From assembly GCA_027318475.1 (NCBI GenBank), contig DAHVPC010000003.1, positions 1 through 44,380 of the forward strand: a stretch of DNA of 44,380 bases, written 5' to 3'. Position 1 is the stretch's first letter. Each line of letters opens with the position of its first letter. Positions 1 to 44,380 of this stretch are shown piece by piece. The translations under genes and the position numbers were made by a program. The stretch is from Candidatus Cloacimonadota bacterium. GTDB taxonomy: Bacteria > Cloacimonadota > Cloacimonadia > Cloacimonadales > Cloacimonadaceae. The notes under the pieces are model-generated. The model made no database searches. It was not told the DNA's origin and worked only from the letters and a program-made list of their open reading frames with translations.

Positions 1-1288
1 CCAGTTCCTGCTGGAAGGGCTGCTCGAGACTGCCAAAGCCTTGCGGGAAAAGGGGATCGGGTTTTACCTTCTCGCCGGTGACCCTCCGGAAATGATAACC
101 GCGCTGGCAGGCTCCAACGCTTATGTGGTCACGGATGGAGGCTATCTGAACTGGCAGAGGCAATGGCGCGACCGGTTGCGGAACTCATTGCCGCCAGAGG
201 CATGCTGCGAGGTGGAGACGGACGCTGTCGTTCCCGTTCGCGTCGCTTCTTCCAAGGAGGAATACGCCGCGGCGACTTTGCGGGGCAAGATTATACGCCG
301 CCTGACCGAGTTTCTGGTAGCGGAGCCTGAGCCGGATTATACGGTAAAATCTTCGGCCGCCCTCCACATCCCCTCCAATCTGCCCCGCCTGAATATCCCG
401 GCAGATGCAGGATTGGCGGAAATGCTGGATTTTATCCGGCGGCAGCTGAACATAGACACCAGTGTGGCTCCTGTTCCTGATTTCCAAGGCGGGCACAAGG
501 AGGCAGTGAGGCGCCTGGAACTCTTTCTGGAAAGGAAGTTGCGCCTCTACGCGGATAAGCGCAACGAGCCCGCGATGGGCATCCAGAGCAATCTCAGCCC
601 CTACCTGCATTTCGGGCAGATTTCAGCACTCGAGGTAGCCCTGCGATCGCTGGAGTTTTGCGAGGTTCCGGCTTACGCAGCTGCCGGTTTGATCCGCGAT
701 AAAAGCGGTCTGGAGCCCTTGCAGGCTGGATTGGCCTCTTTTTTGGAGGAACTGATCATCCGCCGCGAACTATCTTGCAATTTCTGCCATTACAATCCCG
801 ACTACGCCAACTATGCCTGCATCCCGCTCTGGGCCAGGACAACTTTGAACGACCACCTCCACGATCCCCGCCCTTACCTCTATTCCCTGGAAGAGCTGGA
901 GACTGCCCAAACCGCTGATCCCTACTGGAACGCCGCCCAAACGGAAATGGCCGCTACGGGAAAGATGCACAACTACCTGCGAATGTATTGGGGAAAGAAG
1001 ATCATCGAATGGACGCCCGACCCCGAAACAGCCTTCCAGATCATGCTCTATCTGAACAACAAATACTCGCTGGACGGACGCGATCCCAATTCCTACGCCG
1101 GAATCGCCTGGTGTTTCGGCAAGCACGACCGTCCCTGGCAATCCCGCAACATCTTTGGCAGTGTCCGCTACATGAACGCCGCAGGACTCAAGCGCAAATT
1201 CGACATGCAGGGATACTTGGACAAAGTCGCGAAGTTGGGGATAGATACCGCGTCAGGATACAACTCGATCACCGTCGCAGAAGTATAA
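1..1288 (+). CDS. phr: Class II CPD photolyase, 5' end cut by window edge
   Basis: This would repair UV-induced cyclobutane pyrimidine dimers using FAD and blue light, acting on DNA in the cytoplasm. The reading frame is already open at base 2, so the true start lies upstream; about 428 codons are visible against a usual 450-470, so only a short N-terminal piece is missing. Two class II hallmarks are present: EELIIRRELSCNFCHYNP near 750-800, and GKMHNYLRMYWGKKIIEW near 960-1012, followed by SLDGRDPNSYAGIAWCFG and the HDRPW block, which belong to the FAD-binding C-terminal domain. The Rossmann-like N-terminal domain lies to the left. A lipoprotein gene follows after 23 bases and may be cotranscribed. 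The family call is strong. The exact substrate (CPD rather than 6-4 product) follows from class II membership only. Confidence 0.9.
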   Translation, partial: QFLLEGLLETAKALREKGIGFYLLAGDPPEMITALAGSNAYVVTDGGYLNWQRQWRDRLRNSLPPEACCEVETDAVVPVRVASSKEEYAAATLRGKIIRRLTEFLVAEPEPDYTVKSSAALHIPSNLPRLNIPADAGLAEMLDFIRRQLNIDTSVAPVPDFQGGHKEAVRRLELFLERKLRLYADKRNEPAMGIQSNLSPYLHFGQISALEVALRSLEFCEVPAYAAAGLIRDKSGLEPLQAGLASFLEELIIRRELSCNFCHYNPDYANYACIPLWARTTLNDHLHDPRPYLYSLEELETAQTADPYWNAAQTEMAATGKMHNYLRMYWGKKIIEWTPDPETAFQIMLYLNNKYSLDGRDPNSYAGIAWCFGKHDRPWQSRNIFGSVRYMNAAGLKRKFDMQGYLDKVAKLGIDTASGYNSITVAEV

Positions 1289-1311
1289 ACATGGACCTTT
1301 CTGGAGGAAAG

Positions 1312-1773
1312 ATGCATAAGCAAATCGCCATCCTGATTGCCTGCCTGGCGCTGGTTTGCGTTATCGGCTGCAAGCAAGAGAAACCGGAGCCTGCCGCCCA
1401 GGATTCATTGGAGGCAAAACCTGCGGCTCTTGTGGATTCCACCCTGCAAAGCGTGATCCGGGTATTCGAGACGTCTCAAGCGGAAGCCGACCTGGCCATG
1501 GCCGTAAGCATCCTGCGCGACTATGCCTATCGGAACAATCCCGAGGCGCAGTTCCATTGCGGCCAGGCCAGTTGGCTCGGCCGCGGAATCGAACAGAGCG
1601 AAATGGAAGCCTATGTGTGGTGGACCATCGCCGCCGGATATGGCTACGCGCCGGCCCAGGAGAAAATCCAGGGCCTCAAGAACCGTCTCCCCAAAGAAGA
1701 CTACGACGAAGTGAACAATCGTGCCAACGACTGGTTTGAAAAGTACAGGCAGCTGGATATTCAGGCGAAATAG
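1312..1773 (+). CDS. Sel1-repeat lipoprotein
   Basis: A 153-residue predicted lipoprotein of unknown function. The N-terminus is a lipoprotein signal: a short basic start, a hydrophobic stretch, and the lipobox VIGC with Cys at about residue 20. After a Pro/Ala/Glu-rich linker, residues 70-130 hold Sel1-like (TPR-related) helices: AQFHCGQASWLGRGIEQS, then EAYVWWTIAAGYGYAPAQ. Sel1 repeats mediate protein-protein contacts, so a scaffold role at the inner leaflet of the outer membrane is plausible but not shown. ATG 1312 is chosen because GGAGGAA lies at 1303-1309; another ATG at 1291 in the same frame has no such site. The long in-frame extension upstream is only the photolyase gene read in another frame. 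Confidence 0.8.
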   Translation: MHKQIAILIACLALVCVIGCKQEKPEPAAQDSLEAKPAALVDSTLQSVIRVFETSQAEADLAMAVSILRDYAYRNNPEAQFHCGQASWLGRGIEQSEMEAYVWWTIAAGYGYAPAQEKIQGLKNRLPKEDYDEVNNRANDWFEKYRQLDIQAK

Positions 1774-1868
1774 GTCAGAACCGATCCCACTGCTCCGATG
1801 TCGTGAGGATTTTCCGGAAGATTAGCCTGAACGTAGGGATACGGTCCGGCGCAAATCTCCTTCACTCC

Positions 1869-1955
1869 CTCCGGTTATCATTACGCCGTCATTGCGCGGT
1901 CATTACGCCCTTTGCCCGCAATGAGCGCGCAATGACGGCGCACTGGTAATGGGGG
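1869..1955. repeat. GC-rich inverted-repeat element, copy A1
   Basis: Two nearly matching arms of about 40 bp face each other around a 3-4 base loop, making one long hairpin. Each arm is three tandem 11-bp modules of the form NNNTCATTRCG (left arm: TTATCATTACG, CCGTCATTGCG, CGGTCATTACG). Copies A2 (16597-16687) and A3 (43311-43406) have the same design. It fills the spacer between the convergent Sel1 lipoprotein gene and potC. It contains no ORF. It could act as a two-way transcription stop or be a small non-autonomous repeat. Confidence 0.85.
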
Positions 1956-1989
1956 CGATACGGGGATCAATGGGCGGGGATGGATCGAT

Positions 1990-2793
1990 CTAAAGCGAGG
2001 AGATCAGGGTCTTGCGCACCCGTTTGGTGACCACCACCAGGAACAACGTGAAGGCGATCATCAGGGTCGAGAGGGAATTGATGGTGGTGATGGCGCCCCT
2101 GCGGATGGTGCCTTCCACGTAGATGGGCAGGGTGTCGAAGCCGCGTCCGGATGTGAAGAACGTGATGATGAAGTCGTCGATGGACAGGGTGAAGGCCAGT
2201 AGCGCGGCGGCGACAATTCCGGGCAACATGAGGGGAAACTTGATCTTCATGAAGATGGCGGCTGGCTTGGCGCCGAGGTCCATGGCGGCTTCCACGAGGG
2301 AATAGTCGAAGCCCTCGAGACGGGATTGGACCACGATTATGGTGTAGGAAACGCAGAACGTGATGTGGGCGATCAGCACGGTCAGCATCCCGGTGTTTAC
2401 GCGGGTGAAATTGAAGAGCAGGGCCAGTGAAACGCCCATCAGGATATCCGGGATCACCAGAGGGGTGTAGATCAGCGCCAGCAGGCCCTTGCGGCCGCTG
2501 AAACGCTTGTTTTCCAGTCCCAGCGCGGCCAGAACTCCAAAGACGGTGGAGATGAAAGTGGAAAGTCCGGCGATCAGCAGGGTGTTGCGGAGGGCTTCCT
2601 TGATGGCGTCGTTCTCCCACAGTCTCAGGTAATAGTTCAGCGTGAAGCCCTTCCAGGAGGTGACGATCTTGGCGTCGTTGAAGCTATAGATGACCAGGAT
2701 GACGATTGGTATGTACAGGAACACCATCACGAGCGTGAACAGCGTGAGGTTCAAACCCTGGTAAGTTCGCTTCAGTTGGGACATCCGCAGCAT
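1990..2793 (-). CDS. potC: Spermidine/putrescine ABC transporter permease PotC
   Basis: Inner-membrane permease of a polyamine-type ABC importer, 267 residues (the E. coli protein is about the same size). A hydrophobic segment at residues 15-37 (LFTLVMVFLYIPIVILVI) opens the protein, and further membrane helices follow. The EAA loop that docks on the ATPase is clear: EAAMDLGAKPAAIFMKIKFP near residues 167-186. The C-terminus carries DDFIITFFTSGRG, typical of PotC and PotI. The gene starts one base after the potB stop, so translation is probably coupled; ATG 2793 is used, and ATG 2784 (residue 4) is possible. Substrate is inferred from family and could also be another cationic compound. No binding-protein gene follows: the next sequence is repeat A1. 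Confidence 0.88.
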   Translation of the reverse strand: MLRMSQLKRTYQGLNLTLFTLVMVFLYIPIVILVIYSFNDAKIVTSWKGFTLNYYLRLWENDAIKEALRNTLLIAGLSTFISTVFGVLAALGLENKRFSGRKGLLALIYTPLVIPDILMGVSLALLFNFTRVNTGMLTVLIAHITFCVSYTIIVVQSRLEGFDYSLVEAAMDLGAKPAAIFMKIKFPLMLPGIVAAALLAFTLSIDDFIITFFTSGRGFDTLPIYVEGTIRRGAITTINSLSTLMIAFTLFLVVVTKRVRKTLISSL

Positions 2794-2794
2794 G

Positions 2795-3697
2795 TCAATA
2801 GGTCCTGGAGCGCAAGCGCCGGCGATAAAGATAGTACATCACAAGCAGGAGCAGCGCCACTAAAAGCAGCAGCGTGAAAGACATAGCGGAGGCCATGGGC
2901 CAGTTGCGGGGGATGTTTTTGATCTTGTAGGTGATCACCTGGCCCACGTAGAGGGATTGCTGGTTGCCCACCAGCTGGGGGATCAGGTAAGCGCCCAAGG
3001 CAGGTATGAACACCAGCAGCGCTCCGGCAAAGATACCTTCGACAGCCAGGGGCAGGGTGATGCTGAAGAAGGCCCGGGCTTCGTTAGCGCCAAGGTCCAT
3101 GGCGGCGTGCAGCAACGTGAAATCGAGCTTTTCCAGCACGCTGTAGAGCGGCAGGATCATATAGGGCAGATACACATAGACCATCACCAGGATCACGGCC
3201 AGATCGGTGCGCAGTAATTCCAGCGGCTGGCTTGCCAGGTGCAGCTTGAGCAAAACGCTGTTGAGCACGCCTTCCGAGGCCAGGAAGATCCGCCAGGAAA
3301 AGATGCGGATGATCAGATTGGTCCAAAAGGGGATGATGATCAGGATGAGCAGGGTGTTGCGCAGTTTATCCTTCGCCCGGGCAATGTAATAGGCCACGGG
3401 GAAACCCAGCAGCAGGCAGATCACGGTGGTGAAGAAAGCCAGGCGGAAGGCCAGGAAAAAGGGGCGCAGGTAGCTGCCGTTGGCGATCTGGCGGTAGGCG
3501 TCCAGGGTGAAGGTGAATTTGACATCGTAAGTGCCGGGTGTGAGGAAGCTGTAGATCAACACAATGAAGTAGGGGATGAGGAAAAAGACCAGCAGCCAGA
3601 GCAACGCCGGGAGCGTGAGCAGATAGCTGGAGATGTTCCTTTTACGGAGGGCTTGGGCTTCCAGGGACTTGCGGGTGAGAGCGGTTTTGCGGCTCAT
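2795..3697 (-). CDS. potB: Spermidine/putrescine ABC transporter permease PotB
   Basis: Partner permease of PotC, 300 residues, slightly longer than the E. coli homologue because of a basic N-terminal tail of about 20 residues. Membrane segments include SSYLLTLPALLWLLVFFLIP near residue 25, LAFFTTVICLLLGFPVAYYI near 86 and a final helix near 275 followed by an Arg-rich cytoplasmic end. The EAA-type loop is AAMDLGANEARAFFSITLPL near 200. It starts three bases after potA and has no good ribosome site of its own, which suggests coupling to potA translation. Together with PotA and PotC it makes a full importer core (two permeases, ATPase dimer). Confidence 0.88.
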   Translation of the reverse strand: MSRKTALTRKSLEAQALRKRNISSYLLTLPALLWLLVFFLIPYFIVLIYSFLTPGTYDVKFTFTLDAYRQIANGSYLRPFFLAFRLAFFTTVICLLLGFPVAYYIARAKDKLRNTLLILIIIPFWTNLIIRIFSWRIFLASEGVLNSVLLKLHLASQPLELLRTDLAVILVMVYVYLPYMILPLYSVLEKLDFTLLHAAMDLGANEARAFFSITLPLAVEGIFAGALLVFIPALGAYLIPQLVGNQQSLYVGQVITYKIKNIPRNWPMASAMSFTLLLLVALLLLVMYYLYRRRLRSRTY

Positions 3698-3700
3698 CGC

Positions 3701-4879
3701 TCAGTTGGCGCCAGCCCTTTTGCCGCGTTGGATGGAGCCGACGGATTCGGGGTTGATATTGCCCTGGTCGGGTTCATGGATCTCGTTGATCAGCCAGGTA
3801 TCCGTGTCGTGCCAGAACAGCCAGACCGGCTCTTCCCAGTCCAGCGCTTTTTCGTCGAAATAGACGCGCTTGTGCTGGCTGAACACGCGGACCCTGAGTT
3901 TGCCCACTTTCACTATGTATTGGGTGTGCGTGCCCAGGTAGAGGATGTCCTCGATAGTGCCGCGCAGTACGTTGAAATCGTCCTGGTTGCCGGGTTTGCC
4001 GCGTGTGATGGCGATCTTTTCGGGACGCAGGCTGACGGTGAGTTTCTGGCCTAAAACCGGTGTGAAATGGAAGGTGCTGTCGATCTCGAAGGATTGTCCG
4101 TCGCCGGAATCGCATTTGAGCTGGACGTATTCGTCCTCGAGGCCGACCACTTCGGCGCTGAACAGGTTCGTCTCGCCGATGAAATAGGCGGAAAAGATGC
4201 TGGCGGGACGCTCGTAGATATCGTCCGGAGGTCCGGATTGCACGATGCGGCCGTTTTCCATCACAGCCACGCGGTCGGAAATGCTCATCGCCTCGCTTTG
4301 GTCGTGGGTCACGTAGATGAAAGTGATGCCCACGGCGTCGTGGATGTTCATCAGTTCGATCAGCATGTGCTGGCGGAGTTTAAGGTCCAGGGCAGCCAAA
4401 GGTTCGTCCAGCAGCAGAACCTTGGGCTCGTTGATGAGGGCGCGGGCAATGGCGATCCGCTGTTTCTGGCCGCCGCTGAGTTGAGCGGGATACTTGGACG
4501 CCTGGTCCTCCATCTTGACCAGCGCCAGCATCTTGTGCACCTGTGCGCGGATGTCTTCCCGCGGGGTTTTACGGATGTGCAGCCCGAAGGCGACGTTGTC
4601 GAAAACGGTCATGTGAGGGAACAGTGAATAGTTCTGAAAGATCGTATTGACGGGGCGTTTGTAGGGCGGCAGGTCGGTGATGTCCTGTTCGCCAAGGACG
4701 ATGCGTCCGCTTCTGGGGATCTCGAAGCCGGCGATCATGCGCAGCAGCGTGGTTTTACCGCAACCGCTCGGTCCCAGAAATGAGTACAATTCTCCGAAGG
4801 GAATCGCGATATTGACGTCGTCAACGGCCAGGAAGCCGTCGAAGTCCTTGCTCAGGTTTTCAATGCGGATCTCGGTCAA
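3701..4879 (-). CDS. potA: Polyamine ABC transporter ATPase PotA
   Basis: Cytoplasmic ATPase that powers the PotBC permease, 392 residues. Walker A GPSGCGKTT is at 36-44, the Q-loop FQNYSLFPHM at 81-90, the ABC signature LSGGQ at 134-138, Walker B VLLLDEP at 154-160 and the H-loop histidine in YVTHDQSEAM near 195. Residues 240-370 form the TOBE-type regulatory domain seen in PotA and MalK. The C-terminal 20 residues (PESVGSIQRGKRAG) look like an extra tail. The start is TTG at 4879, the only start that keeps the conserved N-terminus; it lies 13 bases after the M14 peptidase stop, so potABC probably shares that gene's transcript. PotD is absent from the window. Confidence 0.9.
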   Translation of the reverse strand: MTEIRIENLSKDFDGFLAVDDVNIAIPFGELYSFLGPSGCGKTTLLRMIAGFEIPRSGRIVLGEQDITDLPPYKRPVNTIFQNYSLFPHMTVFDNVAFGLHIRKTPREDIRAQVHKMLALVKMEDQASKYPAQLSGGQKQRIAIARALINEPKVLLLDEPLAALDLKLRQHMLIELMNIHDAVGITFIYVTHDQSEAMSISDRVAVMENGRIVQSGPPDDIYERPASIFSAYFIGETNLFSAEVVGLEDEYVQLKCDSGDGQSFEIDSTFHFTPVLGQKLTVSLRPEKIAITRGKPGNQDDFNVLRGTIEDILYLGTHTQYIVKVGKLRVRVFSQHKRVYFDEKALDWEEPVWLFWHDTDTWLINEIHEPDQGNINPESVGSIQRGKRAGAN

Positions 4880-4892
4880 AGGTCGTTCCGTC

Positions 4893-7388
4893 CTACCTTA
4901 TTCGCGCGATTTTGGCTGTGGACAAGGTTTCTCCGGACTGGGAAACCCTGATCAGATATATGCCGTTGGCAGCTGGCTGCGCCTTGTCGTCACGTCCGTC
5001 CCAGTTAAATGTGTGAGCGCCTTTGGTCAAGTCATTTGTGGCGAGGATGCGCACCAACTGGCCGCGGAGGTTGTAAACTCCGATGCTGGCCTGGCTGATT
5101 CCGGTTTCGGTCTTGAGGGAGATCAGGCTGGAATCCTTAAAGGGATTGGGTGACACGGAAAGAGTGATACCGGGTTTGGGAAGCAGAGGATCGTCATTGG
5201 TAGTGACGTCGGTTGTGGCGTAGATCTTGACGCCGTCGATGAATACACCGTTTCCGCTTCCGCTGCTGCCAGTAACCAAACGGAAGCGCAGATAGACGGT
5301 CTGGCCGATCAGGCTGTTCAGATTGATGGATTGTAATGCCCAATACTGGTTGCCGGCATAGAAACTCAGGTACTGCCAGGTGTTGCCGTTCAGGGAATAC
5401 TCCAGCAGCAGGGCGTCGTCGTCCAGAGCCAGCTCGGTCTTCACCCAGAACTGCAGATTGGCGTTCTCCACGTTCTGCAGATAGATGGGCGCGGTAAGGC
5501 GGCAAAAGCTGTTGGCGTTGTTCTGATAGTTACCGGAGGGGCTGTCGGTGAGGCAATAAGCGCCGTAATAATGCTCGCTGGTAGTGCGATTCCAGCTGCC
5601 GGAAGTCGTCCAATTGTTCAGGTTAATCTCAAAATCGTCGGCAAAAACAGGCTGGCTGGTTATGCGCAGGGAGATGTCCGGTGTCGAGATCTGCCGCGTG
5701 ATGTTTAGCGTTTCGAAGCCGGCCTTGGCTACCCGAATCTGGTATTGGCCGGGGTAGAAATCGCTGAGCAGGATGCTGCCGTTGGCATCGGAAACATACA
5801 AGGAATCGGCATTGCTGTTGATGGTGAGGGTGGCTCCGGCAAGCGGAGAAAAGAAGTCGCCCAGGATCAGGATGTTCAGGTCGTAAGGCTGCGTGGGGCT
5901 CAATGCCACGTCTTCGATGGTGGGTGTTTGGGCGGAAATGGTCACGCTCCGGGTTGCGGTTTCATAGCCTGGGCAGAAGTACCGTACGGAATAAGTGCCG
6001 GGAGCCAGCAGATAGTAATAAGCGCCATAAAGAGGTTCCGAATTTATCGCTGCGCGGGCCACAGGCTGGTCGTCCAGACCATCGACGAAGATTCTGGCCA
6101 CGACTGGTTCTCCGGTAACGGCATCGGTCACATGGCCGCGCAGGATCTTCTTGTCCTGTCTTTGCAGCAGGATCATGGCGCCATTGACCTGGTTCTGGAC
6201 CAGAGCGGGGAGTTGCGAAGCGGGGGGAATGAATTGCTGCGCCATTTCGATCGTATAAGAAAAAGCCGCGGTCTCGCCGTAAGCCCAATCATCCAGGCTT
6301 CCGCTCACTGGATACAGTCCCCAGGATGGGCCTGGGTCGTAGGTCCCGCCTGACATTGCAGGCAAAACAGCGGCAATCGCGTTGGCCAGGGCTTGCAGTT
6401 CCGCTTGGTCTGGCGCGGTGATGCCATTTACGTATCCATAAGGATAGAGCACATACTCGCCGTAGGTATGATAACCGATGCCGGCCAGAAAGCGCTTGGA
6501 AAGCAGGACGTCCCGCCAGGCCTGTGTTTCGGGCTCGGAGAAAGGAGCTAGGCCATGGTAGGTGGCGGATGGCATATAGTCTGTGGCGCTGGTGTAGCCC
6601 CAGTAGTAGCCGTAGTTGCGGTTGAGGTCCACTCCATCCATTCCGGAGCCATAATCGTCGGAGTCGAAGGACTGGTTCGAGTTGTTGTCGCGGATGTTCT
6701 TCCGCCACCAGACATCGGTCTCGCTGGTCACGATCTTGTGGCCGTCAGGATTCAAGAGGGGAACGATCCAGATCTCGCTGGTGTTGAGGATGTTGGTCAC
6801 CACGGGATCCGTGCCGTAATTCTCCAACAGGTGGATCAGGATGCCCATGCAAACCTCGGTGGAAAGGGGCTCCCGGGCATGGTGCTCGCCTACGAAAAAA
6901 AACGCCGGCTCGTCTTCAGTGGCTTGCACATTGGCGGAAACCTTGACCATCCAGAGATCATGGTCGAAATTCAGATAGGAGGCGATATTCTGATCCGCGT
7001 AAGTAGCGCCCCAACCGGTGCCGATCACGGAAGTGCTCATCAGGGAAGGGTACTGCGCCTGCAATTGCATCAGCTCAGTGACCATCTGCGCATAACTGCG
7101 ATACCCGGGCAGATCTCTGGCGGGGCGCAGGTTTTCTTTCAACTGCTGTTCCGTCTGGGTGACCGACACATTGGAAAATTCCCTGCGTAGTTCAGTCAGG
7201 GTTGTGGCATCCACCACAAGGTCCAGATACTGCCCAGGACGGTACGCGGCAATGTCGGCACCTTGGGTTTGAAAGCGTTCCAAGAGGTCTGGCGGGGGAT
7301 TTTCGATGCGCGCCACCATGCGTTCAGCCCTGGCGGAAAGGGAAAGCGCGATTGCCAATAGGAGGCAGGATAAGATCAGGTTTCTCAT
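4893..7388 (-). CDS. Secreted M14 zinc carboxypeptidase with C-terminal sorting domain
   Basis: An 831-residue exported metallopeptidase that should remove C-terminal residues from peptides outside the cell. A signal peptide covers residues 1-20. The M14 domain (about 90-390) has zinc ligands H170 and E173 (HHARE) and H307 (GYHTYGE), the substrate-binding NRN at 256-258 and the catalytic E381 (SYTIEM). Then come two carboxypeptidase-regulatory-like beta domains (about 410-575), a jelly-roll or MAM-like domain starting at FADDFEINLNNWTTSGSW (about 585-720), and a FlgD-like/type IX-type sorting domain (SPNPF, NLRGQLVR, GIYLIRV, basic end). ATG 7388 has GGAG nearby and begins the signal peptide; the longer frame upstream overlaps a hairpin and is rejected. 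Its transcript appears to continue into potABC, an unusual pairing. Confidence 0.9.
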   Translation of the reverse strand: MRNLILSCLLLAIALSLSARAERMVARIENPPPDLLERFQTQGADIAAYRPGQYLDLVVDATTLTELRREFSNVSVTQTEQQLKENLRPARDLPGYRSYAQMVTELMQLQAQYPSLMSTSVIGTGWGATYADQNIASYLNFDHDLWMVKVSANVQATEDEPAFFFVGEHHAREPLSTEVCMGILIHLLENYGTDPVVTNILNTSEIWIVPLLNPDGHKIVTSETDVWWRKNIRDNNSNQSFDSDDYGSGMDGVDLNRNYGYYWGYTSATDYMPSATYHGLAPFSEPETQAWRDVLLSKRFLAGIGYHTYGEYVLYPYGYVNGITAPDQAELQALANAIAAVLPAMSGGTYDPGPSWGLYPVSGSLDDWAYGETAAFSYTIEMAQQFIPPASQLPALVQNQVNGAMILLQRQDKKILRGHVTDAVTGEPVVARIFVDGLDDQPVARAAINSEPLYGAYYYLLAPGTYSVRYFCPGYETATRSVTISAQTPTIEDVALSPTQPYDLNILILGDFFSPLAGATLTINSNADSLYVSDANGSILLSDFYPGQYQIRVAKAGFETLNITRQISTPDISLRITSQPVFADDFEINLNNWTTSGSWNRTTSEHYYGAYCLTDSPSGNYQNNANSFCRLTAPIYLQNVENANLQFWVKTELALDDDALLLEYSLNGNTWQYLSFYAGNQYWALQSINLNSLIGQTVYLRFRLVTGSSGSGNGVFIDGVKIYATTDVTTNDDPLLPKPGITLSVSPNPFKDSSLISLKTETGISQASIGVYNLRGQLVRILATNDLTKGAHTFNWDGRDDKAQPAANGIYLIRVSQSGETLSTAKIARIR

Positions 7389-7408
7389 ATCAACTCCAAT
7401 TCTGGGGT

Positions 7409-7448
7409 AAAAAAATACAGTGGGGAATACCGGGCGGTATCCCCACTG
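7409..7448 (-). terminator. Intrinsic-terminator hairpin before the M14 start codon
   Basis: Read on the minus strand, a 13-14 bp GC-rich stem (CAGTGGGGATACC pairing with GGTATTCCCCACTG, one bulge, 4-base loop GCCC) is followed by TATTTTTTT. That is a standard rho-independent terminator. It sits 122 bases past the deiminase gene stop, so it could end that transcript. However, a promoter lies between the deiminase gene and the hairpin, so transcripts starting there must also cross it, 20 bases before the M14 ATG. It may therefore work as an attenuator. Confidence 0.75.
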
Positions 7449-7487
7449 CTCGGAGGGCATTCTATGTAGGGTCTGTAGGCTGAGGTC

Positions 7488-7516
7488 ATTCTTAAAAGTT
7501 ACCGCTCTGGTGTCAA
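7488..7516 (-). promoter_or_regulatory. Predicted sigma-70-type promoter of the M14-potABC operon
   Basis: On the minus strand a perfect -35 box TTGACA (7516-7511), a 17-base spacer and a -10 box AAGAAT (7493-7488, 4 of 6 matches) are seen. Start of transcription would be near 7481, giving a leader of about 93 bases that contains the terminator-like hairpin at 7448-7409. Confidence 0.55.
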
Positions 7517-7569
7517 GCTATTTCTTCGGATTTTTCTTTATTCTGCTGTTGAATCTTTTCCACAGTGCC

Positions 7570-9597
7570 TCAGTTCAAAACTAAGATTCTGCGGGTCAGC
7601 GACTTATCGCCTATCGTCAGTTGGATGAAATACACACCAGAGGCCATGCGTTGGACTAAACCTCCGGGCAGGTTCCAAGAGTATTTATTCAGGCCAGACA
7701 AGGAAGCGCGGGTTGTTTCACAGGCCACAAGCTGTCCTTTGGTGTTGAAAATTTTCAACATAAGTGGTAAATTCACCACGGATTTGTACTCTATTGTCAG
7801 AGAGGCACTTGACTTAAATGAGCAGGGATTGGGGTACACGCTCAGCAATTCCGGCTCCAAGGCTGGCAGCAGATCTTCGTCCACACTTACGCCCTCGATC
7901 GGAACGCTGACCCATTCACCAGGCCAGGGATACACGGCATGGTTGGGCGGATTGGCGTTGTCCCAAGCCTCGATCTGATAGTAGAAATTCTGCTGGCCGT
8001 TCTCGAAATTCAGTTCGAAATCCGCCCACCAATAATTGGGCGGCGCTTCGGGATCGGTCATCATGGGTATTTCCACGGGCTCTCCGGAATCGATATGGTA
8101 ACGCAGCACCACGTTGCTGACCATGACGTTGTCCGTCACGACCGCCGAGAACCATTGATCCCCGCTGGCGATCGTTGCCGGCACATTGCCATGCAGGATC
8201 GTGGGCGCTTCGGTATCCGGAGCGACGACGAAGACATGCGGATCGAGCGCGGCGAAGTAAGGATGGTCCTGCGCGCGTCCCGAAGAGTCGGCTGCGTGGA
8301 TGTAATAGCGGATGGTGTCGCCGGGAGCCAGGCCGTTGACCATGGTCGTATAGACGTCGCCGTTGTTCCAGGCCAGATAAGCGTTCTGCCAGCTGCCGCC
8401 ATTGATTTTGAAGCGCACAAAAGTGGAATCAGGGAGCACGGCCTGTCCGCTGTGGGCCTTTATCTCAGCGGTAAAAGGCAGGCTGGCTGAATAAGTTTCC
8501 GTGCCCCAATAGGGCATGTGGCTGATAAAGAGCATATCCTGGTCCGGGACCTCATGCGCCCGGCAGTGCAGGGCATCCGTGGATTCCCAGGGCGTGGAAC
8601 TGGCTCCGGCCACTCCGATCACCTGGTACCCCGGCATTGCATTTTGATAGACTTGCAGTGCGGCGGCGTCATAAGTGCTGTTCATGATTGGCACGAAGAC
8701 CTTGCGGTTCAGGATCAGCGAGTTCGTATAAGGCTGGTTTTGCGGCGTGTTGACGCGGTAAACCTTGTAGGGATAGCCCCAGGCGCAATTCAGGTTGGCG
8801 AAATACGCCGCGGTCTGTTCGATGGCGTTGTATTGGGCGTGGGATGTCGGCACGCTGCGGATCAGGACCTTGTCCGGCGCCAGGAATTTGCCCCAGCAGT
8901 CGATGTGGTCGATGTAGGTGTTGTTAGGATCGGGTAGCACGTGATAACTGGTGATGCCCAGGTAGTCATGCATTTTCGCGTTGACCTGGGCTTGGGTCTG
9001 GCCGGAATTTTCGCTGTAGGCGATGGTTGTCTGGGCGGCGGTGTTGATCCCGTCCGTCATGTAGTTTCCACCGGTCTGGTAAAGGTTCATGCCATAATAA
9101 GTCAGGCTGTTTTGATTGGCGAAGACCTGCGGGATCAGGTTGTCGTTGGGGCGCGGACGGTTGTATTGAAAATCCACCACGCCATAGTCGCCATTACCGT
9201 CAAATATGAACCAGGGGCCGTAATCCCTCGTCCAATAAGAATCCGTGGCCGCGATCATGAACGAGACGTTGGCCATGTTGACGCCTCCGCTGGTAAATGT
9301 GTTGGTGGCGGAGTTTTGCACGGAAGTTGACGCCACGATGCAGATCACCTGCGCGGTGTTGGAAAGATGGGCGACCAGGGCCACCGGAATACCCAGGGGA
9401 TAACGGATCAGGACATGCGATGCTGGCTCGAATTCCGCGATCGGACGGACTGGACCGGTTGGCGGCGGAGTTTCCGTAAAACGGGAAAAATAGGGCTGCA
9501 GATCGGTTTCAAGTTGACGGTGGGCGTTGAGCGCGGCTGGCGCTAGTGTGCACAGGGCTAGCAATAACATCAGATAAATCAAAGGGTGTTTGGGCAT
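7570..9597 (-). CDS. Secreted peptidylarginine deiminase (PPAD-like) with C-terminal sorting domain
   Basis: A 675-residue exported enzyme of the Porphyromonas-type peptidylarginine deiminase/agmatine deiminase family, which converts arginine side chains to citrulline and releases ammonia. A signal peptide covers residues 1-25. Catalytic residues are in place: D125 (TRDYGPW), H231 and D233 (HIDCW) and nucleophile C345 (ALHCRAHEV). R147 and R149 in YNRPRPND match the pair that binds the substrate's C-terminal carboxylate in P. gingivalis PPAD, favouring peptidyl C-terminal arginine over free agmatine. Ig-like beta domains follow (about 410-590), then a sorting domain beginning YPNPC and ending RRILVLN. 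ATG 9597 has GGGGAG upstream and begins the signal peptide; the frame extends further upstream without support. It lies upstream of the M14 carboxypeptidase, so both may act on extracellular peptides. Confidence 0.88.
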   Translation of the reverse strand: MPKHPLIYLMLLLALCTLAPAALNAHRQLETDLQPYFSRFTETPPPTGPVRPIAEFEPASHVLIRYPLGIPVALVAHLSNTAQVICIVASTSVQNSATNTFTSGGVNMANVSFMIAATDSYWTRDYGPWFIFDGNGDYGVVDFQYNRPRPNDNLIPQVFANQNSLTYYGMNLYQTGGNYMTDGINTAAQTTIAYSENSGQTQAQVNAKMHDYLGITSYHVLPDPNNTYIDHIDCWGKFLAPDKVLIRSVPTSHAQYNAIEQTAAYFANLNCAWGYPYKVYRVNTPQNQPYTNSLILNRKVFVPIMNSTYDAAALQVYQNAMPGYQVIGVAGASSTPWESTDALHCRAHEVPDQDMLFISHMPYWGTETYSASLPFTAEIKAHSGQAVLPDSTFVRFKINGGSWQNAYLAWNNGDVYTTMVNGLAPGDTIRYYIHAADSSGRAQDHPYFAALDPHVFVVAPDTEAPTILHGNVPATIASGDQWFSAVVTDNVMVSNVVLRYHIDSGEPVEIPMMTDPEAPPNYWWADFELNFENGQQNFYYQIEAWDNANPPNHAVYPWPGEWVSVPIEGVSVDEDLLPALEPELLSVYPNPCSFKSSASLTIEYKSVVNLPLMLKIFNTKGQLVACETTRASLSGLNKYSWNLPGGLVQRMASGVYFIQLTIGDKSLTRRILVLN

Positions 9598-9909
9598 CGC
9601 GTGAATCTCCCCGCGTATTTCATTTTCTTTCTGACATACAATTTTCAAGCCTATTCTGGGGAAAAGATTGCGCCGCCGGCTCAGTAATGTATTCCGCGCA
9701 GTTCTTGTTTGTGCTGAAAGCAGCCGTTGTTTGCAGCTTGGCTGACCCGCATCCAATCCGCCACTCCGATTTTAACTCGAATCAGAGACGCGCGAACCTG
9801 AACTTCCGGACGCTCTCAATTATCGCTTCTAATGCTAAAAAATCGCGAACAGCGCCAAGTGTTCCACTACGCGAACCCTAACTCTCCCGGATCGTTTTCC
9901 TGGCTGGCA
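9598..9909. other. Non-coding spacer upstream of the deiminase gene
   Basis: No supported gene. The deiminase ribosome site is next to its start. CCTATTCTGGGG at about 9650-9661 resembles CCAATTCTGGGG in the M14 leader (7395-7406), but the match is short. No convincing promoter was found for the deiminase gene. Confidence 0.4.
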
Positions 9910-10020
9910 CTGGGGGATAGGCGTCAATCACTTCTTAATCAAGCCTCAATCAAGCGTCAATAATTAACGCTTGATTGAGGCTTGATTAAGGCTTGATTAA
10001 GGCTAAGCCCCCAGGGAGCC
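9906..10020. repeat. AT-rich inverted-repeat element, copy B1
   Basis: Two arms of about 50 bp form a long, almost perfect hairpin starting at CTGGGGG and ending at CCCCCAG. Each arm is made of 11-bp modules (left arm: GCGTCAATCAC, TTCTTAATCAA, GCCTCAATCAA, then GCGTCAA). The right flank GGGAGCCATTGG resembles the ends of the A-family elements. It lies in the divergent spacer between the deiminase gene and the surE group. Copy B2 is at 34751-34870. Confidence 0.85.
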
Positions 10021-10093
10021 ATTGGAAACGTGCAGGCAACCATATGTCTCGCTTGCGGTTATGAGTTATCATGTTTTAACTGAAGGGACTCGC

Positions 10094-10177
10094 ATGGCGA
10101 ATTACCGCACGGATGAACAACATCTTGTTAGACTTCTTTCAGAATATAGCCGCAAATGCCTGCCAGCGCTGAGATAG
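10094..10177 (+). CDS. Possible 27-residue small ORF
   Basis: A short frame (MANYRTDEQHLVRLLSEYSR, then KCLPALR) has a fair ribosome site, GAAGGGA, seven bases before its ATG. It ends just before the promoter predicted at 10181. It has no recognisable domain and no membrane segment, and is amphipathic and mostly charged. It could be a real small protein or a chance frame; conservation in relatives would be the deciding evidence. Confidence 0.25.
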   Translation: MANYRTDEQHLVRLLSEYSRKCLPALR

Positions 10178-10180
10178 TCC

Positions 10181-10209
10181 TTGACAGAATGAAATGGTTC
10201 AAATTGAAT
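10181..10209 (+). promoter_or_regulatory. Predicted sigma-70-type promoter of the surE group
   Basis: A perfect -35 box TTGACA (10181-10186), a 17-base spacer and a -10 box TTGAAT (10204-10209, 4 of 6 matches). Transcription would begin near 10216, about 12 bases before the ATG at 10228, which argues against the longer frame starting at 10156. Confidence 0.5.
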
Positions 10210-10227
10210 GGTATGCAAGGAAATTAT

Positions 10228-10563
10228 ATGAGTAAAGAAAAGTTCAAGGTAGTAGAAGAGCTCGATCCAGCCAGTGTTACAGGTATCTCTGAGCTGCAGC
10301 GGAGCCACTACCTCGCGTTGGGCTACAAACCCTTTCTGATGAGCAATGGCAGGATAAAATGGCTGACTGAAGCCAACCGGGTGTACCGGACCGCCAGGAC
10401 GACCCATCACATACCTTTGATGCCGGTTACACACAAGTCCAGGCAGAATGGCAGGAAGAAGCATCGCAGGAAAAGCCCGGTTCTGGTGTTCTTGAGGGAA
10501 AATTGGCTGTTTATCCTGATCATATTGGCCATCCTGGCAGTGATCGTTTTCGTGATGAGGTGA
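10228..10563 (+). CDS. Small basic protein with one C-terminal membrane helix, unknown
   Basis: 111 residues, no family recognised. Residues 1-70 are soluble; residues 60-88 are strongly basic (HKSRQNGRKKHRRK); residues 88-110 form a single hydrophobic helix (NWLFILIILAILAVIVFVM) ending at the C-terminus. This is the layout of a tail-anchored inner-membrane protein with its soluble part in the cytoplasm. ATG 10228 is chosen because AAGGAAA lies just upstream and the predicted promoter fits; ATG 10156 would need translation from before that promoter. It is followed after 32 bases by surE and is probably the first gene of that transcript. Confidence 0.7.
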   Translation: MSKEKFKVVEELDPASVTGISELQRSHYLALGYKPFLMSNGRIKWLTEANRVYRTARTTHHIPLMPVTHKSRQNGRKKHRRKSPVLVFLRENWLFILIILAILAVIVFVMR

Positions 10564-10595
10564 TGATGCCCAAGCAAAGGAATAATGAGGCTTAA

Positions 10596-11369
10596 ATGCG
10601 GATCATGCTGACCAACGACGATGGCGTGTTTGCCCCCGGGATCCGGATTCTGGCCCAGCAACTGGGCGCAGCCGGCCACGAAATCCTGATCGTGGCGCCG
10701 GATCGCGAACGCAGCGCGGCGTCGCATTCCATCACGCTGCGCAAGGATTTGCGCCTGAAGCAGCTAGCGGCGCATGAATACTGCGTGGACGGCACTCCGG
10801 TGGATTGCGTGGTCATCGCCACGCAGAAAGTGCTCACGGAGCCTGTGGACCTGGTGATATCCGGCATCAACGCGGGTCAGAACATGGGCGAGGACGTTCT
10901 GTACTCCGGGACGGTTGCCGCCGCTTTGGAAGCCAGTTTGTTTGGATTCAAGGCCATTGCGGTTTCCATCAACGCGTACCGGGAGCAGAAGTTCTCCACG
11001 GCAGCCGACTGGATCGTGAAATTGCTGGACAGCGGCCTCGAGACATTGATACCTCAGGGCGGCATCCTGAACATCAACTTTCCCAATGTGGATCCGGACC
11101 AGATCAACGGTGTCCGTTTGACTGGCACTGGCCATCGCAAGTATTACAATTTCGTAAGCATCGTACAGGAGTACGAGGACGGCTTCAGTTACCGCATCGG
11201 AGGAGATTTGCCCTCCTGGGACATCGAAAAGGGCTCGGATGCCGAAGCGGTGGCCGATGGCTACATATCCATCACGCCACTGGGGATCACGCTCACCAAG
11301 GGTGACGCTTTCCCGGCTATTTTGGATTGGCTGGAAGACAACTCCCTGCTGCAATTTGAGAAGGACTGA
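10596..11369 (+). CDS. surE: 5'/3'-nucleotidase SurE
   Basis: A cytoplasmic, divalent-metal-dependent survival-protein phosphatase that dephosphorylates nucleoside 5'- and 3'-monophosphates. The 257-residue length is normal. The metal-binding motif TNDDG is at residues 6-10; the conserved SGINAGQNMGEDVLYSGTV block is near 90-108, and NINFPN near 165. It overlaps the next gene, pcm, by one base (TGATG). The surE-pcm pairing is widely conserved and linked to stationary-phase repair and survival. GGA/GAGG sequence precedes the ATG. Confidence 0.95.
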   Translation: MRIMLTNDDGVFAPGIRILAQQLGAAGHEILIVAPDRERSAASHSITLRKDLRLKQLAAHEYCVDGTPVDCVVIATQKVLTEPVDLVISGINAGQNMGEDVLYSGTVAAALEASLFGFKAIAVSINAYREQKFSTAADWIVKLLDSGLETLIPQGGILNINFPNVDPDQINGVRLTGTGHRKYYNFVSIVQEYEDGFSYRIGGDLPSWDIEKGSDAEAVADGYISITPLGITLTKGDAFPAILDWLEDNSLLQFEKD

Positions 11370-12004
11370 TGCGTTTTGAAGACCAGCGCCGCCTTTTAGT
11401 TCAGGAACTGAACACTCTGGGGATCACGGACCAGAATGTGCTGGCGGCGTTCGGCAAGGTGCCGCGGGAACGGTTCATCCTGCCCCAATACATCGAATAC
11501 GCCTATCGCAATCAGCCTCTGCCGATCGAACTGGCGCAAACGATCTCCCAGCCTCTGATGATCGCCATCATGCTGCAGTATTTGGAACTCAAAAAGACTG
11601 ACCTGGTGCTGGAAATCGGCACCGGCAGCGGTTATCAGAGCGCCTTGATCGCGGAAATCGCGGGCGAGCTGTGCACCGTGGAGCGTCTGGAACCGCTATC
11701 CCTAAAGGCGCAGAAAGTCCTGAAGGAACAGGACTATAAAAACATCCATTTTCGCATTGGAGACGGGACGAGCGGTTGGCAGAAAGCCTTTCCGCCCCAT
11801 AAAGAATTCCACAAGATAATAGTCAGCGCAGCTGCCCGTGAAATCCCTCCGCGCCTAAAAGAACAGCTGGCTGATGGCGGCATCCTGGTGGTTCCCGTCG
11901 GCAAAGGCTATGCCCAGATCCTCAACCGGGTAGTGCGCCGGGGTGGCGAATTCAGCGTCACCGAGCATGGCGGCTGCACATTCGTTCCTCTCATCAGCTC
12001 TTGA
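11369..12004 (+). CDS. pcm: Protein-L-isoaspartate O-methyltransferase
   Basis: Repairs aged proteins by methylating L-isoaspartyl residues with S-adenosylmethionine. 211 residues, typical length. The N-terminal VPRERFILPQY block precedes the PIELAQTISQPLMIA segment near residues 49-63, and the SAM-binding loop LEIGTGSGYQSAL is near 80-92. The substrate-contact strand IIVSAAAREIPP is near 149, followed by GGILVVPVG. Start and stop are fixed by overlap with surE upstream and by the next gene downstream. Confidence 0.95.
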   Translation: MRFEDQRRLLVQELNTLGITDQNVLAAFGKVPRERFILPQYIEYAYRNQPLPIELAQTISQPLMIAIMLQYLELKKTDLVLEIGTGSGYQSALIAEIAGELCTVERLEPLSLKAQKVLKEQDYKNIHFRIGDGTSGWQKAFPPHKEFHKIIVSAAAREIPPRLKEQLADGGILVVPVGKGYAQILNRVVRRGGEFSVTEHGGCTFVPLISS

Positions 12005-12015
12005 AGGAGTACTCA

Positions 12016-12492
12016 GTGATCCAGAAATTTCTAGAGTGGCTCAAGCACCTGTTCGTGGTTTCCGAGCGGCACGCGCAACTGCGCCAGTACCTGCTGTTCA
12101 AGGACCTGAACGCGCACCAACTGCAATTGGTGGACAATTGCCTGCACAACAGGGAATTCAAGGCCGGGGAAACCCTGTTTGAGACCGGCTTTCCCCTGGA
12201 AGTGCTCTATTTCATCGCCGAGGGGGAGCTAAAAGTTAGCGGGGCCAGTCCCAGCGAAGGTTTCCAGACTTTGAAAAAGCACGATTGCGTGGGTGTCGCA
12301 GATCTTTTTGCCAAGGAAAAACGCTCCGGAACCGCTACCGCTCTAACGGACCTGAGCCTGTTGGCGCTGTCCCAAACCGATTTTTGGGATCTGGTGAACA
12401 AGAACTCCGCCTTGGGTGTGAAAATCCTGAGCGCTTGCTGCCGGATTTTGGGCCGGCAGATAACGGATAACGGCCCATATAACCAAGCATGA
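12016..12492 (+). CDS. Cyclic-nucleotide-binding-fold protein, no effector domain
   Basis: 158 residues. A cNMP-binding beta-barrel spans about residues 30-145: LFKDLNAHQLQLVDNCL, then GETLFETGFPLEVLYFIAEG, then a hinge and C-terminal helix. The phosphate-binding cassette is degenerate (GVADLFAKEKRSGTATALTD), so nucleotide binding is uncertain. No helix-turn-helix follows, so it is not a normal Crp/Fnr regulator; it may be a stand-alone sensor. GTG 12016 is chosen because AAGGAG lies at 12004-12009; the TTG at 12001 would put this ribosome site inside the gene. The stop overlaps the next ATG by four bases (ATGA), suggesting coupling to the transporter. Confidence 0.75.
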   Translation: MIQKFLEWLKHLFVVSERHAQLRQYLLFKDLNAHQLQLVDNCLHNREFKAGETLFETGFPLEVLYFIAEGELKVSGASPSEGFQTLKKHDCVGVADLFAKEKRSGTATALTDLSLLALSQTDFWDLVNKNSALGVKILSACCRILGRQITDNGPYNQA

Positions 12493-13550
12493 ACTGGACC
12501 CGGATTGTCTTCATTTTTATGATGCTCGCGGTAATTGTTGGCGCATTCGCCTTTTACGGCCCGGTGCTCACCTATCTGCTGCTGTCTGTGGTGTTCGCCT
12601 ATGTGTTCGATCCGGTGGTCACCTGGCTGGAATGCAAACGTTTTCCCAGATGGGCAGCCGCGTTGCTGGTCTATATCCTGATCGGAGCAGCGATCGCCTG
12701 GTCCACAGCCAGGTTTGTGCCCCGCCTCATTCAGGAAGGAAACCAGTTCATAACGCTGTTGAACAGATCCGGCCAGCCGCTTGACGAGACCATTCTGCAA
12801 CTGCCGTTCATCCGTTCGGCTTACGACTTTTTAGTCAATCTGGACGCCAAGATACCCAATATTAACCTGGCGGACAAACTCCTGAACCTGGTAAGTTCCT
12901 TCAGGACGAGACTGGGCGAGTTGCCGCAACTGCTGTTCCAAAACTACCAGACGATCTTGAGCACGGTCGCCCTGGTCTTCACGATCCCGATCTTCAGTTT
13001 CTTCATCCTGGCGGACAAGCCCAAACTCCGCAAGGCCATCGTCAGCCTGGCCCCGAACAAGTATTTCGAACTGACCCTGATCCTGCTGAACAAGATCGAC
13101 GAGAACGTGGGCCGCTACTTGCGCGCCATGCTGCTGGAAATGATTTCGGTGTCCATAATGTCCAGCATCGCGCTCACCATAGTCGGAGTGCCCTATTCAG
13201 TCTTGATCGGCATCATGGCCGGGGTCACCAATATCATTCCCTACGTCGGCCCTTGGATTGGCGGAGCGGTTGGCGCGCTGACGATCCTGGTGACCGGGCA
13301 GCCTCCAGTGATGATCCTGTGGGTCGCGCTGGCGATGTTCCTGGTCCAGGCCCTGGACAACTATGTGCTCTATCCTGTGGTGGTGGGCAAAACCATCAAG
13401 ATGCACCCCCTGGTGGTGCTGGTTACGGTGTTTGCCGGGGGCTATTTCGGCGGTGTGGTCTGGATGTTGATCTCGGTGCCGCTGGTGTTCATGGTCTATA
13501 GTTTGATCAGTTCCCTGCAGAAAAACCTGAAGCAATTCCGCTTATTGTAA
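12489..13550 (+). CDS. AI-2E family (PerM-like) transporter
   Basis: 353-residue inner-membrane protein of the AI-2 exporter/PerM family. Paired helices at the N-terminus (residues 6-45 and 55-80) are followed by a soluble stretch (90-150), helices near 155-180, and the family's C-terminal block with PYSVLIGIMAGVTNIIPYVG near 236-255, GGAVGALTILVTG, DNYVLYPVVVGKTIKMHPL and a last helix pair. The substrate cannot be read from sequence: members export AI-2, move Na+/H+ or are unknown. Translation overlaps the cNMP-fold gene by four bases, so the two products may work together. Confidence 0.85.
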   Translation: MNWTRIVFIFMMLAVIVGAFAFYGPVLTYLLLSVVFAYVFDPVVTWLECKRFPRWAAALLVYILIGAAIAWSTARFVPRLIQEGNQFITLLNRSGQPLDETILQLPFIRSAYDFLVNLDAKIPNINLADKLLNLVSSFRTRLGELPQLLFQNYQTILSTVALVFTIPIFSFFILADKPKLRKAIVSLAPNKYFELTLILLNKIDENVGRYLRAMLLEMISVSIMSSIALTIVGVPYSVLIGIMAGVTNIIPYVGPWIGGAVGALTILVTGQPPVMILWVALAMFLVQALDNYVLYPVVVGKTIKMHPLVVLVTVFAGGYFGGVVWMLISVPLVFMVYSLISSLQKNLKQFRLL

Positions 13551-13562
13551 ATCGAGGTATAA

Positions 13563-14741
13563 ATGAGCCTATTGGACAAATGTTACAGTTTCCAGGATGC
13601 CCGCCGGGCTATCGCCCTGGGTTACTACCCCTATTTCCGTGAGATCAGTTCCGAACAGGACACCGAGGTGCTCTGCAACGGCAAGAAAATGCTGATGATG
13701 GGCTCTAACAGTTATCTGGGCCTGACTACGCATCCCAAGGTCAAGGAAGCCGCCATCGAAGCAGTGAAAAAGTACGGCAGCGGATGTGCCGGATCCCGCT
13801 TCCTGAACGGAACTTTGGACATCCATATCGAGCTCGAGGCGGAACTCGCCAAACTGGTGGGCAAGGACGCCGCCCTGGCTTATCCCACCGGCTACCAGGC
13901 CAACGTCGGCTGCATCTCCGCCATCGTCGGAAAACACGAATACATGGTCACCGACAAATACGACCACGCCTCCATCATCGACGGCTGCCTGCTCTCGCAG
14001 GGTACGATGCTACGCTTCAACCACAACGATATGGACTCGCTGGAGCACACTTTGGGCAGGATCAGCGGCAAGAACAGCCTGATCATCGTGGACGGCATCT
14101 TTTCCATGGAAGGCGACATCGCCGACTTGGTCAACATCACAGCCCTGGCGAAAAAGCACGGCGCTAACCTGATGGTGGATGAAGCCCATTCCCTGGGGGT
14201 TTTGGGCGAGAAAGGAGCCGGAGCCGCTGCGCATTACGGCCTGACCAAGGAATCCGACTTCATCATGGGCACCTTCAGCAAATCCTTGGCTTCAGTGGGC
14301 GGATTCATCGCTGCCGATGAAGACCTGATCCATTATCTGAAGCACAAATCACGCGCGCTGATCTTCTCGGCGTCTTTACCCCCGGCTTCCACAGCCAGCG
14401 TTCTGGCCGCGCTCAAGATCATGGAGGATGAACCTGAGCGCATCGCCCAACTTTGGGAAAACACGCACTACATGCTGAAGGAATTCCAGGGCATGGGCTA
14501 CAATACCGGATCGTCCTGCACACCCGTAGTTCCGTTGCATGTGGGCGACATGATGGTGGCCTTCGAGATGTGGAAGCGACTGGACGCCGAGGGAGTGTTC
14601 ATCAATCCCGTGGTCCCGCCTGCCGTTCCTCCCAATTCCTGCCTGATCCGGTGTTCGTTCATGGCCACCCATACCCGTGACCAACTGGATTTCGCCCTGG
14701 ATAGATTCCGCAAGATCGGCAAGGAACTCCGGGTGATCTGA
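13563..14741 (+). CDS. spt: Serine palmitoyltransferase-like alpha-oxoamine synthase
   Basis: PLP enzyme that condenses an amino acid with an acyl-CoA. 392 residues. The PLP-stacking H135 (DHASIIDG), D206 and H209 (DEAHS) and Schiff-base lysine K240 (GTFSKSLASVGGF) are all present. The C-terminal PPAVPPNSCLIRCSFMATHT resembles Bacteroidetes serine palmitoyltransferases more than 2-amino-3-ketobutyrate ligase or 8-amino-7-oxononanoate synthase, so the first step of sphingolipid synthesis is the best guess. No other sphingolipid genes or acyl carrier protein gene are nearby. It starts 12 bases after the transporter gene with a weak GAGG site. Confidence 0.75.
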   Translation: MSLLDKCYSFQDARRAIALGYYPYFREISSEQDTEVLCNGKKMLMMGSNSYLGLTTHPKVKEAAIEAVKKYGSGCAGSRFLNGTLDIHIELEAELAKLVGKDAALAYPTGYQANVGCISAIVGKHEYMVTDKYDHASIIDGCLLSQGTMLRFNHNDMDSLEHTLGRISGKNSLIIVDGIFSMEGDIADLVNITALAKKHGANLMVDEAHSLGVLGEKGAGAAAHYGLTKESDFIMGTFSKSLASVGGFIAADEDLIHYLKHKSRALIFSASLPPASTASVLAALKIMEDEPERIAQLWENTHYMLKEFQGMGYNTGSSCTPVVPLHVGDMMVAFEMWKRLDAEGVFINPVVPPAVPPNSCLIRCSFMATHTRDQLDFALDRFRKIGKELRVI

Positions 14742-14794
14742 GTTCCGCTTCTTCCCAGTTAACAACCATATAAAAATATACACATGGAGGAACC

Positions 14795-16525
14795 ATGGCC
14801 AGCAAAAGCAGTGCCGAATTCTACGGCAATTTGAAAGAAATGTCTCCGATCCGCGCAATCGCCGAGACAATAGTGAACGGTCACAGCGTGCGCAAGATCG
14901 ATATCCGCGAAGCCTATGAAATGGCCAAGAACCAGCCCGGCGTAACCACGACCGATCTGCCCATCAACCCGGAATTCGTGCGGCTCCACAAGCTCCCAGC
15001 CGATGCCAAAGTCCTGAACGACTGCCATGGCAACATCATTGGCCGCACTGCCAAGGCCCGCCGTTTCTACCACCGGCTCAACCCGGCCCAGAAGAACAAG
15101 CTGGAAGGCGATTTCCGCGAGGCGGCATGGCAAATGCAGCATTATCCCTTGATCAAAACCGAGGCGATTTTGGGCATGGACCCGGACCTGATGATCAAAG
15201 CCACCTTCGTCACCACCGAAACCGATGTAGTGAACCTCTACAACTGGCTGCTGAACTTCGCGCCCTACGAGCAACTGCGGGAGCAATACGAAAAGAGCCC
15301 CAGCCTCCCCATCCAGGACATCATTCTCGTCGCCTTCAACGAATGGACCTGCGACGACCCCTTCTACAACAACGTCGGCGCTCCGCAATTGGCGCTGGTG
15401 GACGAGAAGCACAATGTGATCGTGAACCTGGGCATGCGCTACTTCGGCGAGCGGAAGAAAGGGACCCTGACCCTGGCCTGGACTTCCGGCATCCGCATTG
15501 GCATGGCCGCCTGCCATGGCGGAATCAAGGAGATCGACTTCACCAACTGCACCGATGCCTCGTACCATAAGCTGGGCAAGCGGTCCATCGCTTTCTACGG
15601 CCTTTCCGGCACCGGAAAATCCTCCCACACGAACAGCCACGACAACGCCGGCACCCTGCCCGCCGGCTTTGACAAAGTCGTCCTGCACGACGACGCTTTC
15701 CAGATCGACCTGGAAAACAAGCTCTGCCGCGTTTGGGAACCCACCCTCTTCGACAAAACCGATAGCCGTCCGCCCGACCATCCGGACTGGAAATACGCCT
15801 TGGCGGTGATGAACCACACGCTGCTGGAAATGGACGGCAAACGCATCCCCATCGGCTTGGACACCCGCAATTCCAATGGCCGCGCCTTGCTGGACCGCGC
15901 TTTGCTGGGCAAATACGTCAACCGCTGCGCCTTCCCCAAAGCCCTGGTCTGGCTGATGAAGGACTCCGTGCTGCCGCCGGTTTTGAAACTCAGCGACAAG
16001 AACCTGGCCATCGCCATGGGCGCCGCCCTGATGACCCAGCGTAACCGGGCTGAGAATGTGACCGAGGAGGAATTGAACAAGCTCGTGTTCGAGCCCTTTG
16101 CCAATCCCTTCCGGGTTTACGAACTCTACCGCGACGTGGAGGCTTTCCTGCACGTGGCCGAATCCGGCGCTGACATCTATTGCTTCAATTCCCGCGGTTA
16201 TTGGAAGGAATCCGACGACGTGCTGGAAGCCATTCCCTTGAAGACCTCGCTGACCCTGCAATCCGCCCTTCTGATGGATCAACTGGAATGGGAATCCTGG
16301 CCGGTACTGCCCGGAGCGATGATCCCTACCCAAGCGAGCATCGACAGGATCCTGCCCGGCTATTACGACCGCTATGACCCCGCAAAACGCGGCAACATGG
16401 ACAAGTACCTGGAACTGCTGAAAGACAGGTTCCAGCAACGCCAGGATTATCTGCAGGGAAGCGATCTGACCGAACGCCCCGAACTGCAGCAGGCGGTTGT
16501 TACCGCCCTCAAACTGAATATCTGA
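14795..16525 (+). CDS. pckA: Phosphoenolpyruvate carboxykinase (ATP-type)
   Basis: Interconverts oxaloacetate plus ATP with PEP, CO2 and ADP. 576 residues, a little longer than the usual 530-540. The kinase-1a P-loop GLSGTGKSSHT is near residues 268-278 and the metal/ATP segment LHDDAFQIDLEN near 307, with a matching C-terminal NPFRVYELYRDVEAF. It is a divergent ATP-type enzyme: the N-terminal part has extra sequence (about 120 residues before KATFVTTETDVVNLYNW). A strong ribosome site GGAGGAACC precedes ATG 14795. A clear terminator follows. In an amino-acid fermenter it may make ATP from PEP or feed gluconeogenesis. Confidence 0.88.
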   Translation: MASKSSAEFYGNLKEMSPIRAIAETIVNGHSVRKIDIREAYEMAKNQPGVTTTDLPINPEFVRLHKLPADAKVLNDCHGNIIGRTAKARRFYHRLNPAQKNKLEGDFREAAWQMQHYPLIKTEAILGMDPDLMIKATFVTTETDVVNLYNWLLNFAPYEQLREQYEKSPSLPIQDIILVAFNEWTCDDPFYNNVGAPQLALVDEKHNVIVNLGMRYFGERKKGTLTLAWTSGIRIGMAACHGGIKEIDFTNCTDASYHKLGKRSIAFYGLSGTGKSSHTNSHDNAGTLPAGFDKVVLHDDAFQIDLENKLCRVWEPTLFDKTDSRPPDHPDWKYALAVMNHTLLEMDGKRIPIGLDTRNSNGRALLDRALLGKYVNRCAFPKALVWLMKDSVLPPVLKLSDKNLAIAMGAALMTQRNRAENVTEEELNKLVFEPFANPFRVYELYRDVEAFLHVAESGADIYCFNSRGYWKESDDVLEAIPLKTSLTLQSALLMDQLEWESWPVLPGAMIPTQASIDRILPGYYDRYDPAKRGNMDKYLELLKDRFQQRQDYLQGSDLTERPELQQAVVTALKLNI

Positions 16526-16544
16526 CCATTGTTCAAACCTATAG

Positions 16545-16585
16545 ACCGGGACGCGGACAGCAGACTCCGCGTCCCGGTTTCCTTT
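16545..16585 (+). terminator. Intrinsic terminator after pckA
   Basis: A perfect 13-bp stem, ACCGGGACGCGGA with TCCGCGTCCCGGT, and an 8-base loop, followed by TTCCTTT. It begins 20 bases after the pckA stop and should end the surE-to-pckA transcript. Confidence 0.85.
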
Positions 16586-16596
16586 CCCGGACAATT

Positions 16597-16687
16597 GGTT
16601 CCCGCGATCATTACGGCGTCATTGCGCGGTCAATGCGGGCTTCACCCGCAATGACCGCGCAATGACCGCGCAGTGTTAACGGGAGCC
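16597..16687. repeat. GC-rich inverted-repeat element, copy A2
   Basis: Arms of about 43 bp around the loop CTTCA, bounded by TTGGTTCCCG on the left and CGGGAGCCAA on the right. The arms carry three 11-bp modules (CGATCATTACG, GCGTCATTGCG, CGGTCAATGCG). It lies between two convergent genes, in the gap between their two ordinary terminators, so a terminator role alone would be redundant here. Confidence 0.88.
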
Positions 16688-16689
16688 AA

Positions 16690-16719
16690 ATAAAAAACCC
16701 CGTTGCGGGAACGGGGTTC
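16690..16719 (-). terminator. Intrinsic terminator of the ExbB/ExbD/TonB-like operon
   Basis: On the minus strand an AACCCCGTT/AACGGGGTT stem with loop CCCGC is followed by TTTTTTAT. It lies 30-58 bases after the stop of the last operon gene. Confidence 0.85.
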
Positions 16720-16747
16720 AAGGGTTGCAGGGGCGGAGGCTGTCCGA

Positions 16748-18316
16748 TTAGCCCTGGCTGAGGCGGATGGAGAATTGATAGGTGGTTTTTTTGCTCACGC
16801 TAATCCGCCAGTTTTCCACGATGGACTTCACCTCTTGCAGGAACGATGAAGTGAAGGAGCCATTGGGGGTGATGGAAGCCACGACTTTGCCGCTTGCTTC
16901 AATGTACATGTTCACCTGGACCGAGCCTGATTGTGCGCGGATGGCGCTGCTACGGCGATAGGCCTGGGCGATCTGGTCCCGTTTCGGATACACTTGATCG
17001 TAGACATTGTCGATGTCCTGTACTCTTCCGGCAGCGGAACCGCGGATGCTGGCTTCCGAGAGTTTATTGACTTCGGGGGAGTTGAAGGTGAGGATGATGG
17101 GCTGATCTTTGGCGGAAATTGGGATGGGTTTGCGATCCGGAGCCAACGGTTCAAGGCGGGTGACATCACCCGTGTAGCGTTCTGCGGGGCGTTCCGGCTG
17201 TGAAGCTGACCCGCCGCCGGTATATCCGGTGAAGGGTTTGTTGATCGCTGGGGGAGCTGAATCGACCGCGTAGGGATCGAAGGTTCCCGGGTAGCCCGTG
17301 CCGGTTGACGATGAATAGCCGGAAACTCCGCCAGGTCCTGAACCTGGTCCGCTGCTGCCAATGCCGGTTCCGGCCCTTGCGGTCACAAATTCGTCCCAAA
17401 ACTCCGGATTGTATCCAGAGGAATTGCCCACAAAACGGCCAGCTGTGCCAAAGGGCGAGGTGCCAGAGCCAGTTCCCGCTCTACCGGTTCCTGTCCTGCC
17501 AGTTGGGGCTTGAGGCGTTTGGTTGCGGTCAGCCGGATTATCGCCGAGGCTTTCTTCCTCCCCGGTTACCTCAGGTGAACCCGCGATCCTGTCGACTTCG
17601 ATTCTTTGGGCGATCTCGGTCAGCACATCCTCCAAAGGCGCTGGTTTAACCACATCTGGCTTCAGGAACATGTCAAAGATCAAACTGAATACCAAGCCAA
17701 AGATCAGGAAGGAGAAGATCATCTTACGGTTGGCAAGTTCCCTGGGATCTGGCAAAGCGGGTTCCCGAATGACGTCTACGGTCCGCTGTTCTTCATCGGT
17801 TAACATCTTGCGGAGCGGTTTCTGGTAATCGTAAAGAATCTGATACTGGTCGTTTACCTCCACGGAGCCAGACATATCTGAACTTAGCAGAAGATCCGAA
17901 CCGTTTACCAGCAGTTTTTTTCGGATCAGATAGGTGACGTCGACCGGAACGCCGTTGCGCGTAAAGGTAAGCGGCGTGGCTCCAGGAGGCAGCTGGAGAT
18001 GGTACTCGTCGCCCTCCAGAGATATGAGTTTATGGCGGGAGGGGAAATCCGGATCAGCGCCCAGGATCTGCCAGAAGATACGTTTGCCTTTGCCGATGAA
18101 CCAAGCCCGGGTAAAATCCGTTCCTTGACGGATCGTATCCAGTATTTTCCCTTGGTACAGCAGTTTCAGGGTCAACACAGTCTCCGGGGGAGGGAGCGAT
18201 TTTCCGGTAAAACTACCCGTCAGCGTTTCACGGATATTCTGCCCAGCGTCCCTCATCCAACTTTTCAGCTGAGCCATTCCCCCCGGGGTGGATTTGGTAG
18301 TGCTATTCATAGTCAT
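16748..18316 (-). CDS. TonB-like energy transducer with large cytoplasmic domain
   Basis: 522 residues, last gene of the operon. Residues 1-198 are predicted cytoplasmic and contain a beta-rich domain (about 45-160; FPSRHKLISLEGDEYHLQLP recalls an FHA-type sandwich, weakly). One membrane helix is at 200-219 (IFSFLIFGLVFSLIFDMFL). Residues 250-380 are a flexible Gly/Ser/Thr/Pro linker (TGRTGTGRAGTGSGTS) suited to crossing the periplasm. The C-terminal 90 residues match the TonB/AgmX-type fold: VQVNMYIEASGKVVASITP, FLQEVKSIVENWRIS, YQFSIRL. TonB-like proteins carry force from an ExbB/ExbD motor to outer-membrane partners. Most TonBs have almost no cytoplasmic part, so this one may receive a signal inside the cell; it resembles gliding-motor components of myxobacteria in layout. 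AAGGAGG precedes ATG 18316. Confidence 0.8.
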   Translation of the reverse strand: MTMNSTTKSTPGGMAQLKSWMRDAGQNIRETLTGSFTGKSLPPPETVLTLKLLYQGKILDTIRQGTDFTRAWFIGKGKRIFWQILGADPDFPSRHKLISLEGDEYHLQLPPGATPLTFTRNGVPVDVTYLIRKKLLVNGSDLLLSSDMSGSVEVNDQYQILYDYQKPLRKMLTDEEQRTVDVIREPALPDPRELANRKMIFSFLIFGLVFSLIFDMFLKPDVVKPAPLEDVLTEIAQRIEVDRIAGSPEVTGEEESLGDNPADRNQTPQAPTGRTGTGRAGTGSGTSPFGTAGRFVGNSSGYNPEFWDEFVTARAGTGIGSSGPGSGPGGVSGYSSSTGTGYPGTFDPYAVDSAPPAINKPFTGYTGGGSASQPERPAERYTGDVTRLEPLAPDRKPIPISAKDQPIILTFNSPEVNKLSEASIRGSAAGRVQDIDNVYDQVYPKRDQIAQAYRRSSAIRAQSGSVQVNMYIEASGKVVASITPNGSFTSSFLQEVKSIVENWRISVSKKTTYQFSIRLSQG

Positions 18317-18334
18317 GGTTCCTCCTTGATCTGC

Positions 18335-18895
18335 TTAGCTTGCTGTGTTGCCGCGATTCAACCATTCCTGATCCAGAAGCGTGGCGAAGTATATAAAATC
18401 AAAACTGGAGCTTGTACCCAGCTTTACCAGTTCCGTGATGTAGAAGCAGGGGATCGACCGGTCCGCCTGGATCAAGAGGGCAGTCTGCGTGATGGGATTT
18501 CCGTATTCGTCCTTGTTCTTGAGCGTCTCGCTGGCGGTATATCTGAGGTAGGAAAGCAACTCAACGCGTTTCTTGGGGTTGGACCTGAAATCTTGCAGGC
18601 TGCCAAACTCGGTGCCCAGTTCTCCGATCAAGATGCGGTTGGGATAAACCTGCAGGACCGTTGTGCCGCTTTCATTTTGCAGATCGGGTTTAGTCATGGT
18701 GACCGGGAAGCGCATGTTGTTGGGCATGGTGATCTTCTGTCCCTCCATGGAGACATTTTGGATGAGAAAGACCAGCAGAATGGTCAAAACATCTACCAGC
18801 GAGGTTATGGATAGGGCAGGCACATCTTCAAACTTGTGCCTGATTTTCCGGTTGTAATTCTCTTTGTTCAGTTGCTTTTTAACTATGCTTCTCAT
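18335..18895 (-). CDS. ExbD/TolR-like subunit with the ion-carrying aspartate
   Basis: 186 residues. A basic cytoplasmic tail (1-24) precedes a single membrane helix (about 30-48), then a periplasmic domain. D35 in the helix (SLVDVLTILLVFL) sits where ExbD/TolR/MotB-type stators carry the protonatable Asp. The periplasmic part is longer than usual, with an insertion around TASETLKNKDEYGNPITQ, and ends with the typical QADRSIPCFYITELV strand-helix. AGGGAG precedes ATG 18895. It is expected to pair with the Asn-bearing homologue just upstream and the ExbB-like channel. Confidence 0.82.
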   Translation of the reverse strand: MRSIVKKQLNKENYNRKIRHKFEDVPALSITSLVDVLTILLVFLIQNVSMEGQKITMPNNMRFPVTMTKPDLQNESGTTVLQVYPNRILIGELGTEFGSLQDFRSNPKKRVELLSYLRYTASETLKNKDEYGNPITQTALLIQADRSIPCFYITELVKLGTSSSFDFIYFATLLDQEWLNRGNTAS

Positions 18896-18917
18896 AGGTA
18901 CTCCCTAACAATCCGCG

Positions 18918-19415
18918 CTACCTCAGCGGCCTGTAATGGATTACAGAAAAACCGTTGAACCTGCAGATGTCGATGGTCTTGATCAGGTTGTCGTATAACA
19001 CCTCATCAGCTGGAGCAACGTTGATGTCGGCAAGAGTGGGGTAGTTTGTCTTGACCTGTTTCAGAGCGGTGTCTAAACTGGCAAAATCGTAGCGGTCACC
19101 TGTCAGTTCAATCTTTTGAGTGGCTCCAGGCTCTCGGACTTCGAATCCCGGAGAGCCTCCGCTGCGGGAATTGGGAGCCCGGATGACCACCCAGACCTGG
19201 GTCGTATTCCTTCTACCTCCAGTACCTGCCGGTGCATTTGCCGGGCCGGAACTCTGGTTGAAATTCAGTACGATCAGAGCCACTTGCGAGACAACCAGCA
19301 TCACGAGCAAAAAGGGTACGATCGTGAGGAAGAGATTCATCACCGGCACCAGATTGGGGACCACTGGAGCCGATGATGAAACTTGGTTTCTGACGGCTGA
19401 GGGTCGGTAGGCCAT
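18918..19415 (-). CDS. ExbD-like subunit with Asn in place of the ion-carrying Asp
   Basis: 165 residues. One membrane helix (about 22-50) follows a short cytoplasmic tail. The usual P-x-x-D of ExbD is P-V-M-N here: N27 replaces the proton/sodium-binding Asp (codon AAT, 19337-19335). The periplasmic domain (about 75-165) keeps ExbD features: a strand region, DTALKQVKTNYPTLADI, and a final strand IHYRPLR. A Gly/Asn/Pro-rich stretch (55-70) links helix and domain. It begins 4 bases after the channel gene, with AAGGGA at the overlap. Likely an assembly or force-transmitting partner rather than the ion-carrying subunit. Confidence 0.78.
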   Translation of the reverse strand: MAYRPSAVRNQVSSSAPVVPNLVPVMNLFLTIVPFLLVMLVVSQVALIVLNFNQSSGPANAPAGTGGRRNTTQVWVVIRAPNSRSGGSPGFEVREPGATQKIELTGDRYDFASLDTALKQVKTNYPTLADINVAPADEVLYDNLIKTIDICRFNGFSVIHYRPLR

Positions 19416-19419
19416 GTTC

Positions 19420-20253
19420 TTATCCCTTGGTGGTAATGCTGATGTAGTTGATTAGTTTTACGCAGTATTCGTCGATCTCGTTGATAATGCGCTGGGCCTT
19501 GGTAAACAGCGCGCCCTTGATCAAGGTGAGCGGTATGGCCGCCAGCAATCCCAGAGCCGTGGTTCCAATGGCGGTTTTAATGCCTTCGGTCAACAAGGTA
19601 TTGCGGTCGGAAGCGATCAAGGTTCTGTCGCTTAGGGAACTGAAAGCGTAGAGCAAACCCCAGATCGTTCCCAACAGACCCAGATAGGTGCAGATCTGAG
19701 CCAGGGTATCAAACCAGAAAAGTCCGGCATCGAGTTTGTACACGCTCTGCAGTACGGCTTCGTCAAAGGCATTCTGGACTGCGGGCCCCAGGTCTTCCTG
19801 CTTGGTTTTATCCCGGGAATCCCGATAGACCGACAAACCGCTGAAGAAAATGAACCCCAGGGTGGTTTCCTTGAGTTGTTCGGCGATGGTGATGGCTTCA
19901 TTGATCTGGTTGTTCTTGAGATAACCTTTCAGGCTTTTATACATGTTGGCGGCGTTGATCTTCTCATTCAGGAAGAGCTGCCGGGCACGGATAATGCCAT
20001 ATACCAACCCGATAATGAAAGTCAGCAGGATCATGTAACCGAATACACCTTGCCTGTTGCTGTCGATCCATACGCTCCACAGGGTAACTTGCGCACCTTT
20101 AGCATCTTCAACCTGGGATACGGAGGAACCTGCGTCCGTTTCCTCAACAGGTTGATTCTGGCCTTCTTGCGGCGCAGTTTGATCCTGGGCGTTCAATGCG
20201 CTCAGTGCCAAGATCAGCAGCAGAATTGCGATGATGATATGTTTGGCTTTCAT
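19420..20253 (-). CDS. ExbB/TolQ/MotA-type proton (or sodium) channel
   Basis: 277 residues. Unusually for the family it begins with a signal-peptide-like segment (1-22) and a 40-residue acidic, Gln-rich stretch before the first core helix (72-88). Core helices 2 and 3 are at about 183-204 and 229-248, with the conserved LGLLGTIWGLLYAF and GIKTAIGTTALGLLAAIP; the large cytoplasmic loop lies between helices 1 and 2. These are the channel-lining segments of ExbB and TolQ. ATG 20253 is used: it overlaps the previous stop (ATGA) and has GAGGAG upstream; the longer frame starting at 20271 lacks this. It forms the stator with the two ExbD-like proteins that follow. Confidence 0.88.
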   Translation of the reverse strand: MKAKHIIIAILLLILALSALNAQDQTAPQEGQNQPVEETDAGSSVSQVEDAKGAQVTLWSVWIDSNRQGVFGYMILLTFIIGLVYGIIRARQLFLNEKINAANMYKSLKGYLKNNQINEAITIAEQLKETTLGFIFFSGLSVYRDSRDKTKQEDLGPAVQNAFDEAVLQSVYKLDAGLFWFDTLAQICTYLGLLGTIWGLLYAFSSLSDRTLIASDRNTLLTEGIKTAIGTTALGLLAAIPLTLIKGALFTKAQRIINEIDEYCVKLINYISITTKG

Positions 20254-20555
20254 TTGGACTCCTCTAGCCATTTATTTAACTCCATTTGCCAGTCGGCGAG
20301 TTGTTTCCGGCTCTCCTTTCTGATGTCTTCTTTGCTTATGGTGAATGGATACTTGCCAGCCGGAACATAAGTATCCTTCTTGGTCTTCACGACGAAGCCC
20401 GGTTTGGGAAGAAATGATTTGAGTTCAATGACCATTTCCTGGGGAGCGCGAGAAAATCCGCCTTGCCCGGAAGAAGTGGTTGGGGGACGGGTGCCCTGGC
20501 TCCAAGCCAAGCCGCAGGCAATGGTGAACAAGAGGATGAGAATCGCTTTGGGCAT
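20250..20555 (-). CDS. Small secreted protein, unknown, in the ExbB/ExbD operon
   Basis: 101 residues with no family recognised. A signal peptide (1-20, ending in AWSQ) is followed by a Ser/Gly/Pro-rich stretch, a small beta-like region (MVIELKSFLPKPGFVVKTKK, then YVPAGKYPFTISKEDI) and a charged helical C-terminus. It is predicted to be periplasmic. It starts 2 bases after the TPR gene stop and its stop overlaps the channel gene by four bases, so it is firmly part of the operon and likely a component of the same machine. Confidence 0.7.
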   Translation of the reverse strand: MPKAILILLFTIACGLAWSQGTRPPTTSSGQGGFSRAPQEMVIELKSFLPKPGFVVKTKKDTYVPAGKYPFTISKEDIRKESRKQLADWQMELNKWLEESK

Positions 20556-20557
20556 GG

Positions 20558-23500
20558 TTACTCCTTAACCGCCCTGGTAAGGGAAACTTCGGCCAGGAAA
20601 CCCCGATAGGGCGACGTATTCTGGATTTCCACCCGCAGGGTGTTTTGACCCTTGAGCATGTGTTCTTTAGGCAGGGTTACCCGTTTGGGAAATACGATAA
20701 ACTCGGGTTCCGTGTCGTATTCGTAACTATAATTGTCGATCAACAGCTGGCCATTCAGATACAGCGAGGCTGTCTCAGGCGCTACGAAATCGATGAATCC
20801 TTCCCGGTACTGGGTCTCCATATCAAAATCGAATTCCAGGATGACATTGTTCCTGGGGGCGTCCACACTCTCCGGAACCCAAATAGGTTCAGCGATGGAG
20901 TTGGCAAGTTCTTTCACCTTACTGACAGGCAGACTGAAATCGGCGGCAAAGATCGCAGGATTCCGCTCCGATTTTCCCGTCAGGGGATTCACCGCAACGG
21001 ACATCCATGCGTTACTGCTGGGATATGTGACTGTTTCCGAAGGCAATTTGGCGATGATCATCTCCACGTCAAAAACAACGCTGGCGCTGAAGTCCAGCGG
21101 GACAGGAGCTGGGGTGCCGTTGTAGAAAACTACTTTCAGGGTGTTGGTAGTCTCCTTCCAGGATTTGCCAGCCAGACGGGCTGCATAACGCTGTGCATAT
21201 TGGCCGTTGTGGGACAGGGAATCCACCGGCAGATATGCGGGATCGATTTTAACATCATTGATGTACACCTGGGGATTGTTGATGTAGGCCAGATGCATGA
21301 ACATGGCGGAGGGGGCTATCCTGCCGGTGAACTCACGTTCCACTATCAATGAATCCTGGGCTGGGATGGTGTAGGATCCCAAGGTGTAACCCAGTGTGGT
21401 GGCGACAGTGGAAAAACCTGAAATGCCGCTCGAGGAATCTCGTGCGGCTTTGGCAGAAGTGACCTTCCATTCGGAATTGAGAGGATAATAGGTTACCCGG
21501 TAATCCGGCAGAAGAGCTCTGGATTTTAGGGTGCTTTCCGCCTTGAGAGTGAACTGATCGGAATATCCCGCCAGGGTATAGCTGTCGTAGATTTCGCGGA
21601 AGATGCCGGAGGAAATTGAGCGGTGCTTGGCGATATATCCTTCGGCGTTCATCAGCGTCCGCACCATGTTCTGAACTTGTTCTTCGGAGTTATTGTCGCG
21701 ATAGTCTTTCATTTCGTTGGATATCTCCAGATACCGGATAATGCGGCTTTCAATGGCATCGGCGGTATGGTCGTTAATCCGGCAGATGAGGTCCAGGGCG
21801 CGCAGTCTCTGACTGGTGGATAGATATCTGGATTCGGGTTGCTTCAGCAAGTCGGTGATAATCTGGTATTCCTGATCAGCCGTGTTGCTCAGGATGGGAA
21901 TCCGCCTGACACCGCCAAAGAGGTGTCCCATCCAGCTAGTGCGGGGCAGGATCGTGATCAGGTCCGAGGGGCTGCTTTTCAACAGGGCACCCTGCTCCAC
22001 CGCTCTGATCTGTCGCTCATACTTTGCCAGATAGTCGTTCTTCGCCTGCAGCTCACGATATTCCTGTTCAGCGACCGTAAAGGCCTGATAGGCCAAAGTG
22101 GTATCCAACGGCAGTTTCTCGCGCCTGTAAACAGCTTCCACTTTCTTGTAATCATCGCGCTTCTGGAAAGCTAGTTTCCAATCTAGCTGCTTGTAAGCTG
22201 CGTCAAACTCCGTCACGATCTTGTAGAGTTTCCCGGCAGCTATCCGTTGATAGATCGCATATTGTCTGTTGTCTTTGAGAAAGAGTTCCCGGGCGTAGAA
22301 TTCGTGTTTCTCCTCATCATTGCGCGCGGCATACTGGTTGGCCATGAAAGTAAGGTATTCAGTTACCCTGGAATGTTTGGGATACAGGTCGATAAACCTG
22401 TCCATGAGTTCCAGGACCTTGTCCGTGTTCTGGTCTTCGTTGTAGAGCTCTATCGCCCTAATAAATATGGACTCGGCGGTTTCATCGCCGCTGTTGATTT
22501 TTTTGGCTTTAACCTGGTCGTGCAGTGCCAGCAGTTGGTTCGCGGCTTGGGCACGTTGCCGGGGATTTTGGGCCAAAGTGTTTATCGACTCGTTTTGCAG
22601 CCTGAAAGCATAATTGCTGGTTGGCGCCAAGGCTATGAAAGCATTTTTCAACTCAGTAACTCTGGCTTCATCGTTCATCAGTGAGTCAGCGATGCCCCAG
22701 CAGTCGAAATACAGGGAGTATTTCTGATCCAGGTTGTCGGTGGTATCGACCAAACCTAGTTTGACGTTGATCGCCTCATCATACTTCTGAGCCCGGATGT
22801 ATGCCTGGGCGGCATTCTCCCGGTTACCGACATATTTGTCCTTATCGATCTTGGAGCCTTTGTATTCGTTGGAAATGCGGATGTATTCCCGGGCAGCCAG
22901 TTCGAAATCACCATTCTGTTCGGCCAGATCTATGCCAGTTTGGATTTGCATCCTGATTTCATGAATGATCGCGTCCTGGTCTTTCTTGTCGCTGGCGTAC
23001 TTAAGAGCGTTGCGGAAGGCAGCCTCAGCTTCTGCGAGGTTGTTTTCCCTTTGGGCGATATCCGCCAAAGACAGATAGATATCCCTATTGATATTGCGGC
23101 CCAGGCTGGTTTCCAGTTTGAGCAAGTCGCGGAAACTTGCCTTGGCTTCGGTCAGCAAGCCCTGGCTGATTTGGATGCGTGAAAGTTTAAGAGTCACCTG
23201 GACCGCTGTCTGGCGTGTTTTTTCCGAGGCATATTCGGGCATGCTGAGCACGGAGAAAAACCTGGAGGAAGCGTCACGGTAGAACTGATACAGAGAGTCC
23301 CGGTTGGCAGGTAAACTTTGCGCGGGAGTGTACAGGGAATCGACGAAGCTGGCTGTCATGCCCTCATAGATTCTATCTACGAACACGTAGGCAGTGCCTT
23401 CATTATCGTAGAAGGAGGGGTTTGCCGGATATTTGTCATTATATGTCCAAAGCCCCTGCACAGCCTGGAACAGGTCTTCAGTTGTACCGCTTTTCTCCGC

Positions 23501-26476
23501 GATAGACGCCAGCGCCGCGACCTCCTCGCTGTCGATCTCAGCGATCCATTGGTCATAGGAATCGCCGAACAACTCACGGCGTGGACGATAGGAGTCCATA
23601 TGGTCGTGATAGGCCTTGATTGCTGCGTGGTCCGCCGTTGAGATCATAGCATTGTACAAGATGACCCGGGTCTGATCGTAAGCTTTCCTGATTACCTGGA
23701 GTTGTTTCTGAACTCCGGGCAGGCTGATGTCTTGGTTCTCGAGATTATGCCGCTGCCAATCGGATCCGGTATTGTAGAGGTCAATGATGCGTTGATAATA
23801 GTCCGCTTTGATCTGGGTAAGATCCATTTCGGAGCGGAATTCCAGCATAGGTGTGTGATAGAGGGTGATGATGGAATCCAACACCGTCGGATTTTGCAAC
23901 GCCAGGGGATCGAGCTTAAGCCGCAATTCCAGGAAATCTATAGCTTGCAAGGGTGCTGGCATCTCTGCCTTGATCTGGGCTGCCTTGTCCAGGATCCGGG
24001 TTTTGATTTCCAGATCCGGATAATCGCCCACAGAGGTATTGAACCTGGCTATTCCCTTGGCAGGGGCTTTGAACTCCGAACCGTCCAAGGTGGCCAGACA
24101 GATGCCGATATTTTCCACAGAGCTGCTCTTGTAATCATCCGCCACAGACTGATCCTGTATCAACTTGTCATCTACTGCCCTTACCAGAAAGACAAAGTCG
24201 TCCACAGCTTCATTCAACGAAGGCTCGTCAGACTGGTTCATGTTCAGCCATCCCCTTTGGTAGATGGCTTCATAATGATATTTGCTATCTGGATTGTCGG
24301 CCAGCAATCCAAACAAGCGCCGGGCTTCATTGTAATACAAGATCGGATCTTGCGAGTCCACTCCCAAGACGAAATATAAAACCCCGAGACGGTACAAGGC
24401 CTCATCATAGAGAGGGGAATCACGCCAACGCTCTTCCTGAGTAAGTTCCCTGAATGCCGCCAGAGATTCCTGAAAATCTGTTGCCTGGTACTTGTAGATG
24501 ATATCTGTTCGGGGAAGCCTGGGATTCGTTTCGCGGGCTTTGTTAAGCCTGTTATCGATCTCGTTTTTCTTGAGTTCGCTGCCGATGTAGGCGATGTTAT
24601 AGAGAGCGTTGTCCCGCAAATGGTATTCCGGCTCGATTTCCAGCACCTTGCGATAATAGGCGAGGGCTTTTTCGGGATGGTCGAAATCGACCGCGTACTG
24701 GAGTTCCGCCATGTTGTAATAGAGATCTGCAGAGCTGAGCAGATAGCCTCCGCCTGGTTGTTCCAGCGATTGGAATTCCGGATTCTGGGCGATAAAATCC
24801 TGATACCGTTTCAAGAGGCTGGCTTTATCGGCTACGATCTCCTCGAAGGGTTTCACCAATTCGTTTTCGCTTATCTGTGTACTCTGCGCCTGACGCTGCA
24901 GATCCAGGTAGTGCAACCTGCGATAGTCGATCTGGAGGTCAAGGAAGTCCAGATTGGTAACAACGAAAGCCAGATTGCCGCTCAAGGTGGGGTTGTCCAA
25001 TGACACTTGTGCAGCTTCCGTCTGCTGTTTCACGATAACTTTCTGCTTCTCCGAGAAGTATTTTTCGGTGATCACCTTGCGCATACCCTCTTCAGTGGCG
25101 GGAAGCTCGCGGGCGAACTCCATTTTTATCTGGCTGAGATTCCTGTAGTCATCCCAAGCGGCTGTAAACATCTCCTCTTCGGCCTTGTTCTGATGCTTGC
25201 GGAAGGCCTGGTAACGCTCTTTCCGGATCTGGAGGTCGGCCAGTTTTTCCTCATATTCCTGGCGTTGAGGCCTAAGGTCGATGTTCAGGGTGGCATATCC
25301 CGGCTCTGCCAACAAAGCGTCGATGGATTGGATAACTTCAGTGTACAGGTCGATGTTTTTCTGGATCTCGATCAGACGCTTCAGTTCCATATCGCTGAAA
25401 CCAGTGCCCAGCACAGCAGGATCTTCCTGCAGATACAACTGGTAGCGCCCCTCCAGGTAGTCATCCACCTGGGCTAATTTGCTGGACAGCTTCTCAGAGT
25501 AGTCCTTGGCTTCGATCAACTTTGCAGCTTCTTTTTTATAGATGTTGAAAGACTGGATCTCCACTTCGGTCCAGGTGGCCGTGCTTGGTTCCTCCTTGGC
25601 CAGGATCTGGAAATCCAGAGGCGGGATATAGCTGTAAAACTTGAGTTGCTGCTTGAAATTTTCCAGGATCTTGTTTTCCCGTGTGGAAATGGAATCCAGT
25701 GAAGAAGGATCGAGATACAGGGACTTGGTTTTGAACTCCTCATACAGGTTTCCCAAGTCCTTCTGGATCGCATTGATCGAATGCTCCAGGGCCTGATACT
25801 CAGAATCTGTCGGGTTTTGGAAAAATCTGTTCAGATCCAGGGCAGCTAAGCGGGCGAGTATGTCTTCCTTGCGGGGCTTGAAAGTGTCCTGCATCCAATC
25901 CCGATAAGCGGCATACCGGTTTCGATAGAGCTCGACTTTGGCAAATTCCCCATTTTCTGCCAATGTGTCCAGAAGCAGGTAAAGAAATGTGGGGTAATGC
26001 TTTCCGATAGGGTAGTTGTTGATCGCGTCTTCGAGGAAAGCCAGTGTAGCCGTGGAATCACCGTTCTGAAACAACACGTTCGCCTGATAGAATAACAGTA
26101 GATCCAGCATCCGGCTGGCTTCTGCGCCTAGTGCGGGATCAGAGGCCAGGGACCGGAAGTATGGCAATGCTTGCTGAATATCCGTCAGTTCAGCGTAAAA
26201 CTGGCCTTCCAGAAATGCCGCGGAGCTTTGATCAAGTTTCTGCAGGCTTCTGCGCTGTTCAAGGAATTCCTGTATGGCAGCCGGCCGGTTCGTTTCGGAG
26301 ATTTGAGGTAGGCGTTCCTGGATAAACTGCATTGCAGCCTGGACCTCCGGATCAGCGTAAACGCTCTTCAGCGCATTGGCTCCCAACCCGGATTGAGCGT
26401 ACAAGCCCAGCCCTGCAAACAGAAGCAGCATGCACAGAAAACCGGATTGCAGTTTGCTACTGATGGTCACCCACAT
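20558..26476 (-). CDS. Giant (1972-residue) periplasmic TPR-repeat protein
   Basis: Exported by an N-terminal signal (about 1-27, ending LGLYAQ). Most of residues 30-1560 is alpha-helical and rich in tetratricopeptide-like units, for example YYNMAELQYAVDFDHPEKAL, LAYYRKVLEIEPEYHL, DSPLYDEALYRLGVLYFVLG and SLADIAQRENNLAEAEAAFR. The last 350 residues switch to beta-rich sequence; the region ending TASLYLNGQLLIDNY and KGQNTLRVEIQN resembles a galactose-binding/jelly-roll lectin-like fold. TPR solenoids assemble complexes, so it could form a long periplasmic scaffold between the inner-membrane motor and the outer membrane. In Myxococcus gliding machines TPR proteins fill this place, but no direct homology is claimed. 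The ribosome site is weak (GGTGA); the gene follows the barrel gene by 128 bases. Confidence 0.82.
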   Translation of the reverse strand: MWVTISSKLQSGFLCMLLLFAGLGLYAQSGLGANALKSVYADPEVQAAMQFIQERLPQISETNRPAAIQEFLEQRRSLQKLDQSSAAFLEGQFYAELTDIQQALPYFRSLASDPALGAEASRMLDLLLFYQANVLFQNGDSTATLAFLEDAINNYPIGKHYPTFLYLLLDTLAENGEFAKVELYRNRYAAYRDWMQDTFKPRKEDILARLAALDLNRFFQNPTDSEYQALEHSINAIQKDLGNLYEEFKTKSLYLDPSSLDSISTRENKILENFKQQLKFYSYIPPLDFQILAKEEPSTATWTEVEIQSFNIYKKEAAKLIEAKDYSEKLSSKLAQVDDYLEGRYQLYLQEDPAVLGTGFSDMELKRLIEIQKNIDLYTEVIQSIDALLAEPGYATLNIDLRPQRQEYEEKLADLQIRKERYQAFRKHQNKAEEEMFTAAWDDYRNLSQIKMEFARELPATEEGMRKVITEKYFSEKQKVIVKQQTEAAQVSLDNPTLSGNLAFVVTNLDFLDLQIDYRRLHYLDLQRQAQSTQISENELVKPFEEIVADKASLLKRYQDFIAQNPEFQSLEQPGGGYLLSSADLYYNMAELQYAVDFDHPEKALAYYRKVLEIEPEYHLRDNALYNIAYIGSELKKNEIDNRLNKARETNPRLPRTDIIYKYQATDFQESLAAFRELTQEERWRDSPLYDEALYRLGVLYFVLGVDSQDPILYYNEARRLFGLLADNPDSKYHYEAIYQRGWLNMNQSDEPSLNEAVDDFVFLVRAVDDKLIQDQSVADDYKSSSVENIGICLATLDGSEFKAPAKGIARFNTSVGDYPDLEIKTRILDKAAQIKAEMPAPLQAIDFLELRLKLDPLALQNPTVLDSIITLYHTPMLEFRSEMDLTQIKADYYQRIIDLYNTGSDWQRHNLENQDISLPGVQKQLQVIRKAYDQTRVILYNAMISTADHAAIKAYHDHMDSYRPRRELFGDSYDQWIAEIDSEEVAALASIAEKSGTTEDLFQAVQGLWTYNDKYPANPSFYDNEGTAYVFVDRIYEGMTASFVDSLYTPAQSLPANRDSLYQFYRDASSRFFSVLSMPEYASEKTRQTAVQVTLKLSRIQISQGLLTEAKASFRDLLKLETSLGRNINRDIYLSLADIAQRENNLAEAEAAFRNALKYASDKKDQDAIIHEIRMQIQTGIDLAEQNGDFELAAREYIRISNEYKGSKIDKDKYVGNRENAAQAYIRAQKYDEAINVKLGLVDTTDNLDQKYSLYFDCWGIADSLMNDEARVTELKNAFIALAPTSNYAFRLQNESINTLAQNPRQRAQAANQLLALHDQVKAKKINSGDETAESIFIRAIELYNEDQNTDKVLELMDRFIDLYPKHSRVTEYLTFMANQYAARNDEEKHEFYARELFLKDNRQYAIYQRIAAGKLYKIVTEFDAAYKQLDWKLAFQKRDDYKKVEAVYRREKLPLDTTLAYQAFTVAEQEYRELQAKNDYLAKYERQIRAVEQGALLKSSPSDLITILPRTSWMGHLFGGVRRIPILSNTADQEYQIITDLLKQPESRYLSTSQRLRALDLICRINDHTADAIESRIIRYLEISNEMKDYRDNNSEEQVQNMVRTLMNAEGYIAKHRSISSGIFREIYDSYTLAGYSDQFTLKAESTLKSRALLPDYRVTYYPLNSEWKVTSAKAARDSSSGISGFSTVATTLGYTLGSYTIPAQDSLIVEREFTGRIAPSAMFMHLAYINNPQVYINDVKIDPAYLPVDSLSHNGQYAQRYAARLAGKSWKETTNTLKVVFYNGTPAPVPLDFSASVVFDVEMIIAKLPSETVTYPSSNAWMSVAVNPLTGKSERNPAIFAADFSLPVSKVKELANSIAEPIWVPESVDAPRNNVILEFDFDMETQYREGFIDFVAPETASLYLNGQLLIDNYSYEYDTEPEFIVFPKRVTLPKEHMLKGQNTLRVEIQNTSPYRGFLAEVSLTRAVKE

Positions 26477-26577
26477 TTCGTCACCATAGATGATAGAGGC
26501 TGTTGTCCACCAGATGGCAGATGCTTGCCGTCATCCAACAGCTGTGGATGCAGATTTTGCCAAACCATCGATTTCAT
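26467..26577 (-). CDS. Possible 36-residue ORF between barrel and TPR genes
   Basis: The frame of the upstream barrel gene stays open for 45 codons after its TAG stop, and an ATG at 26577 could start a 36-residue peptide (MKSMVWQNLHPQLLDDGKHL, continuing to VTKCG). Its TGA overlaps the ATG of the TPR gene by 10 bases, as expected for coupled genes. There is no strong ribosome site. A frame this long is also common by chance, so this is a weak call. Confidence 0.25.
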   Translation of the reverse strand: MKSMVWQNLHPQLLDDGKHLPSGGQQPLSSMVTKCG

Positions 26578-26604
26578 CTGCGCTTGCAAGATCCCGCTCC
26601 GAAC

Positions 26605-28032
26605 CTATTCTTTCTTGTCCTTAAGGTCCTGCATCCATTTACGCAGATCATCAATCGCTTTTTGCGCTTTTTGCCGCTCGAGGCGCACACTACGCAGCTC
26701 CGCAAGCAGATCCTTCAACTCCGGGGAGAGTTCTTTGTTGTAAACACCCGACTCCTTTATTCCCAAAGGTTTGGGTGATTCCGTAGTTGTTTCCGGAGTA
26801 GTCGGGGTCACCAGGACCGCCACTTCCATTGGTTTGAATTCTGGCTGGTCAGGCGGCAGTTCCTTGGGCGGATAATCGATCTTTGCAATGTCTATCTCAT
26901 TAGCAGTGACCGACTCAGCCTGGGATGGGACAGGGATCACTATTTCAGTAACGGGCGATTCTGGTTCAGTGACCGTCTCGGTGGCTGGTTCAGGCGCAGT
27001 TCCAGGAACTGGTCCAATTGGTGACTCAGTCGTAACTTCGGGCTGTGTTGCGACCATCGGTACAACGATCTCCGGTGTATCTGTCTCAATCACAGGCTCT
27101 GTTTCACTTATGGGTTCATTATCTGCAGGAGTTTCTACTTCGGCTTCAGGTTCGAGTTCCGATGGCTGAGCCTGGGTCTCCTTGGGCTGTAGGTCAATCG
27201 TGGGTTCCGGAACGGGTTCAAAGATGGGAGGAGGCGGAGACGGCTTAACGCCTGGCTTGTACTGATAGGAGAAGCCTATTGCCAAGCGGGCGTTGCCTTC
27301 GTAGCCATTGCCTTCGGAACCCTTGGCCCAGTCCTCGGTAGCCTGAGCGCCTACCCGCACAGCAAAGTCCTTATAGGCATACTTGAGGCCGAAATTGAAG
27401 TCCTTTCCATCATACTCGCCTTGCAGGGCGATGTTCTTCCAAGGGAAAATCTCGATCGAGGTGAATGCCCCCTTTAGGAACTGCGAGCGGGGAACCTGTC
27501 CATAGTATCTGCTTAATCCCAGCCCCAGATTGAACATCCAGTTTATCCCACCCAAGACAGCCCTTTTTGATAAAACAAAATAGGGGGAGAAGTGTTCATA
27601 GTCTGTTTTATCCGGATGGTCTGCGAATTCCCATTCTGCGGGATCATGGTACAATTGCGACTGAATCCTGTTGACCGGGGAAAATATGTTGTCCATACCA
27701 ACGGTGAGTTGGGGGAAGCGCTCCGTTTCGGTCAGGACCTTGAGCTTGGCGTTCATGAAATATACTTCATCACCCGCAAACATCCCCAACTGGACCCTAT
27801 CCAGGATTCCCGCTGCCAGCATCCCATAGGGGATGAAGCCGTTTTGATCGGGGTCCACATCACTGGGAGCGACCACATTCCTATAATAGCCCACCAGTAA
27901 AATTTCAATGCCTTTATGCGGCAACAGGTAAGCGTCTGGAGTCCGCAACAGACCCAGAGTCTGGAATGGCGCGGCTACGCTCAAACCGGCCAATGTTGCA
28001 AGAGTTATGATGCTCAGGATGACTTTTTTCAC
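26605..28032 (-). CDS. Outer-membrane beta-barrel with Pro/Glu-rich tail and coiled coil
   Basis: 475 residues, first gene of the operon. A signal peptide (1-21) precedes a beta-barrel domain (about 22-275) with alternating aromatic strands; GLLRTPDAYLLPHKGIEILL and LQGEYDGKDFNFGLKYAYKD resemble YjbH-type outer-membrane proteins. Residues 280-430 are a long Pro/Glu/Thr/Val linker (PSPPPPIFEPVPEPTIDLQP, ETEPVIETDTPE). The last 35 residues form a charged coiled coil (LAELRSVRLERQKAQKAIDD). Such a linker could reach across the periplasm toward the cell wall or the TonB-like protein. GTG 28032 is chosen for its GAGGGA site and because it begins the signal peptide; the extra 13 codons upstream are unlikely. 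Starts divergently from yraN. Confidence 0.75.
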   Translation of the reverse strand: MKKVILSIITLATLAGLSVAAPFQTLGLLRTPDAYLLPHKGIEILLVGYYRNVVAPSDVDPDQNGFIPYGMLAAGILDRVQLGMFAGDEVYFMNAKLKVLTETERFPQLTVGMDNIFSPVNRIQSQLYHDPAEWEFADHPDKTDYEHFSPYFVLSKRAVLGGINWMFNLGLGLSRYYGQVPRSQFLKGAFTSIEIFPWKNIALQGEYDGKDFNFGLKYAYKDFAVRVGAQATEDWAKGSEGNGYEGNARLAIGFSYQYKPGVKPSPPPPIFEPVPEPTIDLQPKETQAQPSELEPEAEVETPADNEPISETEPVIETDTPEIVVPMVATQPEVTTESPIGPVPGTAPEPATETVTEPESPVTEIVIPVPSQAESVTANEIDIAKIDYPPKELPPDQPEFKPMEVAVLVTPTTPETTTESPKPLGIKESGVYNKELSPELKDLLAELRSVRLERQKAQKAIDDLRKWMQDLKDKKE

Positions 28033-28042
28033 GCTTCCCTCA

Positions 28043-28102
28043 AGATATTGGATATCTGTGATGTTTACCACACTTCAAACTCATTGACACAATTCCCGTC
28101 AA
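28043..28102. promoter_or_regulatory. Divergent control region with two inverted repeats
   Basis: Between the barrel gene and yraN lie AGATAT-TGG-ATATCT (28043-28057) and TTGAC-N9-GTCAA (28084-28102). The second gives a TTGAC-type -35 box in both directions; matching -10 boxes are poor (TTTGAA for the barrel gene). A shared operator and overlapping promoters are possible. Confidence 0.3.
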
Positions 28103-28117
28103 GCTTTTTTTTGCTTC

Positions 28118-28498
28118 ATGGCACACAGGACCGCGAAAGAACTTTTCCATCTCGGGGAGGACCTTGCCGCCAATTATCTGGTTGGCAAAGGGCTGGAAAT
28201 TGTGGCCCGGAACTACCGCACAACCCAAGGCGAGGTCGATATCATTGCCTGTGATGCTCACAATCTTGTTTTCGTTGAAGTCAAGACCAGGTCCAAACAC
28301 TCTGTCCGCCAAGCCTTACGCAACGTTGCCTACACCAAGCAGAAACGCCTTTCGGCCGCTGCTCAGTATTTTGTAGTCCAGGATACATCTTGGGAAAACC
28401 ACCGCATCCGATTTGACATCATCGTCGTACTGCATTATGCCGACACGGATACATTCAAGATAGAGCATCTTCAAGACGCTTTCACTCCTGTCTTCTAA
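28118..28498 (+). CDS. yraN: UPF0102/YraN-family nuclease-fold protein
   Basis: 126 residues, typical for the family. The restriction-endonuclease-like core is intact: E (LGEDLAANYLVGKG), then GEVDIIACDAHNLVFVEVKTR, giving the E-D-ExK type metal site near residues 38-56, followed by A-x-N-x-x-x-x-K-Q-x-R-L helix features. Family members are small DNA-binding proteins of uncertain role, sometimes linked to Holliday-junction processing or competence. ATG 28118 has no clear ribosome site (a T-run precedes), so the message may be leaderless or translated weakly. Confidence 0.88.
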   Translation: MAHRTAKELFHLGEDLAANYLVGKGLEIVARNYRTTQGEVDIIACDAHNLVFVEVKTRSKHSVRQALRNVAYTKQKRLSAAAQYFVVQDTSWENHRIRFDIIVVLHYADTDTFKIEHLQDAFTPVF

Positions 28499-28627
28499 GG
28501 CCGGCAGAGCCTTCCGGCGCCGAACAGCCCATTCCGGCTTTTAGTCCGGTGCAAGATCTTCCGAACGCCGATTCTGACATCAAGGCCACGATAGGCTGGG
28601 TTGCACGCAGTTTCAAATTCTACCCAA

Positions 28628-29962
28628 TCAGTTGTCCAGCAGCGAGGTATCAAAGTCTTCGCCCAAATATCTCAGATAGTCTGGATTGGTGTTTTCCCTG
28701 TCGTCGTTACTGACGTAAAGCAGTTTATAGTTGCCGTTCAACTGCAGGTCCACGAATAGATACACGGCGTTGATCCCGCTGCTGTACTTCCAGATCTGAT
28801 AATCTTTACGCACAAACCTCGTCTCATCGGATGAGGTATCGCTGGTGATCTCGTCAGGTTTCCCATTGCGGATGTGGATGCGTCCCCGGTCGGTGGTCCA
28901 GCCGGGTTCGAAGTGCCCGAAAAACCGGTTCGCGTAGTCCACGCGTTCGCTGATCCTGTCCAGCATCATCTGGGTGTTCATGTTGTTGGACTGCGCCCAG
29001 TATTTCCAGGTTTGGCTCACATACCTGCGCTTGGTGGGTTCGTCGTAGTTTTTCCAGTCCGTAGTGAGGCCCCCAGCAATAAAATAGCGCAGCAACTGAA
29101 AATCGTCGTCCGGATTGGGAAAAATAGAGTAGTTTTCCTGTTTGGGTTCCGTAACGAAGAAGTCAAAATCCCGCTCGGCCGATTGTTCGCCCAGTTGAAG
29201 CATCAAACTGCCCGAGTATTTACCAGGTTTGAGTTCGCTGAGGGGTATCTTAAGCGTGATGCGGTCGATGTCGCCATCAGGATTGAAGTCCAGATAGTCG
29301 TCGCTGACGATCACGCTGTCCTGTTCCACGGTCAAGACCAGCAGGCTGGATTCGTTTCGCTGCGCCTCCCTGGTGTAAACTTCAAAGAACAGGTTCACGA
29401 AATCGCTTTCGGTCTTATCAAAAATGAGCGACGGTTGGGTCTTGTAAAGGGTGTTGCCGCGATGGAATTTCCCCAGATAGGATGAGCTGTCGGGGCGTAC
29501 CGCGCTGCACAGTTCGAGGTCGCTGAGCAGGCTTTCCGGCGGCAAGGGTTCAGCGGGAAAAGACCACGCGAAGATCCTCTGCGAGTTCAGGTCTGTCGCC
29601 CGGAAACGAAACTCATAGGCCTTGCCGCTGAGATTGAAACTTGCCCGGTTGAGATAGGTTTTGGCGGAGCGGGCGTCGTCCTTGTTGGAGATGCCAATGT
29701 TATCCCGGATTGCCTGGCTGAATACTACGCTGTCTTGTTCCACCACTTCCACCACTACGTCCACCTCGGCGAAATATCCGCCTTTATGAGCCAGGAACAC
29801 CAAGTTGTTGTAGGGTATCTGGTAATCAACATGGATGATGGTGTTCTTTTCGGAATCCAAAAACCTCTGCGTGCGTACGTGCATGTTCAGATTATCCAGC
29901 GCGAAAGCGTGCGCACAGGCCGCCAGTAAAACGCACAGAACTAATTGTCTAATACTCCTCAT
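28628..29962 (-). CDS. GWxTD-domain secreted protein (first of two)
   Basis: 444 residues. A signal peptide (1-22, ending AHAFA) leads into beta-sandwich regions (about 30-270) and a C-terminal GWxTD domain: FGHFEPGWTTDRGRIHIRNG near residues 350-369, followed by KPDEI. GWxTD is a domain of unknown function common in Bacteroidetes, Ignavibacteria and candidate phyla, usually in exported proteins. The gene overlaps its paralogue upstream by 14 bases and has GAGGAAC before its ATG 29962. The two products probably form a pair or complex in the periplasm or at the surface. Confidence 0.85.
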   Translation of the reverse strand: MRSIRQLVLCVLLAACAHAFALDNLNMHVRTQRFLDSEKNTIIHVDYQIPYNNLVFLAHKGGYFAEVDVVVEVVEQDSVVFSQAIRDNIGISNKDDARSAKTYLNRASFNLSGKAYEFRFRATDLNSQRIFAWSFPAEPLPPESLLSDLELCSAVRPDSSSYLGKFHRGNTLYKTQPSLIFDKTESDFVNLFFEVYTREAQRNESSLLVLTVEQDSVIVSDDYLDFNPDGDIDRITLKIPLSELKPGKYSGSLMLQLGEQSAERDFDFFVTEPKQENYSIFPNPDDDFQLLRYFIAGGLTTDWKNYDEPTKRRYVSQTWKYWAQSNNMNTQMMLDRISERVDYANRFFGHFEPGWTTDRGRIHIRNGKPDEITSDTSSDETRFVRKDYQIWKYSSGINAVYLFVDLQLNGNYKLLYVSNDDRENTNPDYLRYLGEDFDTSLLDN

Positions 29963-31064
29963 CTTTGTTCCTCAGTTTATATTGGCCAAATCCGCCGGTA
30001 TCGGCAAATTCGAACTCCAGGTTCTGGGCATAATAGATCCAGACGATATAGGGATACAGGTCAAGGGGGTGCACTTCGCTATGCACCTCATCTGGTTCTC
30101 CATATTTTATATATATTCTACCCCTGTCGGAGTTCCATCCCTGCAGTCTTTTATGGATTGTATAGCGCTCATCGGCGATTACCACCCTCTGGTAGAAACT
30201 TTCCCGGGCCTCGTTGCGCAAGGTTCCCGGGCTGGGATCATGCATCTGCCAGAACCTTTCGATCACTTCCGGATACATCTCTTCAGGAACCGACCGGATG
30301 CTTTTCCACTCGTTCTGATTGGCGACGTAGCGCAGCTGCTGGATTTGGTCGGCGTAGCTGTAGCGGAAGTTGTAGGAAAACCAGCGGTCGTACCAAAAGG
30401 GTTCCATGTTGTAGCGGATGTTATCTTCAAAAAAACTGATCCTGACGCTTTTCACGCCGCCTTGATTCACGAGTTCAGCCAGCTCGGCCGAATATCCTCC
30501 CGGCATCGCAGTATACCCTGAAAGAAAGTCATCCACCCAAACCTGGATGCTATCCACTGGGGCGGAGAACTTTTGCCGGATCTCGCAACTCTGCACTGGC
30601 AGAGGCAAAGACGCTAATCCGGAGGGCATGAAACTGACGCCGTCCTTGCTGGCCAAAAAATAGGCCTGGCCTATCTCCGTGTAGTTTTCCTGCACGATCA
30701 GGGTCTTCTTGAGGTCGATCTTTTCGCCGGGGCTCAGGTTCTTGATCCTCACGGCCGCCTGGTACTTTCCGGGCTCCAAAACCGCGGTCAGGAAAACCGG
30801 GATCGCCGTGTCCCGCAACCAGTCACGCCGGGGAATGTCCAGATTTACGGTTTGGTCAAATACCTGGCGCTTATCCTTGTTCTTGATCTGCAGGGTCAGT
30901 TGATACCGGGCGGAAGTCTCTGCTTGCTTGAATATTATGGTGTTGTAAGGAATTACCACCCAGAAGTCCAAGCCCTGGGGGTAATGCTCGAAGATGATCT
31001 CCTGAGCGCTCAGGATCGTGCACAAGAACAGCAGGCAAGCCGCGCAGCTAAGCGTTTTTCTCAT
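29949..31064 (-). CDS. GWxTD-domain secreted protein (second of two)
   Basis: 371 residues. A signal peptide (1-20, ending ILSAQ), a beta-sandwich N-terminal half and a C-terminal GWxTD-type domain with the variant GWNSD: RLQGWNSDRGRIYIKYGEPD near residues 318-337. It shares the fold and order of its neighbour, so the pair looks like an old duplication. Its ATG lies inside the end of dnaE (17-base overlap in a different frame), which ties its translation to the polymerase gene. Why a replication gene and two exported proteins share a transcript is unknown. Confidence 0.85.
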   Translation of the reverse strand: MRKTLSCAACLLFLCTILSAQEIIFEHYPQGLDFWVVIPYNTIIFKQAETSARYQLTLQIKNKDKRQVFDQTVNLDIPRRDWLRDTAIPVFLTAVLEPGKYQAAVRIKNLSPGEKIDLKKTLIVQENYTEIGQAYFLASKDGVSFMPSGLASLPLPVQSCEIRQKFSAPVDSIQVWVDDFLSGYTAMPGGYSAELAELVNQGGVKSVRISFFEDNIRYNMEPFWYDRWFSYNFRYSYADQIQQLRYVANQNEWKSIRSVPEEMYPEVIERFWQMHDPSPGTLRNEARESFYQRVVIADERYTIHKRLQGWNSDRGRIYIKYGEPDEVHSEVHPLDLYPYIVWIYYAQNLEFEFADTGGFGQYKLRNKDEEY

Positions 31065-34000
31065 CGGAGAAGAGCCGGAGGCTGAAATCCGCCTGTTCCT
31101 GTTCCAGCCATTGCAAAAAGTCGTTTCCGGGGAAGAATTTCTTGCGCGACAGCAGCTGCACTTTGTCCCCGCTGTCCAACACGACCGTGCTTCGAAGCGA
31201 GAACAAGCCCCGGGACTTGTCTGTCAGCTGCTCCAGTTTGGCCAGGAACTCAGGCTCCAGCTGTTTCTGGGTCAGGTTCAGCAGCACTTCGCCCTTCAAG
31301 TTTGCAGGCAGTTCGTTGAGCGCGATCAGGCTGGAGGGCGTCACCCTGAGCAGATTGTCGTCGTTGCCGTTAAAACCGGATTTCGTTCCGTAGATCAGGA
31401 AAATGCTGCCTGTGGCGAGGCGCGAATAATACTCCTGATAATCCTGGCTGAACAAAGCCACTTCAAATCTGCCCGCCAAGTCCTCAAAATCGACGAAGGC
31501 GATCGGATTGCCCTTGTTGTCGCGCTTGCGGGAAATTCCGGAGACGATGCCCGCCAGGATGAGGTCCTGGTTTGTTTTGCTTTTGGCAGTCTGGGAATCG
31601 GCGTTGGTGAAGTGCTTGATCAGGGATTTGTATTCATAGAGCGGATGCCCGCCCATGTAGAAGCCCAGAACTTCCTTTTCTTTTTCCAGTTGGTAAGCGT
31701 AATTCCAGGGTTCTTCCACAGGCAACGGCGGATAATATTCCTCGCCGTCATCCTCGCCGGTGATGATGTCAAAAAGCGACGTCTGGCCTATCCTTTTGTC
31801 CCGTTGCGCGCCTGTGTTGAAGGATAGCGCTTGCTCGATCACCGCCCATTTTTGCGCCCGGGTGCCCTCCAGATCGTCCATCGCGCCGCTGGCGATCAAG
31901 CTTTCCAGCACGGTCTTATTCACTGCGCTGCTGTCCAAGCGGGCGCAGAAGTGGAAGATGCTGTTGAACGGCCCGTTTTCCCGGCGTTCCGTTTCAATGG
32001 CCGAGATCGCGGCTTCGCCGAGGTTCTTGATCGCTTTCAAACCGAACAGCACCTCCTTGCCTCGAACGCTGAACTCGCGGTCGCTGCGGTTGATGTTTGG
32101 CGGTATGATCTTGATGCCCATGGATTTGCAGACATCGATCTTGACCGGCACCGCCGCCGGATCGTCCTCCAGAGAGAGCAAGGCCGCCAGGAATTCCACC
32201 GGATAATGCGCCTTCAACCACGCCGTCCGGTAGGCCACCAGGGCGTAACAGGTGGCGTGGCTCTTATTGAAGGCGTATTGTGCGAAATCGCCCCAATCGC
32301 GCCAAATCTTGTCCGCTACCTTTTCGCTCACCCCATTGGCAATCGCGCCAGTCTTGAACTGCTGTTCGAATTGCATCAGGATGTCCATGCTTTTCTTGCT
32401 CATCGCCTTGCGCAGCGTGTCGGCCTGGCCTCGCGAGAAGTTCGCCATCTCAATGGAGATCTTCATCACCTGCTCCTGATAGACCGTCACGCCGTAGGTT
32501 TCCTTGAGGGTTTCCTCCATGACCGGGTGATCGTAAACCACCTTTTCTTTCTTGTGTTTCCGCGCGATGTAGGTGTCGATGAACTTCATCGGACCCGGCC
32601 GGAACAAGGCCACCATGGCGATCAGGTCCTCGAACATGTTGGGTTTCAGGTTGATCAGGTACTTGCGCATGCCGTCGGATTCAAACTGGAATACGCCGTC
32701 GGTTTCGCCTTTTCCCAATAGTTGGAAGACCTTTTTATCGGTCAGATCCAGGTTCTCGATATCAAGTGTCACGCCATGGGATTGCTGGACCAGATCGACC
32801 GTTTTCTGGATCAGGGTGAGGGTTTTCAGCCCCAGAATATCCATTTTCAGGAACTTCAGTTCATCCAGCCATTTCCCTTCGTACTGCACCAGGATATTGT
32901 TGTCGGAATCCTTTTGGGTGCTGCAGGTCAGGGGTATGTAATCGGTCAGGTCGCCGGGCACGATCACCAATCCGGCGGCGTGGATGCCGGTCTGCCGGAT
33001 CAGTCCTTCCAAGACAAGGCTGTGTTTATAGATGCTCTGATAAAGCTCGTTGTTGTCGATCAAATGGCGGAAATCCGTAGATTCTTTGTAGGATTCCTCG
33101 AGGTTTTTGCCATAAGGGATGGTCTTGGTGATGTTGTTGGCTTCGCTGGCCGGCACCATCAGGACCCGCGCCACGTCTTTGATCACGGATTTAGCGCCGA
33201 GGGTGCCGAAAGTGATGATCTGCGTAACGCTGTTGCGGCCGTACTTCTGGACAATGTAGTCAATGACCTTGCCCCGGTTTTGGGCGCAGAAGTCGATATC
33301 GAAATCCGGCATGCTGATGCGGTCCGGATTCAAAAAACGCTCGAATAACAGGCCATACTTGATCGGGTCGATTTGCGTGATATTGAGCAGATAGGCGATG
33401 ATGCTGCCCGCTCCGGAACCGCGGCCCGGACCAACGGGTACGCCTTGTTTCCGGGCGTTGTCGATCAGATCTTTCACCACCAGGAAGTAGCCATCGAAGC
33501 CCATTCCGTGGATCACGTCCAGTTCAAAGTCTATCCTGGCCTGGATCTCCGGCGTCAGCTCCGGATACTTCAACCGCGCCCCTTCTTCGCAAAGCTGGCG
33601 CAGGTAAGCGCCCATATCAGCGAACTCCGGCGGCGTATCTATCTGCGGCAGCAGAAACTTGTCGTAGCGCAGTTCGAGATCGATCATGTCGGCGATCTTC
33701 AGCGTGTTGGCGTAGGCTTCTTCTTCGTCGGGGAAGATCTGCCGCATTTCTTCGGCGCTCTTGAAATAGAGCTGGTTGGTGTTGTAGCGCATCCGGCCCG
33801 GATCGTTCAGGTTCTTGGCCGTCTGGATGCAGAGCAGGATGTCGTGGGCTTCCCGGTCGTCCTGATGCACGTAATGGCAATCGTTGGTGAGCACCAGTGG
33901 CTGCTTCATTTCCTTGGCCAGCTTGATCAATTGGGGCATCACCGACTTTTCGGTATCCAAACCGTGGTCCTGGATCTCGATGAAATAACGCTCGCCAAAA

Positions 34001-34488
34001 ACTTGTTGGTGCCAGGCGATCGCTTCCCGGGCTTCGGCTTCCCGACCGTTCAATAGCAGGGAGGGGATTTCGCCTTTCACGCAGGCGCTGAGGCAGATCA
34101 GGCCCTCGCTGTATTTTTCCAGCAGGGACTTGCTGATCCGTGGCTTGTAGTAGAAACCGTCAATAAAGGAGAAGGAGGAGAGTTTGATCAGGTTTTGGTA
34201 GCCTTGGAAACTCTGCGCCAGCAGGATCAAGTGGTATCGTGTGTCGTTCTTGTTGTGTTCGCTGTCCAGTTCGCCGTTGATGATGTAGGCTTCGGTGCCG
34301 ATGATCGGTTTGATGCCTGCTTTCCTGGCCGTCTTATAAAAGTCGATCACCCCGAACAGATTACCGTGATCCGTGATCGCCACTGCGGGCATGCCATATT
34401 CCACCGCCAGATTGACCATGCGGTCCACCCGGCAAGCGCCGTCCAACAGACTGTATTGTGTATGGTTATGTAAATGTACAAAAGGCAT
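31048..34488 (-). CDS. dnaE: DNA polymerase III alpha subunit
   Basis: Replicative C-family polymerase, 1146 residues, a normal DnaE length. The N-terminal PHP domain starts at once (HLHNHTQYSLLDGACR) and keeps TDHGNLFG. The palm catalytic motif PDFDIDF is near residues 396-402, preceded by GPGRGSGAGSIIAYLL. Helix-hairpin-helix sequence follows near 830-850, and an OB-fold region starts around LILAGIVSGISRKRD and runs past FVDFEDLAGRFEVALFSQ. The end (residues 1080-1146) is the tau-contact-type tail. ATG 34488 is used because the PHP domain begins there and GGGAGAG lies upstream; 39 more codons upstream are open but not conserved-looking. The first gene of a dnaE-GWxTD-GWxTD transcript. Confidence 0.95.
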   Translation of the reverse strand: MPFVHLHNHTQYSLLDGACRVDRMVNLAVEYGMPAVAITDHGNLFGVIDFYKTARKAGIKPIIGTEAYIINGELDSEHNKNDTRYHLILLAQSFQGYQNLIKLSSFSFIDGFYYKPRISKSLLEKYSEGLICLSACVKGEIPSLLLNGREAEAREAIAWHQQVFGERYFIEIQDHGLDTEKSVMPQLIKLAKEMKQPLVLTNDCHYVHQDDREAHDILLCIQTAKNLNDPGRMRYNTNQLYFKSAEEMRQIFPDEEEAYANTLKIADMIDLELRYDKFLLPQIDTPPEFADMGAYLRQLCEEGARLKYPELTPEIQARIDFELDVIHGMGFDGYFLVVKDLIDNARKQGVPVGPGRGSGAGSIIAYLLNITQIDPIKYGLLFERFLNPDRISMPDFDIDFCAQNRGKVIDYIVQKYGRNSVTQIITFGTLGAKSVIKDVARVLMVPASEANNITKTIPYGKNLEESYKESTDFRHLIDNNELYQSIYKHSLVLEGLIRQTGIHAAGLVIVPGDLTDYIPLTCSTQKDSDNNILVQYEGKWLDELKFLKMDILGLKTLTLIQKTVDLVQQSHGVTLDIENLDLTDKKVFQLLGKGETDGVFQFESDGMRKYLINLKPNMFEDLIAMVALFRPGPMKFIDTYIARKHKKEKVVYDHPVMEETLKETYGVTVYQEQVMKISIEMANFSRGQADTLRKAMSKKSMDILMQFEQQFKTGAIANGVSEKVADKIWRDWGDFAQYAFNKSHATCYALVAYRTAWLKAHYPVEFLAALLSLEDDPAAVPVKIDVCKSMGIKIIPPNINRSDREFSVRGKEVLFGLKAIKNLGEAAISAIETERRENGPFNSIFHFCARLDSSAVNKTVLESLIASGAMDDLEGTRAQKWAVIEQALSFNTGAQRDKRIGQTSLFDIITGEDDGEEYYPPLPVEEPWNYAYQLEKEKEVLGFYMGGHPLYEYKSLIKHFTNADSQTAKSKTNQDLILAGIVSGISRKRDNKGNPIAFVDFEDLAGRFEVALFSQDYQEYYSRLATGSIFLIYGTKSGFNGNDDNLLRVTPSSLIALNELPANLKGEVLLNLTQKQLEPEFLAKLEQLTDKSRGLFSLRSTVVLDSGDKVQLLSRKKFFPGNDFLQWLEQEQADFSLRLFSDEKNA

Positions 34489-34697
34489 CAGGTCTCTCCC
34501 CATCACTTCTAAAGATAGCTTTGCCGTGCCCGGGTTTTTGTCAAAGGATAAATTCGCCTGTTTTAGCCCTTTTTTCGTATGCCTTTGGGAGGGAACAACT
34601 CCCATCTGCCAGACTGCATTTTCCCTTCAGCATTGGCATTCATATTGACTCAAGATCAACCTGAGTGGGTGGTCTGGAAGGAGGAAATGTATAGGTG

Positions 34698-34733
34698 TAA
34701 TCACTTTAGTCACCATAGTCACCATAATCACTT
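34698..34733. repeat. Four 9-bp tandem units in ABBA order
   Basis: TAATCACTT, TAGTCACCA, TAGTCACCA, TAATCACTT stand head to tail without spacers, 210 bases upstream of the dnaE start and 18 bases from repeat B2. The layout recalls a small protein-binding array, but no known box matches. Confidence 0.6.
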
Positions 34734-34750
34734 AGTTCCGACTCTTGGGC

Positions 34751-34870
34751 TTGCCCTGGGGGGTTAGCGTCAATCACTTGTCTATCACTAGTCAATCAAG
34801 CGTCAACAATTGAGAAGTGATTGACTAGTGATTGACAGGTGATTGACGCTTGCTTGCGGGAGCAACACGG
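34751..34870. repeat. AT-rich inverted-repeat element, copy B2
   Basis: Long hairpin with arms of about 50 bp around a short loop. The right arm is GTGATTGACTA, GTGATTGACAG, GTGATTGACGC in 11-bp steps; the left arm mirrors it. The ends are TTGGGCTTGCCC and GCGGGAGCAA. It lies in the divergent spacer between dnaE and the secreted protein gene at 35222, the same kind of position as B1. Confidence 0.85.
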
Positions 34871-35221
34871 CATTTGCTTGATGAATATGGCTTTATTCGG
34901 TCCTGATGAGTAAACTTCGTATCATCAAAGTAAGTTCACATCTAAGATTAGGATAGGCTTCAAATTGACAGACTTCTAGCTGGTTTTGGATTGTTTACTG
35001 CCATTCAAAGGACCCTGTAAAAAAAGGCGCATTGCGAATGCTAGTAACATTCGGCTGATAGCGTCAATTCTTCTCCCGATCAAGGCAAAGCAAAATACAA
35101 CCTGAGTACGCTAATAACGCAAATAAGGAATATCTGACAGACATCAGATAAGAAATCTCTTTACAACTTATTCAGCTCAAACTCTTTGATTCCCAAAGCC
35201 TTTTCAAGGAGTAATCAGAAA
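34871..35221. other. AT-rich spacer upstream of the secreted protein gene
   Basis: No gene seen. CGAATG-N7-CATTCG (35035-35053) is a short inverted repeat. A TTGACA at 34965-34970 has no fitting -10 box. AGGAG about 10 bases before ATG 35222 is the likely ribosome site. Confidence 0.4.
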
Positions 35222-36574
35222 ATGAGCAGGCTCATCTTGTTGTTTATCATGCTAAGCATCTTGTTTTCGATGCTGTGGGCAAGGGGTATGTCCGAACCCC
35301 CAGTTATGCCACAGGATGAGCAGCTCAAGCAGAATTTCCGGCAGCCGTTTCGGATGCCACAGGCCTTGTCCCCAGAGGCGGATCGTGCATACGCCATTTC
35401 AGAGATTGAAAAAGAGGTCGTGAACGGATGGACAGGGCAGTTTTATGCCATTGAAAATCTCGTGGTTGGCTATACTCCTCTGATGAAGCCAAACAGCTAT
35501 ATCCTGTCCTTTTATGATGATGCTGCTCCCGAATGGTATCTGGTTTACAAGCAAGAAATATTCTACCATCCCAACGGCAAACCGGAGGTTACGCATTACA
35601 GCAATTGGGATAGAAATGCCGGGAAATGGATTTACGCCGGAACAACAGAATGTGAGTATTATCCCGATTTCCGGATCAGGCTGGTTATCCACTCCGAAGT
35701 CAACAATCCTGAGCCGGTTTCGACTGCCGAGTTTGTTTACACTCCCCAAAACAAGATAGACCAGGTTATCAAAACATCAGTAATTGACACGAGCGTTTAT
35801 GTTACCAGGGACAAGATATTCTATGATGATAGTGGCAGAGTCAGTTATACCATTAACCAAGTACAGGATATCGACCAGCAATGGGTCAATGTGGTAAAAA
35901 CGGTCATTACCTATTTGCCCCAGGATAATAGTAGTTATGAGGATTTTGCCAACCTGTATCTATTAAACCTCGTCTGGGGGATGGAAATCCTTAATCCCTA
36001 TGCCAACGTCTTTAAGCTGCAAAGGGAGGATAGTTATTTCTGGAACGCTCTGGACTGGGATTTTGGATATTACCGCACTTTTGCCTACAACGACGCACTG
36101 CAGATACTGGACACTACAGACTGGGGATATTCAAATGAATGGATAGAGGCCTTCAAGTATGTGTACAGCTACGACTCAAGTGATTATATGCAATACATGC
36201 ATTATTATGCTGGCGATGATTCGGGACTCTATCTGCAGCACCGTCTTGTTTACTACTACGATAACTTTACGCATAATGATGACCCCGCCATACCTGCTGT
36301 CAGGCCTGGTTTAAGCATATCTCCCAATCCCTTTGGTGCCAGCACCAACATATCCTATAAACTTACGCAAAGCAGTCCGGTCGAAATCAGAATCCATAAC
36401 TTAAAGGGACAGCTGATAAGGTCCTTTTCCCAAGAGTTAAAAGCTGCAGGTGAATATTCTACCAGATGGGATGGATTGGATGACAGAGGGTGTAGCGTCG
36501 GCTCCGGCATCTATCTAGTCCGGCTGAAGACTTCTGGCGGAGTACGCAGCGCCAAGGGGATCTTGCTAAAGTAA
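35222..36574 (+). CDS. Secreted protein with C-terminal sorting domain, unknown
   Basis: 450 residues. A signal peptide (1-20, ending MLWA) is followed by about 340 residues of Tyr/Trp/Asp-rich, probably beta-repeat sequence (for example VYKQEIFYHPNGKPEVTHYS and SYDSSDYMQYMHYYAGDDSG), with no family recognised; repeated YxxxG/YYxxN patterns suggest short repeats. The last 85 residues are a FlgD-like/type IX-type sorting domain: SISPNPFGASTNISYKL, HNLKGQLIR, RWDGLDDRG, GIYLVRL and a basic end. It would be exported and anchored or released at the surface. By eye this gene is more AT-rich than the rnf genes to its right, which may mark a different origin. Confidence 0.8.
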   Translation: MSRLILLFIMLSILFSMLWARGMSEPPVMPQDEQLKQNFRQPFRMPQALSPEADRAYAISEIEKEVVNGWTGQFYAIENLVVGYTPLMKPNSYILSFYDDAAPEWYLVYKQEIFYHPNGKPEVTHYSNWDRNAGKWIYAGTTECEYYPDFRIRLVIHSEVNNPEPVSTAEFVYTPQNKIDQVIKTSVIDTSVYVTRDKIFYDDSGRVSYTINQVQDIDQQWVNVVKTVITYLPQDNSSYEDFANLYLLNLVWGMEILNPYANVFKLQREDSYFWNALDWDFGYYRTFAYNDALQILDTTDWGYSNEWIEAFKYVYSYDSSDYMQYMHYYAGDDSGLYLQHRLVYYYDNFTHNDDPAIPAVRPGLSISPNPFGASTNISYKLTQSSPVEIRIHNLKGQLIRSFSQELKAAGEYSTRWDGLDDRGCSVGSGIYLVRLKTSGGVRSAKGILLK

Positions 36575-36709
36575 AAAACCACATTCGTGTTTCCCCCAAG
36601 ACTGGCATACTTTAGGGATGCTTTTCGATGGTGCGGCGCAGCACAAACAGGACTCAGTTTAGACTTGGACATTTAATGTTTTTTGTGATGGTTTACACTC
36701 GCTGTTCAG

Positions 36710-37831
36710 GTGGATATTCCCCAGTGGAATATAGCCGGCGAAAAACTCCTTGACAGATTCAAATCCGGATGGGCATGGTCGGAACAGGCATCGGATGCGT
36801 CTGAGGCACTTAAAGAAGGTAATGATCGCTTGAAGCGCAAAACAGAAATGCAAGTAGTCAAGCTTGCGGGCAACACCTATGTGCGGGGTGACTGCGTCGC
36901 CGGCTGCCAGGCTTTGATCCAGGACGAAACGGTGGACCTGATCGTCACCGATCCGCCTTATGGCATCGGCGGAGGCGCTTTGCACAAGCACTACAACCGC
37001 GACGAGAAGTTTGTGCTGGATGGCTATATCGACGTTCCGGCAGACCAGTACCAGGATTTTTCCCTGGCCTGGATAGCTCAGGCGGCGAGGATCCTCAAAC
37101 CGGGCGGCCAGATCTACATCGTTTCCGGTTACACCCATCTTTACGAAATCATGCACGCGCTGCGGCAAACGCCCCTGGTCGAGGTCAACCATCTGGTCTG
37201 GAAGTATCCTTTCGGTGTTTACACCCGAAGGAAGTTCATCACCTCGCACTACCACATCCTGCTCTATGCCAGGCCCCCGCTGGAAAAATCGACCTTCAAT
37301 CTATGCTCCAGGTTTGGGCTCGAGGAGCGCGACGCAGACGGCAGATCGCTTAACTACAGGGATCGCGAGGATGTGTGGACCATCAACAGGCGCTACCAAC
37401 CGGGCAAGATCAAGAACAAAAACGAATTGCCGCAGGAACTGCTGGTCAAGATCCTGCAGTATAGTTCCTCTGAGGGCGATCTGGTCTGCGACCTGTTCAT
37501 GGGCGGGTTCACTACCGCCAAAGCCTGTATCGGCCTGAACCGGAGGTTCATCGGCTTCGAACTTTCCCAGCGGGCGTTCGAGCATCAGATCGTGGAAATT
37601 TCGCAACTGGAGCCGGGCAAACTGTTGACGAAACTGCGCAAGCCGGCAACCGACAGACTTACAAACCGCGGCGGAGCCTGGTCGGAAAAGGATAAACGCA
37701 AACTACTCCGGGAATATCAGGGCCTCATCCGCGCCGGTTTGAAGCAGAAAGAAGCCCTGGCACAGCTCAGCGGTAAATATCTGCGGGGGGAATGGTCTCT
37801 GAAAAGGGTGCTGAAAGCAGGACAGCAGTGA
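36710..37831 (+). CDS. Solitary beta-class DNA methyltransferase
   Basis: 373 residues from GTG 36710. The catalytic motif DPPYG (TDPPYGIGGG, residues 80-89) comes before the SAM-binding motif (DLFMGGFTTAKACIG, about 258-272), the order of beta-class enzymes; DPPY favours N6-adenine, though N4-cytosine is possible. The target-recognition stretch lies between. The C-terminal 50 residues (AWSEKDKRKLLREYQGLIRA, LKQKEALAQLSGKYLRGEWS) look helical, like a helix-turn-helix, and are not usual for the family. No restriction enzyme gene is adjacent, so it may be a regulatory methylase. The start is uncertain: GTG 36710 lacks a ribosome site, and ATG 36848 (residue 47) is the better-placed alternative before the conserved core. 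Confidence 0.85.
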   Translation: MDIPQWNIAGEKLLDRFKSGWAWSEQASDASEALKEGNDRLKRKTEMQVVKLAGNTYVRGDCVAGCQALIQDETVDLIVTDPPYGIGGGALHKHYNRDEKFVLDGYIDVPADQYQDFSLAWIAQAARILKPGGQIYIVSGYTHLYEIMHALRQTPLVEVNHLVWKYPFGVYTRRKFITSHYHILLYARPPLEKSTFNLCSRFGLEERDADGRSLNYRDREDVWTINRRYQPGKIKNKNELPQELLVKILQYSSSEGDLVCDLFMGGFTTAKACIGLNRRFIGFELSQRAFEHQIVEISQLEPGKLLTKLRKPATDRLTNRGGAWSEKDKRKLLREYQGLIRAGLKQKEALAQLSGKYLRGEWSLKRVLKAGQQ

Positions 37832-37957
37832 GGTTGGAGGTTTTGGGCAGCGCCGTGGGGGATGCCGCTCAGAAAAAATACTTGCCTAAAACGGAAAGGC
37901 TTAATTTTTGGTGCAAAATTAGCGATTTTGACTCGTAATGAGCCATTGGGAGCGTCA

Positions 37958-39280
37958 ATGAGGTTAAAAACCTTTCCCGGGGGAGTGCATCCCCACGATC
38001 ACAAGTTTTACTCTGCCTCCGTGCCGATCGAGATCCAACCCTTGCCTGCCAGGGTCATCATACCTCTTTCGCAGCACATCGGAGCGCCTTCAGCCCCGAT
38101 CGTCAAGGTCGGCGATGAGGTTCTGGCGGGGCAGAAGATCGCTGAAGCCGGCGGATTCGTCTCCATACCCCAGCATGCCAGCATCAGCGGCAAAGTAACG
38201 AAGATAGACACTTTTCCCCATCCCTCCGGAATCATGGCCACCGCCATCGAGATCACCGGGGATGGGAAAGACACCTGGGTCGAGTTGGTTGACGACCCCA
38301 ATTTCCTGGATCTTCCGACGCAGGAGATCAAGGACCGCATAGCTGCCGCGGGAATTTGCGGCATGGGTGGAGCGGGCTTTCCCACCTCCGTGAAGCTTTC
38401 ACCACCGGCGGATAAACCGATCGACACCGTGATCCTCAACGGCGTGGAATGCGAACCTTACCTGACCTCGGATCACCGTCTGATGCTGGAACACAGCGAG
38501 CCGATCATCCATGGCCTGAAGATCCTGTTGAAGGTCCTGAACGCCAGGCAAGGCATGATCGGCATCGAAGCGAACAAGCCCGACGCCATCGCCCTGATGA
38601 AGAAACTCCTGGCCTCAGAAAGCAATCTTAGCGTGGTTCCGCTCAAGCTTCAATATCCCCAGGGCGCTGAAAAACAACTGATCTACGCCGCTACCAGGCG
38701 CAAGGTTCCGGCTGGCGGATTGCCCATGGCTGTGGGCGTGGTGGTGCAGAACGTGGGCACCGCCTTCGCCATCTATGAAGCCGTGCGCTACAGAAAACCC
38801 CTGGTGGAGCGCGTGATTGCGGTCACAGGCAGCGTTGTGGCGCAGCCCAAGAACCTGAAAGCGCGGATCGGCACGCCTTTTTCCGAATTGGTGGCTTTTT
38901 GCGGCGGCACTTCCGGCGAAGTTGGCAAGATCATTTCCGGCGGACCGATGATGGGTTTTGCCTTGCCCAATCTGGACGCCCCGGTTGCCAAGGGTAGTTC
39001 CGGACTGGTGCTATTGAACGTGAAGGAAGCGTCCTCCATCGCGGAACGCAATTGCCTGCGTTGCGCTCGCTGCGTGGACATTTGCCCCATGAACCTGTTA
39101 CCCAGCCTGATCGCCCAGGCTGTGAAAGGCAAGGATCTGGACCTGGCCCTCAAGTGTGGTTTGGAAGATTGCATGAAATGCGGCAGCTGCGCCTACGTGT
39201 GCCCCGCGCACATCAGCTTGGTGCAATGGATCGACACCGGCAAGATCCGCCACGCGGAAAACCTGCGCGCCAAGAAATAG
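37958..39280 (+). CDS. rnfC: Rnf complex subunit RnfC
   Basis: 440 residues. Peripheral subunit of the Rnf ferredoxin:NAD+ oxidoreductase. RnfC-type N-terminal region (FPGGVHPHDHK), a Rossmann-like NADH/FMN domain (GMGGAGFPTSVKL near 140-152; NGVECEPYLTSDHRLML), an SLBB-type domain, then two 4Fe-4S motifs, CLRCARCVDICP near 364 and CMKCGSCAYVCP near 403. ATG 37958 has GGGAG just upstream and matches the conserved N-terminus; 32 extra upstream codons are rejected. First gene of rnfCDGEAB. Confidence 0.95.
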   Translation: MRLKTFPGGVHPHDHKFYSASVPIEIQPLPARVIIPLSQHIGAPSAPIVKVGDEVLAGQKIAEAGGFVSIPQHASISGKVTKIDTFPHPSGIMATAIEITGDGKDTWVELVDDPNFLDLPTQEIKDRIAAAGICGMGGAGFPTSVKLSPPADKPIDTVILNGVECEPYLTSDHRLMLEHSEPIIHGLKILLKVLNARQGMIGIEANKPDAIALMKKLLASESNLSVVPLKLQYPQGAEKQLIYAATRRKVPAGGLPMAVGVVVQNVGTAFAIYEAVRYRKPLVERVIAVTGSVVAQPKNLKARIGTPFSELVAFCGGTSGEVGKIISGGPMMGFALPNLDAPVAKGSSGLVLLNVKEASSIAERNCLRCARCVDICPMNLLPSLIAQAVKGKDLDLALKCGLEDCMKCGSCAYVCPAHISLVQWIDTGKIRHAENLRAKK

Positions 39281-39290
39281 GGGTTGAACG

Positions 39291-40412
39291 ATGAAAGATA
39301 AATACACAGTTTCTCCAGCGCCGCATCTGCACGACCGCACATCCATCCCCAACGTGATGTGGAATGTGGTGATCGCGCTGCTGCCGGCTTTGGCCTTCGC
39401 AGTCTATTATTGGGGCTGGCGCTCGCTCTGGCTCACTCTGATCGGAGTCGTGGCGGCTGTCGCAACCGAAGCGCTGATCCAGTATCTGCGCAAGGTTCCG
39501 GTCACGGTTTACGACGGCTCCGCTGTGCTTACGGGCATGCTGCTCACCTATAATATTTCAGCCGACTCGCCCTGGTGGCTGCCGATCATGGGCTCAGTCT
39601 TCGCCATTGCGATCGGCAAGCAGGCTTTCGGCGGGCTGGGCAACAATCCCGTGAACCCGGCGCTTTTGGGCAGGGCGTTCCTGCTGGCGTCCTGGCCGTC
39701 ACTGATGACTGGCAACTGCTGGATTCGGACCTTGCCGCACAAACTGAGCGAGTCCTCCATCAACGGGATCAGCAACCTGTCTTTGATCCATGCCAACCTG
39801 CAGGGCGTTTCCGCCAAAGCCTACGACCTGGTGACCAGCGCCACACCGCTCAAAGTGGCGCAGACCTTGCGGGACAGCAGCTTCGTGAATACGATCACCA
39901 CCGATCCCGCCACCAATCTGGATATCAGCGGCAAGATGTTCAAGAGTTTGTTCGACATGGGCACGCTGCGCTCGCTGTTCTGGGGCAACGTCGGCGGCTG
40001 TATCGGCGAAGTATCGGTGTTCGCCTTGCTACTGGGCGCCATCTATCTGCTGTGGAAGAACATTATCGAGTGGCGCATACCGCTGTTCTACATCGGCACC
40101 GTGTTTGTGCTGACCTTCCTCTTCGGAGGGATCGAAGGCGCCGGGCCATCCATCCTGCTGCCCTTCTTCCACATCTTTTCCGGCGGCCTGATGTTGGGAG
40201 CGTTCTTCATGGCCACGGACTATACAACGAGCCCACTCACCAAGAACGGCCGCATCGTTTTCGCCATCGGCTGCGGCGTGCTGACCGTGGTGATCAGGCT
40301 GGTAGGCGGATATCCTGAGGGCGTATCCTATTCCATCCTGTTCATGAACGTGATGACGCCCCTGATCGATAAACTAACCATGCCCAAAGCGTTTGGGAGG
40401 GTGAAGAAATGA
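39291..40412 (+). CDS. rnfD: Rnf complex subunit RnfD
   Basis: 373-residue integral membrane subunit carrying covalent FMN. The flavin-attachment motif appears as TSATPL (T182-L187) in place of the usual TGATPL, with FMN expected on T185. Helices flank it (residues 24-40, 46-64, 97-113, then several after 240), and the family blocks NNPVNPALLGRAFLLASWP and GGLMLGAFFMATDYTTSP are present. It starts 10 bases after rnfC and overlaps rnfG by four bases. Confidence 0.95.
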   Translation: MKDKYTVSPAPHLHDRTSIPNVMWNVVIALLPALAFAVYYWGWRSLWLTLIGVVAAVATEALIQYLRKVPVTVYDGSAVLTGMLLTYNISADSPWWLPIMGSVFAIAIGKQAFGGLGNNPVNPALLGRAFLLASWPSLMTGNCWIRTLPHKLSESSINGISNLSLIHANLQGVSAKAYDLVTSATPLKVAQTLRDSSFVNTITTDPATNLDISGKMFKSLFDMGTLRSLFWGNVGGCIGEVSVFALLLGAIYLLWKNIIEWRIPLFYIGTVFVLTFLFGGIEGAGPSILLPFFHIFSGGLMLGAFFMATDYTTSPLTKNGRIVFAIGCGVLTVVIRLVGGYPEGVSYSILFMNVMTPLIDKLTMPKAFGRVKK

Positions 40413-40990
40413 AATTCTACCTCAAACTCGGCCTGATCCTGCTGGCCTTTTGCATCGTCGCCACGGCGCTTTTGGCCTATGTAAATTCCATCACCAAGCC
40501 CAAGATCGCGGCCATCAAGATCAAGGAAGCGGAACTGGCCCGGGAAGAATTGATTCCCAACTCCGCTTTCGAAGAAGTTACGGTTAAAACCGGAAAAGAT
40601 TCCATCGTGTATTACGTAGCCCGCGACAAAGCAACCAAAGAGCTAAAAGGCTACACTTTCACCGCTGCCAAAATTGGCTATTCCAGCAATGTGAAGACCA
40701 TGGCCGCCATGGACAAGGACTTCCGCATCCTCGGCATCAAGGTGGTCGAACAGGCGGAAACTCCTGGCTTGGGAGCAAACTGCACCGATTCCACCTTTAC
40801 GAAAAAATTCCGCGGTCTGACTCCGGACCAGTTAATGGTGGATAAGGACGGAGGTAAGATACAGTCCATGACCGGCGCCACCATCACCACCCGGGCAGTC
40901 ACCAATTCCCTCCGGGAGCAAATCGCTCTCGTGAAAAAGGACGTGGAAGCCAAACTTGCGGCTCTGCCAGCACAGGAGGTGACACCATGA
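40409..40990 (+). CDS. rnfG: Rnf complex subunit RnfG
   Basis: 193 residues: one N-terminal membrane helix (5-24) and a periplasmic FMN-binding domain. The covalent FMN site is MTGAT (154-158), with T158 the expected attachment residue. The ETPGLGA segment (117-123) is conserved in the family. It overlaps rnfD and rnfE by four bases each (ATGA-type), showing coupled translation. Confidence 0.95.
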   Translation: MKFYLKLGLILLAFCIVATALLAYVNSITKPKIAAIKIKEAELAREELIPNSAFEEVTVKTGKDSIVYYVARDKATKELKGYTFTAAKIGYSSNVKTMAAMDKDFRILGIKVVEQAETPGLGANCTDSTFTKKFRGLTPDQLMVDKDGGKIQSMTGATITTRAVTNSLREQIALVKKDVEAKLAALPAQEVTP

Positions 40991-41577
40991 GTTTCATGAA
41001 AGAACTGACCAAAGGCCTGATCAAGGAAAACCCGACCTTTGTGATCGTCCTGGGTATGTGCCCCACCCTGGCTACCTCGACTTCCGTCAACAACGCCATC
41101 GGCATGGGGATGGCCGCCACGTTCGTGCTCGTTTGCTCAAACATCATGATCTCTCTGATCAAGAACGTCACTCCCGATAAGATCCGCATCCCGGTATACG
41201 TGGTTGTGATCGCCGCATTTGTTTCCATCGTGGACATGATGATGGCGGCCTACGTTCCGGATTTGCACAAATCCCTGGGGCTGTTCATTCCGCTGATCGT
41301 GGTTAATTGCATCATCCTCGGCCGCGCCGAAGCCTATGCCAACAAAAACAACGTGCTTAATTCCCTGGCCGACGGAATTGGCATGGGAGCCGGATTCACG
41401 CTGGCGCTCACCGTTGTGGCCACATTCCGCGAGATCCTGGGTAACGGAACCTGGGCGGGCTTGCGGATCATGCCGCAAACCTACGATCCGATGCTGATGG
41501 CGCTCCTGGCGCCGGGCGCTTTCATCACGCTGGGCACTCTTATGGCCACGATCAATTTACTCAAGGAGAAGAAATAA
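40987..41577 (+). CDS. rnfE: Rnf complex subunit RnfE
   Basis: 196-residue membrane subunit with six predicted helices, homologous to RnfA and NqrD. Conserved blocks: NPTFVIVLGMCPTLATSTSV near the N-terminus and IVVNCIILGRAEAYA near 106-120, which bear the cysteines (C38, C109 region) that hold the intramembrane iron-sulphur cluster shared with RnfA. Overlaps rnfA by one base. Confidence 0.95.
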   Translation: MSFMKELTKGLIKENPTFVIVLGMCPTLATSTSVNNAIGMGMAATFVLVCSNIMISLIKNVTPDKIRIPVYVVVIAAFVSIVDMMMAAYVPDLHKSLGLFIPLIVVNCIILGRAEAYANKNNVLNSLADGIGMGAGFTLALTVVATFREILGNGTWAGLRIMPQTYDPMLMALLAPGAFITLGTLMATINLLKEKK

Positions 41578-42179
41578 TGGGAGTCCTGGGCCAAATCTTC
41601 GTAATGGCGATCGGAGCCATCTTCATCCAAAACTTCGTTCTAGCACGCTTCCTGGGGCTTTGTCCATACCTAGGTGTATCCAAAAGGCTGGATTCCGCGT
41701 TCGGCATGGGCATGGCCGTGATCTTCGTGATGACCATGGCTTCGGCGATCACGTTCCTGATCTACAAATACCTGCTGGTCAGGTTCGATATCGTTTACCT
41801 GAGCACCCTGGCCTTCATTCTCACCATCGCCGCCTTGGTGCAATTCGTGGAAATGGTCATCCTCAAAAACGCCCCGGCCCTGTATAAAGCCCTGGGCGTG
41901 TATTTGCCGCTCATCACCACTAACTGCGCCGTGCTGGGCGTGGCAATCCTGAATATCACACCTTTGGCAGACGGCTCATCCTACAATTTCCTCTTCGCCA
42001 CCCTGAACGGGTTTCTCTCCGGGGTCGGCTTCACATTCGTGATGCTGGCGATGGCCGGGATCCGTGAGCGGTTGGCCTTGGTCGACATGCCCAAAAGCAT
42101 GCATGGCTTCGCCAGCGGTATGATCCTGGCCGGAATAATGGCCCTGGCGTTTTACGGCTTCATGGGCCTGAAGATCTGA
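41577..42179 (+). CDS. rnfA: Rnf complex subunit RnfA
   Basis: 200-residue six-helix membrane subunit, partner of RnfE. Conserved QNFVLARFLGLCPYLGVSKR near residues 19-38 and YLPLITTNCAVLGVA near 108-122 hold the cluster cysteines. GMAVIFVMTMASAITFLIY is the second helix. It is followed after 11 bases by rnfB with its own strong ribosome site. Confidence 0.95.
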   Translation: MGVLGQIFVMAIGAIFIQNFVLARFLGLCPYLGVSKRLDSAFGMGMAVIFVMTMASAITFLIYKYLLVRFDIVYLSTLAFILTIAALVQFVEMVILKNAPALYKALGVYLPLITTNCAVLGVAILNITPLADGSSYNFLFATLNGFLSGVGFTFVMLAMAGIRERLALVDMPKSMHGFASGMILAGIMALAFYGFMGLKI

Positions 42180-42190
42180 AGGAGGCTGAA

Positions 42191-43225
42191 ATGACGCTGA
42201 ATATGATCCTCGTTACCCTCACCGCCTCGCTAACTTCCCAGATCAGCGTGCCCGTGATCATTCTGGGCGCCATGGGTCTGGTATTTGGGCTGATCCTGGC
42301 TTTTGCCGCCAAAGTCTTTGCGGTCCAGATCGATCCCCGCGTGGAACAGATCATCGGCGCTTTGCCCGGCGCGAATTGTGGCGCTTGCGGTAAAGCCGGT
42401 TGTGCCGGATACGCCGATTCCATAGTGCATTCCGGAGTGGAAGTCAATCTTTGCGCCCCCGGAGGAGCCGCTGCGGCTTCCGCCATAGCGCGAATCATGG
42501 GCAAGGAAAGCGGATCGGTGACCAAGAAAGTCGCGGTGATCCATTGCTCATCGGGCGGTCATAACAACACCACCTGGAAATACGCCTACCAGGGCATCGA
42601 AAGTTGCGTCTCCGCCGTGAACATCGCGGGCGGACCCAATGCCTGCTCCTACGGCTGTATCGGCTACAACGACTGCCAGAAAGCCTGTCCCTTCGATGCC
42701 ATCTCCATCGACGCCAACGGCATGCGCTGCATCGACCTGGAGAAGTGCACCGGCTGCGGTTCCTGCGTCAGGGCCTGTCCGCGTAAACTGATCGACCTGG
42801 TTCCCCTCAACCGCAACGTCTATATCAAGTGCTCCTCGCAGGATAAGGGACCTTTGGCGAAACAGGTATGCGGCAGCACGCTGCCTTGCATAGGCTGCGG
42901 AATCTGCTCGCGCAAATGCCCCGTGCAAGCCATTACGATCACCAACAACCTGGCCGCCATCGATTATGCCAAGTGCATAAATTGCGGCCTCTGCGCCACG
43001 GCTTGCCCGACGGGCGCCATCCTGGACCTGCTCTGCGGAACGCGCAAAAAAGCGCAAATGATCGATGAACTCTGCATCGGCTGCACCATCTGCGCCAAGA
43101 ATTGCCCTGTGGAAGCCATCTCCGGAGAAGTGAAGAAAGTCCACAAGATCGACGCGGAGAAGTGCATCGGCTGCGGAGTGTGCATCGAGAAATGCCCCAA
43201 GCAGGCGATTAAAACCGCGGACTGA
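42191..43225 (+). CDS. rnfB: Rnf complex subunit RnfB with many 4Fe-4S motifs
   Basis: 344 residues. Accepts electrons from ferredoxin. One N-terminal membrane helix (19-43), a 4Fe-4S module with C63, C66, C71, C88 (ANCGACGKAGC ... NLC), then six ferredoxin-type motifs: a variant CSYGCIGYNDCQKACP followed by CTGCGSCVRACP, CIGCGICSRKCP, CINCGLCATACP, CIGCTICAKNCP and CIGCGVCIEKCP. This is many more than the two in E. coli-type RnfB and fits the long RnfB of anaerobes. GGAGG precedes ATG 42191. The operon order CDGEAB is complete, so an ion-pumping Rnf is expected. Confidence 0.95.
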   Translation: MTLNMILVTLTASLTSQISVPVIILGAMGLVFGLILAFAAKVFAVQIDPRVEQIIGALPGANCGACGKAGCAGYADSIVHSGVEVNLCAPGGAAAASAIARIMGKESGSVTKKVAVIHCSSGGHNNTTWKYAYQGIESCVSAVNIAGGPNACSYGCIGYNDCQKACPFDAISIDANGMRCIDLEKCTGCGSCVRACPRKLIDLVPLNRNVYIKCSSQDKGPLAKQVCGSTLPCIGCGICSRKCPVQAITITNNLAAIDYAKCINCGLCATACPTGAILDLLCGTRKKAQMIDELCIGCTICAKNCPVEAISGEVKKVHKIDAEKCIGCGVCIEKCPKQAIKTAD

Positions 43226-43310
43226 GATTCTGTCAAAGTCCAGCCATCGATAACCTTGGCGGTCTCCTGGGCCGCCATTTTTCTGCCCAGGTTCAGGCGC
43301 ATTTGCAGGA

Positions 43311-43406
43311 TTGGGCTCCGGTTATCATTACGCCGTCATTGCGCGCTCATTGCGGGCTTCACCCGTAGTGAGCGCGCAATGACGGCGTAATAGTCACGGG
43401 AGCCAA
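43311..43406. repeat. GC-rich inverted-repeat element, copy A3
   Basis: Arms of about 45 bp, ends TTGGGCTCCGG and CGGGAGCCAA, loop CTTCA. Left arm modules: TTATCATTACG, CCGTCATTGCG, CGCTCATTGCG. Located between rnfB and gcvPA, both on the plus strand, 30 bases before the predicted gcvPA promoter. No other terminator is seen after rnfB, so this hairpin may serve as one. Confidence 0.88.
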
Positions 43407-43436
43407 GCGGGATTCCAGGCGGTGGAAATTTTACGA

Positions 43437-43465
43437 TTGACACAAAGGGCACACTGAAATAAATT
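43437..43465 (+). promoter_or_regulatory. Predicted promoter of gcvPA
   Basis: A perfect -35 box TTGACA (43437-43442), a 17-base spacer and a -10 box TAAATT (43460-43465, 4 of 6 matches). Start near 43472 gives a leader of about 39 bases ending in AAGGAGAG and ATG 43511. Confidence 0.6.
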
Positions 43466-43510
43466 GAAAAAAAACTACTTTTCTGTACGTGTTAGAACCA
43501 AGGAGAGATA

Positions 43511-44380
43511 ATGCCCTATATTTCCAACACCGACGCAGACCGGCGCGAAATGCTCGCCAGGATCGGGGTCGCCTCGTTCGACGAGTTGATCGCCGCGATC
43601 CCGGAGCCGCTGCGTCTGAAACATCCGCTGAACCTGCCGCCAGCCCTTTCCGAACTGGAGATCACCAGGCTGATCAATGAGCGCACCTGCGGCAACGTCT
43701 GCGTGCAAAACGCCAACTCCTTCCTCGGAGCAGGCGTATACGACCATTTTATACCCGCCGCGGTGGATACGATCGTTTCCCGCCCCGAGTTCTTCACCGC
43801 TTACACGCCTTATCAGGCCGAGGTCAGCCAGGGCACGCTGCAATTCATCTATGAATACCAGACCATGATCTGCGAACTCACGGGCATGGAGATCGCCAAC
43901 GCTTCAATGTACGACGGCGCTTCGGCGATCGCGGAGGCCATCCTGATGGCGGTGCGCAAGAATAAGCTCATGAAGGCCATCCTGCCCGCCACGCTGCATC
44001 CGGAATACGTGAAGGTGATCAGGATCTACACCGAAGGGATCGGCGTGGAACTGCTCAGTTGCGCTGCCAAAGACGGCGTAATGGACCTTGCGGCGCTGTC
44101 AGCCATGCTGGGCGGCACCATCGGCAGCGTGGTGGTTCAGACCCCCAATTTCTACGGCAACATCGAGCCTGTTAATGAACTGGATGCCATCGTCCACGCG
44201 CAGCCCAAGGCTTTGCTGATCGCTGCTGTGGACCCCATTTCCCTGGCGATCCTCACTCCGCCCTCCGAATATCACGCGGATATCGTAGTGGGGGAGGGCC
44301 AGGCTCTGGGCAACAGCATGTATATGGGCGGGCCGCTCTTCGGTTTCTTTGCCAGCAAGCTGGATATGGCGCGCAGCATG
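43511..44380 (+). CDS. gcvPA: Glycine dehydrogenase subunit 1 (P-protein alpha), cut by right edge
   Basis: The frame is open from ATG 43511 to the end of the window, giving 290 of about 440-450 expected codons. GcvPA with GcvPB forms the PLP-dependent P-protein of the glycine cleavage system, which decarboxylates glycine and passes the aminomethyl group to lipoyl-H protein. Recognised: PYISNTDADRREMLARIGV at the N-terminus, FLGAGVYDHFIPAAVD near 76-91, the SQGTLQFIYEYQTMICELTG segment near 111-130, ANASMYDGASAIAEA near 134-148 and GNSMYMGGPLFGFFA near 269-283. AAGGAGAG precedes the start. As an Rnf neighbour it fits glycine/amino-acid fermentation. Confidence 0.93.
   Translation, partial: MPYISNTDADRREMLARIGVASFDELIAAIPEPLRLKHPLNLPPALSELEITRLINERTCGNVCVQNANSFLGAGVYDHFIPAAVDTIVSRPEFFTAYTPYQAEVSQGTLQFIYEYQTMICELTGMEIANASMYDGASAIAEAILMAVRKNKLMKAILPATLHPEYVKVIRIYTEGIGVELLSCAAKDGVMDLAALSAMLGGTIGSVVVQTPNFYGNIEPVNELDAIVHAQPKALLIAAVDPISLAILTPPSEYHADIVVGEGQALGNSMYMGGPLFGFFASKLDMARSM

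Follow-up and report, generated by a model that had tools for sequence, protein, structure and literature searches.

What kind of machine is encoded by a seven-gene operon in the genome of a Candidatus Cloacimonadota bacterium, and on what does it act? The operon occupies positions 16748-28071, minus strand, of the window (the whole 44,380-nucleotide stretch of DNA analysed). It encodes a YjbH-like barrel, a TPR protein, a small exported protein, a TolQ/ExbB-type channel, two TolR/ExbD-type stators, and a transducer. A sequence-only reading had assigned these products to the layers of an energized envelope machine (channel, two stators, TonB-like transducer, small protein, TPR protein, and barrel), and the ORFs, Pfam, AlphaFold, and relatives bear out each layer. 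Its guess at the phylum is confirmed as well. The operon, its domains, and its conserved upstream neighbours are as follows:

16748-18316, minus strand: GltG-type transducer with beta head, one transmembrane helix, disordered linker, and TonB-type end (NF033768, AlphaFold, hhalign)
16760-17032, minus strand: TonB-type domain at the C-terminus of the transducer (NF033768; best Foldseek match to a TonB C-terminal domain 3.4e-3)
17663-17746, minus strand: transmembrane helix of the transducer (AlphaFold helix 191-218, hydrophobic)
17807-18184, minus strand: beta head of the transducer on the cytoplasmic side, probably FHA-like (residues 47-165, predicted beta-rich by AlphaFold)
18335-18895, minus strand: second TolR/ExbD-type stator (ExbD2), Asp kept (PF02472 1e-4, under the cut-off)
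18791-18793, minus strand: Asp35 codon of ExbD2, proton-binding position (alignment)
18918-19415, minus strand: first TolR/ExbD-type stator (ExbD1), in which Asn replaces the proton-binding Asp (PF02472 1.7e-9)
19335-19337, minus strand: Asn27 codon of ExbD1, a residue that aligns with Asp23 of E. coli TolR and Asp25 of E. coli ExbD
19420-20271, minus strand: TolQ/ExbB-type channel, AglR-like (PF01618 5e-20; tree), likely true start 20253
20250-20555, minus strand: small exported protein, 101 aa, between the TPR protein and ExbB in most loci inspected
20558-26476, minus strand: giant exported TPR protein, 1,972 aa (weak Pfam TPR matches)
20558-21580, minus strand: jelly-roll-like C-terminal domains of the TPR protein (profile against carbohydrate esterase FI8 region 278-369, 2.8e-5)
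26605-28071, minus strand: YjbH-like beta-barrel protein of the outer membrane (Pfam YjbH 1.4e-4), 488 aa when read from the first GTG
26611-26724, minus strand: C-terminal helix that follows a disordered Pro-rich linker in the barrel protein (AlphaFold helix 450-487, pLDDT mostly 85-93; conserved in relatives)
28628-31064, minus strand: two GWxTD-domain genes (Pfam 3e-10 and 1.7e-13)

Co-occurrence across the phylum had been set beforehand as a test that could refute the proposal. The same gene order is found on 69 named Cloacimonadota contigs, and relatives retain both gene set and order with proteins down to ~20% identity, which excludes chance. The transducer is present in 53 of the 71 good genomes of the phylum, and homologues of the TPR protein are present in 52 of 61 genomes. 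Within the order, one family (f10) does not have the operon, indicating that it is dispensable in some lineages.

ExbB matches the MotA/TolQ/ExbB family of Pfam, and its channel threonines T202, T237, and T238 are invariant. In the tree, the operon TolQs form one clade (100/98) with Glt-linked TolQs, the latter being a set of similarity matches to the operon's own ExbB, exclusive of M. xanthus AglR. The clade stands apart from E. coli TolQ and ExbB and from the two other copies in the genome. Outside the phylum, the nearest motors come from loci that contain GltG matches (1.9e-24, 2.4e-37, and 1.2e-16), and the Bacteriovoracia loci among them also contain a GltC match (1.8e-31). Its tree position puts the operon motor on one branch with those of Myxococcus-type gliding machines. 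This branch, shared with gliding machines, is fixed across most of a phylum that is almost uncultured.

The transducer points in the same direction. The C-terminal model of AgmX/PglI (GltJ/GltG), NF033768, matches 16 of 18 transducer members (best 1.6e-8). Against the window transducer alone, NF033768 falls under the cut-off (0.015) and Pfam TonB_C is weak (0.075); the relatives settle its identity. Specifically, the end domain aligns with Fermentibacteria GltG at 1.2e-7 and with deltaproteobacterial GltG at 2.9e-5 (hhalign), whereas its alignments with TolA of E. coli or with the TonB of this genome are far weaker (0.02-0.03); reversed controls are at chance level. The full-length GltG model NF033760 has no match to the window transducer at E up to 1 and none among the transducer members at E up to 0.1. 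Separate short proteins with a match to the transducer end only were set aside as other genes. The head is homologous to the second head domain of GltG in Fermentibacteria (1.6e-6), while comparison with the Pfam FHA domain of Bacteriovoracia GltG gives 0.11, which is not clear homology. Pfam FHA has no match to the head, and Foldseek finds weak structural matches to FHA folds; the predicted structure is probably an FHA-like sandwich. Judged from these profile comparisons, the transducer is homologous to GltG-type transducers. The likeness to Agl-Glt is therefore more than one of layout, and because the motor falls in the Glt-linked clade and the transducer is GltG-homologous, the earlier term "undescribed machine" is too strong as a statement of kind. 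In the literature we found no description of such a machine in Cloacimonadota.

The two stators differ at the residue that binds the proton. ExbD1 has Asn at this position in 72 of 72 Cloacimonadota, and ExbD2 has Asp in 70 of 70. The Asp-to-Asn change was absent from the sequence-only reading. Bacteriovoracia stators have Asp in both, a proton-binding Asp is reported for both AglQ and AglS (PMC9389320), and AglQ D28N halts the motor (PMC3858216). Since the Asp is present only in ExbD2, ExbD1 and ExbD2 probably form a heterodimer in which one site works. Homodimers of ExbD1 would have no proton site at all, and the pattern thus favours heterodimers with a single active site per pair. The fixed Asn/Asp pair bears on a question posed as open, namely whether each of the two MotB-like subunits of AglRQS pairs with itself or with the other (PMC9389320).

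Pfam YjbH also matches 10 of 19 relatives of the barrel protein (best 9.1e-8). AlphaFold predicts a 12-stranded barrel within residues 55-271, followed by the disordered linker and the C-terminal helix. Foldseek matches are to porins (best 2.9e-6), with polymer, oligosaccharide, and amyloid pores such as FapF, KdgM, and PelBC also among them; when the barrel profile was searched against PDB sequences, only coiled-coil and chance matches came up. The TPR protein is split into two genes (about 670 and 1,450 aa) in several other families, and Pfam CBM-like (PL4 domain III) matches 5 of 17 TPR protein members (best 0.0015). The YjbH-like barrel and the jelly-roll-like end of the TPR protein, as well as the probable FHA-like head of the transducer, are details beyond the sequence-only reading. 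The small protein has a short strand-like motif preceding a Pro, which may be TonB-box-like. Its presence in other loci was judged by eye, as the automatic profile drifted (119 matches).

Compared with the Agl-Glt core (AglRQS with GltC, D, E, and G), the Cloacimonadota operon likewise has one TolQ, two TolR, and a GltG-type transducer with a TonB-type end, and long periplasmic TPR proteins and a single gene cluster are common to both, with the operon's TPR protein as a candidate counterpart of GltD/GltE. AglR binds GltG (PMC3169522). However, the TPR protein is one giant or split protein with a jelly-roll end, the barrel is YjbH-like, the locus is fixed beside dnaE and GWxTD genes, and Asp is not in both stators. 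The GltC model NF033756 has no match in the window protein set. Because it has no GltC, no MglA, and another barrel, we file the machine as a new variant of AglRQS-GltG machines rather than a strict Agl-Glt member. A 2011 survey lists gliding-type motors in Proteobacteria and one Fibrobacter; Cloacimonadota are not among the listed phyla (Luciano et al., PMC3169522). With its constant genomic location, its different outer half, and no gliding switch, the Cloacimonadota machine bears on the pre-gliding role of the ancestral core.

A close arrangement is that of Fermentibacteria (loci L138 and L139), in which barrel, TPR protein, TolQ, two TolR, and transducer follow in identical order and the stators are an Asn/Asp pair too. 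The two barrels are homologous (2.6e-32); the TPR proteins match at 1.9e-16, although repeat bias can produce TPR homology. Other than that, the Fermentibacteria TPR protein is without the jelly-roll end, the transducer head is longer and two-domain, and the genomes have MglA genes. The barrel region also has a sequence-profile match to the YjbH/GfcD exopolysaccharide barrels, which are double barrels (PMC9603273), whereas the Cloacimonadota protein is a single barrel with a helical tail and no adjoining OPX or exopolysaccharide genes. The spore-coat machine of M. xanthus, Agl-Nfs, has the same motor type, a GltG-like transducer, and an outer complex tied to surface glycan, and AglRQS with Nfs moves surface polymer (PMC3858216). 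Sugar-related folds in the Cloacimonadota machine are likewise the YjbH-like barrel and the jelly-roll resembling carbohydrate esterases, but the Nfs outer proteins are not matched in the operon. We know of no sporulation in Cloacimonadota.

We consider it rather probable that the operon encodes a proton-driven, envelope-spanning traction machine on an AglRQS-GltG-type core. Specifically, protons would pass via a TolQ-type pentamer around a pair of TolR-type proteins, in which only ExbD2 would offer the proton-binding Asp. The motor would drive the one-helix transducer. The transducer's head may sense or dock something cytoplasmic, while its TonB-type end would cross the wall on the disordered linker and engage a short strand, either of the small protein or of the outer complex. 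The giant TPR protein and the YjbH-like barrel would make up this complex, which would be pulled or moved along the envelope. The operon is without any cargo gene. By analogy with Agl-Nfs, the load is most likely an outer-membrane or surface-glycan assembly rather than the whole gliding cell, and traction would act on an outer-membrane complex that is probably linked to glycan.

Four other readings assign the motor a different task. Like Tol-Pal, the machine has a TolQR-type motor and a one-helix transducer with a TonB/TolA-type end, and it may functionally substitute for Tol-Pal, pulling the outer membrane in at division and keeping it attached. Consistent with this, TolB and Pal models have no match above the cut-off in any of 61 genomes of the order (controls positive), so that the absence of Tol-Pal noted earlier for the operon is supported for the genomes too; the operon is nearly phylum-wide in a single place beside dnaE, and in sporulating M. 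xanthus cells Agl-Glt has been linked with constrictions (PMC5349195). However, OmpA-type domains and beta-propeller proteins are present below the cut-offs, making a divergent Pal or TolB possible; family f10 has neither the operon nor TolB or Pal above the cut-off; and the operon differs from Tol-Pal in its two different TolR and its tree position, with outer parts unlike TolB or Pal. The lack of TolB and Pal above the cut-off, the tree, and the hhalign comparisons disfavour Tol-Pal itself as the identity of the operon. We regard substitution for Tol-Pal as possible but doubtful. Its further form, a phylum-wide housekeeping motor with fixed asymmetric stators (one proton site, not two), assuming outer-membrane maintenance without Tol-Pal, appears unlikely.

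An aid to polysaccharide or protein export, with the barrel as exit pore and the motor opening it or driving a plug, would fit the YjbH-like barrel and its FapF, KdgM, and PelBC matches. As small porins in general give such structural matches and the TM-scores are low to moderate, the operon has no glycan synthesis or OPX gene, and Agl-Glt/Nfs work after export (PMC3858216), we find export rather unlikely. A gliding motor that moves adhesin complexes along helical paths, as in Myxococcus, would account for the common motor clade and the GltG-type transducer. The MglA polarity switch, however, is found in none of 41 genomes of the order, while all six comparison genomes are positive with the same query; no GltA/B/H/I/J set is recognised in the operon, and a literature search on gliding in Cloacimonadota yielded no report of it. 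Gliding is thus the less likely function, and an improbable one. Specialised TonB-type nutrient uptake, for which TolQ/ExbB, ExbD, and a TonB-type domain are present, is very improbable: no TonB-dependent receptor is among the operon genes, as already noted, a separate TonB (5.6e-17) is encoded in the genome at C25, together with an ExbB and an ExbD that belong to it, and the operon motor and TonB-type end stand apart from the classic ones (tree; hhalign).

All seven ORFs are present on the minus strand at the coordinates first given, except that the barrel ORF opens with its first GTG at 28071; position 28032, given earlier, is an internal GTG that matches the start in relatives and is likely the true start. 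The intergenic gaps are 128 bases from barrel to TPR gene, 2 from TPR to small gene, 4 from ExbB to ExbD1, 22 from ExbD1 to ExbD2, and 18 from ExbD2 to the transducer. The small gene and ExbB overlap by 22 bases if ExbB begins at its first ATG and by 4 if at its seventh codon, also an ATG, which has the better Shine-Dalgarno-like stretch; the true ExbB start is likely 20253. The conserved locus is wider than seven genes: the operon is preceded by dnaE, a pair of GWxTD genes, and a yraN-type gene in reverse orientation, and in relatives a priA-like gene usually follows it. At least one GWxTD gene adjoins the operon in most relatives whose contig extends that far.

The seven ORFs of the operon are present on the minus strand of the window where the sequence-only reading had placed them, with short gaps between them and a Shine-Dalgarno-like stretch before most of them. 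Pfam names TolQ/ExbB at 5e-20 and the first stator, ExbD1, at 1.7e-9. For the window proteins alone, the second stator, ExbD2 (1e-4), the TonB end of the transducer (0.075) and the YjbH-like barrel (1.4e-4) score below the cut-off, and the TPR repeats of the giant protein likewise fall under the curated Pfam cut-offs. Upstream of the operon lie dnaE and two GWxTD genes; no paper on the operon, nor any naming the GWxTD domain, was found in the limited library searched. Further features of the window are:

14795-16525, PEPCK-like protein, ATP type matched weakly (2e-10)
28118-28498, opposite strand, yraN-type (UPF0102) gene, separating the barrel gene from the GWxTD genes in most relatives
28628-31064, two GWxTD-domain genes, adjoining the operon in most relatives
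35186-36574, FlgD Ig-like domain protein, type IX secretion sorting tail weakly matched
36710-37831, N6/N4-type DNA methylase
37862-39280, RnfC gene, where an Rnf-type electron transport cluster probably begins

Of the 61 genomes searched, 51 have the barrel and 52 the TPR protein, mostly as neighbouring genes. The order in relatives is dnaE, GWxTD gene(s), reversed yraN-type gene, barrel, TPR, small exported protein, ExbB, ExbD1, ExbD2 and transducer, usually followed by a gene with a PriA-like start; in a few loci some parts are absent or the contig end is reached. An ExbB alignment scan of named genomes retrieved 69 contigs of Cloacimonadota, Candidatus Syntrophosphaera thermopropionivorans among them, followed by Bacteriovoracia, deltaproteobacteria and Fermentibacteria. 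Gene order is invariable on the Cloacimonadota contigs to the extent of each contig, which answers the neighbourhood check proposed in the sequence-only reading. The transducer is present in 88 of 125 genomes of the phylum (53 of the 71 good ones) and absent from every listed genome of one family of the order, f10. Consistent with the claimed absence of Tol and Pal genes, neither TolB nor Pal was found above the cut-off in the 61 genomes. An approximate M. xanthus MglA sequence, used as query, was positive in 6/6 comparison genomes and in 0/41 genomes of the order.

AlphaFold models the transducer as a beta head at residues 47-165 and a single TM helix at 191-218, then a disordered linker that leads to a TonB-type end at 429-519. 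TonB end domains are its first Foldseek matches; the head has weak matches only, among them Rad53 (FHA-bearing) and IRF association domains, to which the SMAD/FHA fold is common. The NCBIfam AgmX/PglI C-terminal model matches 16/18 members (best 1.6e-8), more often and with better scores than the TonB model. Compared as a separate domain, the end matches GltG-type ends at 1.2e-7, 2.9e-5 and 4e-4, and more weakly, at about 0.025, either E. coli TolA or the TonB that the genome itself encodes (reversed controls, 0.12 or worse). Separate short proteins of about 140-190 aa consist mainly of this C-terminal domain (genome:contig:positions G074:C97:15083-15391, G031:C99:5883-6176, G015:C16:103252-103548 and others), and ~920-aa proteins combine a match to a Pal/OmpA-type domain with one to the TonB-type end (G031:C21, G026:C25, and G021:C1 near 1879000).

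AlphaFold models the barrel protein with 12 strands, followed by a long disordered linker and a helix at the C-terminus. Foldseek relates it to small outer-membrane pores (best 2.9e-6), and 10/19 barrel members match YjbH. At its C-terminus the TPR protein has a match to a carbohydrate esterase, in the jelly-roll region of the latter (2.8e-5), and 5/17 members have a CBM-like match. In several families the giant TPR protein is split over two genes, of about 670 and 1,300-1,500 aa (loci L102-L117, L130, L051, L052, L055, L056 and L058).

Outside the phylum, the Fermentibacteria locus shares the window's order of barrel, TPR, TolQ, TolR, TolR and transducer, and profile comparison relates its barrel (2.6e-32), TPR protein (1.9e-16) and transducer head (2.6e-11) to those of the window. 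GltG is matched at this locus (1.2e-16), at a deltaproteobacterial locus (2.4e-37) and at a Bacteriovoracia locus (1.9e-24), the last also matching GltC (1.8e-31).

The operon machine probably resembles the Agl-Glt machines in its working and shares motor ancestry with them. A maximum-likelihood tree was built from 54 sequences, several of them long-branched and none from M. xanthus itself. Operon TolQs and Glt-linked TolQs (chosen by similarity) form one group in it with support 100/98. The group also takes in a few further copies; two are unassigned, and the others are copies of genes from the operon or the Glt-linked set. Outside it fall TolQ and ExbB of E. coli as well as the window genome's two other copies (contigs C133 and C25). 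The TolQ channel threonines are invariant. Alignment shows that ExbD1 carries Asn at the E. coli TolR Asp23 position in 72/72 distinct Cloacimonadota sequences and in 5/11 from outside the phylum (Fermentibacteria and deltaproteobacteria); it is Asp in the six Bacteriovoracia, and ExbD2 is Asp in 81/81. In M. xanthus, AglQ and AglS are both described with Asp and may or may not pair with each other (PMC9389320); AglQ D28N abolishes function (PMC3858216). The likeness to Agl-Glt drawn in the sequence-only reading stands as common motor ancestry, but the machine is not counted as a strict member of the Agl-Glt core because it gave no match to GltC or to the full-length GltG model and its stator is not of the two-Asp kind.

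In Agl-Glt, AglR contacts GltG (PMC3169522) and a cyclic pull exerted through the wall acts on outer partners (PMC5349195); Agl-Nfs transports glycan (PMC3858216). By analogy, the simplest reading is that a proton-driven transducer would pull either on the small exported protein or on the complex of TPR protein and barrel. The load suggested by the sugar-related folds is a glycan or something linked to one; the position next to dnaE and the wide occurrence across the phylum point to a general role in the envelope more than to gliding. In some Cloacimonadota genomes the operon or its transducer occurs twice (loci L123 and L127, both of isolate NIOZ-UU4, and contigs G039:C7 and G127:C51), recalling the Glt/Nfs duplication.
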